Shown here: piece by piece, positions 1 to 64,000 of the stretch
Numbering within the stretch: the first letter of the stretch is position 1
Layout: each line of letters starts with the position of its first letter
DNA from: Streptomyces resistomycificus
Lineage (GTDB): Bacteria > Actinomycetota > Actinomycetes > Streptomycetales > Streptomycetaceae
Length of the DNA stretch: 64,000 bases
NCBI RefSeq assembly: GCF_001514265.1
Contig: NZ_KQ948990.1
Coordinates: 320,320 to 384,319, forward strand
Reading direction: 5' to 3'
Made by a program: the position numbers and the translations under genes
Notes under the pieces: generated by a model
Databases searched by the model: none
Told to the model about the DNA's origin: nothing
The model's input: the letters and a program-made list of their open reading frames with translations, nothing else

Positions 1-167
1 ATCGGGCCGTCGGACATGACGAGGGAGTCCAGGCCGATCTCCGGCAGGGCGGGCAGGGACCACATGTCCCGGCCGGCCAGGAGGCGGGTCTTGGCGTCCA
101 GGTCGAGCCTGCCCAGGGCCGCTTCGACGACTGCCTCGGTGTCCGGCGATGTCGGGGTTCCCGCCAT
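1..167 (-). CDS. Glycoside hydrolase family 3 (beta-glucosidase-like), N-terminus only
   Basis: Fifty-five codons of a gene that runs off the left edge. The reading starts at ATG 167-165, preceded on the minus strand by GAGGAGG at good spacing. The visible protein has the usual GH3 opening: a helix with Leu-rich 'KTRLLAG' followed by 'SLPALPEIGL' and then 'VMSDGP', the conserved SDGP loop near the start of the GH3 barrel. GH3 enzymes remove terminal beta-linked glucose or related sugars. No signal peptide is visible, suggesting a cytoplasmic enzyme. It is divergent from the TetR gene beginning at 271, which may regulate it. Substrate cannot be told from this fragment. Confidence 0.75.
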   Translation of the reverse strand, partial: MAGTPTSPDTEAVVEAALGRLDLDAKTRLLAGRDMWSLPALPEIGLDSLVMSDGP

Positions 168-232
168 GGCGGTGCCTCCTCGTTGAAGTCCGTGCGGTTC
201 CTCCATCCTGCATCGGTTCCCTGTAGACCGGT

Positions 233-246
233 AGGTTTTGTTACCT
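233..246. promoter_or_regulatory. Possible TetR operator (short inverted repeat)
   Basis: AGGT (233-236) and ACCT (243-246) form an inverted repeat separated by six bases, in the 103-bp gap between the divergent GH3 and TetR genes. TetR proteins usually bind such repeats in the intergenic space with their target. The arms are short, so this is only a candidate. Confidence 0.3.
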
Positions 247-270
247 TGACGTTATATTCTGTGAAGTCGG

Positions 271-846
271 GTGTCGTACGGTGACGGCATGGGCGTGCGA
301 GTCAGGAGCGAGGAGCGGCGGGCGGCGATCGTCACGGCCGCGCTGGAGGTGATCGCCGAGCGCGGTTACCGGGGCGCGAGCCTCGCGGCGGTGGCCGAGC
401 GGGTGGGGCTCACCCAGCAGGGACTGCTGCACTACTTCCCGACGAAGGACGCCCTGCTGGTCGCCGTCCTGGAGGAGCGGGACCGCTGGGACGCCTTGCC
501 GGCCCGGCCGCGGCGGCTGGATCTGCTGGCCTCGCTCGTCGAGTACAACGCGATGCGGCCCGGCATCGTCCAGACCTTCTCGGCACTGCTCGGCGAAAGC
601 GTCACGGAGGGGCATCCGGCGCGCGGCTACTTCACCGAGCGCTACGCACAGGTGCGGGCGGGCATGGCGGACGTGCTGCGCGCCGAGTACGGCGACCGCC
701 TCCCGAACGGCCTCACCCCCGAACGCACCGCTCCCCTGCTCGTCGCGGTGATGGACGGGCTGCAGTACCAGTGGCTGCTGGACCCGGACGCGGTCGACAT
801 GCCGGGCGCCTTCCGGGACTTCCTCACGCTGCTGGGCGAGGGCTGA
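271..846 (+). CDS. TetR/AcrR family transcriptional regulator
   Basis: A 191-residue regulator of normal TetR length. Residues ~13-55 hold the DNA-binding helix-turn-helix: 'ERRAAIVTAALEVIAERGY' then 'VGLTQQGLLHYFPTKDALL', the classic TetR recognition-helix pattern. The remaining alpha-helical part would bind an unknown ligand. The start could be GTG 271 or ATG 289 (six codons later); neither has a clear Shine-Dalgarno, so a short-leader or leaderless transcript is possible. It is divergent from the GH3 gene and its 3' end overlaps the convergent ridA-like gene by 23 bp. GH3 control is inferred from position only. Confidence 0.85.
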   Translation: MSYGDGMGVRVRSEERRAAIVTAALEVIAERGYRGASLAAVAERVGLTQQGLLHYFPTKDALLVAVLEERDRWDALPARPRRLDLLASLVEYNAMRPGIVQTFSALLGESVTEGHPARGYFTERYAQVRAGMADVLRAEYGDRLPNGLTPERTAPLLVAVMDGLQYQWLLDPDAVDMPGAFRDFLTLLGEG

Positions 847-1219
847 CCGCCGCCACGACCTCGACCTCGATCTGCGCCTCGGGCCGGAACAGCCGGGGCA
901 CCTCGAAGGTCATGCTGGTGGGCGGCGTCCCGGTGAGGAACTCCCGTCGCACGGCGCCGTATTCATGCAGGCGGCCGATGTCCGTGAGGTAGGTACGGAT
1001 GTTGATGACGTCGGCCAGGGACGCCCCGTGGGCCTTCAGCAGGGCGTCCAGCGTCTCGAAGACGCCACGGCTCTGCTCGGCGAGCGTGGCGCCCTCGGCG
1101 ATCTGGCCGGAGACGAACAACAGGGCGCTGCCGTCGGCGTGTTCGACGCGGGCGACCTGGGAGTAGTAGGGGCTCAGGGGCTGGGGCGCGGAGGCGGGAG
1201 AGCCGAGGGTGATCTGCAT
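824..1219 (-). CDS. RidA/YjgF/YER057c/UK114 family protein
   Basis: A 131-residue RidA-family protein. RidA enzymes hydrolyse reactive enamine/imine intermediates such as 2-aminoacrylate to keto acids and ammonia. The family core is clear: 'LFVSGQIAEG' near residue 35, 'DALLKAHGASLADVINIRTYLTD' in the middle and 'TSMTFEVPRLFRPEAQIEVE' near the end, which contains the Arg position needed for activity in true RidA. The promoter faces the LysR gene at 1269 across ~50 bp, the standard arrangement for a LysR regulator and its target. Which imine it processes is unknown. Confidence 0.85.
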   Translation of the reverse strand: MQITLGSPASAPQPLSPYYSQVARVEHADGSALLFVSGQIAEGATLAEQSRGVFETLDALLKAHGASLADVINIRTYLTDIGRLHEYGAVRREFLTGTPPTSMTFEVPRLFRPEAQIEVEVVAAVSPRPAA

Positions 1220-1268
1220 GCCGTCGACGCTAGGTCCGGGTCAGGGATGCGACAAGCGAATGTCTAGC

Positions 1269-2252
1269 ATGGCCGCCATGCCGAATCCGCATGTTTCTGC
1301 CGACTGCGCGGCGTCCGACGTCGTGCCGGATCTGTCCACCGTGTGGCTGCGCGTGTTCGTGGAGGTCGCCCGGCACGGTTCGTTCACGGTCGCCGCCAGG
1401 ACGCTCGGCTGGACGCAGTCGGCGGTCTCCCGGCAGGTCTCCTCGCTCGAAGGGGCCCTGGGCGGTGCCCCGTTGTTCGACCGGCTCCCGCGGGGCGTAC
1501 GGCTGACCGAGGCCGGCCGGGTGCTGGTGCCGTACGCGGAGGCCGTCGCCGAGACGCTGCGGGGGGCCGGGCGCGAGCTGGCCGCGCTGCGTGCGGTGGC
1601 CGGTGGCCGACTGCGGTTCGGGGCGTTCGCGACGGCCGACGCGGCGCTGGTGCCGCACGCCCTCGCCGTCTTCCGCACCCGCCATCCCCACGTGGCGGTG
1701 CACCGCGAGGAGGGCTTCACCCCCGCCCTGCTGGAGCGGCTCACCGCCGGCCACCTCGACCTGGCGGTGGTCTCGACGACGAGCGGCGACCTCCCCACGG
1801 CGGCGTACACACTCCACCACCTGCTCGACGAGTCGCTGTACGTCGCCGTCCCGGCCGGTCACCCGCTGGCGGCGGGCCGGGGGCCGGTGCGGCTCGGCCT
1901 GCTCGCCGACGCCGACTGGATCTCCGGCGGCCGCGGCCCGGAGGGCACGCTGCTGGACGCGGCCCTGCGGCAGGGCTTCCGGCCGCGGATCGTGCACGTC
2001 GTCGGCGAGTGGACCGCCAAGCAGGGGTATGTCGCCGCCGGGCTCGGGGTGACCCTGGTCCCGGCGCTCGCCGCCGCGTCCGTGCGGCCGGACGTGGCCC
2101 TGCTCCCCGTGCTCGACGAGGGCGGTCCGGCCCGTGCCGTGTACGCGGCGACGGCGAGGGGCCGGTCGCTGCCGCCGGCCGCCGAGGCGTTCGTCGGGGT
2201 GCTCCGGGAGTCCGCGGCGCGGATTCCCCGAGCGGCCCGCACCATGGCGTAG
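1269..2252 (+). CDS. LysR family transcriptional regulator
   Basis: A LysR-type regulator of ~327 residues. The N-terminal helix-turn-helix is at residues ~18-75 ('VEVARHGSFTVAARTLGWTQ', 'SAVSRQVSSLEGALGGAPLF', then 'RLTEAGRVLVPYA'). The C-terminal part is a two-lobed substrate-binding domain ('LRFGAFATADAALVP', 'LDLAVVST', 'VTLVPALAAASV'). I chose ATG 1269 (ATG 1278 is equally possible) because upstream in-frame codons would overlap the divergent ridA-like gene and lack family similarity; no strong ribosome site is seen. It probably regulates that divergent gene and itself; the inducer is unknown. Confidence 0.85.
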   Translation: MAAMPNPHVSADCAASDVVPDLSTVWLRVFVEVARHGSFTVAARTLGWTQSAVSRQVSSLEGALGGAPLFDRLPRGVRLTEAGRVLVPYAEAVAETLRGAGRELAALRAVAGGRLRFGAFATADAALVPHALAVFRTRHPHVAVHREEGFTPALLERLTAGHLDLAVVSTTSGDLPTAAYTLHHLLDESLYVAVPAGHPLAAGRGPVRLGLLADADWISGGRGPEGTLLDAALRQGFRPRIVHVVGEWTAKQGYVAAGLGVTLVPALAAASVRPDVALLPVLDEGGPARAVYAATARGRSLPPAAEAFVGVLRESAARIPRAARTMA

Positions 2253-2325
2253 ACCACTTCCGTCACGCGATACTGCCGCCGTTCGGCACCACGCTCCCCA
2301 CAGCGACGGAAGGACTCGAACCCCC

Positions 2326-3579
2326 TTGAACTCCCTACGTGTTCGCATCGGCGTGCTCGGACTGGCCCTGGTGGCCGGGCTGGCCGCCCCCGCACAGGCG
2401 TCCGCGGCCGAGACGGCCCCCTCGCCCACCGTCGAGGAACAGCGGCTCGACCGGGCCGTGCCCCGGGAGATCCTGCGCCGGTCCGGATTCGACGCCGTGA
2501 CCGCGCGGTTCACCCGGGAGCTGGGGGCGGCACGCTCCTACGCCGAGGCTCGGCGGACCGTCGTACGCGAAGGGTCGACGCTGTGGCGGCGGGCCGTCGC
2601 GCGGGCGCAGGGGCGGGGGCCGGCGGGCGGGGATCTGAGCCGGGACGACGACCGGCCCCTGTACTGGGCGCGGCTGGCGATGACGCGTGAGGTGCGGACG
2701 TGGGACCCGGGGTTCGGGCTGTCCCAGGCCCGACGGTCGGCGCTGCTCGGCGAGTTGGAGCGGACCTCGCGGGGGCAGAGCGCCGTCCGGTATCCGCACG
2801 GCAGGGGGATCAAGCGGGTCCTGGTGACCGGCTTCGACCCGTTCACGCTGGACCGGGACATCCGGATCTCCAATCCGTCGGGGGCGACCGCGCTCGCGCT
2901 CGACGGGAAGCTGATCGAGACGGCGGACGGGCCGGCGCGGGTGGAGACCGTCGTCTTCCCGGTGCGGTGGCGGGACTTCGCCGAGGGCACGGTGGAGCGG
3001 ACGCTGCGGCCGCAGCTGAGGCGGGTGGACCTCTTCGCCACGGTGAGCCAGGGGCGCGTCGGCCGGTTCGACGTCGAGCGGACCAACGGGGCCTGGCGGG
3101 GCGGCTTCGCGGACAACGACAACATCGGCGAGACGGGGACCGTCCCGGTCACCGACCCCGCATCCCAGCCGCAGTGGACGACGACGACCCTGCCGTACGG
3201 GAAGATCGTGGCCGCTTCGACGGGGCGGTTCCCGGTCTACGACAACACGAGCGTGACCGAGATACCGGCGGGAGGCACGCAGGCCGTCGTACGGCCGGAC
3301 GGGCCCACCCCGGGATCGACCGCGCGGGCCGGGGGCGGGGGTGACTACCTCTCCAACGAGATCGCCTACCGGGCCACGCTGCTGCGGGACCGGCTGGGGT
3401 TGCACGGGGTGCTGCCGGGCGGGCATGTGCACACGCCCGTGCTGCAGTTCGGAGCGGGCAACACCGACCCGGCCACGGGCGCGGTGACCGACGCGGAGTT
3501 CGTGCGGAACCGGCTGGACATCGTCGCGCAGGTGACGGAGATCGTGCGGGTGGCGGTCGAGGGGGCGCCGGCGCCCTAG
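2326..3579 (+). CDS. Secreted pyroglutamyl-peptidase-like protein with Cys-to-Ser change
   Basis: About 417 residues from a TTG start at 2326 (GGAAGG upstream). An N-terminal signal peptide ('IGVLGLALVAGLAAPAQASA') is followed by ~150 residues of Arg-rich sequence, then a domain resembling pyrrolidone-carboxylate peptidase (peptidase C15): 'VLVTGFDPF' and 'SNPSG' near residues 165-185, 'VSQGRVGRFDVERTNG', and near the end 'GDYLSNEIAYR' and 'GGHVHTPVLQ'. C15 enzymes use a Cys in the '(Y)xCN' motif; here that residue is Ser343 (TCC, 3352-3354), followed by His367/His369. The protein is therefore either inactive, a serine variant or something with a different role. Secretion is also unlike the usually cytoplasmic C15 family. 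Confidence 0.7.
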   Translation: MNSLRVRIGVLGLALVAGLAAPAQASAAETAPSPTVEEQRLDRAVPREILRRSGFDAVTARFTRELGAARSYAEARRTVVREGSTLWRRAVARAQGRGPAGGDLSRDDDRPLYWARLAMTREVRTWDPGFGLSQARRSALLGELERTSRGQSAVRYPHGRGIKRVLVTGFDPFTLDRDIRISNPSGATALALDGKLIETADGPARVETVVFPVRWRDFAEGTVERTLRPQLRRVDLFATVSQGRVGRFDVERTNGAWRGGFADNDNIGETGTVPVTDPASQPQWTTTTLPYGKIVAASTGRFPVYDNTSVTEIPAGGTQAVVRPDGPTPGSTARAGGGGDYLSNEIAYRATLLRDRLGLHGVLPGGHVHTPVLQFGAGNTDPATGAVTDAEFVRNRLDIVAQVTEIVRVAVEGAPAP

Positions 3580-3612
3580 TGCCGCGCGTCGGCTGAACCG
3601 GCGCCCTCGTCG

Positions 3613-4446
3613 TCAGACGCCGTACGGGCCGGGGTGGCCGGCTTCCGCCTCCGCCGTCTCCCCCTCCGCGCTCTCCCCGGCCGCCCTCTCCCCGTCCTCG
3701 GTCTCCTCGCCCAGCAGTTCCCGCGCCATCAGCGTCGCGCCCGCCACCGCGCCCGGCATCAGGAACACCGCGACGAAGGGGACCAGGAAGGAGACGGCCA
3801 GGGGGGTGCCGAAGCCCCAGACCAGGGACTTGCGGGCGCGCAGGAGGGCGAGGCGGTCGCGGAGTTCGACGCTGCGGCGCTGCAGGGCGACGGAGGTGAG
3901 CTCCTGGGTGAGGAAGAAGCCGGTGACGACGAAGCCGATCGCCGGGACGGCGGTCTGGCCGAGGACCGGGATGAAGCCGAGCCCGAAGAGCAGGATTCCC
4001 CAGCACAGGGCGCGCACCAGAACCCGCAGGCTGTCGCGGGCCGAGATCCACAGCTCACGCCAGAGCGGGAGGTCGGACTCGGGGGCGGTGCCGTCGGGCG
4101 AGACGTCCCGGTCGACCTTCTCGGAGAGGCTCTCGTAGAAGGGCTGGCCGATCAGGAGAGTGACCGCGGTGAACGTGATCACGGACAGCAGCAGGGCGAG
4201 CGCGAACAGCACGGCGGTGAGCAGGCCGCGGAAGAGACCCTGCCAGGGGCTCGTCCAGTCGTCGGCGAAGGGCGTCGCCCAGCCGACGAAGTCCGCACCC
4301 CACAGCGCGAGGGCGACGAGCGCCGCCGCGTAGAGAACGAGGGTGATCAGTCCCGGGAGCAGGCCGAAGCCGAACTGCTTGCCGTGCCGGGCCACCCACC
4401 GCTGGCCCTTCAGAAGGTACTTGAATCCCGCCCCGAGATCGCGCAT
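3613..4446 (-). CDS. EI24/CysZ-like integral membrane protein
   Basis: A 277-residue membrane protein of the EI24 (etoposide-induced 2.4 / CysZ) family. It has four or more hydrophobic segments ('FGLLPGLITLVLYAAALVAL', 'LTAVLFALALLLSVITFTAV', 'ILLFGLGFIPVLGQ', 'PLAVSFLVPFVAVFLMPGAV') and the family opening 'GFKYLLKGQRWV'. E. coli CysZ transports sulfate, but many actinobacterial members have no assigned substrate. The C-terminal ~30 residues are Glu/Gly-rich and look disordered. It is convergent with the preceding gene (33-bp gap) and has no operon partner. Confidence 0.8.
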   Translation of the reverse strand: MRDLGAGFKYLLKGQRWVARHGKQFGFGLLPGLITLVLYAAALVALALWGADFVGWATPFADDWTSPWQGLFRGLLTAVLFALALLLSVITFTAVTLLIGQPFYESLSEKVDRDVSPDGTAPESDLPLWRELWISARDSLRVLVRALCWGILLFGLGFIPVLGQTAVPAIGFVVTGFFLTQELTSVALQRRSVELRDRLALLRARKSLVWGFGTPLAVSFLVPFVAVFLMPGAVAGATLMARELLGEETEDGERAAGESAEGETAEAEAGHPGPYGV

Positions 4447-4629
4447 GCGCCAACTCTATCGGGAGCGACCGCCCCCCTTCCGGTGGTGCCCGCCCAGCCC
4501 CCGGGGTCCGCCTCGCCCGCCTCGCGGGCCGGTCCGGGGCCGGTGCGACGCCAACTCCCTCTTGTTGCGGTTGAGTCGAACAGGTACACCTCGCCGTACC
4601 GATCTCTGGAAGCCCCACGGGAGGTACGC

Positions 4630-7227
4630 GTGCGCACCACGAGAACCGTTCCTGCGAGACCCTTGCTGATCAGCGCCCTGGCCGTCACCACGGTGGGCTC
4701 GCTGTTACTCACCCCCCACACCGCCGCCGCCGAGCCGAAGCCCCCGGTCACCCGGGAGGGACCGGCCGTCGAGAAGGGTGCCGCCCGCGCCCCCAGGAGC
4801 GCGGCCGAGCGGGCCCTCAGCGGCACGACGGGCCCGGCCGCCGGCACGGGCACCGGCACCGGCACCGGCACCGGCACCGGCACCGGGCGGGGCTATCCAC
4901 GCGAGCAGGTCCTGGCCCCCGACCCGCACAACCCCGCCGACAAGTCCATCAAGCTGGGCCTCACCCCGTACCACGCGATCGCCCCGAAGCTGAACGCGAT
5001 CCAGCGGCTCGGCGACCGGGTGAGCGTCGAGGTCGCGGGCCGGTCGGCCGGCGGGCACCGGCTCTACCTCGTCACCGTGACCGCGCCGGAGAGCACCCGC
5101 CAGGCCCGCGCCCAGGAGCGGATGCGCGAGCTGATCGAGAACGCGCCCGCCGCGGCGGCCAGGAGCCGGGAGCTCAGAGCGGGTTACAAGACGCCCGTGT
5201 TCTTCAACAACAACATCCACGGCAACGAGTGGGAGGGCACCGACGCCTCCCTGAAGCTCATCGAGCGGCTCGCGACCGCGAAGGACCGCAGGACGCGCGA
5301 CCTCCTCTCCCACAGCCGCCTCTACTTCAACATCACGGCCAACCCGGACGGCCGGATCGCCGGCACCCGAGCCAACGCCAACGGCTTCGACATGAACCGG
5401 GACTTCGTCACCGCCTCGCAGCCCGAGGTGCGCGCGATGCGGCAGATCGAGATCGACAAGCAGCCGGCCGTCATGCTCGACGTGCACGGCTACGTCAACG
5501 GCACGCTCATCGAGCCCACCACTCCCCCGCACGGCGAGAACTACGAGTACGACCTCTTCCTGAAGAACACCTACGCCAACGCCCTGCGCATGGAGTCCGC
5601 CGTCAACGGCCTCGGCTACACGCCCGCCAAGGACGGTGTGCGGCCCGCGCAGATCCCCTTCCGGGACCAGGAGGAGGGCTGGGACGACTGGCCGCCGATC
5701 TTCACCCCGCAGTACGCGGCCTTCCACGGCACGGTCGCCGCGCACACCGTGGAGATCCCGCTGACGGTGAACAACGCGGCCTACGACAGCCTGCCGGAGA
5801 GCGAACTGCGCCGCCGGTCCGCGATCAACGTGGACGTGGCCGGTGCCGCCCTCACGGCCACCCTCGACTTCGTCCGGACGAACCGCGCCTCGCTCGTCGC
5901 CGACCAGATCGAGGTCTTCCGGCGCGGTGCGGCGGGCGAGCCTCAGGTACCGGTCTCCGCCGAGACCGTACCGGGCGTGCCGGGCATCGGCCCGGAGGAC
6001 GTGTACACCACCGACTTCCCGCGCGCCTACGTCGTCCCCGGCGGCTCCCCCGCCGCGGCCCGCCTCGTCGACCACCTGCTCGCCAACGACGTCCGCGTCA
6101 CCCGCGCCGCCCACACCTTCCGGCTGGGCGGACGCTCGTACCCGAAGGGCTCGTACGTCGTCGACATGCGCCAGCCCAAGCGGGGGCTCGCGAACGTGCT
6201 GCTCGCCGACGGGAGGGACATCAGCGACAGGGTCTCGGTGATGTACGACATCTCGGGCTGGAGTCTGGGCCGGCTGTGGGGCGCCGAGGTGACGCAGGTG
6301 ACGTCCGGCAGTCTGCGGGGACTTCCGCTGCGGTCCGTCGGCCGGGCCGCTCGGGTCGGTCACGTGGCCCCGCGTGGTGACCTGCGGCTGCGGCTCGAGG
6401 ACCCGCGGGAGATCGCGGCGCTCAACTCACTGCTCCAGCGGGGAGTCGAGGTACGGCGGTCCGCCGACGGCAGTGCGATCGTGCCGGCGTCGGCGCGCGC
6501 GAAGGCCGCGGCCGCCGCCCGGACGTACGACGTCGTCTTCGACGCGACCAGGGTGACCGGCACGACCGAGCTGCGCCGCCCACGGGTCGCCGCGGCGGTG
6601 ACGCCGGGTGAGCTGTTCGCGCTCCGGGAGATGAACTTCGAGGTCACACCGGTCTCGACGGCCGTGCTGAACGCGGGCTTCGACTGGTCGGCGGCCGACG
6701 TGCTGTTCGTCTCGGCGGGCCTGAACCGCGACGCCCTGAACCCGGCCGCCCGCTCGGCACTCGACGCGTTCCTCGCCGCCGGACACGGCCTCGTGGGGCG
6801 CGGGGTGACCGGTGCCGGCCTCGCCACCGCCGCCGGACTGCTCGCGGCCAGGCCGGTCGAGGGCAACACGGACGCCAACGGCGTGGTGCGGGTGGTGAAC
6901 TCGGGACCCGTGACGGCCGGAGCGCCGGACCACGGATTCGTGTACGCGCCCGTCTGGTTCACCGACCTCGGGCCGGAGGTCCGGGTGGAGCAGACGTACG
7001 GGAGGGGGAACCCGCTCGTCTCAGGGCACTGGCGTGCCCTGGAGGACGGCTCGGGTGGTCCCGCCCAGGCGGCCGGGCAGGCCTCGGTCGTCAGCAGCTC
7101 GGGGGCCGTTCTGTTCGGCACCGAACCCCTCTTCCGGGACCACCCGAAGGGGGAATTCGCGCAGGTCGCACGCGCGCTGTTCACAGTGGCACACGCGAGC
7201 GGCGGCACAGGTGAGGAGAGCGGATGA
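4630..7227 (+). CDS. Secreted M14 family zinc carboxypeptidase
   Basis: About 865 residues from GTG 4630 (GGGAGG upstream). A signal peptide ending near 'TAAAEP' precedes a Gly-Thr repeat linker (residues ~72-85) and the M14 peptidase domain. Zinc and catalytic residues are visible: His197 and Glu200 in 'NNNIHGNEWEG', Arg in 'GFDMNRDF', His286 in 'MLDVHGYVNG' and probable Glu375 in 'AHTVEIPLTV'. M14 enzymes remove C-terminal residues from peptides. A further ~480 residues follow, ending in a domain with no recognised motif. Codon 26 (4705-4707) is TTA inside the signal peptide, which would make translation depend on the bldA leucyl-tRNA. It overlaps the next gene as ATGA. Confidence 0.85.
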   Translation: MRTTRTVPARPLLISALAVTTVGSLLLTPHTAAAEPKPPVTREGPAVEKGAARAPRSAAERALSGTTGPAAGTGTGTGTGTGTGTGRGYPREQVLAPDPHNPADKSIKLGLTPYHAIAPKLNAIQRLGDRVSVEVAGRSAGGHRLYLVTVTAPESTRQARAQERMRELIENAPAAAARSRELRAGYKTPVFFNNNIHGNEWEGTDASLKLIERLATAKDRRTRDLLSHSRLYFNITANPDGRIAGTRANANGFDMNRDFVTASQPEVRAMRQIEIDKQPAVMLDVHGYVNGTLIEPTTPPHGENYEYDLFLKNTYANALRMESAVNGLGYTPAKDGVRPAQIPFRDQEEGWDDWPPIFTPQYAAFHGTVAAHTVEIPLTVNNAAYDSLPESELRRRSAINVDVAGAALTATLDFVRTNRASLVADQIEVFRRGAAGEPQVPVSAETVPGVPGIGPEDVYTTDFPRAYVVPGGSPAAARLVDHLLANDVRVTRAAHTFRLGGRSYPKGSYVVDMRQPKRGLANVLLADGRDISDRVSVMYDISGWSLGRLWGAEVTQVTSGSLRGLPLRSVGRAARVGHVAPRGDLRLRLEDPREIAALNSLLQRGVEVRRSADGSAIVPASARAKAAAAARTYDVVFDATRVTGTTELRRPRVAAAVTPGELFALREMNFEVTPVSTAVLNAGFDWSAADVLFVSAGLNRDALNPAARSALDAFLAAGHGLVGRGVTGAGLATAAGLLAARPVEGNTDANGVVRVVNSGPVTAGAPDHGFVYAPVWFTDLGPEVRVEQTYGRGNPLVSGHWRALEDGSGGPAQAAGQASVVSSSGAVLFGTEPLFRDHPKGEFAQVARALFTVAHASGGTGEESG
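4843..4884 (+). repeat. Hexanucleotide tandem repeat (GGCACC)
   Basis: One imperfect (GGCACG) and six perfect GGCACC units in frame within the M14 peptidase gene, coding a Gly-Thr linker between signal peptide and catalytic domain. Six-base units cannot shift the frame, so copy change would only lengthen the linker. Confidence 0.9.
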
Positions 7228-8375
7228 CGCAGGAGATCCACGGCACGGTCGCGGACGGGTTCGAGGCGGTGCGCGAGGAGTTCGCCGCCTTCGTGTCGGG
7301 GGAACGCCCCGACTACGAGGGACAGGTGTGCGCGTACGTGCACGGCCGCAGAGTCGTCGACCTGTGGGCGGGGCACGACGCCGGCGCCGGTTCCCTCTAC
7401 GGCGTGTACTCGTCGACCAAGGGCGCCGCGCATCTCGTGGTCGCGCTCCTCGTGCAGGACGGCACGCTCGAACTGGACCGCAAGGTCACGTACTACTGGC
7501 CGGAGTTCAGCGCCGAGGGCAAGGGCGCGCTGACCCTGTGCGACCTGCTCGCGCACCGGGCGGGCGTGGTCGGGCTCGACGCCGGGTTCAGCGCGCAGGA
7601 ACTGGCCGACGACCGGGTGCTCGCCGAACGGCTCGCGGACCAGCGGCCGTTCTGGCGGCCCGGCACGGCCTTCGGCTACCACGCGCTCGTCATCGGCGCG
7701 CTCACCGGCGAGGTGGTCCGCCGCGCCACCGGCCGCAGCCTCCAGGAGGTGTACGAGGAACGGATCCGCGTCCCCTACGGGCTGGACTTCTTCCTGGGGC
7801 TGCCCGAGGCGCTGGAGTCCCGCTACCGCCCGGTGCAGCCGATGATCCCGACGGCGACCCAGCAGGCCCTGCTGGACTCGACGCCCACCGGTCCGCACAC
7901 CCTGTCGTCGATCGCGTTCAACCAGCACGTCCCGGACGCCGGGGACCTGGTGGACTACGCCAACTCCCGTGCCGTGCGCGCCAAGGGGCCGGCGTCGGCG
8001 GGCGGGGTCGCCGCGGCGCGCGGGCTCGCCGGGATGTACGCGGCGGCGATCAGCGAGGTGGACGGGCGGCCGCCGCTGCTGAAGCCGGACACGGTCGCGG
8101 AGGTGGGCCAGATCCATTCGACGGGGTACGACCTGGTGGCCCGGGCGCACAAGTCGTACGGCCTCGGTTTCCAGGCGACCGCGGACAGCTGGCACCCGTT
8201 CCTGGGCGCCGGGGCGTTCGGGCACAGCGGCGCGGGCGGCTCGCAGGCCTTCGCCGATCCGCGCAGCGGACTGGCGTACGGCTACACGCGCCGCCGGATG
8301 GCCTTCCCGGGCGGGGCGGCGCCGGAGAACGAGCGGCTGGTGAGGGCCGTGCACTCGGCGGCACTCGCCTCCTGA
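7224..8375 (+). CDS. Serine hydrolase, beta-lactamase/EstB (S12-like) family
   Basis: A 383-residue protein of the class C beta-lactamase-like superfamily that includes esterases and D-aminopeptidases. The nucleophile motif SxxK is Ser63-Ser-Thr-Lys66 ('VYSSTKGAAH'), and a Tyr-containing second motif appears as 'FGYHALVIGAL'. The closing segment 'FGHSGAGGSQAFADPRSG' is typical of the EstB group. No signal peptide is seen, so it is probably a cytoplasmic esterase. It overlaps the upstream peptidase stop by four bases (ATGA), indicating translational coupling. Substrate is unknown. Confidence 0.85.
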   Translation: MTQEIHGTVADGFEAVREEFAAFVSGERPDYEGQVCAYVHGRRVVDLWAGHDAGAGSLYGVYSSTKGAAHLVVALLVQDGTLELDRKVTYYWPEFSAEGKGALTLCDLLAHRAGVVGLDAGFSAQELADDRVLAERLADQRPFWRPGTAFGYHALVIGALTGEVVRRATGRSLQEVYEERIRVPYGLDFFLGLPEALESRYRPVQPMIPTATQQALLDSTPTGPHTLSSIAFNQHVPDAGDLVDYANSRAVRAKGPASAGGVAAARGLAGMYAAAISEVDGRPPLLKPDTVAEVGQIHSTGYDLVARAHKSYGLGFQATADSWHPFLGAGAFGHSGAGGSQAFADPRSGLAYGYTRRRMAFPGGAAPENERLVRAVHSAALAS

Positions 8376-8389
8376 GCGGCGTACGACCA

Positions 8390-8422
8390 GAGGCCGCACC
8401 CCACGTCCAGGGGTGCGGCCTC
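8390..8422. terminator. Bidirectional hairpin terminator
   Basis: A perfect 13-bp stem (GAGGCCGCACCCC, 8390-8402, with 8410-8422) around a 7-base loop lies between the convergent serine hydrolase and ohr genes. No U-tract follows, which is common in Streptomyces. Confidence 0.75.
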
Positions 8423-8443
8423 CGTCATGGGCGACGGCCGTGG

Positions 8444-8863
8444 TCAGACAAGCGTCACGGTGATGTTGTCGCGGGTCGCCCTGGAGTACGGGCAGACCTG
8501 GTGGGCCTTCTCGACGAGGCCCCGGGCCGTCTGCGGGTCCACGTTCGGCAGGGCCGCCGAGATCTCGACGATGAGGCCGAACCCGTCACCGTTCTTGCCG
8601 AGCCCGACCTTCGCGGTGACGGTCGAGCCGGTGAGGTCGGCCTTCTCCTGGCGGGCCACGACGCCGAGGGCGCCCTGGAAGCAGGCGCTGTAACCGGCGG
8701 CGAACAGCTGCTCCGGATTGGTGCCGGTGCCGCTGCCGCCGAGCTCCTTGGGCGGGCTGACGACGACGTCGAGCGTGCCGTCGTCGGTGGCGACCCGGCC
8801 GTCGCGGCCGTTCTCTGCGGTGGCGACGGCGGTGTACAGGACGTCGGACTGCTGGATGGGCAT
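8444..8863 (-). CDS. ohr: Organic hydroperoxide resistance protein Ohr
   Basis: A 139-residue OsmC/Ohr-family peroxidase that reduces organic hydroperoxides with a pair of cysteines. Both are present: Cys61 in 'AAGYSACFQGAL' and Cys124 in 'KAHQVCPYS', the Ohr rather than OsmC arrangement. The N-terminus 'VLYTAVATAENGRDGRV' is also Ohr-like. I place the start at ATG 8863 because AGGAGAGAAG precedes it; a longer reading to 8905 has no family support. No OhrR with its N-terminal sensing Cys is adjacent, so its regulation is not shown here. Confidence 0.93.
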   Translation of the reverse strand: MPIQQSDVLYTAVATAENGRDGRVATDDGTLDVVVSPPKELGGSGTGTNPEQLFAAGYSACFQGALGVVARQEKADLTGSTVTAKVGLGKNGDGFGLIVEISAALPNVDPQTARGLVEKAHQVCPYSRATRDNITVTLV

Positions 8864-8989
8864 GCGGTTGTCTTCTCTCCTCGGTCCGCCGCGACTCGCG
8901 CCCACGATCGCGACGGATTTCGGAAAGAAGTTACCGCATGCCGGAAACGGCGGGAAGCCTTGTGGCGGCCCGTGGACGCCTTGCCGGCC

Positions 8990-9988
8990 CTACAGCTTGA
9001 CGATCATCTTCCCGGTGTTGTCGCCGCGCAGGACGCCGAGGAAGGCCTCCAGGTTGTTCTCGATGCCCTCGACGACCGTCTCGCGGTACTTGAGCGCGCC
9101 CGAGGCGACCCAGGGGCCGACCTCCTGGACGAACTGCGGCTGGAGGTCGTAGTGGTCGCTCACCAGGAAGCCCTGGATGCGGCCGCGGGTCGCGATGAGC
9201 CGGGCGAGGTTCTTCGGGCCGGGGACGGGCTCGGTGTTGTTGTAGACCGAGATCATTCCGCAGACCGCGATCCGGCCGTCCTGGTTGAGCTGCCCGAGGG
9301 CGGCCTCCAGGTGGTCGCCGCCGACGTTGTCGAAGTACACGTCGACGCCGTCCGGAGCGGCCTCGCGCAGCTGCCCGGCGACCGAGCCGCTCTTGTAGTT
9401 GAACGCCGCGTCGAAGCCGTACTCCTCGACCAGGAGCTTGACCTTCTCGTCGGAACCGGCCGAGCCGATGACCCGGGAGGCGCCCTTGAGCTTGGCGATC
9501 TGGCCGACCTGGCTGCCGACCGCGCCGGCCGCGCCGGAGACGAAGACCGAGTCACCCTCCTTGAAGGCGCCGGTGCGCAGCAGACCGGCGTAGGCGGTCA
9601 GCCCGGTCATGCCGAGGACGCCGAGGTAGGCGGAGAGCGGGGCGGCCTCGGGGTCGACCTTCACCGCCTGCTGGGCGTCGAAGGTCGCGTACTCGCGCCA
9701 GCCGCCGAAGTGCAGCACGTGGTCGCCGACCGCGATGCCCTCGGCCTCGGAGGCGACGACCTCGCCGACCGCGCCGCCCTGCATGGCCTTGCCCAGCTCG
9801 AAGGGCGCCACGTAGGACTTGGCGTCGCTCATCCGGCCGCGCATGTAGGGGTCGACGGAGAGGTACTTGTTGCGGACCAGGACCTGGCCCTCGCGGGGCT
9901 GCCGGATCTCCGCCTCGACCAGGGCGAAGTCCTCGGGCTTGGGCCAGCCGACGGGGCGGCTGAGCAGGTGCCATTCGCGGTTGATCAT
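8990..9988 (-). CDS. NADP-dependent oxidoreductase (MDR, CurA/PTGR-like)
   Basis: A 332-residue zinc-free medium-chain dehydrogenase/reductase of the leukotriene-B4 dehydrogenase / CurA / YncB group. The opening 'NREWHLLSRPVGWP', 'LSVDPYMRGRM' and the nucleotide-binding 'VFVSGAAGAVGSQVGQIAKL' are diagnostic, as is 'YFDNVGGDHLEAAL'. These enzymes reduce alpha,beta-unsaturated ketones or aldehydes. The gene is divergent from the MarR regulator at 10077 with possible operators between them, suggesting it is the target and responds to an electrophile. Confidence 0.9.
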   Translation of the reverse strand: MINREWHLLSRPVGWPKPEDFALVEAEIRQPREGQVLVRNKYLSVDPYMRGRMSDAKSYVAPFELGKAMQGGAVGEVVASEAEGIAVGDHVLHFGGWREYATFDAQQAVKVDPEAAPLSAYLGVLGMTGLTAYAGLLRTGAFKEGDSVFVSGAAGAVGSQVGQIAKLKGASRVIGSAGSDEKVKLLVEEYGFDAAFNYKSGSVAGQLREAAPDGVDVYFDNVGGDHLEAALGQLNQDGRIAVCGMISVYNNTEPVPGPKNLARLIATRGRIQGFLVSDHYDLQPQFVQEVGPWVASGALKYRETVVEGIENNLEAFLGVLRGDNTGKMIVKL

Positions 9989-10000
9989 GACGGAGCCTTT

Positions 10001-10069
10001 CGATTTACTTCAGTACCTGAAACAACAATGCCTCTGAATATTTCATGCTGTCAAGTAAAGGGGTACCCT
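10001..10069. promoter_or_regulatory. Divergent oxidoreductase/MarR promoter region with inverted repeats
   Basis: Two inverted repeats lie in the 88-bp gap: TTCAG-tac-CTGAA (10009-10021) and TGAA-tat-TTCA (10035-10045). On the minus strand TTGACA (10055-10050) fits a -35 box for the oxidoreductase. On the plus strand TACCCT (10064-10069) fits a -10 box only 7 bases before the MarR ATG, implying a leaderless transcript. MarR dimers bind such palindromes; autoregulation with control of the divergent gene is inferred. Confidence 0.55.
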
Positions 10070-10076
10070 GGATCGC

Positions 10077-10535
10077 ATGGCCACACCCGAGAAGACCGGC
10101 AGACCCGACGCGCTGACCATGGAGGTCGTCGAGCTCATCGGCGACGTCGTGGCGCGCTTCTACGAGGACTTCGAGGACGCCGCCTCGGGACACACCCTGA
10201 CCGGCGCGCAGGCGCGGCTGCTGAGTCTGCTGTCCCTGGAGCCGCTGCCCATGCGCAAGCTCGCCCGGAAGCTGAAGTGCGAGCCGTCGAACGTCACCGG
10301 GATAGTGGACCGCCTGGAGGCGCGGGGGCTGGTGGAGCGGCGCCCCGATCCCGCGGACCGCCGGGTGAAGGTCGCCGCGGCCACGGAGGAGGGCCGACGG
10401 GTGGCCCGGGAGCTTCGGGAGGAGCTGCGCTTCGGCAAGGAGCCGCTCGCCGGACTGTCACACGGCGAACGGGAGTCCCTGCGGGACCTGTTGAGGCGGA
10501 TGCTGGACACGGAGGCACGGGGCGACCAGGGCTGA
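10077..10535 (+). CDS. MarR family transcriptional regulator
   Basis: A 152-residue winged-helix regulator. The core is clear: 'LTGAQARLLSLLSLEPLPMR', 'KLARKLKCEPSNVTGIVDRL' (recognition helix) and the wing 'RRPDPADRRVKVAAATEEG'. It has one Cys, located in the DNA-binding region, and lacks the N-terminal sensing Cys of OhrR, so it is unlikely to be a peroxide sensor for the nearby ohr gene. The ATG lies right behind a possible -10 box, suggesting leaderless translation. The likely target is the divergent oxidoreductase. Confidence 0.9.
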   Translation: MATPEKTGRPDALTMEVVELIGDVVARFYEDFEDAASGHTLTGAQARLLSLLSLEPLPMRKLARKLKCEPSNVTGIVDRLEARGLVERRPDPADRRVKVAAATEEGRRVARELREELRFGKEPLAGLSHGERESLRDLLRRMLDTEARGDQG

Positions 10536-10635
10536 TCGAGCCGGGTGGTCACTGGTCGGCTAGGCCCTCGGGCCGCCCCGTCCGCCGTCGCCCGGGCAGG
10601 CGGAGTCATTCGCCCGATGCGCGGGGGCGACCGCC

Positions 10636-11637
10636 TCAGGTACACCACCACAGGAACCGGTCGCACTCCGAGGGCGAGGGATCCGGGGTCGGGTCCGCGG
10701 TCGTCGGGTCGGCGGTGGGGGTCGCGGAGCCGGCCGGAGTGGCCGCCGGGGCCGAGGTCGACACACCCGGGGCCGTGGTCGTCGCCGACTGGGCTTCCTT
10801 GTCGGCGTCGCCCTTGTCCTTGTCCTTGTCCGACTCCTCGTCCTCCGACGCCGACGCCGACGGTGACGGTGACTTCGAGGCGTCCGGGGTGGCCGAGGCG
10901 GCGGTCTTGCTCGGGTCGTCCAGGGGCTCGGCCGTCGCACCCGCCTCCGCGGACGCCGCGCCGTCCGCCGACGCGTCACCCGCGGCGGCCGGCGTGGGGG
11001 CGGAGCCGGGGGCGTCCATGCCGAGTTCCGCGAGACTGAGGCCGCCGGCCGCCAGGACGAAGCCCGCGGTGACCAGCAGGACCCGGCGGCGCCGGCGGCG
11101 ATGGGCCGCGGCCTTCCGGTCGCGGCGGCTGGCACCGGCGGTGGAGCCGTCGACGTCGTCCTCGGCGTCGTCCTCGTACTCGGAGTCGTCGAGGCCCTCG
11201 GGGTCCTCGGGCACGCCGGACGCCACGGCGGCCCGGCCCCGCGCACGCCGGCGCGCCGCGCGGCCGCCCGTCGGTTCCGTCGGCGGCTCGGACCCTTCCC
11301 TGGACGGTTCCGGTTCCGGCTCCGGCTCCGCCTCGGCCCGGTCGTGGCCCGCCTCGGCCTCGTACGCCGCCACCTCATGGCCGTTCCCGTACGCGGCGGT
11401 CGCGTGGCCCTCGCCGTACGCCGCGGGCCCGCTCACACCCCCGTACGCACCCGCGTGACCGGCGTCCGCGTACCCGCCGCCGTACGCCCCGTCAGCCCCG
11501 TACGCCTGCTGCGGCTGCACCGGCTCAGGCGCCTGCTGCCGCGCCGCGTACGCGCGTAGTTCTTCGGCCGAGGTGCCGCACCCCGGGCAGGCGAGGGCGC
11601 CATTGAGGTGCCGTCGGCACGGGAAGCAGTAGTCCAT
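10636..11637 (-). CDS. Zinc-ribbon, single-membrane-span protein of unknown function (SCO2400-like)
   Basis: A 333-residue protein starting at ATG 11637. It opens with two Cys-x2-Cys pairs ('MDYCFPCRRHLNGALACPGCG'-type start, Cys4/Cys7 and a second pair ~13 residues on) that should bind one zinc. Then comes a Tyr/Gly/Ala-rich stretch, an acidic segment, an Arg-rich basic segment and one membrane helix ('VLLVTAGFVLAAGGLSLAEL'), then a Ser/Thr/Pro/Asp-rich outer part ending in 'CDRFLWWCT'. The layout suggests a cytoplasmic N-terminus and an external tail. I recall an uncharacterised Streptomyces family of this build; no function is proposed. The start lacks a ribosome site, agreeing with a leaderless promoter. 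Confidence 0.75.
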   Translation of the reverse strand: MDYCFPCRRHLNGALACPGCGTSAEELRAYAARQQAPEPVQPQQAYGADGAYGGGYADAGHAGAYGGVSGPAAYGEGHATAAYGNGHEVAAYEAEAGHDRAEAEPEPEPEPSREGSEPPTEPTGGRAARRRARGRAAVASGVPEDPEGLDDSEYEDDAEDDVDGSTAGASRRDRKAAAHRRRRRRVLLVTAGFVLAAGGLSLAELGMDAPGSAPTPAAAGDASADGAASAEAGATAEPLDDPSKTAASATPDASKSPSPSASASEDEESDKDKDKGDADKEAQSATTTAPGVSTSAPAATPAGSATPTADPTTADPTPDPSPSECDRFLWWCT

Positions 11638-11646
11638 GACGCGGGA

Positions 11647-11705
11647 AGAATAGGTTCCGCACAGGGAGCGTTCCCAGAGATCCATGTGAAGGTTCCGTGC
11701 GGAAC
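11647..11705 (-). promoter_or_regulatory. Promoter of the zinc-ribbon gene with a GTTCC/GGAAC inverted repeat
   Basis: On the minus strand GGGAAC (11675-11670) and TATTCT (11652-11647) are separated by 17 bp and end 9 bases before the ATG at 11637, so the transcript would be almost leaderless. The GGGAAC -35 is more like an ECF-sigma element than a housekeeping one. Further upstream, GTTCC-gtgc-GGAAC (11692-11705) is a perfect inverted repeat that could bind a regulator. Confidence 0.45.
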
Positions 11706-11764
11706 TGGTGTTTCGCGTTTGCCCAGTTGAGGTCAAGCCCCACTATTCCGCGCCAACCCCGACA

Positions 11765-11813
11765 CGCCGGAGCGGTCCGAGGCACGGCGTACGTGCGTCG
11801 GACCGCTCCGGCG
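11765..11813 (-). terminator. Terminator of the ytf-type operon
   Basis: A 16-bp perfect stem (11765-11780 with 11798-11813) encloses a second 5-bp stem (GCACG/CGTGC), making a long hairpin just downstream of the last permease gene on the minus strand. It separates the ABC operon from the zinc-ribbon gene's promoter. Confidence 0.8.
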
Positions 11814-11841
11814 TGAAGGCGCGCCTCTCGGCGTCCTCGGC

Positions 11842-12876
11842 TCAGGTCTTCTTACGGGCCGTCATGGCGCGCTGGATCAGGATGAACGCGCACAGCAGCA
11901 CACCGGTGGCGATCTTCGTCCACCAGGAGCTGAGCGTGCCCTCGAACTGGATGATGCTCTTGATCAGGCCCAGGACGAGGACGCCGAAGAGGGTGCCCAG
12001 GACATAGCCGGAGCCGCCCGTCAGCAGCGTGCCGCCGATGACGACCGCGGCGATCGCGTCGAGTTCCATACCGGTCGCGTGCAGCGGGTCACCGGACTGG
12101 ATGTACAGGGTGAAGAGCAGGCCGGCCAGGGCCGAGCAGAAGCCGCTCACCGTGTACACGGCGATCTTGGTGCCGCCCTGCGGCAGGCCCATCAGCATGG
12201 CCGACTGCTCGTTGCCGCCGATGGCGTACACCCGCCGTCCGAAGCGCGTGTAGTGCAGGACGTAGAACGCCACGGCGAGGACGACGAGCGCGACGATGGC
12301 GCCGACCGACAGGAAGCCCATCCCCAGCGACGCCTGCGCCTGGGCCATGCTGCTCACCGTGGAGTCGTCGATGGCGATCGACTCCTTGCTGATGACCAGG
12401 CACAGTCCGCGGAAGAGGAAGAGGCCGGCGAGGGTCACGATGAAGGGCTGGATCTCGAAGTTGTGGATCACATAGCCCATCAGGAAGCCGCCGAAGGCTC
12501 CCACGCCCAGCGCGATGGGGATGACGACCAGGATGGGCAGGCCCTGCTCCTCCACCAGCCATGCGGTGAGCATGGTCGTGAAGCCGATCACGGAGCCGAC
12601 GGACAGGTCGATGCCGCCGGACAGGATGACGAAGGTGGCGCCGACGGCGGCGACCAGCAGGTAGCCGTTGTCGATGAAGAGGTTGAGGAAGACCTGCGGT
12701 TCGCCGAAACCGTAGTTCTGGTAGCGGCTCAGGCCCGCGATGTACATCACGAGGAAGAGCGAGGCGGTCACCAGGACCGGCAGGCGCCGGTCACCGAGCA
12801 GCCGGGCGGCCTTGGACGTCGTGGTCGAAGGGGTACGACTGCCCTGGGTCTTGGGGGTCTGGGTGGTCGCGCTCAT
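11842..12876 (-). CDS. yjfF: Sugar ABC transporter permease YjfF-type
   Basis: A 344-residue carbohydrate-uptake-2 permease with about eight to ten membrane helices. It carries the family signature 'VGATFVILSGGIDLSVGSVIG' and closes with 'FEGTLSSWWTKIATGVLLCA', very like E. coli YjfF of the galactofuranose importer. The start ATG 12876 has GGAGGTG upstream and overlaps the stop of the preceding permease by one base (TGATG). It forms a membrane channel with the YtfT-type partner. The galactofuranose substrate is taken from the E. coli family and not shown here. Confidence 0.85.
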   Translation of the reverse strand: MSATTQTPKTQGSRTPSTTTSKAARLLGDRRLPVLVTASLFLVMYIAGLSRYQNYGFGEPQVFLNLFIDNGYLLVAAVGATFVILSGGIDLSVGSVIGFTTMLTAWLVEEQGLPILVVIPIALGVGAFGGFLMGYVIHNFEIQPFIVTLAGLFLFRGLCLVISKESIAIDDSTVSSMAQAQASLGMGFLSVGAIVALVVLAVAFYVLHYTRFGRRVYAIGGNEQSAMLMGLPQGGTKIAVYTVSGFCSALAGLLFTLYIQSGDPLHATGMELDAIAAVVIGGTLLTGGSGYVLGTLFGVLVLGLIKSIIQFEGTLSSWWTKIATGVLLCAFILIQRAMTARKKT

Positions 12877-13985
12877 CACGACACCTCCATCTTGGGGGCT
12901 GCCGCGGTGGTCGGGGTGGTGTCCGCCGGGGTGGCGGCCGGCGTGCCGCTTCCCTTCGCGCCGGATCCGGAGCCGAACCTGGCGCCGAACACCTTGGCGC
13001 GGAACTTCGGGGACTGCAGCAGGCAGACGACGATGACGACGGCCGCCTTGAAGACCAGGTTGGTCTGGGTCGGCACCCCGATGGTGTAGATCGTGGTGGT
13101 CAGGGTCTGGATGACGAGGGCGCCCACCACCGTGCCGCCGATGGAGAACCGGCCGCCCAGCAGCGAGGTGCCGCCGATCACCACGGCGAGGATCGCGTCG
13201 AGCTCGATCCACAGACCGGCGTTGTTGCCGTCCGCGGCCGAGGTGTTGGAGCTGATCATCAGGCCCGCGATACCGGCGCACAGGGCGCAGAACACGTACA
13301 CCATGATCTTGATGCGCAGGGACCTGATGCCGACCAGGCGGCTGGCCTCGGCGTTGCCGCCGACCGACTCGACCAGCAGGCCCAGCGCGGTGCGGCGGGT
13401 CAGTGCCACGGTGACGGCCACGACCGCGGCCACCACGAAGATGGAGAAGGGCAGCGTCAGCCAGTAGCCGCCGCCGATCAGCTTGTACGGCTCGCTGTTG
13501 ATGGTGATGATCTGGCCGTCGGTGATCAGCTGGGCGACACCGCGCCCGGCGACCATGATGATCAGCGTGGCGATGATCGGCTGGATGCCCATCCGGGCGA
13601 CCAGGAAGCCGTTCCACAGACCGCAGACCACCGCGGCCAGCAGTCCGATGCCCATGGCCAGCAGCACCGCGGACAGGGCGCTCTGGTCGGCCTGGTCGCT
13701 GATGTACGAACAGGTCAGGGCGCCGGTGATGGCGACCACGGCGCCGACGGAGAGGTCGATGCCGCCGGTGGCGATGACCAGGGTCATGCCCACGGCCACC
13801 AGGATGAGCGGCGAGCCGAACAGCACGATCGAGACGAGGCTGCCGTAGAGGTGGCCGTCCGTCATCCGGATCGAGAAGAAGTCAGGGGTGAAGGGAACGT
13901 TGATCAGCAGCAGGGCGACCAGCACGGCTACCGGCCAGAACAGGTGATGCTGCGTCAGCGCTCGCCATCGGGGAGTGGTGGTCAC
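12876..13985 (-). CDS. ytfT: Sugar ABC transporter permease YtfT-type
   Basis: A 369-residue permease starting at GTG 13985 and overlapping the upstream ATPase stop (GTGA). The permease signature 'VGMTLVIATGGIDLSVGAVV' sits near residue 80, followed by 'QPIIATLIIMVAGRGVAQLI' and 'ELDAILAVVIGGTSLLGG', all characteristic of ribose/galactofuranose-type permeases. The C-terminal ~45 residues are a Ser/Ala/Thr-rich tail absent from E. coli YtfT. It pairs with the YjfF-type permease encoded immediately downstream. Confidence 0.85.
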   Translation of the reverse strand: MTTTPRWRALTQHHLFWPVAVLVALLLINVPFTPDFFSIRMTDGHLYGSLVSIVLFGSPLILVAVGMTLVIATGGIDLSVGAVVAITGALTCSYISDQADQSALSAVLLAMGIGLLAAVVCGLWNGFLVARMGIQPIIATLIIMVAGRGVAQLITDGQIITINSEPYKLIGGGYWLTLPFSIFVVAAVVAVTVALTRRTALGLLVESVGGNAEASRLVGIRSLRIKIMVYVFCALCAGIAGLMISSNTSAADGNNAGLWIELDAILAVVIGGTSLLGGRFSIGGTVVGALVIQTLTTTIYTIGVPTQTNLVFKAAVVIVVCLLQSPKFRAKVFGARFGSGSGAKGSGTPAATPADTTPTTAAAPKMEVS

Positions 13986-15520
13986 TGGTGCTCTCCGCTC
14001 GCGATGGTCTCCAGGATCCGGGTGGGCGTGATCTCGGGGCCGTTGGCGATCTGCGCCACCAGCTTGCGGTCGCGCAGCACGCCGATGGTGTGACTGAGCC
14101 GGAGGACCTCCTCCAGCTCGGCCGCGATGTACAGCACTGCCATACCTTCCTCGGAGAGCGAGACCACTAGTTTCTGGATCTCCGCCTTCGCGCCCACGTC
14201 GATGCCGCGCGTCGGTTCGTCCAGGATCAGCAGCTTCGGCTGGGTGATGAGCCAGCGGGCGAGCAGCACCTTCTGCTGGTTGCCGCCGCTGAGCTGGCCG
14301 ACGCGGGCCTCCGGGTTGGCGGGACGGATGTCCAGCGCCTTGATGTACTTGGCGACGAGTTCGTCGCGCTGGGCGGCCGGGATGGGCCGGGTCCAGCCGC
14401 GGGACGCCTGCAGGGCGAGGATGATGTTCTCCCGCACCGTCAGGTCGGGTACCAGGCCCTCGGTCTTGCGGTTCTCCGAGCAGAACGCGACGCCGGCGGC
14501 GATCGCGTCGTTCGGGGCGCTCATCGAGACCTGTTTGCCGCCGATGGTGACCTTGCCGCTGTCGGGCTGGTCGGCGCCGAAGAGCAGCCGGGCGAGTTCG
14601 GTGCGGCCGGAGCCGAGCAGACCGGCGAGGCCGAGGACCTCGCCCTTCTTGATGTCCAGGTCGAAGGGGGCGACGCCGCCGGTCCTGCCGAGGCCGTCCG
14701 CCTGGAGCAGGCTCTCGCCGACGTCGGCGTGCAGCTGGTGCTCGTGGAGCTCCTCCAGCTGGTCCATCGCCTTGCCGATCATGAGCTGGATCAGTCCGAC
14801 CTGGTCGAGTTCGCTGACCAGGTGTTCGCCGACCAGGGTGCCGTTGCGCAGCACGGTCATGCGGTCGCAGATCTCGTAGATCTGGTCGAGGAAGTGCGAG
14901 ACGAACAGGATCGCGACGCCCTCGTCCCTGAGCTGCCGCATCAGGCGGAACAGTTCGAGGACTTCGTCGCGGTCGAGGCTGGACGTCGGCTCGTCCAGGA
15001 CCAGCACCTTGGTGCCGCCTCCCGCGCCGTCGCTGTCGCCGGTGCCGACCGACCGTACGATCGCGACCAGTTGCTGCACGGCCAGCGGGTACGAGGACAG
15101 GGGCGCGGTGACGTCGATGTCGAGGCCGAGCCGGTCGACCAGCTCCGCCGCCTCCTTGCGCATGCGCTTCCACTGGATGCGGCCCGCGCGGGTGGGTTCA
15201 CGTCCGATGAAGATGTTCTCCGCCACCGACAGGTTGGGGCAGAGATTCACCTCCTGGTAGACCGTGCTGATGCCGGCCTGCTGCGCCTGCAGCGGGCTGC
15301 CGATCCGCACGGACTTCCCGTCGAGGGTGATCGTTCCGCCGTCCAGCGAGTAGACGCCGGTCAGCACCTTGATCAGGGTGGATTTTCCGGCACCGTTCTC
15401 GCCCATCAGGGCGTGGATCTCACCGGGGAAAAGCCGGAAGTCGACACCCGACAGAGCCCGTACCCCCGGAAACTCCTTGACTATGCCCGTCATCTCCAGG
15501 ACGGGCAGCGGCTCTGCCAT
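13982..15520 (-). CDS. ytfR: Sugar ABC transporter ATPase YtfR-type (two nucleotide-binding domains)
   Basis: A 512-residue fused double ATPase typical of carbohydrate-uptake-2 importers. Domain one has Walker A '[10 protein letters not shown]', Walker B 'VLVLDEPTSSLD' and a short Gly-rich insertion 'GTGDSDGAGGGTK' before Walker B. Domain two has the degenerate 'GLLGSGRTEL' P-loop, signature '[14 protein letters not shown]' and '[13 protein letters not shown]'. The start ATG 15520 has GAGGAG upstream. It powers uptake through the two permeases encoded just downstream, which it overlaps by four bases. Confidence 0.9.
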   Translation of the reverse strand: MAEPLPVLEMTGIVKEFPGVRALSGVDFRLFPGEIHALMGENGAGKSTLIKVLTGVYSLDGGTITLDGKSVRIGSPLQAQQAGISTVYQEVNLCPNLSVAENIFIGREPTRAGRIQWKRMRKEAAELVDRLGLDIDVTAPLSSYPLAVQQLVAIVRSVGTGDSDGAGGGTKVLVLDEPTSSLDRDEVLELFRLMRQLRDEGVAILFVSHFLDQIYEICDRMTVLRNGTLVGEHLVSELDQVGLIQLMIGKAMDQLEELHEHQLHADVGESLLQADGLGRTGGVAPFDLDIKKGEVLGLAGLLGSGRTELARLLFGADQPDSGKVTIGGKQVSMSAPNDAIAAGVAFCSENRKTEGLVPDLTVRENIILALQASRGWTRPIPAAQRDELVAKYIKALDIRPANPEARVGQLSGGNQQKVLLARWLITQPKLLILDEPTRGIDVGAKAEIQKLVVSLSEEGMAVLYIAAELEEVLRLSHTIGVLRDRKLVAQIANGPEITPTRILETIASGEHQ

Positions 15521-15555
15521 GGCAGCGCTCCTCATCGATTTCGTTCAGGCCCGCA

Positions 15556-15608
15556 GGGAGCCCCCTTGACAGCCCCTCAGCTGAGGGGTCGGTCGGGCGG
15601 AGGCTCCC
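15556..15608 (-). promoter_or_regulatory. Intercistronic hairpin between ytfQ and ytfR
   Basis: The 107-bp gap between the binding-protein stop and the ATPase start holds a perfect palindrome CCCCTCAGCTGAGGGG (15573-15588) nested inside a weaker outer pair (GGGAGCC 15556-15562 with GGCTCCC 15602-15608). No U-run follows. Such elements often stabilise the upstream binding-protein mRNA or partly stop transcription so that the binding protein is made in excess. Confidence 0.55.
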
Positions 15609-15627
15609 TGCCGGTGGCTGCGGTCGG

Positions 15628-16635
15628 TCAGTACTTGCGGGTGGGGAGCGCGGCCTTGGCCTGGTCCTGCATGAAGTCGCTCTCCTTGGTCTTGATCCAG
15701 CGCTCGACCGTCTCGCCGTCCTTGACCTTCTGCACGACCTCCATCAGCTGGGGGCCGAGCAGCGGGTTGCACTCGACGATGGCGTTGATCTTGCCCTCGG
15801 ACATCGCGATGAAGCCGTCCTTCACGCCGTCGACCGTGACGATCAGGATGTCCTTGCCGGGCTTCTTGCCGGCCGCCTCGATGGCCTGGATGGCGCCGAT
15901 GCCCATGTCGTCGTTGTGCGCGAACAGCACGTCGATGTCCGGGTTGGACTGCAGGAAGGCCGCCATGACCTGCTTGCCGCCGGCGCGGGTGAAGTCACCG
16001 GTCTGGCTGACGACGATCTTCCAGTCGTCGGCGTGGTCGGCGTCCATGACCTCCTTGAAGCCCTTGGCGCGCTCGATCGCGGGGGCGGCACCGGTGGTGC
16101 CCTCCAGCTGTGCGATCTTCACGGGACCCTTGTGACCGGCCTTCTCCAGGACCTTCTCCAGGATCTTGGCGGCACGCCGGCCCTCGTCCGTGAAGTCCGA
16201 GCCGACCAGGGTCACGAACAGGGACTCGTCGGAGGTCTCGACGGAGCGGTCGGTGAGGACCACGGGGATCTTCTTGGCCTTGGCCTCCTTGAGCACCGCG
16301 TCCCAGCCGGTGACGACCACCGGCGAGAAGGCTATGACGTCCACGCCCTGGGTGATGTAGCTGCGGATCGCGGAGATCTGGTTCTCCTGCTTCTGCTGCG
16401 CGTCGGAGAACTTGAGGGTGTAGCCGGCCTCCTTGGCCGCCTCCTTCACCGAGTCGGTGTTGGCGCTGCGCCAGCCGCTCTCCGAGCCGACCTGGGAGAA
16501 GCCGAGGACGAGCTTCTTGGAACCGCCGCTGCCGGAGGTGGAGGAGGAGCTGTCGTCCTCCTTGGCGCAGGCCGCCAGGCCGGTCGCAGCCGCCACGCCG
16601 ACCGCCGCGGTGAGGAAGTTCCGTCTGTTGAGCAT
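15628..16635 (-). CDS. ytfQ: Sugar ABC transporter substrate-binding lipoprotein YtfQ-type
   Basis: A 335-residue periplasmic-binding-protein-family lipoprotein. The signal has a twin-Arg motif ('LNRRNFLTAAVG') and lipobox 'LAAC' (Cys ~22), followed by a Ser/Gly linker. The mature part matches the YtfQ pattern closely: 'GFSQVGSESGWR', 'DAQQKQENQISAIRSYITQG', 'FSPVVVTGWDAVLKEAK', 'FAHNDDMGIGAIQAIEAAGK'. E. coli YtfQ binds galactofuranose. The start ATG 16635 has AAGGAG upstream. It is the first gene of the operon; a TGTTCGAAAT motif at 16721 lies in its promoter region. Confidence 0.88.
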   Translation of the reverse strand: MLNRRNFLTAAVGVAAATGLAACAKEDDSSSSTSGSGGSKKLVLGFSQVGSESGWRSANTDSVKEAAKEAGYTLKFSDAQQKQENQISAIRSYITQGVDVIAFSPVVVTGWDAVLKEAKAKKIPVVLTDRSVETSDESLFVTLVGSDFTDEGRRAAKILEKVLEKAGHKGPVKIAQLEGTTGAAPAIERAKGFKEVMDADHADDWKIVVSQTGDFTRAGGKQVMAAFLQSNPDIDVLFAHNDDMGIGAIQAIEAAGKKPGKDILIVTVDGVKDGFIAMSEGKINAIVECNPLLGPQLMEVVQKVKDGETVERWIKTKESDFMQDQAKAALPTRKY

Positions 16636-16720
16636 GTGTCTTCTCCTTTGAAGAGCCGGTCCGGGATGGACCACTGGTACTCGATGGGACCGGCCGCACT
16701 GCGTCCAGCCTGTCGATCAT

Positions 16721-16738
16721 TGTTCGAAATGTCGGCCG
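16721..16738 (-). promoter_or_regulatory. TGTTCGAAAT operator-like motif upstream of ytfQ
   Basis: TGTTCGAAAT followed by GTCGG occurs 86 bp upstream of the ytfQ start. It matches 14 of 18 positions of the palindrome TGTTCGAAATTTCGAACA that recurs at other sugar genes in the window. Confidence 0.4.
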
Positions 16739-16788
16739 TATGGGTGGATGGAAGTCGATCGTCCGTGAGGTGATCGACCGGTGCCGCG

Positions 16789-17835
16789 TCAGCCGGGCGC
16801 GGCCCCCGATTGAGGGGCGTACGGGAACGTACTGGCCCGGACGACGAGTTGGGGTTCGATGGCCACCCGGGACGTCCCGGAGGGGGTCCGGCCCTCGATG
16901 AGATCCAGCAGCAGGGCGATGCTCCGCTTGCCCACCGTCGCGAAGTCCTGCCGGACGGTGGTGAGCGGCGGAGCGAAGAACTCCGACTCCGGGATGTCGT
17001 CGAAGCCGACCACCGCGACGTCCTGGGGAGTGCGCACTCCCGCCTCACGCAGAGCCCGCAACACCCCCAACGCCATCTGGTCGTTGGCGACGAAGACGGC
17101 GGTCAGGCCCCGGCCCACCCAGCCGGCCAGTTCCTGGCCCGCACGGTAACCCGACAACGGACTCCAGTCACCCCCCAGCGGGAGCGGCGGTTGCACACCC
17201 GCCTCCTCCAGGGTCGCCCGCCAGCCGTCGGTCCGGTCCACCGCCTCCTGCCAGTCCTCGGGTCCGGCGAGATGCCAGACCGTGCGGTGACCCGAGGCCA
17301 GCAGATGGCCGGTGGCCAGCCGCGCACCCAGGAACTGGTCCACGTTGACGCTGGGGATCTCCACGCCTGACCCGGTTCCCACGGCCACCACCGGGAAGGG
17401 ATGGCGCAGTTCGGCGAGGGCCTCGACCGCCGACCGCTGCGGGGCGAGGGCGATCACCCCCTCCACGCCACCCTGGCTGAGGTGGGCCAGGGCCTCGGAC
17501 AGTGTCTCGACCGTCAGTTCGCGCAGACTGACCGTCGAGACGACGTACCCCTCGGCACGAGCGGCCTCCTCGAGCGCGAACAGCGTACTGGCGGGCCCGT
17601 AGAGCGTGGTGTTGGAGGCGACCACACCCAGGGTCCGGGTGCGCCGGGTCGCCAGGGCCCGGGCGGAGGAGTTGCGGCGGTAGCCCATCTCCTCGATCGC
17701 GTGCAGCACCTTGGCCCGTGTCTCGTCCCGCACATTGGGGTGGTCCCCCAGTACGCGGGACACGGTCTGGTGGGACACGCCGGCCATGCGTGCCACGTCG
17801 GCCATGGTGGGCGGCCGAAGCTGTGTGTAGGTCAC
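16789..17835 (-). CDS. LacI family transcriptional regulator
   Basis: A 348-residue LacI-type repressor from GTG 17835 (GGGAGGAG upstream). Residues ~11-60 form the LacI headpiece: 'TMADVARMAGVSHQTVSRVL' plus 'RDETRAKVLHAIEEMGYRRN'. The remainder is a sugar-binding domain ('GVVASNTTLYGPASTLFALE', 'FVANDQMALGVLRAL', 'VAVVGFDDIPESEFFAPPLT'). It lies between the ytf-type operon (same strand) and the dehydratase operon (opposite strand), with a LacI-like operator at 18046, so it most likely controls one or both in response to an imported sugar. Confidence 0.9.
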   Translation of the reverse strand: MTYTQLRPPTMADVARMAGVSHQTVSRVLGDHPNVRDETRAKVLHAIEEMGYRRNSSARALATRRTRTLGVVASNTTLYGPASTLFALEEAARAEGYVVSTVSLRELTVETLSEALAHLSQGGVEGVIALAPQRSAVEALAELRHPFPVVAVGTGSGVEIPSVNVDQFLGARLATGHLLASGHRTVWHLAGPEDWQEAVDRTDGWRATLEEAGVQPPLPLGGDWSPLSGYRAGQELAGWVGRGLTAVFVANDQMALGVLRALREAGVRTPQDVAVVGFDDIPESEFFAPPLTTVRQDFATVGKRSIALLLDLIEGRTPSGTSRVAIEPQLVVRASTFPYAPQSGAAPG

Positions 17836-18045
17836 GGCCGCTCCTCCCTGGTGATCGTCTGCCGATAGGCCCTGTGGGGCGGATAAGTCCTGAGGTCTGG
17901 GCGGGCGGGTCCGCACCGTCGGCTTCACCCCGGGGTACCGGAGAGCCTCATGGCACCGGACGGGAGGACGAGTGGGAGCACAGCCGGCATGACGCTCGTA
18001 CCTCCTTGGGTGCCGTGGGGCGACAACTGATGGATGCGGAGGTCA

Positions 18046-18061
18046 TTGTGAGCGCTAACAA
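18046..18061. promoter_or_regulatory. LacI-type operator
   Basis: TTGTGAGCGCTAACAA is a 16-bp near-perfect palindrome around AGCGCT (one mismatched pair), the classic LacI-family half-site pattern. It lies in the 449-bp gap between the divergent lacI-type and dehydratase genes; the rest of that gap holds a promoter, a repeated motif and no convincing gene. Confidence 0.75.
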
Positions 18062-18194
18062 TTCATGGCGGTCAAGAGGGCTGCGTCAGGGAGGTCGTCA
18101 CGGTTGGATAACGCGACAGGCGGCGAGGGAGGGCTGTTGGGACCGCCGCCCGCCACCCCGACCCTCGTGAAGAAACCGTTATGTGTTCCACCCA

Positions 18195-18224
18195 TTGACA
18201 CCCCGACCGGGTCGTCCTTACTGT
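18195..18224 (+). promoter_or_regulatory. Housekeeping-type promoter of the dehydratase operon
   Basis: TTGACA (18195-18200) and TACTGT (18219-18224) with an 18-bp spacer, about 60 bp before the GTG start at 18285. Directly downstream are two copies of ATTTCGAACA where a regulator could block transcription. Confidence 0.65.
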
Positions 18225-18233
18225 CGCGACAGC

Positions 18234-18262
18234 ATTTCGAACAAGTGCCGAAATTTCGAACA
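18234..18262 (+). promoter_or_regulatory. Repeated ATTTCGAACA motif in the dehydratase leader
   Basis: ATTTCGAACA occurs at 18234-18243 and again at 18253-18262, 19 bp apart, just after the predicted start of transcription. The second copy extends to GAAATTTCGAACA (18250-18262), the exact reverse complement of the 13 bases TGTTCGAAATTTC found upstream of the iclR-type gene at 49356. Confidence 0.6.
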
Positions 18263-18284
18263 GCTACAAAGGACAGGGAGTACC

Positions 18285-19442
18285 GTGCGCATCACGGGAA
18301 TCAGCACGCACGTGGTAGGGACGCCGTGGCGGAACCTGACCTACGTCCAGGTGCACACCGACGAGGGACTCACCGGAGTCGGCGAGACCCGCATGCTGGG
18401 CCACACCGACGCTCTGCTCGGCTATCTGCGTGAGGCGGAGGCCAACCACATCCTCGGGTCCGACCCGTTCGCTGTCGAGGATCTGGCCCGCCGCATGAAG
18501 TACGGCGACTACGGCCGGGCCGGCGAGATCGTGATGTCCGGCATCGCCGTCATCGAGATGGCCTGCTTGGACATCAAGGGCAAGGCTCTCGGCGTGCCGG
18601 TCTGGCAGTTGCTGGGCGGCAAGGTCACCGACAAGGTCAAGGCGTACGCCAACGGCTGGTACACGACCGAGCGGACGCCGGAGGCCTACCACAAGGCCGC
18701 CCAAGGGGTCATGGAGCGCGGGTACAAGGCGCTCAAGATCGACCCCTTCGGCACCGGGCACTACGAGCTCGACCACCAGCAGAGCCTGTACGCCGTCTCC
18801 CTCATCGAGGCGGTGCGTGACGCCATCGGGCCGGACGCCGAGCTGATGCTGGAGATGCACGGCCGCTTCTCCCCCTCCACCGCCGTCCGACTGGCGAAGG
18901 ACCTCGCGCCCTTCAAGCCCGCGTGGCTGGAGGAGCCGGTCCCGCCGGAGAACCTGAAGGCCCTGGAGAAGGTCGCCGCCAAGGTGGACATCCCGGTCGC
19001 GACCGGTGAGCGGATTCACGACCGCATCGAGTTCCGGGAGCTCTTCGAGAGCCAGGCCGTCGACATCATCCAGCCGGACGTCGGCCACATCGGCGGCATC
19101 TGGGAGACCCGGAAGCTGGCGGCCACCGCCGAGACCCACTACATGCTGGTGGCTCCGCACAACGTGGGCGGCCCGGTGCTCACCGCCGCCTCCCTCCAGG
19201 TCGGGTTCAGCTCGCCGAACTTCAAGATCCTCGAGCACTTCAACGACTTCGCGGACGCGGAGATCAAGAAGGTCGTCAAGGGCGCGCCCGAGGTGATCGA
19301 CGGGTACTTCCACCTCTCCGACGCGCCCGGTCTCGGTGTCGAGCTTGACGTCGACGCCGCCGCCGAGTTCCCGCAGCAGCAGGCGCGCTTCGACCTGTGG
19401 GCCGAGGGCTGGGAGCAGCGCAAGCCCAAGGGCGCCAAGTGA
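18285..19442 (+). CDS. Enolase-superfamily sugar-acid dehydratase (galactonate-dehydratase-like)
   Basis: A 385-residue enolase-superfamily enzyme starting at GTG 18285 (AGGGAG upstream). It has the capping N-terminus ('RITGISTHVVGTPWRNLTYV') and barrel signatures 'GYKALKIDPFG', 'LMLEMHGRF', 'WLEEPVPPEN', 'ATGERIHDR', 'IIQPDVGHIGGIWE' and 'APHNVGGP'. Likely metal ligands are Glu190, Glu216 and Glu242, with His192 and His292 as acid/base. As I recall E. coli D-galactonate dehydratase, the spacing is the same, but its first ligand is Asp. The role is probably dehydration of an aldonic acid to a 2-keto-3-deoxy acid; galactonate is only the closest guess. It is coupled to the next gene (GTGA). 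Confidence 0.75.
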   Translation: MRITGISTHVVGTPWRNLTYVQVHTDEGLTGVGETRMLGHTDALLGYLREAEANHILGSDPFAVEDLARRMKYGDYGRAGEIVMSGIAVIEMACLDIKGKALGVPVWQLLGGKVTDKVKAYANGWYTTERTPEAYHKAAQGVMERGYKALKIDPFGTGHYELDHQQSLYAVSLIEAVRDAIGPDAELMLEMHGRFSPSTAVRLAKDLAPFKPAWLEEPVPPENLKALEKVAAKVDIPVATGERIHDRIEFRELFESQAVDIIQPDVGHIGGIWETRKLAATAETHYMLVAPHNVGGPVLTAASLQVGFSSPNFKILEHFNDFADAEIKKVVKGAPEVIDGYFHLSDAPGLGVELDVDAAAEFPQQQARFDLWAEGWEQRKPKGAK

Positions 19443-20443
19443 GCACGGCCGTCGTCGTCGAGGCACCGGGCGAACACCGGCTGGTCTCGCACGAGCCCAG
19501 CCGGCCGGAGGCCGGTGAGGCGCTGGTACGCGTCCACGCGGTCGGTATCTGCGGCAGCGACCGCGAGCTGTACCAGGGCAACCGGCCCGAGGGGTACGTC
19601 CGCTACCCGCTGACGCCCGGCCACGAGTGGTCCGGGACGGTCGAGGCGGTCGGCGCGGGCGTCCCCGAGGCGCTCGTCGGCCGGAAGGTCGTGGGCGAGG
19701 GCTTTCGCAACTGCCAGGTCTGCGACCGCTGTCACGCGGGCGAGACCACCCTGTGCACGGCGGGGTACGAGGAGACCGGGTTCACCCAGCCGGGTGCGAT
19801 GGCCACCACCCTCACCCTGCCCGCCCGGTTGCTGCACGCCCTGCCGGACGACGCCGACCTGACGGCGGCGGCCCTGCTGGAGCCGGCGGCCTGCATCGCG
19901 GCCGCCGCTATCAAGGCGAACGCGCGGCCGGGTGAGCGGGTAGCCGTGGTCGGCACCGGCACCCTCGGGATGTTCGCGATCCAGTTCCTGAAGGCGGGCT
20001 CCCCGGCGGAGCTGCTGGTCGTCGGCACCCGCAACGACCGCGAGGCGCTGTCGAGGCAGTTCGGCGCCACCGGCTTCCGCACCAAGGACCAGGAACTCCC
20101 CGACGACTTCGACGTCGTCATCGAGACCGCCGGGTCCGCCTCCGCCGCGCGCACCGCCGCCTCCCTGCTCCGGCGCGGCGGACGCCTGGTCCTGACGGGC
20201 ATCCCGGCGTCGGGCGCCGAGGGTCTCGACCCGACGGACCTGGTCGTGCGGCAGCTGGAGGTGCACACCGTCTTCGGGGCCGCTCCGGACGCCTGGGCGC
20301 ACACCGTGCGGGTGTTCGGGGCCGGGCTGCTGGACCCGCTGCCGCTGGTCACGCACGAACTGCCGCTCGACGGGTTCGCCGAGGCGATCGAGCTGGTGGG
20401 GTCCGGCGATCCGAAGGTGGGCAAGGTACTGCTCCGCCCCTAG
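19439..20443 (+). CDS. Zinc-dependent alcohol dehydrogenase (MDR family)
   Basis: A 334-residue zinc medium-chain dehydrogenase. Catalytic zinc motifs 'GICGSDRELY' and 'GHEWSG' and the structural zinc lobe with four Cys ('NCQVCDRCHAGETTLC') are intact, and the nucleotide fold is 'VAVVGTGTLGMFAIQFLKAG'. Such enzymes oxidise polyols or sugars with NAD(P). The start GTG 19439 overlaps the dehydratase stop as GTGA, so the two are translationally coupled and presumably act on the same sugar, with the dehydrogenase giving the lactone or keto product. The exact substrate cannot be read from sequence. Confidence 0.85.
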   Translation: MSTAVVVEAPGEHRLVSHEPSRPEAGEALVRVHAVGICGSDRELYQGNRPEGYVRYPLTPGHEWSGTVEAVGAGVPEALVGRKVVGEGFRNCQVCDRCHAGETTLCTAGYEETGFTQPGAMATTLTLPARLLHALPDDADLTAAALLEPAACIAAAAIKANARPGERVAVVGTGTLGMFAIQFLKAGSPAELLVVGTRNDREALSRQFGATGFRTKDQELPDDFDVVIETAGSASAARTAASLLRRGGRLVLTGIPASGAEGLDPTDLVVRQLEVHTVFGAAPDAWAHTVRVFGAGLLDPLPLVTHELPLDGFAEAIELVGSGDPKVGKVLLRP

Positions 20444-20445
20444 AC

Positions 20446-20490
20446 GTACGCCGGTACGGGGGCGACCTGACGGCTTCCGTACCGGCGTAC
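20446..20490 (+). terminator. Terminator after the dehydrogenase gene
   Basis: A perfect 14-bp stem (20446-20459 with 20477-20490) and 17-base loop begin a few bases after the stop codon, ending the dehydratase-dehydrogenase operon. Confidence 0.8.
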
Positions 20491-20523
20491 ACCCAAGCCC
20501 CGCACGACTTGAGCCGCGAATAT

Positions 20524-20541
20524 TGTCCGAAATATCGAACA
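20524..20541. promoter_or_regulatory. 18-bp palindromic operator candidate
   Basis: TGTCCGAAATATCGAACA differs at two positions from the perfect palindrome TGTTCGAAATTTCGAACA and sits immediately before the ribosome site of the gene at 20555. It matches the motif found before the dehydratase, iclR and other sugar genes. Confidence 0.6.
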
Positions 20542-20554
20542 CGAAGGACAGCTT

Positions 20555-21526
20555 GTGACGACCGACGCTTCCGCCACGGCAGCCCGCAGACCAGGTGAGC
20601 CGGCGCTCACCACGCTGGGCCTGGGCGCGCCCGCCCTCGACCCCGCCGACGCCTCACCGCACACCTTCCCCGGCGGCGGCCGCTGGCGCACCGAGATTCC
20701 CTCGTGCGAGGGTCCCGAAGCGCTGGCCGTCGTCCTCAAGGAAGCCTCGAAGCTCGACGTGCCGATCCACCGGATCAGCCAGGGCAGCGGTGTGTGGATG
20801 CTGACCGACGCCGAGATCACCGAGATGGTCGACGCGACGGGCGAGCGGGACATCGAGCTCTGCCTGTTCACCGGCCCTCGCGGCACCTGGGACATCGGCG
20901 GCTCGACCCGTACCGACTCGCGCGGCGGCGGCCTGCGCGCCCGCGGCCACGACGCGGTCGCCGGGTGTGTCGAAGACGCCGTGCGCGCGACGGAGTTGGG
21001 CGTCAAGTGCCTCCTCGTCGCCGACGAGGGTGTGCTGTGGACGCTGCACCGGGCGCGCCTGGCCGGGATCATCCCGGCGGACACGACCCTCAAGGTGAGC
21101 GCCCTGATCGGTCCGGTCAACCCGGCCGCGTACGCCGTATACGAGAACCTGGGCGGCGACTCGGTCAACGTGCCCAGCGACCTGACCCTCGACCACCTCA
21201 CCGAGATCCGGCGGGTCTCCGCCGCCCCCATGGACATGTACATCGAGGCCCCCGACGATCTCGGCGGCTATGTGCGGATGTACGAGGTCGCCGAGCTGAT
21301 CCGGCGCGGCGCACCGCTCTACCTGAAGTTCGGCCTGTCGAAGGCCCCGGGGATCTACCCCTACGGCCATCACATGCGGGACCTGACCCTGTCCACGGCC
21401 CGGGAGCGGGTGCGGCGCGGCCGGCTCGCCCTGGACCTGCTGGCACGGCACGGAGTGGGCGACGACATGGCCCCGCTCGGCTCCCGGCTGCCGGGCACGC
21501 TGAAGCGGTTCGGAACTCCCTCATAA
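20555..21526 (+). CDS. Unassigned protein, possible TIM-barrel enzyme, in the sugar locus
   Basis: A 323-residue protein from GTG 20555 (AAGGA upstream). I do not recognise it with certainty; alternating beta/alpha segments ('[20 protein letters not shown]', '[11 protein letters not shown]', '[15 protein letters not shown]', '[18 protein letters not shown]', '[20 protein letters not shown]', '[14 protein letters not shown]', '[10 protein letters not shown]') suggest a TIM barrel, perhaps of the peptidase-U32-like or aldolase-like type. There is no signal peptide. It lies between the dehydratase operon and a sugar ABC importer and carries its own operator-like palindrome, so a role in sugar-acid metabolism, possibly after the dehydratase, is inferred. 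Confidence 0.5.
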
Positions 21527-21668
21527 CGTTCCGGACAACGCCCCTTCACAAAAGCAGACGCGGCCACACACAATCCCACACATCTTCTCGGTCGCATCGC
21601 GCATCGCACGACGGACGGCACCCGCACCGCCAGACCGAGCCAGCCCCACCACGTCAAGGATGATGATC

Positions 21669-22775
21669 ATGCGTACTCGCCGAGCCGCACTCACCGCCAT
21701 AGCCGGCGCCGCCTCCCTCGCCCTCACCCTGTCCGCGTGCGGTCAGAGCGGTGAGGGTGGCAGCGAGCAGGAGACCGGCAGCGCCAAGGGAGGCACCATC
21801 GGCATCGCGATGCCGACCAAGTCGTCCGAGCGCTGGATCGCCGACGGCAACAACGTGGTCAAGGACCTCAAGTCCAAGGGCTACGAGACCAAGCTGGTCT
21901 TCGGCGAGGACGACCCCGAGAACCAGGTCTCGCAGATCGAGAACCTGATCACCCAGGGCGTCAAGGCACTGATCGTCGCGGCGATCGACAACAAGTCGCT
22001 GAACGGCGTGCTCCAGCAGGCCAAGGAGGCGAACATCCCGGTCATCGCCTACGACCGTCTGATCCTCGGCACGGAGAACGTCGACTACTACGCGTCCTTC
22101 GACAACGAGAAGGTCGGCGAGCTCCAGGCCAGCTACATCGTCGACAAGCTCGGCCTGAAGGACGGCAAGGGCCCGTTCAACATCGAGCTCTTCGCCGGCT
22201 CCAACGACGACAACAACACCAAGTACTTCTTCAACGGCGCGATGAGCGTCCTGCAGCCGTACATCGACAGCAAGAAGCTCGTCGTCAAGTCCGGTCAGAC
22301 CAAGCTCACCCAGGTCACCACCCTGCGCTGGGACGGCGCCACCGCCCAGCGCCGCATGGACGACATCCTGACCGGCTCCTACAAGAGCGGCCGGGTGGAC
22401 GCGGTGCTCTCGCCGTACGACGGCATCTCCATCGGCATCCTGTCGGCGCTGAAGTCGGACGGCTACGGCTCCGGAAGCAAGAAGCTCCCGGTCCTCACCG
22501 GCCAGGACGCCGAGCTCGCCTCGGTGAAGTCGATCATCGCGGGCCAGCAGACGATGACCGTCTACAAGGACACCCGTGAGCTGGCCAAGGTCGCCTCGAA
22601 CATGGTCGACGCGTCGCTGAACGGCAAGAAGCCGGAGATCAACGACGACAAGACGTACGACAACGGTTCGAAGGTCATCCCCGCCTACCTGCTGAAGCCG
22701 GTGAGCGTGGACAAGACCAACTACAAGGAGATCCTGGTCGACGGCGGCTACTACACCGAGGGTGACCTCAAGTAA
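21669..22775 (+). CDS. Sugar ABC transporter substrate-binding lipoprotein (ChvE/GguE type)
   Basis: A 368-residue lipoprotein: signal '[19 protein letters not shown]' with lipobox Cys at ~22, then a D-xylose/multiple-sugar binding fold ('[20 protein letters not shown]', '[20 protein letters not shown]', '[19 protein letters not shown]', '[20 protein letters not shown]'). This matches ChvE-like binding proteins for arabinose, galactose or glucose. Of several nearby ATGs I chose 21669 because AAGGA is spaced eight bases from it. It heads a three-gene importer operon with the ATPase and permease downstream. Confidence 0.88.
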
Positions 22776-22807
22776 CCGTCGCCACCTACTGATTGGAAGG
22801 CACGACC

Positions 22808-24358
22808 ATGGCGGGACCCGTCCTGGAAATGCGCTCGATCGTCAAGACCTTTCCCGGTGTCAAAGCGCTCTCGGACGTCACGCTGACCGTCCGGCAGGGC
22901 GAGGTCCACGCCATCTGCGGTGAGAACGGCGCCGGGAAGTCCACCTTGATGAAGGTGCTCTCCGGCGTCCATCCGCACGGCACGTACGAGGGCGAGATCC
23001 TCTTCGACGGAGAGGTCTGCGAGTTCAAGGACATCCGGGCGAGCGAGGCGCACGGCATCGTCATCATCCACCAGGAGCTGGCCCTGGTGCCGTTCCTGTC
23101 GCTCGCGGAGAACATCTTCCTCGGCAACGAGCACGCCACCCGCGGGCTCATCAACTGGAACGACACCCTCAAGCACGCCAGTGAGCTGCTGCGCCGGGTC
23201 GGTCTCAGCGACCACCCGGAGACCCGCGTCGCCGACATCGGCGTGGGCAAGCAGCAGCTGGTGGAGATCGCCAAGGCGCTGTCGAAGAAGGTGAAGCTGC
23301 TCATCCTGGACGAGCCGACCGCGGCTCTGAACGACGAGGACAGCGGCAAACTCCTCGATCTCATCCTGGAGTTGAAGAAGCAGGGCATCACCTCGATCAT
23401 CATCTCCCACAAGCTCAACGAGATCCGCACGGTCGCCGACTCGGTGACGATCATCCGCGACGGGCAGTCCATCGAGACCCTCGACGTGAAGGCCGCGGAG
23501 ACCACCGAGGACCGGATCATCTCCGGCATGGTCGGCCGTGACCTCGACCACCGCTTCCCCGAGCGCACCGCGTACGAGGGGGAGGTGGACGCGGCCCCCG
23601 CGCTGGAGATCCGCGACTGGACCGTGCACCACCCGATCGACCAGCAGCGCAAGGTGGTCGACGACGTGTCGATCCACGTGCGGCGCGGGGAGATCGTCGG
23701 CATCGCGGGCCTGATGGGCGCCGGCCGCACCGAACTGGCGATGAGCGTCTTCGGCCGCGCCTACGGCCGGCACGCGGACGGCACGGTCCTCAAGGACGGC
23801 AAGGAGATCCGTACGAAGACCGTCGCCGAGGCGGTCAAGCACGGGATCGCGTACGTCACCGAGGACCGCAAGCACTACGGCCTGAACCTCATCGACACCA
23901 TCAACCGCAACATCTCGCTGAGCGCGCTCGGCAAGGTGTCCAAGCGCGGGATCGTCGACGAGCACGAGGAGCGCAAGGTCGCCGAGGGCTTCCGCAAGTC
24001 CATGAACATCAAGGCGCCGACCGTCTTCGAGCCGGTGGGCAAGCTGTCCGGCGGCAACCAGCAGAAGGTCGTCCTCAGCAAGTGGATCTTCGCGGGTCCC
24101 GAGGTGCTGATCCTGGACGAGCCCACGCGCGGTATCGACGTGGGCGCCAAGTACGAGATCTACACGGTCATCGACCAGTTGGCGGCCCAGGGCAAGGCGG
24201 TCGTCTTCATCTCCTCCGAGCTGCCGGAACTGCTCGGTATGTGCGACCGCATCTACACGATGGCCGCCGGGCGGCTCACGGGCGAGTTCCCGCGGGCCGA
24301 GGCCACGCAGGAAGTGCTGATGCGCCAGATGACGAAGGACAAAGAGGTAACCCGATGA
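22808..24358 (+). CDS. Sugar ABC transporter ATPase (GguA/MmsA type)
   Basis: A 516-residue double-domain ATPase. Domain one: Walker A '[16 protein letters not shown]', '[20 protein letters not shown]'. Domain two: '[16 protein letters not shown]', '[14 protein letters not shown]', '[19 protein letters not shown]'. The sequence '[20 protein letters not shown]' is typical of GguA-like importers. Start ATG 22808 with GGAAGG upstream; it overlaps the permease start as ATGA. It drives uptake of the sugar bound by the upstream lipoprotein. Confidence 0.9.
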
Positions 24359-25596
24359 GCACGGATGTGACCGCCAAGAGCCCGGCGCCTGCGCCGCCCG
24401 GCAAGAGCGGGACGGCCGGCGGCGGCCTGCTCCAGCTGATGCTGGACGGCCTGCGCCGCAACATGCGCCAGTACGGCATGCTGATCGCGCTCGGCCTGAT
24501 CGTCGCGCTCTTCGCCGTCTGGACCGACGGTGACCTGCTGCTGCCGCGCAACGTCTCCAACCTGGTGCTCCAGAACAGCTACGTGCTGATCCTCGCGATC
24601 GGCATGATGCTGGTGATCATCGCGGGCCACATCGACCTGTCGGTCGGTTCACTGACGGCGTTCGTGGGCGCGTTCGCGGCCGTGCTGACCGTGCAGCACA
24701 GTGTGTCCTGGCCGGTCGCCGTGGTCCTGTGTCTGGCGATCGGCGCGGTGGCGGGCTCCGTGCAGGGGTTCTTCATCGCGTATCTCGGCATACCGTCGTT
24801 CATCGTCACCCTCGCGGGCATGCTCGTCTTCCGCGGTCTCACGGAGATCCTGCTGGAGGGCCAGACCCTCGGCCCCTTCCCGGACGGGCTGCAGAAGATC
24901 GGCAACGGCTTCCTGCCCGAGGCCGGCCCGGAGACCAACTACCACAACATCACGCTGCTGCTGGGCCTGGCCCTGCTGGTCTTCGTGATCCTCCAGGAGG
25001 TCCGCGACCGCAAGCGCCAGCAGGAGTTCTCGCTGGACGTGCTGCCGCGCAACATCTTCCTGCTCAAGCTCGTCTCCATCGGCTCCGCGGTGCTCGTCGT
25101 CACCCTGCTGCTCGCCAGCTACAAGGGTGCGCCGATCATCCTGCTGATCCTCGGCGCGCTGGTCGTCGGCTACGGCTACGTGATGCGCAACGCGGTGTTC
25201 GGCCGTCACATCTACGCGATCGGCGGCAACCTGCCGGCGGCGAAGCTGTCCGGCGTGAAGGACAAGAAGGTCACCTTCCTGGTCTTCCTGAACATGGGCG
25301 TGCTCGCGGCACTGGCGGGTCTGGCGATCGCCGCCCGTCTGAACGCGGCCTCCCCGAAGGCGGGCCTGAACTACGAACTCGAGGCCATCGCCTCGGCGTT
25401 CATCGGTGGCGCGTCCATGAGCGGCGGCGTCGGAACCGTCCTCGGCGCGATCATCGGCGGTCTCGTCCTCGGTGTGCTGAACAACGGCATGAACCTCCTC
25501 AGCGTCGGCTCCGACTGGCAGCAGGTCATCAAGGGCCTGGCCCTGCTGGCCGCGGTCGGGTTCGACGTGTGGAACAAGCGCAAGTCCGGTTCGTAG
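24355..25596 (+). CDS. Sugar ABC transporter permease (GguB type)
   Basis: A 413-residue permease with ~10 membrane helices and a 30-residue Ala/Pro-rich cytoplasmic N-terminus. The signature '[20 protein letters not shown]' has His where many relatives have Gly, as in the GguB/XylH group. '[20 protein letters not shown]' and '[20 protein letters not shown]' complete the family pattern. It overlaps the ATPase gene by four bases and is followed by a strong terminator, so it ends the operon. Confidence 0.9.
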
Positions 25597-25603
25597 GTCA
25601 GCA

Positions 25604-25639
25604 GGGGCCCCGCCGTCCGGCGGGGCCCTTCTCTCTTTT
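25604..25639 (+). terminator. Rho-independent terminator of the GguAB-type operon
   Basis: Stem GGGCCCCGCC (25605-25614) with GGCGGGGCCC (25619-25628), a 4-base loop and a following T-rich run TTCTCTCTTTT, an unusually complete terminator for this GC-rich genome. Confidence 0.9.
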
Positions 25640-25672
25640 CAGGCGCCGCACACGGAACTGAGGCAGAAACCG

Positions 25673-26719
25673 GTGAAGTCCCTCTTCGGCAAGCTCGCCG
25701 ACGGCACGAAGGTCCACAGCTGGGCGCTGGACAACGGCGGCACCCGACTGAAGGTCCTCTCCTACGGCGGCATCGTCCAGTCCCTGGAGATCCCGGACCG
25801 GGACGGCCGTTACGCCAACGTCTCGCTGGGCTTCGACACCATCGAGGACTACGTCGAGGGGAGCCCGTACTTCGGCGCGCTGATCGGCCGCTACGGCAAC
25901 CGCGTCGCCGAGGGCCGGTTCACCCTGGACGGCGAGAGCCATGAGGTGAACGTCAACGACGGCGCCAACAGCCTGCACGGCGGCGCCCAGGGCTTCGACA
26001 CGCGCGTGTGGGACGTCGAGCCGTTCACCGAGGGTTCCGACGTCGGCCTGTACCTGTACTGCACCAGCGCCGACGGCGAGATGGGCTACCCCGGCACGCT
26101 CAGGACGAAGGTGACGTACACCCTCACCCGGCAGGGCGACTGGCGCGTCGACTACGAGGCCACCACCGACAAGGCCACCGTCGTCAACCTCACCAGCCAC
26201 GTCTACTGGAACCTCGCCGGCGAGGACAGCGGCACGATCTACGACCACGAGCTGGAGATCGCGGCCTCCCGCTACACGCCGGTCGACTCGGGACTGATCC
26301 CCACGGGCGAGCTCGCCGAGGTCACTGGCACCCCCTTCGACTTCCGTCGCGCCAAGACGGTCGGCGAGGACCTCCGGGGCGCCCACCGGCAGTTGCTGTA
26401 CGCCAAGGGCTTCGACCACAACTGGGTGCTCGACAAGGGCGTCACGCGCGAGCCTGAGCACGTGGCGACGCTCCGGGACCCCTCCTCGGGCCGCACGATG
26501 AGGATCGCGACGACCGAGCCGGGTCTGCAGTTCTACTCCGGCAACTTCCTCGACGGCACCCTCGTCGGCAGCGGTGGCACCATCTACCGCCAGGGCGACG
26601 CCCTCTGCCTGGAGACGCAGCACTACCCCGACTCCCCGAACCACCCGTCGTTCCCCTCGACGGTGCTGCGGCCCGGGCAGGCGTACCGCACGACGACGGT
26701 GCACTCGTTCCAGGCGTGA
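25673..26719 (+). CDS. galM: Aldose 1-epimerase (mutarotase)
   Basis: A 348-residue GalM-family enzyme that interconverts alpha and beta anomers of aldoses such as galactose, glucose and L-arabinose. Family motifs are present: 'LKVLSYGGIVQSLEIPDRDG', 'IGRYGNRVAEGRFTLDGE', 'SLHGGAQGFDTRVW' (with the catalytic His region), 'NLTSHVYWNLAGE' and 'CLETQHYPDSPNHPSFPSTV', which contains the catalytic Glu region. GTG start at 25673 with GAGG upstream. It follows the importer terminator by 34 bp and so may use its own weak promoter or read-through. It would prepare incoming sugar for oxidation or phosphorylation. Confidence 0.92.
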   Translation: MKSLFGKLADGTKVHSWALDNGGTRLKVLSYGGIVQSLEIPDRDGRYANVSLGFDTIEDYVEGSPYFGALIGRYGNRVAEGRFTLDGESHEVNVNDGANSLHGGAQGFDTRVWDVEPFTEGSDVGLYLYCTSADGEMGYPGTLRTKVTYTLTRQGDWRVDYEATTDKATVVNLTSHVYWNLAGEDSGTIYDHELEIAASRYTPVDSGLIPTGELAEVTGTPFDFRRAKTVGEDLRGAHRQLLYAKGFDHNWVLDKGVTREPEHVATLRDPSSGRTMRIATTEPGLQFYSGNFLDGTLVGSGGTIYRQGDALCLETQHYPDSPNHPSFPSTVLRPGQAYRTTTVHSFQA

Positions 26720-26910
26720 CACCGCGGCACAAGGCCTGACCAGGAACGCCTCTTCACAGGTGGCACACAAGTTCTCACCGGTCTCCCAGCGGTTGAACAG
26801 CGTCACCCCAGCCTCCGTATGTAAGGGCGGCCCGTGCTCCCCCGCGCGGGCCACCCAATGACGACGGGCCCGGTCGTCCCCGCCAGGCCCGCCCCATACG
26901 GAGGCTCCCC

Positions 26911-28623
26911 TTGGCTGACAACGTCACCTCGCTGTTCCGCAGCACCGCGGCGCACAGCCCGTCGATGGCGGCGCTGACGCGGGAGGGCGGCGAAGGGGCC
27001 GGTCCGGTCGACTTCTGCATTCCCTGCAACCCCTACTTCCCCACCCCGGCCATGTTCGACGACATGGCCGGCCGGCTGCGGGACATCATCACGTACTACC
27101 CGAGCGGCGCCGACACCATCACGGCCGAGCTGTGCAGTCTGCTCCAGCTCCCGCCGCAGTGCGTGGCGATGGGCAACGGCTCGACCGAGCTCATCACCTG
27201 GATCGACCACCTGCTGGTGCGCGAGTCCCTCGCCGTCCCGGTCCCGACCTTCGGCCGCTGGACCGACCAGCCGATGGAGACCGGCAAGCGGGTCGACATG
27301 TTCCCGCTCCAGGAGTCCAGCGGATTCGCCCTGGACCTCGCCCAGTACGCCGAGTTCATCCGGGCCCGGGGTACCCGGGTGGCCGTCATCTGCAACCCGA
27401 ACAACCCCGACGGCGGCTTTCTGCACAAGCACGCGATCGTGCAGTTCATGGACGCGATGGCCGACCTGGACCTGGTCGTGATCGACGAGTCGTTCCTGGA
27501 GTTCGCGGACGCCGAGGTCGAGCCGAGCGTCGTCCAGGAGGCCATGCTGCGGCCCAACGTGATCGTGCTGCGCAGCCTCGGCAAGAACTTCGGTCTGCAC
27601 GGCATACGGTTCGGCTACCTGGTCGCCAACCCGTCCCTGGCTGGCCGGGTCCGGTCGATGCTGCCCAAGTGGAACCTCAACTCCTTCGCGGAACACGTGG
27701 TGTTCATGCTGAAGGAGCACGGCGCCGAGTACGCCCAGAGCCTCCAGCAGGTCCGCCGCGACCGGCTGGACATGGCGGGACAGCTCTCCGCGCTGCCCGG
27801 ACTGACCGTCTACCCCTCCCAGGGGAACTTCCTCTTCGTACGCCTGCCCGTGGGCGCCGAGGGCACCGTGGTCCGGGACCGGATGCTCACCGAGCACCGG
27901 ATCCTCGTCCGCGAGTGCGGCAACAAGATCGGCTCCTCCAGCCGCTTCCTGAGACTCGTGGTGCGCCCCCAGGTGGACGTGCGTCGCCTGGTGTCCGGCC
28001 TGGAACAGGTGCTCTACGGGACCAGGAGGGGAGCCGCCGTGCCCGAGCTGGCTACAGGGACCAGCTACAGCTCGGGTACGGCGGCCGTCGACCGGCTGGT
28101 CGGCGCCACCAACGGCGGCGGCATGCAGGGCCTTGCCGCTCAGGCCATGGCCGCCGCGCCGGGGCTCACGTCGGCCCCGTCCATCGGCGCCGGCATGCCG
28201 ATGCCCGCGGTGGCGCAGACCGTACAGCCGGGACAGTCGGCCGGGGCCGGGATGCCGATGCCGGCGGCGGCCCAGGCAGCCCCGCAGCCGGTCGGCTACC
28301 CGGCTCCGGCTCCGGCCCCCGCTCCGATGCAGGCCCCTGTGCAGGCCCCGGTGCAGATGCCGGCCCCGGTGCAGATGCCGGCGCCGACTCCCGTGCCGGC
28401 ACCGGCCCCGTTCCCGTCGCCCATGGCGGCGCCCGTGCCCGCCGCCGCCGCGATGACCGGCCCGACGCCGCCCGGTGTCCCCGCGCGTGGCGGCCTCACC
28501 GCCGCGCAGGTCCGCGGCATGACCGCCCCGAGCTCCGCACAGGACCTGTCCACCGCCCCGGCGACCGGCTGGCCCAACGCCCAGAGCTGGCCGAACGCCG
28601 CGGGGATGGGCCAGACCGGGTAA
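26911..28623 (+). CDS. PLP aminotransferase (class I/II, HisC/CobD-like) with long low-complexity tail
   Basis: A 570-residue protein from TTG 26911 (GGAGG upstream). Residues 1-~370 form a fold-type-I aminotransferase: 'MGNGSTELITWIDHLLVRE', 'VAVICNPNNPDGGF', 'VVIDESFLEFAD' and the PLP lysine in 'LRSLGKNFGLHGIRFGYLV', closest to histidinol-phosphate aminotransferase / CobD-like proteins. Residues ~371-570 are Pro/Ala/Met/Gly-rich with repeats such as 'VQMPAP' and no predicted fold. The amino-acid substrate is unknown and there is no histidine or cobalamin context. It is convergent with the GH43 operon only 8 bp away. Confidence 0.8.
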   Translation: MADNVTSLFRSTAAHSPSMAALTREGGEGAGPVDFCIPCNPYFPTPAMFDDMAGRLRDIITYYPSGADTITAELCSLLQLPPQCVAMGNGSTELITWIDHLLVRESLAVPVPTFGRWTDQPMETGKRVDMFPLQESSGFALDLAQYAEFIRARGTRVAVICNPNNPDGGFLHKHAIVQFMDAMADLDLVVIDESFLEFADAEVEPSVVQEAMLRPNVIVLRSLGKNFGLHGIRFGYLVANPSLAGRVRSMLPKWNLNSFAEHVVFMLKEHGAEYAQSLQQVRRDRLDMAGQLSALPGLTVYPSQGNFLFVRLPVGAEGTVVRDRMLTEHRILVRECGNKIGSSSRFLRLVVRPQVDVRRLVSGLEQVLYGTRRGAAVPELATGTSYSSGTAAVDRLVGATNGGGMQGLAAQAMAAAPGLTSAPSIGAGMPMPAVAQTVQPGQSAGAGMPMPAAAQAAPQPVGYPAPAPAPAPMQAPVQAPVQMPAPVQMPAPTPVPAPAPFPSPMAAPVPAAAAMTGPTPPGVPARGGLTAAQVRGMTAPSSAQDLSTAPATGWPNAQSWPNAAGMGQTG

Positions 28624-28631
28624 GGCGCCTC

Positions 28632-30065
28632 CTACGCCGGGTTGAGCCGCCACTGCTGGCAGTTGTTGCCCAGCCACGACCACTGCCGTACGTCGGCGGC
28701 GTCGGCGGTGGAGCAGTCGGCGACGTCGGCGACCTTGCCGGTGGCCTGGTTCACGATCCGGACGTAACCACTGTCGGTCGCGAGGAACCGGAACCGCTGG
28801 CAGGTGTTGTTCAGCCAGGACCACTGCCGCAGGTCGGCGCCGTCGGCGGACGAGCAGTCGGCGGTGTCGAGCACCTTGCCGGTGGCCACGTTCACCAGTC
28901 GGCTGGTGTCGTCGCCCTGGTCCTCGACACGCCACCGCTGGTTGTTGCCGCCGCTGCAGGCGTACTGCTGGACGTTGGCGCCGTCCGCCGTCGAACTCCC
29001 GGCGACGTCGAGGCACTTGCCGCTGTTGCGGTTGGTGATCGTGTACGTCGTCGAGGCGGTCGAGGGCTCACCCGACGGCCCGGTCATGCTCGCCCCGAGC
29101 CGGGCGGGCGTACCGAAGTTCGGCGTGCCGTCGGAGTTCCAGGTGAGCTTCTGCGCGCGGGCGGTACGGCCGTTGTCGCAGCCGTCGGAGGCGGAGTCGT
29201 TGGCGTGGTAGACGATCCAGTCCTCGGTGCCGTCGGGCGACTTGAAGTGGCCGTGGTGGCCGGGGCCGTAGACACCCGCCGCGTCGTCGCGTTGGAAGAC
29301 CGGCGTCGACTTCTTCGTCCAGGAGGAGGCGGCGAGCGGATCGGAGCCGGTGAGGCTGAGCTGGCCGAGCTTGTAGTCAGGGGTCCAGCACCCGCTGGCC
29401 GAGTAGATCAGGAAGGTCCGTCCGCCGCGCTGGAGGATCTCCGGGCCCTCGTTGACCGTGCCGTTGCGCTCCCAGCTGAAGGTCGGCGTGGAGACGGTGG
29501 AGAAGCCGGTGGCGAGGGTGTACGGGTTGGACATCCGCGCCGCGACCAGGTTCTGCGTCCCGCCGCCGGTCGTGCTGCCGAACAGGTACAGCTGACCGTT
29601 GATCGTGGCGACCGTCGGGTCGAGCATCCAGCCGGAGCCCAGCTGCCCCTTGTAGGTGTACGGACCCATCGGGTCCGAGCCGGTGCTCTCCAGCACGTGC
29701 GAGCGCTGCGTGGGGTTGTAGTCGGAGATGTTCTGCCCGGCGACGTAGTACATGTACCAGCGCCCGTTGAGGAAGTGCATCTCGGGCGCCCAGATGTTGC
29801 AGCACCGGTTCGCCGCGTCGCCCTTCCACACCTGCACGCTGGGCGCGGTGGCCAGCCCTGCCAGGGTGGTGGACTTGCGCATGGTGATGACGTCGGTCCA
29901 ACTCGTCGTCACCATGTAGTAGTTGCCGTTGTGGTACGAGATCCAGGGGTCGGCGCCCTTCTGCGCCTTCACCGGGTTGGCGAACGAGGCCGCACTCGCG
30001 GAGGGCTGTCCTATCGAGAGGGCCAGCAGCAGTGCTGCCAGCAGGGTCAGTATGCGACGGGCCAT
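28632..30065 (-). CDS. Secreted GH43 exo-type arabinofuranosidase with ricin-type lectin (CBM13) domain
   Basis: A 477-residue secreted enzyme. After a signal peptide ending at 'ASAAS', residues ~30-330 form a GH43 five-blade propeller: 'GADPWISYHNGNYYMVTTSW', 'NIWAPEMHFLNGRWYMYY', 'GWMLDPTVATINGQLYLF', 'TVNEGPEILQRGGRTFLIYS' containing the Asp/Asp/Glu catalytic set. The last ~130 residues are a ricin-B/CBM13 lectin with three QxW-like repeats ('NNQRWRVE', 'CQRFRFLA', 'NCQQWRLN'). GH43 enzymes of this subgroup release arabinose from arabino-oligosaccharides. Start ATG 30065 (GGAG upstream) overlaps the preceding gene's end by 19 bp, so both are in one operon. Confidence 0.87.
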   Translation of the reverse strand: MARRILTLLAALLLALSIGQPSASAASFANPVKAQKGADPWISYHNGNYYMVTTSWTDVITMRKSTTLAGLATAPSVQVWKGDAANRCCNIWAPEMHFLNGRWYMYYVAGQNISDYNPTQRSHVLESTGSDPMGPYTYKGQLGSGWMLDPTVATINGQLYLFGSTTGGGTQNLVAARMSNPYTLATGFSTVSTPTFSWERNGTVNEGPEILQRGGRTFLIYSASGCWTPDYKLGQLSLTGSDPLAASSWTKKSTPVFQRDDAAGVYGPGHHGHFKSPDGTEDWIVYHANDSASDGCDNGRTARAQKLTWNSDGTPNFGTPARLGASMTGPSGEPSTASTTYTITNRNSGKCLDVAGSSTADGANVQQYACSGGNNQRWRVEDQGDDTSRLVNVATGKVLDTADCSSADGADLRQWSWLNNTCQRFRFLATDSGYVRIVNQATGKVADVADCSTADAADVRQWSWLGNNCQQWRLNPA

Positions 30066-31030
30066 CCGCTGCTCCAGTTCAGTAGGTTGACGCCCAGCTT
30101 GGGCGTCCCGTTGTCGTTGCGGTCGTAGTAGTGGTAGACGATCAGGTCGCCGTCGGCGTCGTTCATGATCGATTGGCCGCCGGGGCCGATGACGCTGCCC
30201 TGCGACTCCAGCACGGGCGTGCCGCCGTTGTTCATCATCGAGACGCCGTTGCGGTCGACGTACGGCCCGGTGACGCTGGTGGCGCGGCCGACCTTGACCT
30301 TGTACGTCGAGGAGGTGCCGGCGCAGCAGGTGTCGTAGGAGGCGAACAGGTAGTAGTAGCCGCCCCGTTTGACGATGTACGGCGCTTCGACGGCCTTGGT
30401 CCCGGTGGGGCGGGAGGCGAGCGAGTAGCGGGTGGTGTTGGAGGACAGCTGCTTCCCGGTGGACGGGTTGAGCTGGATCATCTTCAGGCCGGTCCACCAG
30501 CTGCCGAAGGACAGCCACCACTTGCCGTCGCCGTCGACGAAGAGGTTCGGGTCGATGGCGTTGTAGTCGCTGGCGGAGCCGGACGTGTAGACCGTGCCCT
30601 GGTCGGTCCAGCTGCCGGGCTGTCCGGTGGCGGAGGTGGCGAGCCCGATGGCCGAGGTGTTGGAGCCGAACTTCGAGACGGAGTAGTACATCAGGTACTT
30701 GCCGCCGTGGTACGAGATGTCGGGCGCCCAGGCCTCGGGGACCGAGGAGTAGTTCCGCCACCAGCTCGGCCTGGCGGAGAAGGCGTCACCGCCGGCCCGG
30801 AAGGCGGTCCGGTCGCCGGACGTCCTGCTGCTGATGCCGCCGCCGGTGGCGTACAGCAGGTACTGCCCCGACGAGGTGCGGATCATGGTCGGGTCGTGGA
30901 CGACCACGTCGCCGGTGACCCGGCCGGGGTTGGGGTACGCCGAGGCCGTGCCCGGTATCAGGGCGAGCAGGACGGCGGCGGGGACGGCGAGGAGCGCGGT
31001 TCGGCGGGAAGTACGGGAGGTGCGGCGCAC
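30047..31030 (-). CDS. Secreted GH43 arabinan endo-1,5-alpha-L-arabinosidase
   Basis: A 327-residue endo-arabinanase from GTG 31030 (AAGGAGG upstream), with a signal peptide ending in 'GTASAYP'. GH43 catalytic motifs are clear: general base Asp in 'VVVHDPTMIRT', middle Asp in 'DYNAIDPNLFVDGDGKWWLS' and acid Glu in 'KAVEAPYIVKRGGYYYLFAS'. 'YDTCCAGTSSTYKVKVGRA' is typical of bacterial endo-arabinanases. It would cut the alpha-1,5 backbone of arabinan outside the cell, giving oligosaccharides for its operon partner. It has a paralogue at 39557-40522 and shares that unit's promoter module. Confidence 0.92.
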   Translation of the reverse strand: MRRTSRTSRRTALLAVPAAVLLALIPGTASAYPNPGRVTGDVVVHDPTMIRTSSGQYLLYATGGGISSRTSGDRTAFRAGGDAFSARPSWWRNYSSVPEAWAPDISYHGGKYLMYYSVSKFGSNTSAIGLATSATGQPGSWTDQGTVYTSGSASDYNAIDPNLFVDGDGKWWLSFGSWWTGLKMIQLNPSTGKQLSSNTTRYSLASRPTGTKAVEAPYIVKRGGYYYLFASYDTCCAGTSSTYKVKVGRATSVTGPYVDRNGVSMMNNGGTPVLESQGSVIGPGGQSIMNDADGDLIVYHYYDRNDNGTPKLGVNLLNWSSGWPVAY

Positions 31031-31086
31031 GCGGGGCCTCCTTGCGTGGGGGATACGGTCCGTTCGGTATATCGATCACCGATCAG

Positions 31087-31139
31087 AACTTCGGACGGAC
31101 CGTAGAATCGAACCCCTTGCGCGTCAATGGTTCGCGCAG
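31087..31139 (-). promoter_or_regulatory. Arabinanase promoter module, copy 1
   Basis: On the minus strand TTGACG (31127-31122), 17 bp, then TACGGT (31104-31099) form a housekeeping-like promoter ~70 bp before the GTG at 31030. The block is nearly identical to 43734-43787, including the 19 bases CTTGCGCGTCAATGGTTCG, so both units are probably controlled by one regulator. Confidence 0.8.
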
Positions 31140-31217
31140 CCCCGGTGGTCGCGCACCGGCCTCACGCCGCAGCCGGCACGCCGAGGCGCCCCCGCCGAAG
31201 CCCGCACGCCGCGCCCC

Positions 31218-31514
31218 TTACGCCGCCGGCCCGAAGTCCGCCTCCAGCCGTTCCCGCCAGCCCGCGTCCGCCAGTCCCGCTCCCACCAGTACGTCCCGCC
31301 AGTCCTCCTTGGCCAGCTGGACCGCGTCGAGGAGGCGGTCCATCCGGCCGCGGCCGCACAGCAGGGTCGCCGCGGCGATGCGCTCCTTGTCCTCGGGGCC
31401 GCCGCGCTCGGCCAGGTGGCTGACGAGTTCGGCGAGGAGCTCTTCCACGACATGCCCGTCGCGGCCGGGGAAGTCCTTGGCGATGCGTTTCTCGACGCGT
31501 CCGGTCAGCTTCAT
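31218..31514 (-). CDS. Small conserved hypothetical protein
   Basis: A 98-residue, mostly alpha-helical and charged protein ('MKLTGRVEKRIAKDFPGRDG', 'VVEELLAELVSHLAERGGPE', 'MDRLLDAVQLAKEDWRDVLV'). I prefer ATG 31514 because GGGAG precedes it; ATG 31526 is in frame upstream. No signal peptide, membrane segment or known motif is visible. It lies alone, between the arabinanase promoter and the dioxygenase gene. Function unknown. Confidence 0.65.
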   Translation of the reverse strand: MKLTGRVEKRIAKDFPGRDGHVVEELLAELVSHLAERGGPEDKERIAAATLLCGRGRMDRLLDAVQLAKEDWRDVLVGAGLADAGWRERLEADFGPAA

Positions 31515-31687
31515 TCGCACTCCCATTCGCAGACCTTTCGAACCTTTTCTACCCGTTTGATCCCTCGCTACGTCACGCTACCCCGCCCGACCCCGCCGGA
31601 CGGGCTGTCTCGCAAGGCACTTGACGGATCGTCGCTTTACCCGACTGACAGCTGACCGACAGAGTCCCCTCCTACAGTGCCGTGTTC

Positions 31688-32470
31688 ATGACAGAAACCC
31701 CCGTGAACGGCAGAGCAGAAGCGGCCCCCTCCGTCGGGCGCCGCACCGTGCTGATCGCCACCGGCGCGACCGCGGCCACCCTCGCCGTCGGCGCCGCCAC
31801 CCTCGACACCCCCACGACCGCCACCGCCGACACGACCCCCGTCGCCGCCGCCGCGGTCTGCACCCTCACCAAGGAGATGACCGAAGGCCCCTACCACCTC
31901 GACGGACAGTACGTCCGCTCCGACATCAGCGAGGACAAGACCGGCTTCCCCCTCCAGCTCACCCTCACCGTCGTCGACGACGACACCTGCGTGCCGCTGA
32001 GCGACGCCCTCGTCGAGATCTGGCACTGCGACGCACTCGGCGAGTACTCCGGCTTCGTCGGCAACAACGGGCACGACGAGCCCGACAACGGGACCTTCCT
32101 GCGCGGCGGCGTGCTGACCACGTCCGACGGCGTCGCGAGGATCACCACCGTCTACCCGGGCTGGTACCGCGGCCGCTGCGTGCACATCCACATCAAGGTG
32201 CACACGGACGTCACCCTCACCTCGGACGGCTCCTTCACCGGCGGCCAGGAACTGCACACCGGGCAGCTGTTCTTCAACGAGACGGTCACGGCCCGGGTGG
32301 GCGCCCTCTCGCCGTACTCGGCCAACACGGTCCCCCGCACCACGCTCGCCCAGGACTCCATCTACGACGAGGGAGGCGCCGCCTCGGGCCTGCTCACCCT
32401 CACCGCCCTGGGCGGCTCACCGTCCGCCGGTTACGCCGGCACGCTCACGCTCGGCGTCGAACAGGGCTGA
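31688..32470 (+). CDS. Secreted intradiol ring-cleavage dioxygenase-like protein
   Basis: About 260 residues. A twin-Arg signal ('VGRRTVLIATGATAATLAVG') precedes the protocatechuate/catechol intradiol dioxygenase fold. The non-heme iron ligands are suggested by Tyr in 'TEGPYHLDGQ', Tyr in 'VYPGWYRGR' and the two His in 'CVHIHIKVH'; 'VEIWHCDALGEYSGF' is also family-typical. These enzymes cleave catechols between the hydroxyls; secreted Streptomyces members act on plant-derived aromatics. A -10-like TACAGT (31673-31678) ends 9 bases before ATG 31688, suggesting leaderless translation; GTG 31682 is an alternative start. Confidence 0.85.
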   Translation: MTETPVNGRAEAAPSVGRRTVLIATGATAATLAVGAATLDTPTTATADTTPVAAAAVCTLTKEMTEGPYHLDGQYVRSDISEDKTGFPLQLTLTVVDDDTCVPLSDALVEIWHCDALGEYSGFVGNNGHDEPDNGTFLRGGVLTTSDGVARITTVYPGWYRGRCVHIHIKVHTDVTLTSDGSFTGGQELHTGQLFFNETVTARVGALSPYSANTVPRTTLAQDSIYDEGGAASGLLTLTALGGSPSAGYAGTLTLGVEQG

Positions 32471-32504
32471 CGCGCCCCCGCGCCCGAGCGCGGGTGACGT
32501 GAGC

Positions 32505-32539
32505 GCGGGGGGCCGCCCGTCGTCCGGGCGGCCCCCCGC
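32505..32539. terminator. Strong bidirectional terminator
   Basis: A perfect 15-bp stem (32505-32519 with 32525-32539) with a 5-base loop lies between the convergent dioxygenase and DUF4360 genes and should stop transcription from both sides. Confidence 0.85.
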
Positions 32540-32545
32540 TTCACC

Positions 32546-33196
32546 TCACTTGGCCGGGCACTCCTTCCACGCCATGTGGTACACCGTGCTGATGTCGCCG
32601 TCCGTCGAGTCCATCGTCATGAAGCTGACCTTGCCGGGCGACTGACTGCCGGCCGTCACGCGCAGCTCGGTGTTGATGTTGAAGTTGCGCTGGACCCCGC
32701 AGGGCGCCCACACCAACTGGGCCCAGTCCGTGGTGTCGGTGGCCTGCCAGTTGTCGTCGAGCGGACCGGAGAGCGGGTGGTTCTTGAACACCGTGCTCGA
32801 CGAGCCCTGGAAGTAGTACGAGGCTCTCTGCACGGCGCTCGCGCCGGGCTGGAGCGACGCGAAGCCGCGGTAGTCGGCGCTGGCGATGGCGTACGTGAAG
32901 CCCTGGGGGACGTGGACGATCAGGTTGAGCTGACAGTTCTTGCGGAACGCGGTGGGGTCGGAGTTGCCTCCGGCCTGGGCGAGATAGTCGCTGTAGGTCA
33001 CGGTGAAGGCGGTGTTGTCCTCGGAGACGGCGACCGCGGTCGTGCCCTGCGGGCAGCCCGAGCCGTTCACCGTGGCGACCTTGATGACGATCTTGTCCGG
33101 GGGCGGGTCGACGAACCCGGTGGACGGGCTCTGCGTGGGGAGTGCGGTGGTGAGGAGCGCGGCGATCGCGCCACCCATGAGCAGGCCGGCTGTCAT
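32546..33196 (-). CDS. Secreted DUF4360 family protein
   Basis: A 216-residue secreted protein: signal 'AGLLMGGAIAALLTTALPTQ', then a domain with the DUF4360 pattern ('KVATVNGSGCPQGTTAVAVS', 'FTVTYSDYLAQAGG', 'RKNCQLNLIVHVPQGFTYAI', 'DYRGFASLQPGASAVQRASY'). Four conserved cysteines in the mature part probably form disulfides. The family is found in secreted fungal and actinobacterial proteins without a known role. ATG 33196 has AAGGGGA upstream. Confidence 0.8.
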   Translation of the reverse strand: MTAGLLMGGAIAALLTTALPTQSPSTGFVDPPPDKIVIKVATVNGSGCPQGTTAVAVSEDNTAFTVTYSDYLAQAGGNSDPTAFRKNCQLNLIVHVPQGFTYAIASADYRGFASLQPGASAVQRASYYFQGSSSTVFKNHPLSGPLDDNWQATDTTDWAQLVWAPCGVQRNFNINTELRVTAGSQSPGKVSFMTMDSTDGDISTVYHMAWKECPAK

Positions 33197-33350
33197 GGTC
33201 TGTCCCCTTCAGTGGGATCGGTGGGGGGTGGACACACCCGAGCTCCACCTGCCAACTCCGTGAACGATCTGTGGAGTTGCTGTGAAGCATCGAGGGCGAT
33301 CGCATCGTAGGGAGCCCCGACATGACATGGACAGGTCGAACTCCGGCCAT

Positions 33351-33783
33351 TCACCCCGGGCCTTTCACACCATTCCTAAAGACTGAACGGGAGTGGGTCC
33401 TGTTGCCGGGACCGGTGCTCAGCCGGGTGCCCCGAACGGTGTGGGCATCCTGGTCGCCCGCTTTCGCTCCACGGCCGGGCAGCGCGCATCGTGTGCGCGG
33501 TCCGGGAATGTGGGGGCGGGTTTCCTCACGCCGTCGGGTCTCCGGTCGGGCCTGGGCGGTCCGATGCCCCGCACCATCACTCTGGTGATGCGGGGGCGGT
33601 GCCGTCCTTTGCCGGATCGGATATCCGAGGGCGCGTCGCCCGATCGCGATGCTTGCCGCATCGTGCCGGGACATTGTGCGGAGACGGCGGCAGCGTTTGT
33701 TGCGGCCGTGCTTCTCACGGCTGGTGCCGTCGCTGAAGTCGAGCTCCTCGATCGCGATCGCGGACGCCCCGCGGCGCCGGGTG
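33351..33783 (-). pseudogene. Decayed TnpB-like (IS200/IS605 OrfB) transposase remnant
   Basis: In one minus-strand frame this stretch reads 'ASAIAIEELDFSDGTSREKH' then 'GRNKRCRRL', matching the RuvC-II block of TnpB-like proteins, and then jumps directly to 'SRHDAASIAIGRRALGYPIR', which resembles the C-terminal RuvC-III block and tail. The segment that normally separates these blocks (about 60 residues) is missing and there is no N-terminal half or start codon. It is therefore a relic with an internal deletion and one end joined to the truncated tauE/safE gene. The tail reads open to a TGA at 33351. TnpB proteins are RNA-guided nucleases of transposons; this one cannot be active. Confidence 0.7.
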
Positions 33784-33799
33784 TGGTGCAGCAACCGGG

Positions 33800-34225
33800 T
33801 CAGGCCAGCGGGGTGAGGAAGCGGCGGCGCAGGGGCTTGCCGAGCCTTCCCTCGGGCAGGCCGCGGAAGGTGAAGCGGGACATGACGTACAGGCCGAGGC
33901 CGAGCAGGATCAGGGACATCGCCGGCTCGGCGACCTCGGTGGACAGCCGCGACAGGACCGTCGCGCCGAGGAACGAGCCGATCGCGCCGGGCACACCGAT
34001 CCTCGCGACGACCTTCCAGTCGACGTTCCCGAAGCGCCAGTGCGAGGCGCCCGACATCAGCGTGGTGCCGATCTCCGCGAGGTGCACGGTGGCCGAGGCG
34101 GCGGCCGGACCGGTGCCCAGGGCCAGCAGCAGGGTGGTGGAGGTGACGCCGTAGGCCATGCCGAGGCTGCCGTCCACGAGCTGGGCCCCGAGGCCCGCGA
34201 GGGCGAGCAGTATCAGCGTGCGCAT
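33800..34225 (-). pseudogene. Truncated TauE/SafE family sulfite/anion exporter
   Basis: The reading of 141 residues starts normally at ATG 34225 and has the first half of a TauE/SafE exporter: 'LALAGLGAQLVDGSLGMAYG', 'ATVHLAEIGTTLMSGASHWR', 'KVVARIGVPGAIGSFLGATV', 'LILLGLGLYVMSRFTFRGLP'. Full-length relatives are about 240-300 residues with seven or eight helices; here the protein stops right after 'RRRFLTPLA', where the family continues into its second half. The adjoining sequence is the TnpB-like remnant, so a mobile-element event probably removed the second half. Only about four helices remain, so function is unlikely. Confidence 0.75.
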
Positions 34226-34251
34226 GAGTCGTCCCGTCGTTCCCTGGCTTT

Positions 34252-34268
34252 CCTACCGGGTGGGTAGG
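34252..34268. promoter_or_regulatory. Inverted repeat CCTACC-N5-GGTAGG, possible Rrf2 operator
   Basis: A perfect 6-bp inverted repeat (34252-34257, 34263-34268) lies 27 bp upstream of the truncated exporter start and downstream of the Rrf2 gene. Rrf2 regulators of sulfur genes bind short inverted repeats at promoters of such exporters, so this is a reasonable operator candidate. Confidence 0.45.
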
Positions 34269-34360
34269 GATGAACGGGACGTGACCCCAGGTCGTCATTC
34301 CGAGCGGAACCTGAGACCGCGATGAGGACCCGTCACAGCGACGGGTTCGCGCCCCACGGC

Positions 34361-34819
34361 TCAGGGGTTCTCCCAGGCCGCCGGCTCCGCCGCCAACCGC
34401 CGCACCGGTTCGGGCAGGGCGTCGGCCGCGATGTCGGCGACGGTGACACCCTCCAGGATCCGGCGGACGTTGGCGCGCAGCGCGATCCACAACGGCAGCA
34501 GCGGCTGGGCCGATCCGGTGTACTCGAGGCCGGTGGGCCGCTCTCCCCGCACCGAGACGATGGGCCCGTCCACGGCGCGGATGACGTCGGCGACCGTGAT
34601 CGCGGAGGCCTCGCGGGCCAGCCGGTAGCCGCCGCCCCCGCCACGCCGGCTGTCGACGATTCCGCCACGCCGCAGATCGCCGAGAATGCCCTCCAGGAAC
34701 TTGTGCGGGATGCCCTGTTCGGCTGCGATTTCCTCAGCCTTCACCGGCCCTTCGCCCTGTCGTACGGCGAGCTCCAGCACCGCCCGTACCGCGTAGTCCG
34801 CCCGCGCAGAGATCCTCAT
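34361..34819 (-). CDS. Rrf2 family transcriptional regulator without iron-sulfur cysteines
   Basis: A 152-residue winged-helix regulator with the family opening 'MRISARADYAVRAVLELAV', recognition region 'AAEQGIPHKFLEGILGDLRR' and wing 'VDSRRGGGGGYRLAREAS'. It contains no cysteine at all, so it cannot bind an Fe-S cluster as IscR or NsrR do and is more like CymR, which senses sulfur status through a partner protein. It lies upstream of the truncated sulfite exporter on the same strand, fitting a sulfur-regulation role that has lost its likely target. ATG 34819 is the start; ACAATTGT just upstream is palindromic. Confidence 0.85.
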   Translation of the reverse strand: MRISARADYAVRAVLELAVRQGEGPVKAEEIAAEQGIPHKFLEGILGDLRRGGIVDSRRGGGGGYRLAREASAITVADVIRAVDGPIVSVRGERPTGLEYTGSAQPLLPLWIALRANVRRILEGVTVADIAADALPEPVRRLAAEPAAWENP

Positions 34820-34901
34820 ACGACAATTGTGCGGCGTCGGACCGTAGAGAATGACCCAGCACCCACGGTCGCGGACGACCAGCACAACAGGAGGCGCTCC
34901 C

Positions 34902-37900
34902 TTGGGGCTCAGCAGACGAACATTCAGCGCCCTCGCCGGCACCACGGCACTCGGCCTCGCGCTGGGCGGCAGCGGTGGCTCAGCGACGAGCGCCCACGCC
35001 TCCAGAAGCGTGCGCACGGGCCCCGCGCCGGGCCCGCCGGCCGCGGACGGCAACGGGCACACGGTCGGCTTCGACCGCTACTCGCTGATCGTCGACGGCC
35101 GGCGGCTGGTCCTGTGGTCGGGCGAGATGCATCCCTTCCGGCTGCCGAGTCCGTCGCTGTGGCGGGACGTCCTGCACAAGACGCGCGCGCACGGCCACAA
35201 CGCGGTCGGCGTCCACGTCGCCTGGAACTACCACTCCCCCGCGCCCGGCGCCTACGACTTCACGGGCGTCCGCGACCTGGACCTGTTCCTGCGCACGGCC
35301 GCCGAGGCCGGCCTGTACGTCATCCTGCGCCCGGGCCCGTACATCGGCGCGGACGTCGACGCCGGCGGCTTCCCCGGCTGGCTCACGGCGACCGAGGGCC
35401 GGGCCCGCACCTCCGATCCGGCCTATCTCTCGCACGTCGACGAGTGGCTGACGCAGGTGAACGCGATCGCCGCCCGCCACCAGTTCACCCGGGGCACGGG
35501 CACGGTCCTGCTCTACCAGATCGAGAACGAGTACGACGCCTTCGCCGCCGACCCGGCCGGGCGCCGCTACATGTCCCACCTGTACCGGAAGGTGCGGGCC
35601 GACGGCATCGAGGTGCCGCTGTTCCACAACGACAAGGGCCGCAAAGGGCGTTGGCTGCCCGGGTCCTTCGACACCGGCGGCCGGAAGGGAGGGTGGCTGT
35701 ACGGCTTCGACGAGCGTGCGGATCCCGCCCGGGCGCCCTCGGATCTGGGGTACTTCGCGGCGGACGGCCGCGGGGGCGGCTCCTCCGCCGCCCGGAGGTC
35801 ACCGGGGTTCCTGGCCGAGGCCGGCGGGGGCTCGTCCGACCCGTGGGGCGGGGCCCCGTTCCGGGGCAAGGGCTACGCGGAGGCGCGGCGGACCCGGGAC
35901 GCCGCCTACGAGCGGCGCTTCCACCTGACCAACCTCGCCAACGGCATCACGCTCAACAACGTCTACATGACCTTCGGCGGCACCTCGTGGGGCTGGCTGC
36001 CCGCGCCGAACGTCTACACGTCGTACGACTACGGGGCGGCCTTCGACGAGGGGCGGGGCGCCACCGCCAAGCTGGCGCCCCTGCACCAGCTCGGGCATCT
36101 GCTGCAACGGGTCCCGGACTTCGCCAAGCTGGACCGGGCGGCCGCGGTGCGGGCCACGGACGGCCGGCTGAAGGTGTACCACCTGACCAACCCCGACACC
36201 GGCTCCCATGTCTACGTCGTGCGCAACGACACCGACCGGGAGATCTCCTCGACGATGCCGCAGGCCGGCATCGAGGTGCCGTTCACCGTCCCGGCCCGGG
36301 ACGCCCTGCTGCTGACCGCCGGGCTGGCCCTGGGGCGGCGCAAGCTGAAGTACGCGACCGTGCAGCCCATGTTCTGCGTCACGGCGGGGCGGCAGGACAT
36401 CGCCGTCTTCGCAGGACGGCACGGCGACATGGCGCAGGTCGTGCTGGACTGCTCCGAGGACCCGGTGACGACCCGCCTGGACGCCGAGGCGGCCTGGGTC
36501 TACGACCGCGGTCTGCTCCGGGTGACCGCGCCGCTCGGCGTCGGCGGTCTGACCCGGGTCAAGGTGGAGGCCGCCGGCTCGGAGCGCCCGCTGCTGCTGT
36601 TCTTCGCCGACGAGGCGACCGCGCTGCGGCTGTGGCCGGTCGACACCCCGTCGGGCACGGTGCTGGTGTACGGGCCGTCGCTGGTGCGCGGGGTGACCGT
36701 GCGCGGCGACACGGCCCACCTGACCGGCGACACGGCCGGCGAGACCGGCCTGGAGGTGTGGGCGCCGCGCGGTGTCGGCCGGGTCACCTGGAACGGGCGC
36801 CCGGTGCGCACCAGGCTCAGCGTCACCAACAGCCTGCTGGCCGAACAGGTGGTGCCCGGCGTGGGGCCCCTGACGCTGCCCGCGATCGACTCCGGCTGGC
36901 GACGGCACACCGAGAACCCGGAGTCCGACCCGGACTTCGACGACTCGGCGTGGCCGGCCGCCGACCGGAAGACGTCGTTCAGCATCACGCCGGTACCCGA
37001 GGGGCAGCCCGTCCTGTTCGCGGACGACTACGGCTTCCACTACGGCGACGTCTGGTATCGGGGTCGCTTCGAGGGCTTGGCCCCGGACCTCGCGTCCGTG
37101 TCGCTGTCCTACAGCACGGGCACGCAGGGCCTGCTGATGGCGTGGCTGGACGGGACGCCGCTGGGCACCCACCGGATGCCGGTACCGGACGACGGGACGG
37201 CGACGAAGGGGAGCTGGGCGAAGACGGCCACCTTCACCCTGCCGGACGAGCTGCGCGAGGAGCTGGGTGAAGGGCGGGGCGGGGTGAGCCGGGAGGGCGA
37301 CCAGCACGTCCTGTCCGTCCTCGTCCGGCCGATGCAGCACGACCAGGACGGTGCCGCCGACGACGCCCACAAGGTGGCCCGCGGTCTGACGGCGGTGACC
37401 TTCGAGGGGGCCGCGCCGAAGGTGAGCTGGCGGCTGCGCGGCGCGGCGGAGGCCGACCCGGTGCGCGGTCCGCTGAACAACGGCGGGCTGTACGGGGAGC
37501 GGGAGGGCTGGCACCTGCCGGGGTTCGCGGACGGTGCGTGGAAGTCGGTGGACCTGCCGCACACCCGAACCGGTCAGGGCGTCACCTGGTACCGCAGGAC
37601 GTTCCGGCTGGCCGTCGACGCGGGCGTCGACGCCTCGATCGGGCTCACCCTGGACGACGACCCGGACCGCGCCTACCGCGTGCAGGTCTTCCTCAACGGC
37701 TGGAACATGGGCCAGTACATCAACGACGTGGGCCCGCAGCACACCTTCGTCCTGCCGAACGGGATCCTGCGCACACGGGGCGAGAACACACTCGCCCTGG
37801 CCGTGCTGTCCGACGGGACCACACGGTCGGGCCTGCGGGACGTACGGCTGACGCTGCTGGGCTCGGCCGCCGGAGGAGTGCCGGTGACACCGGTGGACTC

Positions 37901-37913
37901 CCCCGGCCGCTAG
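34902..37913 (+). CDS. Tat-secreted GH35 beta-galactosidase
   Basis: A 1003-residue GH35 enzyme that removes terminal beta-galactose. From TTG 34902 (AGGAGG at spacing 8) the N-terminus is a neat Tat signal ('GLSRRTFSALAGTTALGLAL'); an upstream ATG at 34851 is possible but adds 17 unsupported residues. GH35 motifs: 'LVLWSGEMHPFRLPSPSLWR', 'YVILRPGPYIGADVDAGGFP', proton donor Glu in 'LLYQIENEYDAF', nucleophile Glu in 'PGFLAEAGGGS' region and 'YMTFGGTSWGWLPAPNVYTS'. The C-terminal half has beta-sandwich jelly-roll domains. It faces the arabinan operon and would trim galactan/arabinogalactan side chains. Confidence 0.9.
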   Translation: MGLSRRTFSALAGTTALGLALGGSGGSATSAHASRSVRTGPAPGPPAADGNGHTVGFDRYSLIVDGRRLVLWSGEMHPFRLPSPSLWRDVLHKTRAHGHNAVGVHVAWNYHSPAPGAYDFTGVRDLDLFLRTAAEAGLYVILRPGPYIGADVDAGGFPGWLTATEGRARTSDPAYLSHVDEWLTQVNAIAARHQFTRGTGTVLLYQIENEYDAFAADPAGRRYMSHLYRKVRADGIEVPLFHNDKGRKGRWLPGSFDTGGRKGGWLYGFDERADPARAPSDLGYFAADGRGGGSSAARRSPGFLAEAGGGSSDPWGGAPFRGKGYAEARRTRDAAYERRFHLTNLANGITLNNVYMTFGGTSWGWLPAPNVYTSYDYGAAFDEGRGATAKLAPLHQLGHLLQRVPDFAKLDRAAAVRATDGRLKVYHLTNPDTGSHVYVVRNDTDREISSTMPQAGIEVPFTVPARDALLLTAGLALGRRKLKYATVQPMFCVTAGRQDIAVFAGRHGDMAQVVLDCSEDPVTTRLDAEAAWVYDRGLLRVTAPLGVGGLTRVKVEAAGSERPLLLFFADEATALRLWPVDTPSGTVLVYGPSLVRGVTVRGDTAHLTGDTAGETGLEVWAPRGVGRVTWNGRPVRTRLSVTNSLLAEQVVPGVGPLTLPAIDSGWRRHTENPESDPDFDDSAWPAADRKTSFSITPVPEGQPVLFADDYGFHYGDVWYRGRFEGLAPDLASVSLSYSTGTQGLLMAWLDGTPLGTHRMPVPDDGTATKGSWAKTATFTLPDELREELGEGRGGVSREGDQHVLSVLVRPMQHDQDGAADDAHKVARGLTAVTFEGAAPKVSWRLRGAAEADPVRGPLNNGGLYGEREGWHLPGFADGAWKSVDLPHTRTGQGVTWYRRTFRLAVDAGVDASIGLTLDDDPDRAYRVQVFLNGWNMGQYINDVGPQHTFVLPNGILRTRGENTLALAVLSDGTTRSGLRDVRLTLLGSAAGGVPVTPVDSPGR

Positions 37914-37952
37914 GCCCGCTGTCCCCGAGCGGCCTGAGGCCGCCGGCCGGGA

Positions 37953-39467
37953 TCAGCCCAGCCGGATCACGTTCCAGGACAGCGGCTCCAGTACGGCGGT
38001 CAGGGTGCCGTCCGTCAGGACGGTGCCGTCGACCGGGTGCGGGGCGACCCGCCCGGGGTCGTCGAGGGTGTTGCGGGCGTCCGGGTCGGCGTCCGCGAGG
38101 GCGCTGTGCTCGACGACCGAGGTCAGGCCGAGGCCGCTGACGGCGACTTCGAGCGGCAGCGCCTCGGTGCGGCTGCGGTTCACGGCGAAGACGGTGACCG
38201 TGCCGTCCTGCGCGCGCACGGCGGTGGCGTGCAGCAGGTCGGCCTCGCCGTACTTCTTCGTCTCGTACGTCGGGGAGTCGACCCGCACGTCGAGGACCTC
38301 GCCGCGACCGTACTTCGAGGCCTGCGCGAACGGGAAGAACGTCGTCTGACGCCAGGCCGGGCCGCCCGGCTCGGTCATGATCGGCGCGATGACGTTGACG
38401 AGCTGGGCGAGGCAGGCGACGGTGACGCGGTCGGCGTGCCTCAGCAGCGCGATGAGGAGGGAACCGAAGACCACGGCGTCGGTGACGCTGTAGTTGTCCT
38501 CCAGGAGGCGGGGGGCCTCGGGCCAATCGTCCTGCTCGAACGTCTTGGCGCGCGCCTCCCACTCGGGCAGGTACCAGACGTTCCACTCGTCGAAGGAGAG
38601 GTTGATCTTCTTCTTCGACTTGAGCCGCGCGCCCACGTGGTCGGCGGTCGCGACCACGTTGTCGATGAAGGACTCCATGTCGACGGCGGAGGCGAGGAAG
38701 GAGTCGACGTCGCCGTTCTCCGGCCAGTAGTAGGCGTGCAGGGAGATGTAGTCGACGAGGTCGTACGTCTCCTGGAGGACCGTCGCCTCCCACTCCGCGA
38801 AGGTCGGCATGCTCTGGCTGGAGGAGCCGCAGGCGACCAGTTCGACCTTCGGGTCGATCTGGCGCATCGCGCGGGCCGTCTCGGCGGCGACCCGGCCGTA
38901 CTCCTCGGCCGTCTTGTGGCCGGTCTGCCAGGGGCCGTCCATCTCGTTGCCGAGGCACCAGAGCCTGATGCCGAAGGGGTCCTTGTCGCCGTGCGCGGCC
39001 CGCAGGTCGGACAGGGCGGTGCCCTGGGTGTGGTTGGCGTACTCCTGGAGTTCGAGGGCTTCGGCGACGGAGCGGGTGCCGAGGTTGACGGCCATCATGG
39101 GCTCGGCCTGGGGGCCGATCTTGCGGAGGAAGGCGATGTACTCGGAGAGGCCGAAGCGGTTGGTCTCGGTCGAGTGCCAGGCGAGGTCCAGGCGGCGGGG
39201 GCGGTCCTGCGCGGGGCCCACCGAGTCCTCCCACTTGTACCCGGAGACGAAGTTGCCGCCGGGGTAGCGGATGGCCGTCGCGCCGAGTTCGCGGACCAGG
39301 TCGAGGACGTCGGTGCGGATGCCGTCCTCGTCCGCGGTGGGGTGGCCCGGTTCGAAGATGCCGGTGTACACACAGCGGCCGAGGTGTTCGACGAAGGAGC
39401 CGAAGAGGCGGGGGTTCACCTCGCCGACCGTGAAGGCGGGGTCGAGGGTGAAGCGGGCGGTGCTCAT
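37953..39467 (-). CDS. GH51 alpha-L-arabinofuranosidase (intracellular)
   Basis: A 504-residue GH51 enzyme without signal peptide. Acid/base Glu is in 'LWCLGNEMDGPWQTGHK' and the nucleophile Glu in 'NLSFDEWNVWYLPEW', with 'RLFGSFVEHLGRCVYTGIFE' at the N-terminus and 'AIRYPGGNFVSGYKWEDSVG' typical of the family. It releases L-arabinose from imported alpha-arabino-oligosaccharides in the cytoplasm. It is the last gene of the importer-GH43-GH51 operon, 89 bp after the GH43 gene, with AAAGGA before ATG 39467. It is convergent with the GH35 gene. Confidence 0.94.
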   Translation of the reverse strand: MSTARFTLDPAFTVGEVNPRLFGSFVEHLGRCVYTGIFEPGHPTADEDGIRTDVLDLVRELGATAIRYPGGNFVSGYKWEDSVGPAQDRPRRLDLAWHSTETNRFGLSEYIAFLRKIGPQAEPMMAVNLGTRSVAEALELQEYANHTQGTALSDLRAAHGDKDPFGIRLWCLGNEMDGPWQTGHKTAEEYGRVAAETARAMRQIDPKVELVACGSSSQSMPTFAEWEATVLQETYDLVDYISLHAYYWPENGDVDSFLASAVDMESFIDNVVATADHVGARLKSKKKINLSFDEWNVWYLPEWEARAKTFEQDDWPEAPRLLEDNYSVTDAVVFGSLLIALLRHADRVTVACLAQLVNVIAPIMTEPGGPAWRQTTFFPFAQASKYGRGEVLDVRVDSPTYETKKYGEADLLHATAVRAQDGTVTVFAVNRSRTEALPLEVAVSGLGLTSVVEHSALADADPDARNTLDDPGRVAPHPVDGTVLTDGTLTAVLEPLSWNVIRLG

Positions 39468-39556
39468 GCTTTCCTTTCGGGGTTCGGTTTCGTGGGGTCG
39501 GTGGGGGCTGGTCGCCCCCACGCGGCCAGGCCGCACGGTGACGAGCCCCGCGCCCC

Positions 39557-40522
39557 TTAACGGACGTCCGGCCAGCCGTTCTTCCTCCAGCTCAGTCTGT
39601 TCAGCCCGAGCTTGGGCGTGCCCTCGTCCTCCGCGTCGTAGTAGTGGTACGCCAGCCAGTCCTGGCCACGGTCCCTGAACAGCGACTGGCCCCCCGTTCC
39701 GACGTACCTGCCATGGCCCTCCAGCAGCAGGTCTCCGCCACCCTCCAGCATGGGCTTTCCTTCGCTGTCGAGGTACGGGCCCTGCACCGACGTCGACCTG
39801 CCCACCCTGATCTTGTACGTCGAGTCCACGCCGGAGCAACAGGCGTCGTACGACGCGAAGAGGTAGTAGTACCGGCCGTGTCTCACGATGTACGGGCCCT
39901 CGACGGCGTACGGGGCGTCCGGACGCGTCGCCAGGTGGTGGACCGTCGCCGCCTCGGCCGCCCTGCCCGTCCGCGGGTCCAGCTCCACCATGCGGATGCC
40001 CGTCCAGTACGAGCCGAACGACATCCACAACCGGCCGTCCGCCCGGATGACCGCCGGGTCGATGGCGTTCCAGGCGTCGGTCGTCTCGGACGTGAGGACC
40101 TTGCCGTGGTCCGTCCAGGTGCCGGGCAGGCCGGTGCGGGAGGTGGCGACGCCGATCGCGGAGTGGTTGGTGCCCCAGGAGGAGACGGCGTAGTACAGCC
40201 AGTACCTGCCCGCGCGGTAGGAGATGTCCGGGGCCCACGGGTCGCCGGTGTCGTTGTACTCGTACCACCAGCTCGGCGGCTCGGCGAAGGCGTTGCCCGC
40301 GTCGTCCCACCGGACGCGGTCCTTCGACACGCGGGCGCCGATCACGCCGCCGGTCGAGTACGCCACGTAGCCGCCCGACCTGAGGAGGATCACGGTGGGG
40401 TCGTGGATGATCTGCTGGCCCGTGACGCGCTGGGGGTCGGGGTAGGTGGCGTCGGCCCGGGCGGTGCTCGGCAGGAGGGCCACCACGGCCGCGGTGAGCA
40501 GGGTCGCGAGTCTGAGGCGCAC
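39557..40522 (-). CDS. Secreted GH43 arabinan endo-1,5-alpha-L-arabinosidase (paralogue 2)
   Basis: A 321-residue secreted endo-arabinanase from GTG 40522 (AAGGAG overlapping the upstream stop). Signal 'ATLLTAAVVALLPSTARADA'. Catalytic Asp in 'QIIHDPTVILLRSGGY', Asp in 'AWNAIDPAVIRADGRLWMSF' and Glu in 'YAVEGPYIVRHGRYYYLFAS'. It is a clear paralogue of the enzyme at 30047-31030, sharing 'DACCSGVDSTYKIRVGRSTS'-like segments. It lies 9 bp after the second permease gene, so extracellular cutting and uptake are made together. Confidence 0.92.
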   Translation of the reverse strand: MRLRLATLLTAAVVALLPSTARADATYPDPQRVTGQQIIHDPTVILLRSGGYVAYSTGGVIGARVSKDRVRWDDAGNAFAEPPSWWYEYNDTGDPWAPDISYRAGRYWLYYAVSSWGTNHSAIGVATSRTGLPGTWTDHGKVLTSETTDAWNAIDPAVIRADGRLWMSFGSYWTGIRMVELDPRTGRAAEAATVHHLATRPDAPYAVEGPYIVRHGRYYYLFASYDACCSGVDSTYKIRVGRSTSVQGPYLDSEGKPMLEGGGDLLLEGHGRYVGTGGQSLFRDRGQDWLAYHYYDAEDEGTPKLGLNRLSWRKNGWPDVR

Positions 40523-40531
40523 CGAAACTCC

Positions 40532-41389
40532 TTACTGGCCGGCCAGACCCGTGTGGGCCACGCCCCGCACGATCTGGCTCTGGAAGAAGACGAACACGAC
40601 GATCAGCGGCAGGCCCGCGATCAGGCCGCCGGCCATGAGCTGGGGCCAGACGATGCCGAAGGCGTTCTGCACGGTGGCGATGCCGTTCGGCATGGTCATC
40701 AGGTCGGGGTTGTTGGTCACCATGTAGGGCCAGATGAAGTTGTTCCAGGAGGCTATGAAGGTGAAGATCCCGACGGCCGACAGGGACGGCTTCGACAGGG
40801 GCAGGACGATGGTGAAGAAGATCCGCCAGCGGCCGGCGCCGTCGATGAAGGCGGCCTCCTCCAGTTCGCGGGGCAGCGACTGGAAGAACTTGTAGAGGAT
40901 GTAGACCATCGCGGCCGGGGCGCACTGCGGGAGGATCATGCCCCAGTAGGTGTCGACCATCCCGAGCGCCTGCACGGTGGTGAAGAGCGGGACGCCGAGG
41001 ATCGCCGGGGAGAACATCAGGCCCGCCATCGTCACCGCCATCAGGGCGGACTTGCCGCGGAACTCGGTGCGCGCGAAGCCGTACGCCGCGAGCGAGGCGG
41101 TGAGCAGCACGATGAACGTCACGCAGACGGACACGACGACCGAGTTCACGAACCAGTTGGGGATGTTGCCCGCGTCGAGGACGCCCTTCCAGGCCTCGAA
41201 GGTGAGGTCGTCGGGGATCCAGTGCGGGGAGGCGACCGACTCGGTGGGCGTCTTCAGGGAGGTCGACAGGGCCCAGACGAGCGGGGAGACCCAGATCGCG
41301 GACAGGACCAGGGCGACGATCGTCAGAGCGATCTGCGCGGGGGTCCAGGAGCTCCTGGGCTTGCGTACGGCGGGGGTCGGCGTCGTCAT
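40532..41389 (-). CDS. ABC sugar permease, MalG/LacG type
   Basis: A 285-residue CUT1 permease with six membrane helices ('LTIVALVLSAIWVSPLVWAL', 'VSVCVTFIVLLTASLAAYGF', and others). The conserved EAA loop is 'ELEEAAFIDGAGRWRIFFTI'. It closes with 'GLPLIVVFVFFQSQIVRGVA', the family ending. ATG 41389 overlaps the first permease's stop as ATGA. With the partner permease it forms the channel for arabino-oligosaccharides (substrate inferred from GH43/GH51 neighbours). No ATPase is encoded nearby, so it probably uses a shared MsiK-type ATPase as other Streptomyces CUT1 importers do. Confidence 0.9.
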   Translation of the reverse strand: MTTPTPAVRKPRSSWTPAQIALTIVALVLSAIWVSPLVWALSTSLKTPTESVASPHWIPDDLTFEAWKGVLDAGNIPNWFVNSVVVSVCVTFIVLLTASLAAYGFARTEFRGKSALMAVTMAGLMFSPAILGVPLFTTVQALGMVDTYWGMILPQCAPAAMVYILYKFFQSLPRELEEAAFIDGAGRWRIFFTIVLPLSKPSLSAVGIFTFIASWNNFIWPYMVTNNPDLMTMPNGIATVQNAFGIVWPQLMAGGLIAGLPLIVVFVFFQSQIVRGVAHTGLAGQ

Positions 41390-42333
41390 CGGGTGGTCCC
41401 CTCCTCGCGGTCGCGCAGCAGCCACATCCGGCCCAGCGCGACCACGGCGATGATGAGGAACAGGATGAAGGAGATCGCGGAGGCGTAGCCCACGCGGTAG
41501 CTGGTGAAGCCCTGTTCGAGGGTGTACTGCACGAAGGTGCGGGTCGATTCCTCGGGGCCCGGGGTGAACTGGTACATCACGACGGCCTGGTCGAAGACCT
41601 GGAGCGAGGCGAGGATCTGGAGGGCGAGGACCAGGCCGGTGATGTTGCGCAGGTTGGGCACGGTGATGTGGGTCAGCCGCTGGAAGGCGCCCGCGCCGTC
41701 CAGTTCGGCGGCCTCGTAGAGGTGTCGCGGGATGGCCTGGAGGGCCGCCAGGTACAGCAGGAACGAGAAGCCGACCGTCCACCACAGGGTCGCGACGACG
41801 ATGGCGAGCATGGCCGTGGACTTCTGGGTGAGCCAGGGGGTGTCCGTGCCGAGGACGTGGTTGACCATGCCGTTGACGGGCTGGAACAGCCACCACCACA
41901 GGTTGCCGACGACGGCCGACGGCAGCAGGAAGGGCGCGAAGAAGCAGAGCCGCCACAGCCACTTGAAGTGGACGGTGTGGTGGGCGACCAGCGCCATGAG
42001 GAGGGCCACGACGACGATGGCCGGGACCACGTACAGGGTGAACTGGACGCTGTGCCACAGGGAGGACCAGACGAGGTCGTCCTTGAGTGCCTCACGGTAG
42101 TTGTCGAGGCCGACGAAGCTGGTGTGGTCGCCGGAGATGTTGGCGTCGGTGAAGCTGAGGTAGAGGCCTCGGGCGACCGGCACCATGACGAAGAGGCCGT
42201 ACAGGACGAGGAACGGGGCGACGAACCAGCCGCCGTGCTGGAAGCGGCGGCCCCAGCGCAGCCGGGCGGACTCGGCGGCGGTGGCCGTGCGGGGGCGCAG
42301 GGTGGTCGCGAGGGTGGTCGTGGTGCTGCTCAT
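41386..42333 (-). CDS. ABC sugar permease, MalF/LacF type
   Basis: A 315-residue CUT1 permease with six helices, starting at ATG 42333 with GGGAGGAG upstream and overlapping the binding-protein stop (ATGA). Family features: 'GGWFVAPFLVLYGLFVMVPV', EAA loop 'HLYEAAELDGAGAFQRLTHI' and 'VFDQAVVMYQFTPGPEESTR', which is typical of sugar permeases. It pairs with the MalG-type permease encoded downstream. Confidence 0.9.
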   Translation of the reverse strand: MSSTTTTLATTLRPRTATAAESARLRWGRRFQHGGWFVAPFLVLYGLFVMVPVARGLYLSFTDANISGDHTSFVGLDNYREALKDDLVWSSLWHSVQFTLYVVPAIVVVALLMALVAHHTVHFKWLWRLCFFAPFLLPSAVVGNLWWWLFQPVNGMVNHVLGTDTPWLTQKSTAMLAIVVATLWWTVGFSFLLYLAALQAIPRHLYEAAELDGAGAFQRLTHITVPNLRNITGLVLALQILASLQVFDQAVVMYQFTPGPEESTRTFVQYTLEQGFTSYRVGYASAISFILFLIIAVVALGRMWLLRDREEGTTR

Positions 42334-43694
42334 GCGGCTCCTCCCGTGACCGTGAGTTCCTCGGCGGCGGTGCGGCCGTCCATCGGGTTCTTCATGGCGA
42401 GCAGTTGCTCCAGGGCCCCCTTCATCCGGCGGGCCGCTGTCTCCGGCCGGGCGGAGCCGAGGTTGGAGGCGGCGATGGCCGGGCCGATGCGCTGGGCGAG
42501 GATGCCGGTGGAGCCGGCGAACCAGACGCGGGGCTCGGTGGCGGGATGCTCCATGGCGGGCTTGGAGTACTCGTTCTGCGGGGCCAGCTCGAGGTAGGCC
42601 GGGTCCTCGAAGGTGGGCAGGTAGGCGGGGACGTGGCCGCCGGCCGCCCAGGCGGTGGCGTGGGTGACCATGTAGGCCGCGAGCAGGTGCGCGGCCTCGT
42701 CGGCGGCGCCGCCGCGGCCGGACTGGTGGGGCAGCACGAAGGAGTGCGACTCGGCGTGCGTGGCCGGCTTCCCGAAGACCGGGGGCAGCGGCTGGGCGCC
42801 GTACCGGATCTTCTCGCCGTTGAAGTACGGCACCGACCAGTTGCCCTCCCAGGCAAATGGTGATCCGGCGATGAAGGCCTCGCCGTCGGCCTCGCCGGGC
42901 GTCACGTAGCCGTCGGTGACGTGCTTGCGCAGGAACCGCAGGACCTCGGTGGCCTTGTCGGTGTCGAAGGTGACGGCCGTGTGGTCGTCGTCGAAGTAGG
43001 TGCCGCCGAGCTGCTGGTAGAAGGCGACGAAGAACCACCAGGCGAAGTTCTGGTCGTTGGCGTGCAGGCCCAGGGTCTGCTGCCCCTTCTTCAGCTGCCC
43101 CTTGGCCGCCTTGAGGATCTCGAACCACTCGTCGGCGGAGGTGGCGGCGGGCAGCCTGCCGTCGGTGTCGAGGAGGCCGGCCTTCTCGCACACGTCCTCG
43201 CGGTAGAAGTTCAGCTGGACGTGGATGTCGAGGGGCAGGGCGTACAACCTGCCGTCGACCAGGCCGCGTTGCCACAGCACCGGGTTGAAGTCGGACTCGC
43301 GGACGCCGTACTTGGCGAGCAGGTCCATGTCCCAGGGGTCGAGGAGGCGGCCGGGCGCGAAGCCGGGCACGCGGCCCTGGTGCATGACGGCGAGTTCGGG
43401 TGCCCGGTTGCCGGCGGCGGCCATGGCGAGCTTGGTGTAGTAGGGGCCTCCCCAGGTCAGGGTGGAGGCCTTGACGGCGACCTCCGGGTTCGCGTTGCGG
43501 AAGGCGTCGACCATGGCGACCTGGTTGGCGCCGTCGCCGCCGCTGAAGAGGTTCCAGTAGCGCACGCGGGTGCGCGCGCTGGAGGCGAGGGCGTCGGCGC
43601 CGGTGCCGAGGGCCGCGAAGCCTAAGCTGCCCGCGACCGTCAGCCCGCCCGCCGCAGCCAGCAGTTGCCTGCGATTCAGGCCAGGTTGTCCCAT
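42330..43694 (-). CDS. ABC sugar substrate-binding protein with Tat signal and no lipobox
   Basis: A 454-residue extracellular solute-binding protein (family 1). Tat signal 'LNRRQLLAAAGGLTVAGSLG' ends near 'DALASSAR'; there is no Cys in the signal region, so the protein is not a standard lipoprotein and may be released or held otherwise. Mature motifs include 'VRYWNLFSGGDGANQVAMVD', 'APELAVMHQGRVPGFAPG' and 'GSPFAWEGNWSVPYFNGE'. It should bind arabino-oligosaccharides. Codon 24 (43623-43625) is TTA, implying bldA dependence of the operon's first gene. ATG 43694 has AAGGGCAGGGA upstream. Confidence 0.85.
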   Translation of the reverse strand: MGQPGLNRRQLLAAAGGLTVAGSLGFAALGTGADALASSARTRVRYWNLFSGGDGANQVAMVDAFRNANPEVAVKASTLTWGGPYYTKLAMAAAGNRAPELAVMHQGRVPGFAPGRLLDPWDMDLLAKYGVRESDFNPVLWQRGLVDGRLYALPLDIHVQLNFYREDVCEKAGLLDTDGRLPAATSADEWFEILKAAKGQLKKGQQTLGLHANDQNFAWWFFVAFYQQLGGTYFDDDHTAVTFDTDKATEVLRFLRKHVTDGYVTPGEADGEAFIAGSPFAWEGNWSVPYFNGEKIRYGAQPLPPVFGKPATHAESHSFVLPHQSGRGGAADEAAHLLAAYMVTHATAWAAGGHVPAYLPTFEDPAYLELAPQNEYSKPAMEHPATEPRVWFAGSTGILAQRIGPAIAASNLGSARPETAARRMKGALEQLLAMKNPMDGRTAAEELTVTGGAA

Positions 43695-43707
43695 TCCCTG
43701 CCCTTAC

Positions 43708-43725
43708 TGTTCGATATTCCGAATG
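43708..43725. promoter_or_regulatory. TGTTCGATATTCCGAATG operator-like motif before the arabinan importer
   Basis: This 18-base site just upstream of the binding-protein ribosome site matches the recurring palindrome TGTTCGAAATTTCGAACA at 14 of 18 positions. Its position in the leader suits a repressor. Confidence 0.4.
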
Positions 43726-43733
43726 GTGCCCGT

Positions 43734-43787
43734 AACTTCGAACGGGACCGTAAATTCGAAGCGCTTGCGCGTCAATGGTTCGGGCAG
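43734..43787 (-). promoter_or_regulatory. Arabinan importer promoter module, copy 2
   Basis: On the minus strand TTGACG (43775-43770), 17 bp, TACGGT (43752-43747). Within and after the promoter are two direct repeats TTCGAA-n2-TACGG spaced 18 bp apart, plus the palindrome AAGCGCTT in the spacer. The block is nearly the same as 31087-31139, which drives the other arabinanase unit. Confidence 0.8.
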
Positions 43788-43932
43788 AAAACAACGGCAT
43801 CGAAAACAGCGGATCAGGCTTTCGAAAGTCGGTCGTTCCCGGTTGAACAACGGTCGCGGGATCGCATGACGCGGACAGTTGTGGGCGCGTAATCTCGGAC
43901 GAGCCGCCGAACGGCGGTCAGAAGGGGGACCG

Positions 43933-44538
43933 ATGGACATCGCGGGCGCGCGCAGGACCGCGTCCCGGATCGCCGCGGCGCTGCGGAGTTCGCGGCGTGG
44001 CAGCGCGTTGCGGGGCCTGGCGGCCGATCTCGCCACCGCCCTGTGTGCCAGACCCCGTCCCCCGGCCGACGTCCACGAGCTGTGCGCGGCGCTGTGCGCG
44101 GAGATGAGTGCCCGCCGCGGCGGGCGGCCCGTCGAGCTGCGTTTCGAACGGTTTCCCGACGAGATCGAAGTGACCGGTCTGTGGGTGGAGTTCCAGGACT
44201 TCGACCTGGTCATCATCGAGGAGCGGGCCGAAGCCGTGCAGCAACTGGTCATCCTGGGACACGAGTTGTGGCACATGCACGCCGGACACATCCACCACCA
44301 CGTGGCCGGTGCGGCGGCGGCCGACGCCCTCACCGACCGGCCCGGCTGGAAGGACGTCGCGTTGACCGTGGCCGCCCGTGACGGCTCCCGCGCGCGGGAC
44401 GAGGCCGAGGCCGACGACTTCGGCCACCGGCTCGCCGCCGCCTTCCGCCCCCTCCTCACGGGGGACGCCACCGAGGCGCCCCTAGACCCGGTACGGCGGT
44501 CCATGGGCTACCGCGGACGCGGAGGTGCGGCGCGGTGA
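43933..44538 (+). CDS. ImmA/IrrE-type zinc metallopeptidase
   Basis: A 201-residue cytoplasmic protein with zinc motif His110-Glu-x-x-His114 in 'VILGHELWHMHAGH' and a downstream acidic helix ('ARDEAEADDFGHRLAAAF') that supplies the third ligand, the ImmA/IrrE pattern. Such peptidases cleave XRE-type repressors in response to a signal. ATG 43933 has AAGGGGG upstream. It starts a three-gene operon with a MAB_1171c membrane protein and an FAD monooxygenase. In cassettes of this kind an XRE regulator is often encoded too; none is present here. Confidence 0.85.
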   Translation: MDIAGARRTASRIAAALRSSRRGSALRGLAADLATALCARPRPPADVHELCAALCAEMSARRGGRPVELRFERFPDEIEVTGLWVEFQDFDLVIIEERAEAVQQLVILGHELWHMHAGHIHHHVAGAAAADALTDRPGWKDVALTVAARDGSRARDEAEADDFGHRLAAAFRPLLTGDATEAPLDPVRRSMGYRGRGGAAR

Positions 44539-45827
44539 CCACCGCCTTCGCACCGGCGGGCGGTTCGCCGCGCCTGGTGGCGGGCCCGGTGTGGCTCGCG
44601 CAGGACCCGTCCCATGTGCTGAGCGAGCTGTCCATCTCCTTCTGGCTGCCGACCGTGGTCCTGACGGCGGCCCTGGCGATCAAACTGCCCAGCATCGTCA
44701 AGATGTGGCGTGACCCGCTGCTGCGTGCCGTCGGCGGTCTGCTGCTCTTCGCCTGCGCGGTGTTCGTCTTCGCGGCGCCGAGCACCATCGCCTGGACCAA
44801 CCGGGTCACCGGCGTCCCGAACATCTCGGCGCCCTGGGTGTACTCGCTGCTCACCACGCTCTGCGCGTCCTGGCTGCTGCTGATCATCGCCTGGCGCAAC
44901 GGCCTCACCGACCGCGCCCACCGCACCCGCAGCGCCACCCGCTGGGTGGTCTCCGTCTACGCCGGGGTGATCGTCGCCCTGTGGGTGCTCTTCGCGTGCG
45001 CCGACGCCCCCGTGGAGCGGCTGCGGGACCTGGACACCTACTACGCGAACACACCGTTCATGCGCGAGCAGATCCTGCTCTACCTGACCGCGCACACCGT
45101 GGCCTCCACGGTCACCGCCCGGCTGGTCTGGAACTGGATCCGCACCGACGGCCTCGACGCCTGGCTGCGCTGGGGGCTCAGGCTCCTGGGGGTCGGCTTC
45201 GCGACGAACCTGTTCTTCGCCGCGTCCAAACTCACCGCCGTCGTCGCCCGCTGGAGCGGCCACGACCTGGACTGGCTGTCCACCAACGTGGCGCCGTCCG
45301 CCGCCTGCGTGGCCGCGACCCTGGTCGCGGTCGGCTTCATCGTCCCGCACGCCGGCCAGTACCTCCAGGAACGCTGGCGTGTCCGGCGCCGCCACCGGCG
45401 CCTGCGCCCCCTCTACACGCTGATGCGGACCGCGACCGGCGGCCACGAGCCCCTCACCCTGAGGGCCCCCGCCGAACTGCGCCTGATCCGCCGCGAGACG
45501 TTCATCCGCGACGGGCTGCTCCAGCTGTCCCGGCATCTCGACGAGGAGCTGCGCGGACGGTCCCACGCCGCCGCCCTCGCCCTCGGTTTCGAGCCCGGCC
45601 GGGCCCAGGCCCTCGCCGCCGCCGTGACGATCCTGGACGCCGCCGCCGGACAGCGGTCCGCCGAGGGGGCGCCGGGGGCCGCCGAGGAGAGCGCCGCCGA
45701 ACCGGACACCACGTATCTGCTGCGGGAGATCGAGGCCGTCTCCGAAGCCCTTCGCCGCCCCGACGACATCAAGGCGGTGCGCGCCCGCGCCGCCGCCCCT
45801 GCAGAGAGCGTGTCCGCGCATGACTGA
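44535..45827 (+). CDS. MAB_1171c family seven-helix membrane protein
   Basis: A 430-residue membrane protein with about seven helices in the first ~280 residues ('FWLPTVVLTAALAIKLPSIV', 'GGLLLFACAVFVFAAPSTIA', 'WVVSVYAGVIVALWVLFACA', 'LTAHTVASTVTARLVW', 'LLGVGFATNLFFAASKLTAV' and others) and a cytoplasmic C-terminal domain rich in Arg and Glu ('LRPLYTLMRTATGGHEPLTL', 'FIRDGLLQLSRHLDEELRGR'). I recognise it as the MAB_1171c family, called a putative transporter but with no proven role. GTG 44535 overlaps the peptidase stop (GTGA). Confidence 0.82.
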   Translation: MTTAFAPAGGSPRLVAGPVWLAQDPSHVLSELSISFWLPTVVLTAALAIKLPSIVKMWRDPLLRAVGGLLLFACAVFVFAAPSTIAWTNRVTGVPNISAPWVYSLLTTLCASWLLLIIAWRNGLTDRAHRTRSATRWVVSVYAGVIVALWVLFACADAPVERLRDLDTYYANTPFMREQILLYLTAHTVASTVTARLVWNWIRTDGLDAWLRWGLRLLGVGFATNLFFAASKLTAVVARWSGHDLDWLSTNVAPSAACVAATLVAVGFIVPHAGQYLQERWRVRRRHRRLRPLYTLMRTATGGHEPLTLRAPAELRLIRRETFIRDGLLQLSRHLDEELRGRSHAAALALGFEPGRAQALAAAVTILDAAAGQRSAEGAPGAAEESAAEPDTTYLLREIEAVSEALRRPDDIKAVRARAAAPAESVSAHD

Positions 45828-47223
45828 ACCACCCACCCCCGCCAGAACCGCCGTCGTCCTGGGGGGATCCCACACCGGCATGCTCGCGGCGCGCGCGCTG
45901 GCCGAGTTCGCCGACCGGGTCGTCGTCGTCGAACGCGACGTGCTGCCCGACGGCCCCGAGCCGCGCAGGGGCCTGCCGCAGGCGCGGCACGCCCACATGC
46001 TGTGGTCGGGCGGGGTGCGGGCGGTGGAGGAGCTGCTGCCGGGCGTCACCGGGACGCTGCGGGAGGCCGGGGCGCGGCGGGCGCCGGTCACCACGGACAT
46101 GGTCGTGATGGGGGCGCGGGGCTGGTTCCGGCGCTGGCCCGAGTCCCACCACGTGATCCTGGCCGGACGGGACCTGCTGGACGCGACGATCCGCGCGCGG
46201 GTTCTCGCCGACCACCGGGTCGAGGTGGTGGACCGGGCCGAGGTGGTGGGGCTCGAAGGTACGGCGGAGGCGGTCACCGGGGTCCGCGTCCGGGTGCACG
46301 ACGACGCCGAGCGTTCCCTCCCGGCCGATCTGGTCGTGGACGCCACCGGGCGCGGCTCCGGGGCCTCCCGGTGGCTCACCGCCCTCGGGCTGCCGGCGGC
46401 GGAGCGGCGCGAGGTCGACTCCGGGCTGGTGTACGCCAGCCGGCTCTACCTCGCTCCCGAGCAGGCGCGGGACGGGTATCCCGTGGTCAACGTGCAGCCC
46501 GACCCGCGGGACGGCGGCCCCGGCCGGGCGGGCTTCCTGCTGCCCATCGAGCACGGCCGCTGGATCGTCACCCTGAACGGCACCACCGGCGGCGAACCGT
46601 CCGCCGACGCCGACGACTTCGTCCGGTTCGCCCGCGAGGAGCTGCGCCACCCCGTCATCGGCGAACTGCTGGAGCGGGCCGAGCCGCTGTCCGACGTGTC
46701 GGTCACCCGGACCACCCTCAACCGCCGCCACTACTACGAGCGGATGCCGTCCTGGCCCGAGAACTTCGCCGTCCTCGGCGACGCGCTGGCCGCGTACAAC
46801 CCGCTCTACGGTCACGGTCTCGCGGTCGGCGCCCAGAGCGCCCTGCTGCTGCGGGACGTCATCCGGCGTCAGGGCTGGGGCACGCCCGGGCTGTCCCGCC
46901 GGGTCCAGAGGGCGGTGGCCCGGCCGGCCGGCGCGGCCTGGGACCTCGCGATAGGCCAGGACGTCTTCTATCCCGGCGCCACGGAGACGGGGCCCACGCT
47001 CACGGACCGCCTCGCCGCCGCCTACGTCCGCCGGCTCATGCACACGGCCACCGGCAACGGCCGCGTCGCCCGCCGCGTGACCGACGTGACGTCCCTGGAA
47101 CGGCCGGCGACCGTACTGCTGAGCCCGTCGGTACTGCTGGCGGCAGCGGCGGGCCCCCTCAAACCGGCACTGAGCGGCCCACCCCTGACGGAACTGGAAC
47201 GCAAGGCGGCGGGGTTGACCTAG
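45820..47223 (+). CDS. FAD-dependent monooxygenase / geranylgeranyl-reductase-like flavoprotein
   Basis: A 467-residue flavoprotein: FAD-binding 'AVVLGGSHTGMLAARALAEF' (a GxGxxG-like loop with Ser/His), 'GLPQARHAHMLWSGGVRAVE', 'DLVVDATGRGSGASRWL' and the FAD-pyrophosphate motif 'FAVLGDALAAYNPLYGHGLA'. This type is related to 2-polyprenyl-6-methoxyphenol hydroxylases. The 5' end overlaps the MAB_1171c gene by 8 bp, so all three genes are tightly coupled. Substrate unknown; the set looks like a stress- or signal-linked module. Confidence 0.88.
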   Translation: MTEPPTPARTAVVLGGSHTGMLAARALAEFADRVVVVERDVLPDGPEPRRGLPQARHAHMLWSGGVRAVEELLPGVTGTLREAGARRAPVTTDMVVMGARGWFRRWPESHHVILAGRDLLDATIRARVLADHRVEVVDRAEVVGLEGTAEAVTGVRVRVHDDAERSLPADLVVDATGRGSGASRWLTALGLPAAERREVDSGLVYASRLYLAPEQARDGYPVVNVQPDPRDGGPGRAGFLLPIEHGRWIVTLNGTTGGEPSADADDFVRFAREELRHPVIGELLERAEPLSDVSVTRTTLNRRHYYERMPSWPENFAVLGDALAAYNPLYGHGLAVGAQSALLLRDVIRRQGWGTPGLSRRVQRAVARPAGAAWDLAIGQDVFYPGATETGPTLTDRLAAAYVRRLMHTATGNGRVARRVTDVTSLERPATVLLSPSVLLAAAAGPLKPALSGPPLTELERKAAGLT

Positions 47224-47330
47224 GGCCTGCGGAAGGGGTCGAGTCGTCGCGGCGCGGGCCACGACGACCGGGCGGCCCCGACCCGCCGGGGACCCCCGCC
47301 TCGGACGGGCCGTCCCGGCACCGGACTCCC

Positions 47331-47606
47331 CCGGCCGACCGAACCGCCTCGGCGAGCCGCTGACACACCAACCGGCCTACCAAGCCGCCAACCCGCTCCG
47401 GCGGGCCGACGACCGCCCCAGCCGCCGGGACTCCCACAGCCGACCGGCTATCCCGGCCACCGGGGCTCCCCGGCCGACCGAACCGCCTCGGCGAGCCGCT
47501 GACACACCAACCGGCCTACCAAGCCGCCAATCCGCTCCGACGGGCCGGGGACTGCCCCCGCCGGGGCTCCCGCCGCAGACCGGCTATCCCGGCCACCAGG
47601 GCTCCC
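47331..47606. repeat. Tandem ~139-bp repeats in a non-coding gap
   Basis: The 482-bp gap 47224-47705 holds a direct repeat: 47331-47391 is identical for 61 bp to 47470-47530, and the similarity continues for ~17 bp with two mismatches. A second block (beginning at 47442 and again at 47578, 'GACCGGCTATCCCGGCCACC') repeats with nearly the same period, so this is about two units plus a partial third. No convincing gene, hairpin terminator or promoter was seen in the rest of the gap. Confidence 0.85.
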
Positions 47607-47705
47607 TCGACGAACCGGCAGCCCCGGCCACCGGACTCCTCAGCGGCCGCAGCCGCCCGCCGCTCGACCGCTTCGGTCGACTCGCCAACCCCCGGCGGGC
47701 GGCTG

Positions 47706-48554
47706 TCAGCCGGCGAACGTCGGCTGTGGCTGGCCCTTGCCCGCGCCGGGTATCACCAGGAGGGAGCCCGCCACCGGGTGCGGGGTCGGCAGGCCCACGC
47801 GGGCCGTCGTGACGTAGAGGTCGGTCAGGTCGGGGCCGCCGAACGCGCAGGCCGTCACGCGGGGGGTGGGCAGGTCGATCACCCGGTCCAGCCGACCGTC
47901 CGGTGTGTAGCGGCGTACCGCGCCACCGTCCCAGAGCGCCACCCACACACAGCCGTCGGCGTCGACCGTGAGGCCGTCGGGGAAGCCCGCGCCCTCCTCG
48001 ATCTCCACCAGCGGGCGCCGGTTGCCGGCCCGGCCGTCGGTGAAGTCGAAGACGTCGACGCGGCGGGTCGGCGAGTCGATGTAGTACATCAGCCGGCCGT
48101 CGGGGCTCCAGCCCGTGCCGTTGCTCACCGCCACGTCGTCGAGGACGACGTCGACCGTGCCGTCGCCGGTGATCCGGGACAGCGTGCCGCCGCCGGCCGC
48201 CTCGTCGTAGCGCATGGTGCCGGCCCACAGGGAGCCGTCGGGTGCGACGGCGGCGTCGTTGGCGCGGCGGCCGGCGACGGGCTCGTGGTGCAGCCAGCGG
48301 AAACCGCCGTCCGGGTCCAGCAGCGCCACCCCGTCCCGCAGGTTGAGGACGAACCCGCCGGCCGCGCGCGGCTTGACCGCGCCCACGTGCTGGTCGGTGG
48401 TACGGATCGTGCGGCCGCCCGAGGCCGGGTCGTAGGTGTGGATCCGCGAGCCCAGGATGTCGATCCAGACCAGCCGGCCGGCGGCCGCGTCCCACGTGGG
48501 GCCCTCGCCGAGGGTCGCCTCGGCCCGGACGGCCACCTCGTACGCGTACGTCAT
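47706..48554 (-). CDS. SMP-30/gluconolactonase family sugar lactonase
   Basis: A 282-residue six-blade propeller of the SMP-30/LRE family. Metal-binding residues are suggested by Glu in 'ATLGEGPTWDAAAGRLVWID', Asn in 'VAVSNGTGWSPDGRLMYYID' and Asp in 'GAGFPDGLTVDADGCVWVAL'. Such enzymes open aldonolactones (gluconolactone, galactonolactone, arabinonolactone, fuconolactone). It has no signal peptide. ATG 48554 overlaps the IclR stop (ATGA), so lactonase and regulator are in one operon. It would supply the lactonase step of an oxidative sugar route together with the dehydrogenase and dehydratase at 18-20 kb. Confidence 0.88.
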   Translation of the reverse strand: MTYAYEVAVRAEATLGEGPTWDAAAGRLVWIDILGSRIHTYDPASGGRTIRTTDQHVGAVKPRAAGGFVLNLRDGVALLDPDGGFRWLHHEPVAGRRANDAAVAPDGSLWAGTMRYDEAAGGGTLSRITGDGTVDVVLDDVAVSNGTGWSPDGRLMYYIDSPTRRVDVFDFTDGRAGNRRPLVEIEEGAGFPDGLTVDADGCVWVALWDGGAVRRYTPDGRLDRVIDLPTPRVTACAFGGPDLTDLYVTTARVGLPTPHPVAGSLLVIPGAGKGQPQPTFAG

Positions 48555-49324
48555 GCCACGCTCCGGTAGCCGAGCCGCTCGGACAGTTCGGCGGCGCCCT
48601 TCGCGGAGAGCTGCTCCAGCTCGACCCGGCGCTCGTCGCTCCAGCGGATCATCGGCACCGAGATGGACAGCGCGGCCACCACCCGGCCGGTACGGTCGCG
48701 CACCGGCGCGGCCACACAGGAGACGTCCGGATTGGACTCCCGGCTCTCCACCGCGACCCCGCGCTGCCGGATCTCGGTCAGGGCCTCGCGCAGAGCGTCC
48801 GGGTCGGTGATGCTGTTGGGCGTCATCCTGACCAGGTCCGCGTCGTCCGGGACCCGCGTCGCGAGCTCGTGCTCGGGGAGGGAGGCCAGCAGCATCTTGC
48901 CGACGGAGGTGCAGTGGGCGGGCAGTCGCCGGCCCGCCGCCGAGACCATGCGCACGGCGTGCGTGGAGTCCACCTTGGCGATGTAGATGACGTCGGTGCC
49001 CTCCAGGATGGCCACGTGCACGGTCTCGTCGCAGGTCTCGGCGACCGAGCGGGCCACCTGCTGCCCCTCGGCGGCGAGGTCGAGCTGCTCCGCGTACCGG
49101 CTGCCCAGCTGGTACGGCCGCACCCCGAGCCGGTAGCGTCCGGGCTGACCGGGCACCTGGACGATGTACGACCGGGCTGCGAGCGTGGTGACCAGCTCGT
49201 GCACGGTGGTGCGCGGCAGCTGAAGCCGGCGCACTATGTCGGGGGCGGAGAGCGTCCCGTCCCCGTCGAGGAAGAGCTCGAGAATGTCGAGAGCTCGGGT
49301 CACCGCAGGTACAAGGCGTCCCAC
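48551..49324 (-). CDS. IclR family transcriptional regulator
   Basis: A 257-residue IclR-type regulator from GTG 49324 (AAGGGAGGGG upstream). The N-terminal winged helix is 'LSAPDIVRRLQLPRTTVHEL' and the effector domain has 'RLPAHCTSVGKMLLASLPEH' and 'GVAVESRESNPDVSCVAAPV', with the Cys and Ser positions common in sugar-acid-responsive members. It probably senses a sugar acid or lactone, controls its own operon through the site at 49356, and may also control the dehydratase operon, which carries the same 13-base sequence. Confidence 0.9.
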   Translation of the reverse strand: MGRLVPAVTRALDILELFLDGDGTLSAPDIVRRLQLPRTTVHELVTTLAARSYIVQVPGQPGRYRLGVRPYQLGSRYAEQLDLAAEGQQVARSVAETCDETVHVAILEGTDVIYIAKVDSTHAVRMVSAAGRRLPAHCTSVGKMLLASLPEHELATRVPDDADLVRMTPNSITDPDALREALTEIRQRGVAVESRESNPDVSCVAAPVRDRTGRVVAALSISVPMIRWSDERRVELEQLSAKGAAELSERLGYRSVA

Positions 49325-49355
49325 GACCGGCCCCTCCCTTACGCTAAGGCGTCCG

Positions 49356-49372
49356 TGTTCGAAATTTCAACA
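49356..49372. promoter_or_regulatory. IclR-type operator candidate TGTTCGAAATTTCAACA
   Basis: A 17-base near-palindrome (TGTT-N9-AACA with an AAATT core) 32 bp upstream of the iclR start. Its first 13 bases, TGTTCGAAATTTC, recur exactly on the opposite strand at 18262-18250 in the dehydratase leader. Autoregulation is the simplest reading. Confidence 0.6.
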
Positions 49373-49531
49373 GACGATCGGCATGACGAACACAGGCTAG
49401 CCATAGTGCGTTTACCCGGGCAATGGGCAGGCCAGGTCACTTCCGCCTCATCCGTACAACCTTTCCCCTTCCGAGCGGTCATACCTGTGGACTCCCGTGG
49501 GGGGAGCTCGTCCCGAGCTATGGAGTGCTTG

Positions 49532-51418
49532 ATGATGCGCGATTCCGCCGAACTGCGCCGTGTCCGACTCAGACGCGGCGCCGCCGCCCTGGCCTTCGTC
49601 ACACTGAGTGCGGGCGGCTGGGCGTCCGCGCCCACCGCGACCGCCGCCGCCCCGGCGGGCGGCGCGGCGTGCGTGCCGACGGCGGGCTTCACGGGCTGCC
49701 GGCTGTACGACTTCTCCGGCGACAAGACGGACTTCAAGGTCCCGACCGGCGTGAACTCGCTGGACGTGCGGGCCTGGGGGCAGGGCGGCACGGGCGGCAG
49801 CATGGCAGGCGGCGGCGCGGGCGGATACGCCGCGGGCACGCTGAAGGTCACGCCCGGTGAGACGCTGTCCGTCGCGGTCGGCGGGTACGCCTTCGGCGAC
49901 TCCTTCGGCGACGCGCTGGGCGGTGCCGGCGGCGGCGGCTGGGGCGAGCGCGGCGGCAACAGCACCGCCATCCGTACCAGCGGCGGCAAGGCGCTGGTCA
50001 TCGCCGGCGGCGGAGGCGGCTCCGGCAGCATCGTGATGGGCAGCGGTTACGGCGGTGCCGCGGGCGGCGACAAGGGGCAGGACGGCTCCGAGTCGCCCTT
50101 CGGCGGCAAGGGCGCCGACAAGTCCACCGGCGGCGCGGCGACCGGCAACGGCGCGGCGGGTGCCGACGCCGCCGCGGGCGGCCGCGGCGGTGACGGCGGC
50201 AAGGGCCGTTCCGGCGGTGGCGGTGGCGGTGCGGGTTACGCGGGCGGCGGCGGTGGCGCGGGCTCGGACGACGCGCGGGGCACCGGCAGCGGCAGCGGCG
50301 GGGGCGGCACCGGCTACGCCGACCCCGAGCGGGTGACCGACGCGCGACTGGAGAGCGGCGACCGCGGCACGGCGCCCGCGAAGGACGACCCGTTCTGGTC
50401 GAAGATCCCGGAGCCGGAGACCGAGGGGATCGCCGAGGGCGGCGGCAACCTCATCGGCGGCAACGGCCGCGTGGTGATCCAGTGGAAGGGTGCCGTGGCA
50501 CCGGCGGAGCTGACCCCCGCCACCGCCGCGGAGCAGTCCGTCGAGCTGGGGTACGAGGTCCCGGCGATGGCCGCGGTGGTCCGGGACAAGGACGGCAAGC
50601 CGGTCGAGGGCGTCTCGGTGAAGTTCGCGATCGACGACCCGGAGAAGCTGGGCCTGAACTTCGGCGAGCGCGAGAACACCCTGTCCGTGGTGCTGGCGAG
50701 CGACGCCCGGGGCCGCGTGGAGACCCCGGTCATCTACACCGGCAGCAGGAAGAAGGGCGACTTCACCGTCCGGGCGACGGCACCGGGCGGGCTCTCCACG
50801 ACCTTCACCGTGCACATCAAGAACCTGGCGAACGAGGTGAAGGTCGCCGGCGGTGACAAGCAGCAGGCCGAGCCCGGCCAGGCCTTCGCCGAGGCGCTCC
50901 AGGTCCTGGTCACCGAGGACGGCAAGCCGGCCGCCGGCGCGAAGGTGGACTACCTCGTCCAGGGCGACAACTGGAACCGCCCCAAGTTCGACGGCGTCTC
51001 CGAGGGCGTCCAGGCTACGGCCGACGCCGAGGGCAAGGCGACGACGACGCACGAGCTGATCGCCGGCAGGGATCTCGGCACCTACACGATCACCGCGACG
51101 GTCGGCGGCGGCGCGTCCGCGACCTTCACCGTCGAGGTCGTCGAGAAGGTCGAGACCGACCCGTCCGCCTCGCCGTCCCCCAGCCCGTCCGGCTCCGCGG
51201 ACGGCACGACGGGCGGCACCGGTGACGACGACGGCTCGACCTCGGGTGCCGGCAACGACAACTCGACGCAGACCACCACCAGCGGCGGCGGCCTGGCCAG
51301 CACCGGCGCGGGCGGCATCGGCCTGATCGCGGGCGCGGCCGCTCTGCTCGCCGCCCTGGGTGTCGCGGCGGTCCGCTTCTCACCCCGTCTGCGCACCCGC
51401 TTCCAGAACCGGGGCTGA
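49532..51418 (+). CDS. LAxTG-anchored glycine-rich surface protein with Ig-like domains
   Basis: A 628-residue exported protein. Signal region with Arg-rich start ('RRVRLRRGAAALAFVTLSAG'), then a beta/glycine-rich domain (~45-300) of long Gly-Gly runs, two Big_1-type Ig-like repeats (~335-430 and ~445-540, each beginning near 'VVRDKDGKPVEGVSVKFAID' and 'VLVTEDGKPAAGAKVDYLVQ'), a Ser/Thr/Gly-rich spacer and a sorting signal: Leu588-Ala-Ser-Thr-Gly592, a hydrophobic helix and a basic tail. LAxTG is recognised by the class E sortases of Streptomyces. ATG 49532 has GGAG upstream. It may act in adhesion or surface structure. Confidence 0.88.
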   Translation: MMRDSAELRRVRLRRGAAALAFVTLSAGGWASAPTATAAAPAGGAACVPTAGFTGCRLYDFSGDKTDFKVPTGVNSLDVRAWGQGGTGGSMAGGGAGGYAAGTLKVTPGETLSVAVGGYAFGDSFGDALGGAGGGGWGERGGNSTAIRTSGGKALVIAGGGGGSGSIVMGSGYGGAAGGDKGQDGSESPFGGKGADKSTGGAATGNGAAGADAAAGGRGGDGGKGRSGGGGGGAGYAGGGGGAGSDDARGTGSGSGGGGTGYADPERVTDARLESGDRGTAPAKDDPFWSKIPEPETEGIAEGGGNLIGGNGRVVIQWKGAVAPAELTPATAAEQSVELGYEVPAMAAVVRDKDGKPVEGVSVKFAIDDPEKLGLNFGERENTLSVVLASDARGRVETPVIYTGSRKKGDFTVRATAPGGLSTTFTVHIKNLANEVKVAGGDKQQAEPGQAFAEALQVLVTEDGKPAAGAKVDYLVQGDNWNRPKFDGVSEGVQATADAEGKATTTHELIAGRDLGTYTITATVGGGASATFTVEVVEKVETDPSASPSPSPSGSADGTTGGTGDDDGSTSGAGNDNSTQTTTSGGGLASTGAGGIGLIAGAAALLAALGVAAVRFSPRLRTRFQNRG

Positions 51419-51441
51419 CCTCCCGAACCGCTTGATCCCCT

Positions 51442-51482
51442 GACCGGGGTGCGGGGCGTACGACACGCCCCGCACCCCGGTC
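51442..51482. terminator. Strong hairpin terminator
   Basis: An 18-bp perfect stem (51442-51459 with 51465-51482) and 5-base loop, just after the surface-protein stop codon. It lies between that gene and the convergent PucR gene. Confidence 0.88.
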
Positions 51483-51623
51483 TTCGTTGCGGGCTCCCCG
51501 TTCGGGGCGGTTCGGCGGAGGCGCGGATTCGGGCAGCGCCGCGAAGGACCGTCCGGCGAACCCGGCGCCCCTCGGCCGCACGCCGAACCGGCAACCACGG
51601 CCCCATCCCTGGCGGCGCGCCCC

Positions 51624-52874
51624 TCAGCCCCGCCCCCGCTGCTCCCCCAGCGTCCCGCGCAACCGCTGTGCCCGCAGCACCAGTTCCAGTTCGAAGCGGC
51701 GGTCGGGGTCGTCGATCTCGGCGCCCCACAGCTCCCGGATCTGGCGGAGCCGGTAGCGCACCGTCTGGGGGTGGACGCCGAGGCGGGCCGCCACCTCCGG
51801 GGCTCCGCCCCTGGTCTCCAGCCACGCCAGTAACGTCTCCGCGAGGCGCCGGCCGTGGGTGGGGCCGCAGTGGGTCAGGGGGGCCAGGCAGCGCAGGGCG
51901 AGGTCGTCGATGAGTTCTTCGGGCTGGAGGAGGACCAGCGCCTCCGTGTGCTCGGTGCAGTACAGCACCTCACCGGACGGCAACAGCCCTCGCTCCATCA
52001 GCCGTACCGCCGCCTCCGCCCAGCGCAGCGACTTCGCCGCGTCGGCCAGCGGCACCGGCGGGCCGATCGCCCCCGACCATCCGGTCAGGGCACGGTGGAG
52101 CAGCTCCGACCGGCCGGCCGCGTCCGGTTCCGGGACGACCATGCGGGGCTGCTCGTACTCCATGTCGAGCAGCACCCCCTGCCCCACCGCGGGCGCCACC
52201 GCCTCCCGCGCCGGGCGCAGCAGTACGCCCACCGCGACCTTCCCGGGCAGCGGCCAGCCGATACGGGCGGCGCGTTCGGTGAGCGCCTCGGCGGGGTCGC
52301 CCCGGTGGTGTTCGACGAGCAGCAGTTCCATCAGTCGTCGTTGCAGCCTGAGCCGCTCGCCGGCCTGTCGCGCCGCCGCCTCCGCGTAGCCCCGTACGGA
52401 CTGGTCGACCAGGCCGTCCAGGTACTGGTAGCCGGCGTCCACCAGCTCGTACATCGCGGGTGGCGGGATCTCCACTCGCTGGCCGATCTCGGCGAAACGG
52501 CGCCAGGCCAGCCGTACGCCCATGCGGTAGATCGCCTGGAGGGAGTCGAGGCTGCGGCCGCCCAGTCCCTCGCCGCGGCCGAACTCCTGGAAGACGCCGG
52601 GCGGTACGGTCGGGCGGCCCGTCGAGTAGTCGGCGTGTTCCAGGTGCTGGACGAAGACCTCGATGGCGCGGCGGATGCCGATGAGAGCCATCGGCTCGCC
52701 CGACTCGTCGAGGACCTCGGGCAGATGGGGGTACTCGCGGCGGATCTCGCTGCGGATCTCCTCGGCGAGCGCGGGTGCCTCCGCCATGGCGATCGCCGCG
52801 AACTGACGGACCTTCAGGCGCGGCACGTCGTGCCAGGCCGAGCGGGAGGTGACGGTTGCCGGGCGGGCCGCCAC
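51624..52874 (-). CDS. PucR family transcriptional regulator (CdaR-like)
   Basis: A 416-residue regulator. The C-terminus has the PucR helix-turn-helix 'LGVHPQTVRYRLRQIRELWG' and 'RRFELELVLRAQRLR'. The N-terminal ~170 residues are helical ('EEIRSEIRREYPHLPEVLDE', 'RSLDSLQAIYRMGVRLAWRR') and the middle is a GGDEF-like fold without catalytic residues. Codon 348 (51831-51833) is TTA, suggesting late, bldA-dependent synthesis. GTG 52874 has GGGGAG upstream, which lies inside the end of the small gene 52878-53030, so the two are coupled. The target is unknown. Confidence 0.85.
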   Translation of the reverse strand: MAARPATVTSRSAWHDVPRLKVRQFAAIAMAEAPALAEEIRSEIRREYPHLPEVLDESGEPMALIGIRRAIEVFVQHLEHADYSTGRPTVPPGVFQEFGRGEGLGGRSLDSLQAIYRMGVRLAWRRFAEIGQRVEIPPPAMYELVDAGYQYLDGLVDQSVRGYAEAAARQAGERLRLQRRLMELLLVEHHRGDPAEALTERAARIGWPLPGKVAVGVLLRPAREAVAPAVGQGVLLDMEYEQPRMVVPEPDAAGRSELLHRALTGWSGAIGPPVPLADAAKSLRWAEAAVRLMERGLLPSGEVLYCTEHTEALVLLQPEELIDDLALRCLAPLTHCGPTHGRRLAETLLAWLETRGGAPEVAARLGVHPQTVRYRLRQIRELWGAEIDDPDRRFELELVLRAQRLRGTLGEQRGRG

Positions 52875-52877
52875 CGG

Positions 52878-53030
52878 TCAACTCCCCTGGCCCGTTTGCT
52901 CGTACGTGATCAAGGGTGTGTTGGGCTGGTCGGGCGTCGCTTCGAGCAGCGCGACGACACCGAGCGCCGCGCCCACGGCGAGGGCGGCGCCGAGCGCCAC
53001 GGCGAGGGCGGCGGCAAGCAGTCTGGACAT
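52878..53030 (-). CDS. Small single-span membrane protein (50 residues)
   Basis: A short gene reading 'MSRLLAAALAVALGAALAVG', then 'AALGVVALLEATPDQPNTPL', ending with a polar tail '...TYEQTGQGS'. It is one long hydrophobic helix with a short external tail, resembling DUF2613-type actinobacterial peptides. It stops 3 bp before the PucR gene, whose ribosome site lies in its last codons, which supports it being real. GAGG lies ~11 bases before ATG 53030. Function unknown. Confidence 0.6.
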   Translation of the reverse strand: MSRLLAAALAVALGAALAVGAALGVVALLEATPDQPNTPLITYEQTGQGS

Positions 53031-53165
53031 CGCAGGGTCAGCCTCTCTGTCCGGGATCCCGACCGGAATCCGTGCGGAATCCGTGCGAAGTCACCGGGCT
53101 CGTTCGGAGGTCACCCCACCCCGGGGCGTCCCACCCTGCCTGTCGAGCCCAGTGTCGACAAGACA

Positions 53166-53194
53166 TTGACACTCCGTCAAGAGGCGTTTACGGT
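53166..53194 (+). promoter_or_regulatory. Housekeeping-type promoter of the DUF3068 gene
   Basis: TTGACA (53166-53171), 17 bp, TACGGT (53189-53194), a near-consensus promoter about 55 bp before ATG 53250. It probably drives the DUF3068 gene and may also read into the envelope-glycan genes beyond. Confidence 0.75.
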
Positions 53195-53249
53195 CCTCGG
53201 CCCATAGAGCGGCCAGAACTCCGTCATCACACGCCCCTGGAGCGTCCGG

Positions 53250-54239
53250 ATGCGCCGTACAGCCTCTCCGATCTCTCTCATTCTGCTGGGACTCGGCACG
53301 TTTCTGCTGGTCCTGGCGCCTCTGCTCGCCTGGTACGTGGAGCCCCGGGCCGCCGTGAACCCCATCGACATCGACACCACCGCCGTCTACCGCGGCACCG
53401 GCAGCGTCTTCGACACCGAGCGCGTGAAAACCGTGCCCGACCAGCGGATCACCGTCACCCAGCGGGTGCGGGGCAACGTCGAGGCCAGTGAGCGCAGCGG
53501 CGACGCCGCGGTCTGGGACGTGACGACCACGGTCGACACGGACAAGTCGCTGCCGGCCGCCGATCCGCACGACGCGCTCGACTTCGTCCCGCACCGCTGG
53601 GTCATGGACCGGCGCACGACCGAGCCGGTGCACTGCTGCCGGGAGACCCCGTACATCGAGGGCGAGGCCTACCTGAAGTTCCCCTTTGACGTGCAGAAAC
53701 GCTCCTACCGCTGGTGGGACAACACCCTCGGCGGGACGATCACGATGAACTACCGGGGTACCGAGAAGGTCCAGGGGTACACGGGTTACCGGTTCACCGG
53801 CACGGTCCCGCCCTCGAAGGTCGGCACCCGCCTGGTGCCGGGCACCATCGTCGACCAGCCGCAGCGGCCGCAGGTGCTGGCCGAGGAGTGGTACTCCAAC
53901 CACGGGATCGAGCTGGTCGTCGACCAGGCCACCGGCCGGGTGATCTACGCGCAGACGGGCCCGAGGCGGACCCTGCGGGCGCCCGGCGCGGACGAGGACG
54001 CGGCCGTGCTGCTGGACAGCCGGAAGATCGCGTTCACCACCGCGACGCAGAAGGAGGCGGTGCGGCAGGCCGAGAAGGACAGCGGTCAACTGCGCGCGGT
54101 GGGCAGGACGGTACCGATCGGTGCCGCTGTGGCCGGATTCGTCCTGGCGGTCGTGGGGGGTGTTTTGGTGGCTCGAGGACGCAGGCGTCCCGAATCCGAG
54201 GAAACACCCGATACGCCCAGGGTTCCTCTCACGATGTGA
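53250..54239 (+). CDS. DUF3068 (PorA-like) membrane-anchored protein
   Basis: A 329-residue protein with an N-terminal membrane helix ('ISLILLGLGTFLLVLAPLLA'), a ~260-residue extracellular beta-rich domain ('AAVNPIDIDTTAVYRGTGSV', 'GYTGYRFTGTVPPSK', 'EEWYSNHGIELVVDQATGRV') and a C-terminal helix ('IGAAVAGFVLAVVGGVLVAR') followed by a charged tail. This is the DUF3068 family, also called PorA-like, found in actinobacteria including mycobacteria; its function is unknown. It has a good promoter and stands at the head of an envelope-glycan locus. Confidence 0.8.
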   Translation: MRRTASPISLILLGLGTFLLVLAPLLAWYVEPRAAVNPIDIDTTAVYRGTGSVFDTERVKTVPDQRITVTQRVRGNVEASERSGDAAVWDVTTTVDTDKSLPAADPHDALDFVPHRWVMDRRTTEPVHCCRETPYIEGEAYLKFPFDVQKRSYRWWDNTLGGTITMNYRGTEKVQGYTGYRFTGTVPPSKVGTRLVPGTIVDQPQRPQVLAEEWYSNHGIELVVDQATGRVIYAQTGPRRTLRAPGADEDAAVLLDSRKIAFTTATQKEAVRQAEKDSGQLRAVGRTVPIGAAVAGFVLAVVGGVLVARGRRRPESEETPDTPRVPLTM

Positions 54240-54435
54240 TGCGACGTCAGCTCCAACAAAGCCGGAAATTGTCACTTCCGTGAGTAGCCGTGGCGAACGG
54301 CTGGGCGAAAACTGTCCACCCCACCCCAGCACAGTCCGTCCACACCCACCTCGCAAGTAGCCCTCAGATTCCCCACAGGAACACAAACCCTCTTCCCCCA
54401 CGCTGAGTTCCGCACCCTGACGAGTTGGAGCACCC

Positions 54436-55590
54436 ATGCCCCAGCACGTGCCGTCCTCGCTGCGTGCCGCGTTCCCCACGGCGCCGCAGCACCCCCCGGC
54501 GCACCCCCCACCCCCGCGCCGAATCGTCTTCCTTGCCCATCGAGATCTGGACAACCCGGCCGCCGGCGGCTCCGAGCTGCTGGTGGACCGGCTCGCCGAC
54601 GGACTGACCCGGCTCGGTCACCAGGTGACCCTGCTGTGCGGAGGGCCCGCCTCGTACCGGGACTACCGGGTCGTGTCGGCCGGCGGCGAGTTCGGCCACT
54701 ATCTGCGCGCCCGTTCGGCCTTCACCCGCCAGGTCGGCGACTGCGACCTGCTGGTCGAGGTGTGCAACGGCATGCCGTACCTGGCCCCCCTCTGGCACCG
54801 CGGCCCCACCCTGTGCCTGGTCAACCACGTCCACACGGACCTGTGGAAGATGCGGTTCGGCGGGGCGCTGACCCCGGCCGCACGCATCGGCCGAAGACTC
54901 GAGCACTGGGCGCTGGCCGGTTCCGCGCAGCACCGGGGCCTGCTGGTGGCCGTCTCCCCCTCGACGGCTCACGCGCTGCGCGCGATCGGCGTCGAACGCG
55001 ACCGCATCCGGGTCGTGCACAACGGCGTCGAGGAACCCGGCCCGCGGGCCGACCGTTCGCCCGACCCGCTGTTCGTCGCGGTGGGCCGGCTCGTCGAGTA
55101 CAAGCGGATCGATCTGCTGCTGAGGCTGTGGGAGCGGGTGCGGCCGGTCACCGGCGGCCGGCTGCTGATCGTCGGCGACGGGCCCGAACGCGGACGTCTC
55201 GAGCAACTCGCCGGCCCTGGCGTGGAGTTCACCGGTCATGTCACCGAGGCGGAGAAACACCGCCTGCTGTGCGCGGCCTGGCTGCTGCTGCATCCCTCCG
55301 CGGTGGAGGGGTGGGGCCTGGTCGTCACCGAGGCGGCCGCCCGCCAGACCCCGTCGATCGCCTTCGACGTGCCCGGCCTGCGCGACTCCGTGGTGGACGG
55401 CGAGACCGGCGTCCTCGCCCACGGTGAGTCCTCCTTCGCGGCGGCCTGGTGCACGCTGGCCCTGTCGGGACACCGCCGGGAGCTGATGGGCAAGGCGGCC
55501 CGGGACCGTGCGGCGCGCTACCGCTGGGACCGTACGGTGAGGCAGTTCCGCGCGGTGGCCGCCGAGGCGGTTCGGAGCTGGCCGCCGTGA
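54436..55590 (+). CDS. Glycosyltransferase family 4
   Basis: A 384-residue GT4 (GT-B fold) enzyme. After a Pro-rich N-terminus, donor and acceptor domains show 'RIVFLAHRDLDNPAAGGSEL', 'LLVAVSPSTAHALRAIGVER', 'IRVVHNGVEE', 'FVAVGRLVEYKRIDLLLRLW', 'LLIVGDGPERGRLEQLA' and the retaining-GT4 motif region 'LLHPSAVEGWGLVVTEAAAR' with the catalytic Glu pair. GGAG precedes ATG 54436. It is coupled to the next methyltransferase gene by GTGA. It probably transfers a sugar to an envelope lipid or polysaccharide precursor on the cytoplasmic side. Confidence 0.88.
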   Translation: MPQHVPSSLRAAFPTAPQHPPAHPPPPRRIVFLAHRDLDNPAAGGSELLVDRLADGLTRLGHQVTLLCGGPASYRDYRVVSAGGEFGHYLRARSAFTRQVGDCDLLVEVCNGMPYLAPLWHRGPTLCLVNHVHTDLWKMRFGGALTPAARIGRRLEHWALAGSAQHRGLLVAVSPSTAHALRAIGVERDRIRVVHNGVEEPGPRADRSPDPLFVAVGRLVEYKRIDLLLRLWERVRPVTGGRLLIVGDGPERGRLEQLAGPGVEFTGHVTEAEKHRLLCAAWLLLHPSAVEGWGLVVTEAAARQTPSIAFDVPGLRDSVVDGETGVLAHGESSFAAAWCTLALSGHRRELMGKAARDRAARYRWDRTVRQFRAVAAEAVRSWPP

Positions 55591-56345
55591 CCCGTATCGA
55601 AGACCCTTCGACGCGCCGCCCGAAGGATCCCTCGTTCCGGCGCTCGCTCGCCCTCTTCCGTGCCTTCCTGCACGAGCAGGACGACCCGGACTCCTGCTAC
55701 TCGCTGCTCGCCCGGGACGCCGTAAACCAGGTCGAGGCCTACGACGGTCCGGTCGCCGGCCGCACGGTCGTGGACGTCGGCGGCGGCAGCGGCCACTTCA
55801 CCGCGGAGTTCCGGCGCCGCGGCGCCCAGGCCCACCTCTTCGAACCGGACGTACGGGAGCTGGGCGAGACCCCGCCCGACGGGACGGTGGTCGCGGACGG
55901 GTACCTGCTGCCGCTGTACGACGGGGTCGCGGACGTCACCTTCTCCTCCAACGTCCTCGAGCACGTGGCCGATCCGCAGACCTTCATCAGCGAGCTGGTG
56001 CGGGTGACCCGGCCCGACGGGCTGATCTACGTGTCGTTCACCAACTGGCTGTCCCCGTGGGGCGGTCACGAGTGGGCGCCCTGGCACTACCTGGGTGCCG
56101 AGCGGGCCCGCGCCCGCTACCGGCGCCGTACCGGAAGGGCCGCCAAGCACACCCTCGGCGAGAACCTGTTCGCCGTGCACATCGGCCCGACCCTGCGGCA
56201 GGTGCGCGCCCGTGACGACGTCAAGGTCGTCTCGGCGCGCTCCCGCTACTGGCCGTTCCTCGCGGAGACCGTCGTCAGAGCACCCGGGATCCGCGAGGTG
56301 GCCACCTGGAACCTCCTCCTCATCCTCCGGCGGTGTCCACCATGA
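55587..56345 (+). CDS. SAM-dependent methyltransferase (envelope locus, copy 1)
   Basis: A 252-residue class I methyltransferase: SAM loop 'TVVDVGGGSGHFTAEFRRRG', 'AHLFEPDVRELGETPPDGTV', 'TFSSNVLEHVADPQTFISEL' and 'YVSFTNWLSPWGGHEWAPWH'. GTG 55587 overlaps the GT4 stop (GTGA) and its stop overlaps the AftD-like start (ATGA). The Trp-rich motif near residue 150 recalls methyltransferases beside GT4 genes in mycobacterial envelope loci. It probably methylates a sugar or lipid carrier-linked intermediate. Confidence 0.85.
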   Translation: MTRIEDPSTRRPKDPSFRRSLALFRAFLHEQDDPDSCYSLLARDAVNQVEAYDGPVAGRTVVDVGGGSGHFTAEFRRRGAQAHLFEPDVRELGETPPDGTVVADGYLLPLYDGVADVTFSSNVLEHVADPQTFISELVRVTRPDGLIYVSFTNWLSPWGGHEWAPWHYLGAERARARYRRRTGRAAKHTLGENLFAVHIGPTLRQVRARDDVKVVSARSRYWPFLAETVVRAPGIREVATWNLLLILRRCPP

Positions 56346-59300
56346 CGACGTCCACGGTCCAGGCCCCTCCTCCGGCGGCCGTCCCCACCACCGCGATGAT
56401 GTCGGGCCCCCCGGAGGGCCCGTCGTCGCGGCGCTGGCTGCTGGGGTTCTGGGCCGTGGTGTTCGTGCTGTTCCTGGCGGTCCGCCCGGGCCGCCAGACC
56501 TTCGACACCAAGCTCGGCGTCACCACCGACCCGGGCCGCTTCCTCGCCGACCTGGGCCAGTTGTGGCACGACCAGGGCTCGTTCGGCGGGATCCAGGACC
56601 AGTACGTCGGTTATGTGTGGCCGATGCTGCCGTTCTACTGGCTGGGCCACGCCGTGCAGTTGCCGGTGTGGCTGGTGGAGCGGCTGTGGCTGTCGCTGGT
56701 CGTGTCGGTGGCCTTCTGGGGTGCGCTACGGCTCACCGAGAGGCTGCGCATCGGCAGTGTGCCGTCCCGGCTGCTCGCCTCGGTGGCGTACGCGCTGTGG
56801 CCGGTGTTCACGATCGTCGTCGGTTCGACGTCGGCGGCCGCGCTGCCCGGCGCCTTCCTCCCGTGGGTCCTGCTGCCGCTCGCCGACGAGCGCTACAGCG
56901 CCCGGGTCGCCGCCCTGCGCTCGGCGCTGGTCGTCCCGTTCATGGGCGGCGTCAACGCGGCCTCGACGCTGGCCGCCCTCCTCCCGGCCGGCCTCTACCT
57001 GCTCTCCCGTCCGCCCGGCCCGAGGCAGCGCAAACTGATCGCCTGGTGGGCGCCCGGTGTGCTGCTGGCGACCGCCTGGTGGTGGATCCCGCTGCTGCTG
57101 CTCGGCTTCCACGGCGAGAACTTCCTTCCCTACGTGGAGAGTTCGCAGACCACCACCGAGACCATGTCGGCGACGGAGGCGCTGCGCGGGGCCGGCAACT
57201 GGGTCGCCTACCTGCATCTGGTGGAGGCCTGGCTGCCGGCGGGCTGGACGGTGGCGTCCTCGGTGGTCGTGATCCTCTGCTCGGCGTTCGCGGCCGGGCT
57301 GGGGCTGGCCGGGCTGGCCCGGCGGGACCTGCCGGAGCGGCGCTGGCTGGTGCTGACCGCGGTGACGGCCGTACTGATCCTGCTCGCCGGGTACGGCGGC
57401 CCGTTCGGCGCGCCCTTCCACGGCACGGTGCAGGACTGGCTGAACGGCCCTCTCGCACCCTTCCGCAACATCTACAAGTTCCAGGTGGGGCTCGCCCTCG
57501 CCCTGGTCCTCGGCATCGCCCACCTGGTGGGCACGGCCGCCGAGACGCGCGGCGCCCGCCGGGTACGGGGCCGGCGTCTCGCCCCGCTGGTCGCCGCCGT
57601 GCTGATCCTGCCCGGGCTGCTGTGGCCGTACCTCAACGGCTCGATCCTCAACCCGGGTTCCTTCCAGGAGCTCCCCAAGTACTGGCACACCACGGCCGAC
57701 TGGCTGGAGAAGTACTCGCCCGACTCGCGCGCCCTGGTCGTCCCCGCCACCGCGCACGGCATCTACACCTGGGGCTCCCCCATCGACCAGCCCCTCGACG
57801 TGCTCGCCGAGTCCCGGTGGGCCCAGCGCGACTACGTGCCCTTCGGCACCGCCGGAAACCGGCGCGCCATGGACGCGGTGGAGGAGGCGCTGCTGACCGG
57901 CGGGGAGGTCCCGGGGCTGGCCGACTACCTGAGCCGGGCGGGCGTGTACTACGTCGTCGTCCGCAACGACCTCGACCCCGACCAGATCGGGTACGTCCCC
58001 GGCACGACGGTGAAGCGGACCCTGGAACAGTCCGGCTACGAGCGGGTGACGGGCATCGGCCCGGTCATGACCGGCGGCCGGATCGCGCCCGACACCCCGC
58101 TCCAGGTCGAGGGCCTGTACCCGAGGCAGCGGGCGGTGGAGATCTACCGGCCGGCGAGCGAGGAGGTGCCGCGGCCCGGGCAGGCCGGGCTGACGCCGGT
58201 CGCCGACACGGCGGTGGTGTCCGGCGGCCCGGAGGCGCTGCTGCCGCTGGCGGCCGGACTGCGGGGCCGGGCGACCGTCCTGACCGGCGACAACCATCCC
58301 GGGCTCGGCACCCCGCCGCTGCAGATCGTCGGTGACGGACTGCGCCGCGCGGACACCCGCTTCGGTCTGGTCAACGCCAACACCTCGTACACGTACACCC
58401 GCGACGAGCGCAACGCGTCCGGCGCCGCGCAGGACGCCGGCGACAAGCCGCACCAGATCCTGCCGACCACGGGCCTGGACCATCAGACGGTCGCCGAACT
58501 GCGGGGCGCCGAAGCGGTCACCGCGTCCTCCTACGGCAACTGGCTCTTCCACCTTCCGCAGTTCGACCCGGTGAACGCCTTCGACGGCAACCCGGCGACG
58601 GCGTGGACGGAGGGCGTGGCGGGCTCGCCGAACGGCCAGTGGCTGCGGATCGACTTCACCGGCTCCCGCGACCTGCCGTCGTCCTTCAAGGTCACCCCGT
58701 TGCCGCAGGAGAGCGTGCGGTCGGCGCCGACCCGGGTGCGGGTGGAGACGGAGAGGGGGGCGGCGACCAGCTTCCTGCGTCCCGACGGCTCGACGCAGCG
58801 CGTCAAGGCGCCGAAGGGCACGTCGAGCTGGATGAAGCTGACGATCACCGACTCGGTGGCCCGCCGGACCGGACTCGCCGGCGCCGGCTTCTCCGAGATC
58901 GACCTGCCGGACGTCCAGGTGACCCGTCTGCTCCGGCTGCCCACCGACGCGGGCGACAGCGACGCCTCGGCCGAGGTCGTCTCCCTGCACCGCACCGCCG
59001 ACCCGGCCGGGTTCTCCCCGACGGGCACCGAGGCGGGCCTGCACCGCCGCTTCTCCACGGCGACGGCGGGGACGTACGAGGTGAAGGCGAGCGCGGTCCC
59101 GGTCACGGGTGAGGAACTCGACCGGCTGCTGTACGAGATCGCGCCCGACCAGGCCGGCCGCATCACCGCGACCGCCGACTCCACGGCCGCCCTCGGCGCC
59201 GGGCTGTCGGCGCGCAACCTGACCGACGGCGACCTGACGACCGCGTGGATCGCGGGCGACCGCCCCACCATCCATCTGCGCTGGCCCGACAAACAGCCGG

Positions 59301-60544
59301 TCGGCGAGATCGTGCTGCCCGCCGCGGGCGGCCTGTCCACCCGCCCCACCGAGGTCGACATCTCCTCCCCGGACGGCGCGGTGATCGCCGGCGTCGACGA
59401 GAACGGCTGGGTGCGCTTCCCGCCGATCACCACGGACCGTCTCGACATCACCATCACGAAGACGGCCGCGCTGACCCTGCACAACCCGGTCGCCGACGAG
59501 GACCTCCAACTGCCGGTCGGCCTCACCGAGGCGTACCTGCCGGGGCTCGACCGCTACCGCACCCCCCAGCCGAAGGAGACCCGTGCCTTCTCGCTGCCGT
59601 GCGGGAAGGGGCCGGTGCTGGCGGTCGACGGCGAGTTGTACCGGACAAGCGTGAAGGGCACGGTCCGGGACCTGACCGAACGCCGGTCGGTTGACGTGAC
59701 GCTCTGTCAGTCGGAGGGCTCCGGGAACGAGTTGGAGCTGGCGGCGGGCTCGCACCGGGTCGAGGGCGGTGACGCGGGCCCGCTCGCGCTGACCGACGTG
59801 ACCCTCACCCGGGGCACGGTCAACGAGCCGACGCCGGTCGGGCGTGACCTGTCCATCCGGGACTGGCTGGGTGACCGGCGCGCGGTGTCGGTCGGCTCGG
59901 GCGCGGCGTCCTACCTCACGACGTACGAGAACTACAACGACGGCTGGAAGGCCACGCTGAACGGCAGGGAGCTGTCGTCGGTTCGGCTGGACGGCTGGCA
60001 GCAGGGCTGGCGGATCCCGGCCGGGGCAGGTGGCACCGTAAAGCTGTCCTACGAGCCGTCGACGGTCTACGACGCCGGGCTGATCGGCAGCGGAGTGGCA
60101 CTGGCCGCCCTGCTGGGCCTGGTCCTGTGGCGGCGCCACGCCCCCAACCCCGACGACCCGCAGCCGTTGCCGCCGCTGCCCGGTCCGTGGCTCGGCACGG
60201 TCGCGCTGACGCTGGTGGGCGCGGTGATCGCCGGCTGGCTCGCGCTGCTGGTCCCGGCGCTGGCGCTGCTGGCGTACCGACGGCACGCACTCCTCGTACC
60301 GATCGCGTTCGCGGCCCTCGCGGGAGCGGGCATCGCGGCGGCGGTGGGCGCGGGCGAGCCGGTGGGCGCGGAGCAGGGCGCGTACGGGCGGGCGGCCCAA
60401 CTGCTGGCGCTGATCGGGTTGTTCGCGGGCCTGGTGAGCGTGTGGGAGCGCGACGACAGGCGTGAGCCGCCGCCGGATTCACAGGCGCCGACGCGGCACC
60501 TGCCGCCGGTCGAAGCGGACAAGGGGAGGGGCGAACCCGCATGA
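56342..60544 (+). CDS. AftD-like alpha-(1->3)-arabinofuranosyltransferase (GT-C, DUF3367)
   Basis: A 1400-residue integral membrane glycosyltransferase, about the length of mycobacterial AftD. The first ~430 residues hold many membrane helices ('RRWLLGFWAVVFVLFLAVRP', 'LWLSLVVSVAFWGALRLTER', 'LLATAWWWIPLLLLGFHGEN', 'LGLAGLARRDL') with an acidic GT-C loop 'TFDTKLGVTTDPGRFLADLG'. A ~850-residue extracytoplasmic part follows, including discoidin/F5-8-type carbohydrate-binding modules ('ASSYGNWLFHLPQFDPVNAF', 'GQWLRIDFTGSRDLPSSFKV') and ends in three to four more helices. AftD adds arabinofuranose from a polyprenyl donor. Streptomyces lack arabinogalactan, so the acceptor is unknown. Confidence 0.85.
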   Translation: MTTSTVQAPPPAAVPTTAMMSGPPEGPSSRRWLLGFWAVVFVLFLAVRPGRQTFDTKLGVTTDPGRFLADLGQLWHDQGSFGGIQDQYVGYVWPMLPFYWLGHAVQLPVWLVERLWLSLVVSVAFWGALRLTERLRIGSVPSRLLASVAYALWPVFTIVVGSTSAAALPGAFLPWVLLPLADERYSARVAALRSALVVPFMGGVNAASTLAALLPAGLYLLSRPPGPRQRKLIAWWAPGVLLATAWWWIPLLLLGFHGENFLPYVESSQTTTETMSATEALRGAGNWVAYLHLVEAWLPAGWTVASSVVVILCSAFAAGLGLAGLARRDLPERRWLVLTAVTAVLILLAGYGGPFGAPFHGTVQDWLNGPLAPFRNIYKFQVGLALALVLGIAHLVGTAAETRGARRVRGRRLAPLVAAVLILPGLLWPYLNGSILNPGSFQELPKYWHTTADWLEKYSPDSRALVVPATAHGIYTWGSPIDQPLDVLAESRWAQRDYVPFGTAGNRRAMDAVEEALLTGGEVPGLADYLSRAGVYYVVVRNDLDPDQIGYVPGTTVKRTLEQSGYERVTGIGPVMTGGRIAPDTPLQVEGLYPRQRAVEIYRPASEEVPRPGQAGLTPVADTAVVSGGPEALLPLAAGLRGRATVLTGDNHPGLGTPPLQIVGDGLRRADTRFGLVNANTSYTYTRDERNASGAAQDAGDKPHQILPTTGLDHQTVAELRGAEAVTASSYGNWLFHLPQFDPVNAFDGNPATAWTEGVAGSPNGQWLRIDFTGSRDLPSSFKVTPLPQESVRSAPTRVRVETERGAATSFLRPDGSTQRVKAPKGTSSWMKLTITDSVARRTGLAGAGFSEIDLPDVQVTRLLRLPTDAGDSDASAEVVSLHRTADPAGFSPTGTEAGLHRRFSTATAGTYEVKASAVPVTGEELDRLLYEIAPDQAGRITATADSTAALGAGLSARNLTDGDLTTAWIAGDRPTIHLRWPDKQPVGEIVLPAAGGLSTRPTEVDISSPDGAVIAGVDENGWVRFPPITTDRLDITITKTAALTLHNPVADEDLQLPVGLTEAYLPGLDRYRTPQPKETRAFSLPCGKGPVLAVDGELYRTSVKGTVRDLTERRSVDVTLCQSEGSGNELELAAGSHRVEGGDAGPLALTDVTLTRGTVNEPTPVGRDLSIRDWLGDRRAVSVGSGAASYLTTYENYNDGWKATLNGRELSSVRLDGWQQGWRIPAGAGGTVKLSYEPSTVYDAGLIGSGVALAALLGLVLWRRHAPNPDDPQPLPPLPGPWLGTVALTLVGAVIAGWLALLVPALALLAYRRHALLVPIAFAALAGAGIAAAVGAGEPVGAEQGAYGRAAQLLALIGLFAGLVSVWERDDRREPPPDSQAPTRHLPPVEADKGRGEPA

Positions 60545-62067
60545 CGAGCACGCCGCCGCGCATTCCGTTCCCCGTGGTGGACGAGGTGGCCCGGCACTGT
60601 CTCCAGGAGGAGGAGCCGGAGACGGTCCACATCGAGGTGCATCTGCCGGGCCGGCTGGACCCGCAACGGCTGCGCGGGGCCTTCGCCGAGGCGCTCCGGC
60701 GGCACCCGCGGATCCTGATGCGGGAGGCGCCGGGGCGGTGGTACCGGCGCCGCTACGAGTGGGAGCTGACGGCCGAGCCGGACGTGGAGGTGGTGAGCTT
60801 CCCGGCGCCGGGCAGGGACGCGCTGCGGGACGCGCGGACGCGGGCCCTGGTGGAGGCACCGCCCCTGTCCCTGTCACCGCCGATCCGGCTGGAGGTGGTG
60901 GAGGGGGCGGGGCCCGCGGAGGGCAGCGAGGCGAGTGACGGGGTCGGCCTGACCTCGGGCAGCCGTACCGCCGGGGCGGCGCCTGTACGGGCGGCGGCGG
61001 ACGGCCGGGCTGCGGCGGACGGCACCGCGCGCGCGGGGACCTCCGCTCCCGCCGCCCCCGTGACCGCCGGCGGCCGGGCGGCCGGCGCGACCGCTCCCGA
61101 CCCGCGGCGGGCGGCACCCCCCGAGCGCGGGCGGACCGCCACGTCCCCCGGCACCGGCCCGGCCCGGCCCTCTCAAGGCACGGTCCTCTTCCTCACCATC
61201 AACCACACCGCCCTGGACGGCCCGGCCTGCCTCCGCGTGCTCGCCACCGCGGCCGAGGTGTACGGCGGCCGGGACAACTCCCCCGCCGCCGCGCCCCTCC
61301 GCAGTCCCGACACCCGCCTGGAAGCCCCGGAGACCCCCTCCAACTGGTCCCGCCCCGCGAGGGTCGCGCCCGGCACCCCCGAGCTCTCCCCCGGCAACGG
61401 CCTGCTGGTCACCGAGCTCCCCCTCCCCCACCGCCCCAAGGGCTCGCCCTACACGGTGAACGACCAGCTCATGGTCACCACGGCCCTCACCATCGCGCAC
61501 TGGAACCGGGAGCACGGCGTCCGCCCCCGCCCGCTCCGCATCACCATGCCGGTGGACGACCGTCCCCGCGACCCGACCATGCCCATCGGAAACGGCACCC
61601 GGCTCGTCGAAGTCCCCTTCGCTCCGGCCGAGTTGGCTCACCCTCCGATGCGTGACCTGCTGCGCCGCACGGCCACCCGCACCCGCGCCCTGAAGTCCCT
61701 TCCCCGCCCGCAACTGGGCCACGGCGCCACCCTCCTGACCGCGCCGGTCACCCCTGTGGCCTGGCGGGCCGCCCTCACCCGGGGGTTGCGCAGAGCCGCC
61801 GCGCCCTGGACGTCGACCACCCTGCTCAGCAACATCGGCCGGATCCCCTACCCCCTGGACTTCGGCGAGGAGGCCGGCCGCGCGCACGCCGTCTGGTTCT
61901 CCGCCCCCGCCCGCATGCCCCGCGGCCTCACCGTCACCACCGCCTCCACCGCGGGCCGCCTCCATCTCGCCCTGCGCTGGTCGCGGGCCCTGCTCGGGCA
62001 CGGCGACGGCGCCCACCTGCGGGACCTCTTCGAGCACTACCTGCACACGACGGAGGCCGGCGCATGA
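60541..62067 (+). CDS. Condensation-domain-like acyltransferase with low-complexity insertion
   Basis: A 508-residue protein of the condensation/PapA/WS-DGAT-type superfamily. The catalytic HxxxD(G) is His222-Thr-Ala-Leu-Asp226-Gly in 'VLFLTINHTALDGPACLRVL'; 'RPLRITMPVDDRPRDPTMPI' and 'TTLLSNIGRIPYPLDFGEEA' mark the C-terminal lobe. Residues ~121-208 are an Ala/Gly/Thr/Pro-rich insertion immediately before the catalytic motif, unusual for the family. It starts as ATGA overlapping the AftD-like stop. It could acylate the glycan or carrier made by the neighbouring enzymes. It has no NRPS partner here. Confidence 0.8.
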   Translation: MTSTPPRIPFPVVDEVARHCLQEEEPETVHIEVHLPGRLDPQRLRGAFAEALRRHPRILMREAPGRWYRRRYEWELTAEPDVEVVSFPAPGRDALRDARTRALVEAPPLSLSPPIRLEVVEGAGPAEGSEASDGVGLTSGSRTAGAAPVRAAADGRAAADGTARAGTSAPAAPVTAGGRAAGATAPDPRRAAPPERGRTATSPGTGPARPSQGTVLFLTINHTALDGPACLRVLATAAEVYGGRDNSPAAAPLRSPDTRLEAPETPSNWSRPARVAPGTPELSPGNGLLVTELPLPHRPKGSPYTVNDQLMVTTALTIAHWNREHGVRPRPLRITMPVDDRPRDPTMPIGNGTRLVEVPFAPAELAHPPMRDLLRRTATRTRALKSLPRPQLGHGATLLTAPVTPVAWRAALTRGLRRAAAPWTSTTLLSNIGRIPYPLDFGEEAGRAHAVWFSAPARMPRGLTVTTASTAGRLHLALRWSRALLGHGDGAHLRDLFEHYLHTTEAGA

Positions 62068-62798
62068 CCAGCACCGCACAACTCCCCAAAGACCTGCGCG
62101 ACTTCTACGAGGATCCCGCCGTCCCCGTCGCCTCCGGCACCCCACGCTCCCTGCGCCAGGCCCGCATGCTGGCCGCCGCCCTCGGCCCGGCCGCCCCCGA
62201 GGCCCGCACCATCCTCGACATCGGCTGCGGCGACGGCACCGCCGCCGCCACCGCCGCCCCCCTCCTCCCGGGCCACCACATCGTCGGCGTCGACTGGTCC
62301 CAGGACGCCCTGAAGCGCGCCCGCACGCACCTGACGTACGCAATCCGCGGTGAGCTCAGCGGCGAAGGGCTGCCGTTCGGCACCGGCGCCGCCGACGCCG
62401 TGCTGTTCAGCGAGGTGATCGAGCACCTCGTCGACCCGGACGCCGCGCTCGACGAGATCCGCCGCGTCCTGCGGCCGGGCGGCCACCTCATGCTGTCGAC
62501 ACCGAACCTGGCGGCCTGGTACAATCGCGCCCTGCTGCTGGCCGGCGTGCAGCCCGTGTTCTCCGAGGTGAGCCTGCGGGCCATCCACGGCCGGCCGGGG
62601 CGGGAGGTCGTCGGACATCTGCGGCTGTACACCGCCCGCGCGTTACGGGAGTTCGTGACCGCGGCCGGCTTCGAGGTCGTACGCCTCGAAGGCGCTCCCT
62701 TCCACGGCGTGCCGCGTCCGCTGCGGCCGCTGGACCGGCTGGCCTGTGCCAGACCCTCCCTCGCGTCGATCCTGCTCCTGCACGCCCGAAGGACGTAG
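62064..62798 (+). CDS. SAM-dependent methyltransferase (envelope locus, copy 2)
   Basis: A 244-residue class I methyltransferase: 'ARTILDIGCGDGTAAATAAP', 'IVGVDWSQDALKRARTHLTY', 'ADAVLFSEVIEHLVDPDAAL', 'VLRPGGHLMLSTPNLAAWYN'. It overlaps the acyltransferase stop by four bases (ATGA) and is 3 bp from the next gene. Codon 194 (62643-62645) is TTA, so translation should need the bldA tRNA. Likely O- or C-methylates a sugar or lipid intermediate. Confidence 0.88.
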   Translation: MTSTAQLPKDLRDFYEDPAVPVASGTPRSLRQARMLAAALGPAAPEARTILDIGCGDGTAAATAAPLLPGHHIVGVDWSQDALKRARTHLTYAIRGELSGEGLPFGTGAADAVLFSEVIEHLVDPDAALDEIRRVLRPGGHLMLSTPNLAAWYNRALLLAGVQPVFSEVSLRAIHGRPGREVVGHLRLYTARALREFVTAAGFEVVRLEGAPFHGVPRPLRPLDRLACARPSLASILLLHARRT

Positions 62799-62801
62799 GG
62801 C

Positions 62802-63719
62802 ATGTGGTGGGGAGTGGCCGCGGCCCTGCTGGCGAACGTCCTCTACAGCACCGGATTCGTCCTGGAGAAACGGGCGTTGGCCGCCCTGCCCGAGGTGAGT
62901 ATCCGCCGCCCGGCCCGGCTGCTGGGGCTGGTGCTGCGCAGCCCGTTGTGGATCGCCGGGTCGCTGTCGCTCGCCGCCGGGTTCGGCGCGCAGCTCGCCG
63001 TCTACCGGACGCTGCCGATCGCCGCGGCGCAGGGCATCTTCGTGTCCGGGCTCGTGCTGCTGGTGCTGCTGTCCTCCCGGCTGCTGGGCGAGGAGACCAC
63101 CGGGCGCGAGCGGTACGCGCTGGGCGCGATCCTCGCCGCGCTCCTCATGGTCGTCCTGTCGCTGAACGAGGGCTCCGACACGGTGAGCCAGGAGGCGCCG
63201 TACCCGCTGATCCTGCTGGTGTGCGTGCCGTCGCTGGCGGCGGGCGTCTGGCTGTACAACGCGGCCGAGCGCCGTACCCGGCACCGCCACCGCGCGCCGA
63301 CCACGGGCGTGGAGTACGGCGTGGCCGTCGGCCTGCTGTACGGGGTCAGCTCGCTCGCCATCAAGGGGGTGTCGAGCTACCTGACGGCGAGTGGTTTCGG
63401 CGGGGCCCTGCTCGACCTGCTGCGCTCCCCGTACCCGTATCTCCTGCTGTGCACCGGCGCGTTCGGTCTGGTGATGTCACAGGCGGCGCTGCAGCGCTGC
63501 CGGGCCTCGCTGATCGTGCCGGTGTGCACGACCGTGACCTGCCTGTACACGGCGGTGCTCGGCACGCTCTCGTTCGGCGAAGCGCTGCCCCACGACCCGT
63601 TCAGGCTGGCCCTGCGGCTGTCGGGCATCGTGCTCGCCGTCGCCGTCCTGCTGTCCATGCCGAAGCACGACCGGACGGACCGAGCCTCCCTCGGTGCCAA
63701 GGAGTTGACCCCACCATGA
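62802..63719 (+). CDS. DMT/EamA-like membrane protein
   Basis: A 305-residue membrane protein with about nine or ten helices: 'AAALLANVLYSTGFVLEKRA', 'PLWIAGSLSLAAGFGAQLAV', 'IAAAQGIFVSGLVLLVLLSS', 'GAILAALLMVVLSLNEGSDT', 'YPLILLVCVPSLAAGVWLYN' and others, ending in 'LRLSGIVLAVAVLLSMP'. The two-repeat layout and 'GFVLEKRALAALP' motif fit the drug/metabolite transporter superfamily (EamA/NIPA-like). In a glycan locus it may flip a polyprenyl-linked sugar or supply a co-substrate. Its last codons overlap the Trm112 gene (ATGA). Confidence 0.82.
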   Translation: MWWGVAAALLANVLYSTGFVLEKRALAALPEVSIRRPARLLGLVLRSPLWIAGSLSLAAGFGAQLAVYRTLPIAAAQGIFVSGLVLLVLLSSRLLGEETTGRERYALGAILAALLMVVLSLNEGSDTVSQEAPYPLILLVCVPSLAAGVWLYNAAERRTRHRHRAPTTGVEYGVAVGLLYGVSSLAIKGVSSYLTASGFGGALLDLLRSPYPYLLLCTGAFGLVMSQAALQRCRASLIVPVCTTVTCLYTAVLGTLSFGEALPHDPFRLALRLSGIVLAVAVLLSMPKHDRTDRASLGAKELTPP

Positions 63720-63940
63720 AACCCGACGATCCCCTGCTGAAGATCCTGGCGTGCCCGCTCGACAAGGGGCCGCTACATCTCGTCGTGCCGGACGGGCCGA
63801 CGCGGTCCGAGGTCCTCTACAACCCGCGCCTGCAACGGCGTTACCCGATCGTCGACGGCATCCCGCAGCTGCTGCCGTCCTCCGGGGAACAGGTGACGGA
63901 CGACGAGCACGAGACGCTTGTGAAGCGGATGGCCCCGTGA
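63716..63940 (+). CDS. Trm112-like small protein
   Basis: A 74-residue protein with the Trm112/YcaR fold signature: 'LLKILACPLDKGPLHLV', then 'LYNPRLQRRYPIVDGIPQLL'. Trm112 proteins stabilise SAM methyltransferases; bacterial stand-alone copies often sit in envelope-glycan loci. Only one Cys remains (Cys13), so it does not bind zinc as eukaryotic Trm112 does. It could be a partner of one of the two methyltransferases just upstream. ATGA overlap with the DMT gene, and its stop overlaps the next GTG. Confidence 0.85.
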   Translation: MKPDDPLLKILACPLDKGPLHLVVPDGPTRSEVLYNPRLQRRYPIVDGIPQLLPSSGEQVTDDEHETLVKRMAP

Positions 63941-64000
63941 CGGGCCCCGCGCGCACGGCGGGCACCGGCGGCCCGGCGGGCACGGACAAGGCGGCGGGCC
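63937..64000 (+). CDS. Start of an unidentified gene cut by the window edge
   Basis: GTG 63937 overlaps the Trm112 stop (GTGA) and opens a frame that reads 'VTGPARTAGTGGPAGTDKAA' to the window end. It is Gly/Ala/Thr-rich and too short to identify. The coupling says it belongs to the same envelope-glycan operon. Confidence 0.6.
   Translation, partial: MTGPARTAGTGGPAGTDKAAG

Follow-up and report, generated by a model that had tools for sequence, protein, structure and literature searches.

A candidate oxidative L-arabinose pathway spread over two operator-linked loci in Streptomyces resistomycificus

Gene content of the two loci

The window analysed here is a 64 kb stretch of the 9.18 Mb genome (completeness 100) of a soil Streptomyces. 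All the genes named in the original prediction are present in it. The first locus contains a sugar-acid dehydratase of the MR/MLE group of the enolase superfamily (18285..19442, plus strand), putatively an L-arabinonate dehydratase. Its two domains score above the Pfam gathering thresholds (PF13378, E=1.7e-68, 231 bits; PF02746, 61 bits) and the metal ligands and acid-base residues of the superfamily are conserved. Residues E190, H192, E216, E242, D265 and H292 are invariant across the 17 sequences compared. Judged from this alignment, the protein keeps the residues expected for an active member of the superfamily. DgoD and mannonate dehydratase ManD, of the same superfamily, share this kind of active site, with its E-x-H motif region and H-D dyad. 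The first metal-ligand position is occupied by Glu in 18285, whereas it is Asp in DgoD. Archaeal oxidative pentose pathways (Sulfolobus, Haloferax) also use a pentonate dehydratase of the MR/MLE type. The best NCBIfam model for 18285 is galactonate dehydratase (NF010624), with 287 bits against a curated D-galactonate dehydratase cut-off of 311. The protein falls below every curated NCBIfam cut-off and reaches 118 of 650 bits with the archaeal arabinonate dehydratase model.

The next gene encodes a medium-chain zinc dehydrogenase (19439..20443, plus strand; PF08240, PF00107, PF16912), a candidate L-arabinose 1-dehydrogenase. In many Streptomyces it is placed between the dehydratase and an orphan protein, here encoded at 20555..21526 (plus strand) and called 20555 below. 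An importer follows, composed of a ChvE-type multiple monosaccharide binding protein (21660..22775, plus strand; NF040907, 546 bits, cut-off 460), a GguA-type sugar ABC ATPase (22793..24358, plus strand) and a GguB-type permease (24364..25596, plus strand; NF040906, 560 bits, cut-off 450). The ATPase was assigned as the open reading frame between ChvE and GguB, in a conserved order. ChvE and GguB thus pass the equivalog cut-offs of the Agrobacterium ChvE-GguAB importer but, unlike the latter, the Streptomyces copy is embedded in an arabinan regulon. An aldose 1-epimerase (mutarotase; 25673..26719, plus strand; PF01263, E=1.5e-91) comes next. It is followed at 26911-28623 by an aminotransferase-like protein whose long tail is rich in Pro, Ala and Met, in an order conserved in several Streptomyces.

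On the other side of the dehydratase lie a LacI-family regulator (16789..17928, minus strand; PF00356) and an importer of the YtfQ-YtfR-YtfT-YjfF type, identified by profile matches (11845..16674, minus strand). YtfQ is a sub-threshold member of its NCBIfam family. A second ChvE-like binding protein is encoded elsewhere in the genome (L241:6785-8461, corresponding to C5:366779-368461), with a weak operator, GAGATTTCGAACC, just upstream. Also just upstream of this gene is a fragment, interrupted by a TGA, that shows 37% identity to 20555 over residues 212-292 of the latter. The region may be a copy of the operon that arose by duplication and has decayed.

The window also contains two GH43 enzymes of the arabinanase/arabinofuranosidase type (28632..31030, minus strand; PF04616), a GH35 beta-galactosidase (34851) and an ABC importer encoded with a GH43 enzyme and an alpha-L-arabinofuranosidase (37953..43694, minus strand; PF06964). 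The second locus carries an SMP-30 family lactonase (47706..48554, minus strand; PF08450, 4e-84, 282 bits), a putative L-arabinonolactonase, and an IclR regulator (48551..49324, minus strand; PF01614, PF09339). The best PDB relative of the lactonase is the xylonolactonase of C. crescentus (7PLB, E=4e-48). Lactonase residues align with the metal ligands E18, N101, N146 and D196 of that structure. The predicted protein thus has both the SGL domain and the Glu, Asn and Asp ligands of an SMP-30 pentonolactonase.

A shared operator and its regulon

The lactonase lies about 28 kb from the dehydratase and, as originally noted, the two units have an operator in common. The 13-base sequence GAAATTTCGAACA precedes both the dehydratase (18250) and the IclR-lactonase unit (49356, minus strand), without any mismatch. 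These are the only two exact copies in the 9.18 Mb genome. When up to two mismatches are allowed, the window has six matches versus 0.07 expected. They precede YtfQ, the dehydratase, 20555 (both strands), the ABC importer (43708) and IclR. The original list of marked units was thus right for the dehydratase and the lactonase but incomplete, as YtfQ, 20555 and the 43708 importer have to be added. In its wider form, the palindrome resembles TGTTCGAAATWTCGAACA.

The site before YtfQ covers 16721..16738 (minus strand) and that before 20555 is a near-perfect palindrome, TGTCCGAAATATCGAACA (20524..20541, plus strand). Four sites are tandem, with a register of 19 bp. They are located before the dehydratase (18226..18262, plus strand, where the second half-site is 19 bp upstream; 18226/18245), the GH43 pair (31061..31097, minus strand; 31061/31080), the importer with arabinofuranosidase (43708..43744, minus strand; 43708/43727) and the IclR-lactonase unit (49356..49392, minus strand; 49356/49375). 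The same register is seen again in other species. If no more than one mismatch to a degenerate consensus is allowed, the operator before 20555 is kept in 76 of the 80 other Streptomyces compared, as against 12 of 1600 random stretches.

Co-inheritance also links the two loci. Among 34 Streptomyces genomes with a real 20555 orthologue, 33 have a lactonase orthologue of at least 62% identity, and the exception has a 48% identical relative 3 kb away. In the 21 genomes that lack 20555, no lactonase exceeds 53% identity and no dehydratase 43%; the counts of both groups are uncorrected for relatedness. The lactonase is found about 20 kb or less from 20555 in 18 of the 34 genomes, and within about 35 kb in six more. 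In seven loci, the lactonase-IclR pair is divergently adjacent to the dehydratase, dehydrogenase, 20555 and importer genes. Because the lactonase is close to 20555 elsewhere, the 28 kb gap of the window represents one more arrangement of the same gene set. The idea of a single oxidative sugar-acid route split over two loci is therefore strongly supported by the co-inheritance, the shared operator and the compact loci.

The compact loci have no LacI gene and have kept the operator, and this points to IclR as the operator reader. The operator also lies before the IclR gene itself. Hence, its most probable owner is the IclR regulator of the lactonase unit (48551) and not, as had been suggested, the LacI protein next to the dehydratase. 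LacI was rejected as owner of the shared operator in view of the compact loci and of a separate near-palindromic LacI-type site, TTGTGAGCGCTAACAA (18046..18061, plus strand), in the stretch that separates the LacI and dehydratase genes. With up to three mismatches allowed, TTGTGAGCGCTAACAA had no other match in the window.

Mapping of the regulon relied on searching the genome for operator patterns. A stricter operator pattern gave 15 matches, versus 2 for a reversed control. Outside the window, A/T-rich sites are located just upstream of a GH127 beta-L-arabinofuranosidase and of a GH43-AbfB enzyme. Another one precedes an AbfB-domain gene followed by a GH27 enzyme, and a weaker site precedes a further GH27 enzyme. 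The operator-marked genes, including the GH43 pair and the importer with arabinofuranosidase of the window, are an arabinan/arabinose set. The GH35 gene has no shared operator upstream. Separately, chance was judged to explain the matches that precede a UDP-glucose/GDP-mannose dehydrogenase-type gene (C1:124003) or various unrelated genes, as well as G+C-rich operator-like matches, several of them inside genes.

L-arabinose isomerase AraA (PF02610) was not found in this genome; matches were obtained in 5 of 14 control genomes. As AraA is absent, arabinose feeding would need another route here, although the absence by itself names no route. Of the genomes tested, 27 of the 30 that have 20555 and 17 of the 21 that lack it are without AraA. 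A strict exclusion between AraA and 20555 was rejected, since few genomes of either group have AraA (3/30 and 4/21, respectively). No ketoglutarate-semialdehyde (KGSA) dehydrogenase is found among the operator-marked genes. The genome has 25 matches to the aldehyde dehydrogenase family, the best being 42% identical to a KGSA dehydrogenase-like protein of a deep lineage, and none was seen at an operator site.

The orphan protein 20555 and its relatives

Profile searches gave no Pfam or NCBIfam match for 20555, and no PDB sequence match was obtained, even with the family profile. By sequence the protein is neither DHDPS/NAL nor FAH, and no FAH model matched. Known 2-keto-3-deoxy-pentonate dehydratases with structures belong to one or the other of these two families (PMC9795676). 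The family is widespread, with a match in 269 of 392 Streptomyces searched. AlphaFold2, run on 23 sequences, predicts a (beta/alpha)8 barrel (mean pLDDT 81, pTM 0.83). E47, R73, D157, K180, S182, N189, D209, D227 and K258 are invariant. In the model, E47 (strand 1), R73 (strand 2), K180 and S182 (strand 5) and K258 (strand 8) are at or near strand ends. D157 and D209 are predicted to follow strands 4 and 6, and R109, invariant only in one alignment (A2), would follow strand 3. The two invariant lysines of the model would fit, without proving it, Schiff-base chemistry on a 2-keto acid.

Fold searches were performed with Foldseek and VIA-align. The predicted barrel resembles the U32 peptidase Mk0906 (Z 14.9, rmsd 3.0, 188 aligned residues), but CutC reaches an equal score, and RuBisCO-like proteins and class II aldolases come within about one Z unit. 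Because so many barrel families match at similar strength, the reaction cannot be read from the fold, and an assignment of function from the fold only was rejected. Relatives of 20555 carry the public annotation 'U32 family peptidase', but the Pfam U32 domain was not found in 20555 or in three diverse relatives.

Outside Streptomyces, homologues are about 34-53% identical to 20555. Matches were obtained in 40 of 396 genomes sampled across the actinobacterial phylum (10 of the 40 being Streptomyces), and homologues also occur in Thermomicrobium, in Nonomuraea and on an Enterobacter plasmid. In many actinobacterial loci and in Thermomicrobium, they adjoin orthologues of the same dehydratase (about 57-61% identity). 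One further lineage has a 51% identical dehydratase orthologue beside the 20555 homologue. In other deep loci the neighbour is an IlvD/EDD enzyme, for which L-arabinonate dehydratase is the best named equivalog. The surroundings of these deep loci encode metallo-beta-lactamase-fold hydrolases, SDR dehydrogenases, FAH-family proteins and sugar importers. Aldehyde dehydrogenases closest to alpha-ketoglutaric semialdehyde dehydrogenase are found there as well. The alternation of two unrelated dehydratase families beside 20555 argues that the products of both would be alike and would be used by 20555. This conserved pairing with aldonate dehydratases agrees with the original placement of the unassigned protein after the dehydratase in the route. 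The FAH proteins call for caution because FAH enzymes can do the same step: in some deep loci, the FAH-family gene beside 20555 could itself encode the 2-keto-3-deoxy-pentonate dehydratase.

Two distant branches have unrelated surroundings, a point against the route proposed below. In small-genome actinobacteria (1.0-1.4 Mb; four loci), a 33-36% identical relative directly follows a gene judged panB-like from its sequence, which suggests that this branch does another reaction. On the Enterobacter plasmid (L120:11914-12852), a 32% identical relative is found amid genes for a phosphotransferase, an aminotransferase, iron-containing redox enzymes and a transporter, perhaps a small-molecule biosynthetic cluster.

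Proposed route and alternatives

We consider it reasonably probable that the two loci encode an oxidative, non-phosphorylating L-arabinose pathway, forming one regulon under the IclR protein at 48551. Secreted arabinosidases would free L-arabinose and arabino-oligosaccharides, the importers would bring them in and the mutarotase would equilibrate the sugar anomers. The zinc dehydrogenase 19439 would then oxidise L-arabinose to L-arabinono-lactone, to be opened to L-arabinonate by the SMP-30 lactonase 47706. Dehydratase 18285 would convert L-arabinonate into 2-keto-3-deoxy-L-arabinonate. Our best guess is that 20555 acts on the latter compound, and that dehydration to 2-oxoglutarate semialdehyde is likelier than aldol cleavage, which would give pyruvate and glycolaldehyde. 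The route would be completed by a general aldehyde dehydrogenase encoded elsewhere, and the IclR protein may switch the whole set as a single regulon. We infer these steps, the sugar and the binding of IclR to the operator from computed gene content, regulon content, co-inheritance, operator sites and AraA absence.

The scheme is like the oxidative (Weimberg-type) L-arabinose pathway of Azospirillum brasilense in its step order, with an SMP-30 pentonolactonase, an aldonate dehydratase and a 2-keto-3-deoxy acid step. It differs in that the dehydratase belongs to the enolase superfamily instead of IlvD/EDD, and an orphan protein with a predicted TIM barrel stands in for the DHDPS/NAL family member at the step after it (see PMC9795676 for the known enzymes). 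Also, the regulon here has no KGSA dehydrogenase. A profile scan of the locus found no IlvD/EDD-type L-arabinonate dehydratase; this type occurs only beside the deep relatives. The 2-keto-3-deoxy-D-pentonate dehydratase of Sulfolobus is of the FAH family and also differs from 20555. In our literature search, we found no description of this pathway in Streptomyces.

The original prediction put galactose first. It seems unlikely that the genes serve D-galactose (or D-fucose) by a DeLey-Doudoroff-type path through galactonolactone, galactonate and 2-keto-3-deoxygalactonate, with 20555 as an aldolase. ChvE-type importers do carry galactose as well as arabinose (PMC4921485), galactonate dehydratase is the best model for 18285, the window holds a GH35 beta-galactosidase and the operator-marked genes include GH27 enzymes. 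However, 18285 stays at 287 of the 311 bits needed, arabinosidases dominate the operator set and the GH35 gene is outside it. GH27 enzymes with CBM13 also cover beta-L-arabinopyranosidases. In addition, the deep relatives of 20555 are paired with L-arabinonate-type dehydratases and KGSA-type aldehyde dehydrogenases, the closest solved relative of the lactonase is a pentonolactonase, and AraA is absent from the genome. Galactose was therefore rejected as the main substrate, and the sugar is most probably L-arabinose. The original prediction did add 'or a related sugar', and L-arabinose was among the sugars proposed for assay of the dehydrogenase.

It is likewise improbable that the enzymes act promiscuously on several pentoses (D-xylose, L-arabinose, perhaps D-fucose), as an oxidative side route. 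Proteomic data reported for Streptomyces sp. SirexAA-E, on xylose versus glucose, count in favour of the L-arabinose route and also bear on this point (PMC12772271). Increases are given there for SACTE_1895, annotated as galactonate dehydratase (1.53-fold), the zinc-type dehydrogenase SACTE_1896 (1.77-fold), the sugar-binding protein SACTE_1898 (2.67-fold, and 2.23 on xylan), the ATPase SACTE_1899 (1.79-fold), the permease SACTE_1900 (2.34-fold) and the alpha-N-arabinofuranosidase SACTE_1901 (2.74-fold). From gene order and names, SACTE_1895-1901 are presumed to be the same cluster. The values show induction on the pentose xylose, not use of arabinose. The nearest relative of the lactonase is also a xylonolactonase. 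Against a several-pentose route, the authors of the SirexAA-E paper put xylose itself on an isomerase route (PMC12772271), and the hydrolases under the operator are arabinosidases, not xylanases.

Finally, it is very unlikely that 20555 is a U32-kind protein with another role, a passenger in the operon instead of a 2-keto-3-deoxy acid enzyme, as its relatives' annotation, the rank of Mk0906 among fold matches and the panB-like neighbour of distant relatives might suggest: the Pfam U32 match is missing, CutC and other barrels score as well or nearly so, and 20555 is deeply conserved with aldonate dehydratases and under its own operator.

Returning to the oxidative L-arabinose pathway, we advance only tentatively, at somewhat less than even chances, its strongest form: that 20555 is a new enzyme family acting on 2-keto-3-deoxy-L-arabinonate, unrelated in sequence to DHDPS/NAL and FAH, and that with the enolase-superfamily L-arabinonate dehydratase it provides most Streptomyces with their main route for L-arabinose. 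A new enzyme for 2-keto-3-deoxy-pentonates would, if this is true, also help in producing chemicals from the sugars of hemicellulose. Streptomycetes play a major part in the breakdown of plant arabinan, although the textbook arabinose isomerase is missing from most genomes checked. The locus names nearly all the genes needed for testing an alternative to the isomerase route. Two seemingly separate loci can be joined through a common operator, and the widespread, unannotated 20555 family gains a defined candidate metabolic step.

Follow-up and report, generated by a model that had tools for sequence, protein, structure and literature searches.

An AftD-containing gene cluster of Streptomyces and its kinship with the mycobacterial and corynebacterial envelope locus

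Streptomyces has no mycobacterial-type waxy sugar-lipid coat, and a stretch of the Streptomyces resistomycificus genome (the window, 64,000 nucleotides of contig NZ_KQ948990.1, whose coordinates are used throughout) raises the question of what a locus built around an AftD-type glycosyltransferase, the enzyme known from mycobacterial arabinan, could be making in such a genus. The original prediction had read the locus as the source of an undescribed surface glycan or glycolipid that contains arabinofuranose and is methylated and acylated. The answer is of wider interest, as there is little explanation so far for the mycobacterial counterparts MtrP, MmpA, PgfA and the Rv0225-type GT4, several of which have been reported as essential in M. 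tuberculosis. Streptomyces, free of mycolates but with orthologues of most of these proteins encoded in one compact operon with AftD, offers a tractable route to the product of the shared module.

Gene content and order of the cluster

The row of nine genes that had been proposed, from DUF3068 to a Trm112-like gene and one further gene, is found in full on the plus strand. It opens with PgfA/LmcA (DUF3068; 53250..54239), of the periplasmic lipid-binding type, which matches PF11271 (273 bits), the NCBI equivalog model NF053601 (324 bits, cut-off 160) and the LmcA crystal structure 7n3v (E=1e-7). A spacing of 196 bp separates it from a GT4 glycosyltransferase (54436..55590; PF13692/PF13439), followed by a class I methyltransferase, MT1 (55587..56345; PF08241), and by a GT-C protein of the AftD type, with carbohydrate-binding modules and 1403 aa in length (56342..60544, with a GTG at 56333 as a possible alternative start; PF11847 751 bits, cut-off 26; CBM_AftD 46 bits). 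Downstream lie a putative acyltransferase with a predicted condensation/PapA fold (60541..62067), a second class I methyltransferase, MT2 (62064..62798; PF13489, 86 bits), a multi-span membrane protein of the NIPA/DMT type (62802..63719; PF05653, 30 bits, cut-off 26), which is a candidate lipid-sugar flippase, and a Trm112-like small protein (63716..63940; PF03966, 43.5 bits), a candidate methyltransferase activator. The ninth gene, recognized by its GTGA overlap and reading frame, enters the window with its 5' end (63937..64000) and runs past the window end; it is of the FkbM methyltransferase type, the FkbM domain being seen in an orthologue (L136:17450-18280; PF05050, 58 bits). Read base by base, the junctions from GT4 onward are all ATGA or GTGA overlaps apart from a 3 bp gap between MT2 and the DMT-type gene, exactly as had been described.

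On the minus strand, next to PgfA, lies a small single-span membrane protein (52881..53030) that resembles DUF2613 (PF11021, E=5e-4, 20.5 bits, just below the cut-off of 22.1), which we take to be the family of Rv0236A. Beyond it, also on the minus strand and divergent from the cluster, is a PucR-type transcriptional regulator (51624..52874; PF13556 HTH_30, 71 bits), a possible regulator of the cluster. No sigma-70 type promoter was found near 53250, and the window as a whole has no Rfam matches.

The order of the cluster is kept in 20 loci of the genus and, as far as the contigs extend, in 69 named Streptomyces loci, approximately 90 altogether, and because of this conservation the nine-gene arrangement is far beyond chance. 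The DUF2613-like gene adjoins it in 83 loci and the PucR-type gene in 85. AftD is present in 42 of the 101 sampled genomes of the genus, and the locus is not peculiar to S. resistomycificus; two genomes (G242 and G289) carry a chromosome-arm copy of the cluster in addition to the core copy. The nearest relatives of the AftD-type protein (89% and below) all belong to Streptomyces, which bears out the assignment to a Streptomyces-type genome and rules out a host whose wall contains mycolates or arabinogalactan, such as one of the Pseudonocardiales or similar.

Kinship with the mycobacterial and corynebacterial locus

The locus had been said to recall Rv0224c-Rv0236c and NCgl2759-2764, and this resemblance proves to be a kinship of individual genes. 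In a mycobacterial-type genome (G003) the best match of GT4 scores 123 bits, against 52 for the next paralogue, and that of MT1 154 bits against 42; both belong to a single locus, close to AftD, in which a TmaT-like acyltransferase and an MmpA-like protein accompany PgfA. The same tests in six other genomes all lead to the AftD/PgfA locus. From sequence comparison, GT4 is assigned as the orthologue of the mycobacterial GT4 that adjoins PgfA (Rv0225 by position), and MT1, by position and best match, as the orthologue of MtrP/Rv0224c.

In Rv0224c-Rv0228 with aftD (Rv0236c), and in NCgl2757 and NCgl2759-2764 (cg3161-cg3168), orthologous MtrP-type methyltransferase and GT4 genes stand beside PgfA/LmcA with AftD nearby, and in relatives a DUF2613-like small protein adjoins AftD. 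In C. glutamicum the order is AftD-cg3162-TmaT-LmcA-MmpA-GT-cg3167-MtrP (PMC7775120; PMC8698533). PgfA has been tied to TMM in M. smegmatis, while LmcA of C. glutamicum is tied to LM/LAM, and PgfA alone therefore does not fix the pathway.

Unlike the mycobacterial and corynebacterial locus, the Streptomyces cluster forms one tight run on the plus strand with no mycolates to serve; family searches of its nine genes revealed neither MmpA nor TmaT among them, and it has additions of its own, namely the condensation-fold acyltransferase, MT2, and the NIPA/DMT, Trm112 and FkbM proteins. What recurs next to AftD in many actinomycete families is a core of DUF2613, GT4, methyltransferase, AftD and PgfA, with DUF2613-like relatives adjoining GT4/AftD in other families as well.

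Among the additions, the condensation-fold protein has no Pfam match, and its assignment comes from a predicted model (pLDDT 70) that resembles 8s6l (Z 29.1) and PapA5 (1q9j; Z 21.4). The predicted fold and the catalytic His-Asp spacing are common to PapA5, wax synthase and condensation-domain acyltransferases, and in the motif NHTALDG, a variant of HHxxxDG, H222 and D226 are invariant in 22 sequences; in contrast to PapA5-type acyltransferases, however, the first His is replaced by Asn in most members.

The AftD-type protein and its sugar donor

Residues 31-1364 of the AftD-type protein align with 6w98/6wbx (E ~1e-127 to 5e-127), and the predicted GT-C domain matches 6w98 with a Z of 36.3 (486 residues, rmsd 5.2). 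Fold, length and carbohydrate-binding modules are thus common to the Streptomyces protein and the alpha-arabinofuranosyltransferase AftD of Mycobacterium (6W98), at ~32% identity. The original prediction had allowed that the GT-C catalytic residues might be lacking on structural comparison; the acidic first-loop residue D58 is kept (16 of the 90 Streptomyces sequences carry E instead), as are K60, R117, N208, E269, R378, N379, K382 and D485, all of which are treated here as conserved-motif positions only. By comparison with 6W98, however, the Streptomyces clade has E169A, H381Y, D/E384Q, R388A and usually E486Q. Nearly all of the 90 Streptomyces sequences have A169, Y381, Q384 and A388 where other lineages have E, H, D/E and R, and the SxSxE and RNxHK(F/L)(D/E)xxxRLP motifs, conserved in the AftDs of other lineages, are altered. 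Sister sequences in one family (f16) also have A169, Y/F381 and Q384, another family (f17) has no DprE1, and a Micromonospora AftD (L207) has the canonical residues. The motif change is unsupported as a sign of the loss of decaprenylphosphoryl-arabinose (DPA), since E169/H381 persist in other lineages that are without DprE1.

A true DPA-dependent arabinofuranosyltransferase, making a surface glycan that contains arabinofuranose, is one reading of this protein, and the retained fold and residues speak for it. So does the genome, which, far from being without DPA genes, has a complete cassette on a contig other than that of the cluster, with DprE1 (696 bits), DprE2 (382) and DPPR synthase (432), all above their cut-offs, together with a PAP2 phosphatase and a GtrA-type protein. 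In the genus, moreover, DPPR synthase is found in 25 of the 42 genomes with AftD and in 15 of the 59 without it (odds ratio 4.3, p=9e-4), and AftD is likewise associated with DprE1 (odds ratio 5.3, p=2e-4), both values being uncorrected for phylogeny; in some species, therefore, DPA may have a role.

The expected co-occurrence thus holds as a positive association, but a loose one. Apart from the 15 genomes with DPPR synthase and no AftD, nine of the 42 AftD-positive genomes have neither DprE1 nor DPPR synthase, and the cluster is intact where examined, as in G258 and G275. The former, a single contig of 12.1 Mb, keeps all nine genes; its AftD GT-C domain shares 86% identity with the one in G289, a DPA-complete genome, and the motif residues of the two differ only at position 486. 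Because of this, the donor need not be DPA. Across the class (DprE1 counted at E<=1e-100), DprE1 is missing in 51 of 94 genomes with AftD, and in several other families most AftD-positive genomes are without it. A strict dependence of AftD on DPA is ruled out by these distributions in genus and class. Two of the genomes surveyed for DPA (G035 and G257) have lower-scoring UbiA matches, and the survey may have overlooked a phosphoribosyltransferase of divergent sequence.

A further point concerns the start and extension of an arabinan, for which S. resistomycificus has neither AftA nor Emb: PF12250 and PF04602 have no match in its genome, the C. glutamicum control being positive, and because of this lack arabinogalactan is ruled out. 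In view of the missing AftA and Emb, the loose link to DPA and the conserved residues that are replaced throughout Streptomyces, the arabinofuranose of the original prediction does not stand as worded; arabinose is doubtful as the sugar of the cluster, and a true DPA-dependent arabinofuranosyltransferase is rather improbable. An automatic annotation as "AftD" does not imply arabinan or DPA. No paper on AftD or the DPA pathway in Streptomyces was found in the open-access literature, an absence that is weak evidence.

A comparison is offered by the three-component pentofuranose systems of the GT136 type (Citrobacter; PMC11127046), which also combine a GT-C enzyme with a carbohydrate-binding module and use a polyprenyl-phosphate sugar outside the membrane, with DprE1/E2 for the Araf variants. 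These systems encode synthase, flippase and GT-C together, whereas here the DPA cassette lies on a contig apart from the cluster and some genomes are without it.

Possible products of the cluster

The gene content, order and conservation observed here, the orthology of GT4, MT1 and PgfA, the GT-C and condensation folds and the DPA cassette are the basis of the explanation that we consider fairly probable: an actinomycete envelope-glycan module that is ancestral and predates mycolates, whose Streptomyces variant acylates and methylates its product, and whose donor need not be arabinofuranose. The module (DUF2613, GT4, MtrP-type methyltransferase, AftD and PgfA) would be the common ancestor of the Streptomyces cluster and of the mycolate-transport and LM/LAM locus. 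Product, donor and individual steps are deduced from family membership. GT4 would glycosylate a lipid, or an acceptor linked to one, at the cytoplasmic face; the glycosylated lipid may then be O-methylated by MT1, MT2 and the FkbM enzyme, at least one of them activated by Trm112, and acylated by the condensation-fold enzyme. The NIPA/DMT protein could flip either this lipid or the sugar donor, and the AftD-type GT-C, which bears carbohydrate-binding modules, would add a sugar from polyprenyl phosphate to the flipped acceptor on the outer side, PgfA carrying or shielding the lipid part.

More tentatively, AftD may at its root have been no arabinofuranosyltransferase, but the GT-C enzyme of an ancient and largely DPA-independent module for an undescribed envelope glycan or glycolipid, which the mycolata would later have turned to arabinan, splitting off MmpA and TMM transport, while Streptomyces would use another polyprenyl-linked sugar.

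It is also conceivable, though rather improbable, that what the cluster modifies and exports is a glycolipid and not a polymer, in the way that the related locus handles acetylated trehalose monomycolate. The phenotypes of MtrP, MmpA and TmaT concern acetylation and transport of TMCM, and MmpA reportedly resembles the first 668 residues of AftD (PMC8698533); in a cluster that has an MtrP-type MT1, PgfA and an acyltransferase, AftD could thus replace MmpA, its N-terminal relative, and the condensation-fold enzyme TmaT. However, the Streptomyces AftD is of full length, with its carbohydrate-binding modules and GT-C residues kept, rather than an MmpA-like short form. A pathway for a specialised metabolite (a lipoglycoside), which the methyltransferases and the condensation-fold enzyme call to mind by their likeness to those of antibiotic clusters, is very improbable, as NRPS/PKS genes are absent from the cluster, its core is kept across unrelated actinomycete families and is orthologous to envelope genes, and its order is fixed in a locus found in 42% of the sampled genomes of the genus.

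Gene content and conservation of the cluster

The run of nine genes predicted from the sequence, on the forward strand from position 53250, was recovered in full and in place by family searches. It opens with PgfA/LmcA (DUF3068, now PorA/PgfA), which is followed by a GT4 glycosyltransferase, MT1 (a class I methyltransferase), a 1403-residue AftD-type GT-C protein, a product with no Pfam match (60541-62067, ACYLTRANSFERASE), another methyltransferase (MT2), a membrane protein of the NIPA/DMT type, a Trm112 protein, and an FkbM-type methyltransferase, whose frame opens at 63937 and exits the window and whose orthologue in locus L136 matches PF05050. In the stored genome, the FkbM-type gene enters an N stretch downstream of the window (L003, about 790-1350). 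The predicted junctions were borne out base by base, with short overlaps from GT4 onward and a single 3-bp gap before the DMT gene, while 196 bp separate PgfA from the next gene. Upstream and divergent lie genes for a DUF2613-like membrane protein of 50 residues (52881-53030, reverse strand) and a PucR-type regulator (51624-52874); the former adjoins the cluster in 83 loci and the latter in 85.

The locus is real, conserved and of interest, and a literature search found no description of the cluster in Streptomyces. The closest AftD relatives, at no more than 89% identity, are all from Streptomyces, which identifies the host as a member of this genus, and AftD occurs in 42 of 101 sampled genomes of the genus. 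The nine-gene order is kept in 20 loci, to the extent of their contigs, with some chromosome-arm copies being devoid of FkbM; 69 named Streptomyces loci show the same order, also to the extent of their contigs. Genomes G242 and G289 each harbor two copies of the locus, one in the core and one towards a chromosome end.

Kinship with the mycobacterial and corynebacterial locus

In a class-wide sample, AftD is present in 94/197 genomes and 35/81 genera, and in many of these AftD-positive genomes relatives of GT4, MT1 and PgfA lie within a few kilobases of it. Profile searches also place DUF2613-like relatives, some of them as weak matches, beside GT4 or AftD in six loci (L117, L118, L122, L123, L125 and L133), and this small membrane protein is the fifth core member of the module. 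Several genomes of family f16 (G015, G034, G075, G085 and others) carry two to three AftD copies each, one far more divergent (about 290 bits), and have no DprE1.

The kinship to the mycobacterial/corynebacterial envelope region that had been proposed in the original prediction proved right. When MT1 and GT4 of the window were searched against six whole genomes (G003, G112, G027, G036, G022 and G042), the top match in each was a gene in the AftD/PgfA region, far above paralogues; in G003, a mycobacterial-type genome whose AftD scores 1881 bits to 6w98, the values were 154 versus 42 bits for MT1 and 123 versus 52 bits for GT4. The G003 locus runs MT1, GT4, small genes, an MmpA-like gene, PgfA and a TmaT-like acyltransferase, and AftD follows at a distance of about 10 kb. 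The same order has been reported for C. glutamicum (cg3161 AftD, cg3163 TmaT, cg3164, cg3165, cg3166 glycosyltransferase, cg3168 MtrP; PMC7775120), where NCgl2760 is LmcA, NCgl2761 MmpA and NCgl2764 MtrP (PMC8698533). Best matches and shared locus order identify MT1, GT4 and PgfA as orthologues of MtrP/Rv0224c, Rv0225 and Rv0227c, the Rv names being assigned by position and from papers. MmpA and TmaT are missing from the Streptomyces cluster. The module occurs well beyond the mycolata, and the simplest reading is therefore that their locus derives from it.

Predicted functions of the encoded proteins

The solved mycobacterial AftD aligns across nearly the full length of the cluster protein (E=1e-127). 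Modelling of the GT-C domain agrees with this assignment: the prediction (pLDDT 67) matches 6w98 at Z 36.3 (486 residues, rmsd 5.2), with clearly weaker matches to oligosaccharyltransferases (Z 17-21), ArnT (16.6) and AftA (15.4). Among 149 AftD sequences (90 from Streptomyces, 59 others), D/E58, T59, K60, R117, N208, E269, R378, N379, K382 and D485 are nearly or fully kept. The Streptomyces sequences depart from almost all of the rest at five other conserved positions, where A replaces E169, Y replaces H381, Q replaces D/E384, A replaces R388 and, as a rule, Q replaces E486. Two f16 sequences, placed beside Streptomyces in the tree with weak support, have A169, Y/F381 and Q384 in common with it, and a condensation-like gene adjoins their AftD.

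The model of the 60541-62067 protein (pLDDT 70) displays a condensation fold, resembling AzeD (8s6l; Z 29.1, 378 residues, rmsd 3.5) and PapA5 (Z 21.4). This predicted fold, together with an NHTALDG motif in which His and Asp are invariant, makes acyl transfer likely.

From the protein families we infer each step of a probable working, which is less well supported than the evolutionary reading. GT4, in the cytoplasm, and up to three methyltransferases, one of them helped by Trm112, would assemble a methylated sugar on an acceptor that is itself a lipid or is linked to one. This product would be acylated by the condensation-fold enzyme and may be flipped by the DMT protein. On the outer side, the AftD-type GT-C protein, with its carbohydrate-binding modules, would transfer a sugar from a polyprenyl-phosphate donor, and PgfA, whose mycobacterial counterpart is a lipid-binding periplasmic protein (PMC9678360; PMC8972800), would handle the product.

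DPA genes and the arabinose question

The original prediction of an arabinofuranose-containing glycan was to fall if genes for decaprenylphosphoryl-arabinose (DPA) were absent. The genome does have such genes: DprE1, DprE2 and a UbiA-type DPPR synthase exceed curated cut-offs, and on contig C12 they are contiguous with genes for a PAP2 phosphatase and a GtrA-type protein, both read from sequence. The complete cassette occupies L093:11762-16918 of the host genome, which has neither Emb nor AftA and hence no arabinogalactan of the mycobacterial kind.

The suggested co-occurrence of AftD and DPA genes holds as a statistical association within the genus sample, uncorrected for phylogeny: DPPR synthase is found in 25/42 AftD-positive versus 15/59 AftD-negative genomes (p=9e-4), and DprE1 in 33/42 versus 24/59 (p=2e-4). 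It fails, however, in nine of the 42 AftD-positive genomes, which have neither gene. One of these, G258, a single contig of 12.1 Mb, keeps all nine cluster genes, and in the GT-C domain its AftD shares 86% identity with the AftD of G289, a DPA-complete genome; the motifs of the two differ at position 486 alone. Eight more AftD-positive genomes (G202, G254, G214, G197, G248, G200, G257 and G035; loci L217-L224) carry DprE1-DprE2 with no adjoining UbiA, PAP2 or GtrA genes; a strong UbiA-type DPPR synthase was found nowhere in six of them, and G035 and G257 have a lower-scoring UbiA match elsewhere. Across the class, DprE1 is missing at E<=1e-100 in 51/94 AftD-positive genomes, including 16/16 of f16 and 12/12 of family f17. 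A search for DPPR synthase in 24 AftD-positive genomes lacking DprE1, plus two mycobacterial-type controls, gave a strong match among the 24 only in G128.

Thus, DPA is a possible donor in the S. resistomycificus strain but cannot be the general donor of the module; close relatives that carry the same enzyme dispense with DPA, barring an unrecognised DPA route in those genomes. An arabinofuranose-containing product, favored by the cassette but disfavored by the absence of AftA and Emb and by the AftD-positive relatives devoid of DPA genes, is one option, rather doubtful and not the best supported. The 15 sampled genomes of the genus that have DPPR synthase but no AftD make another user of DPA likely.
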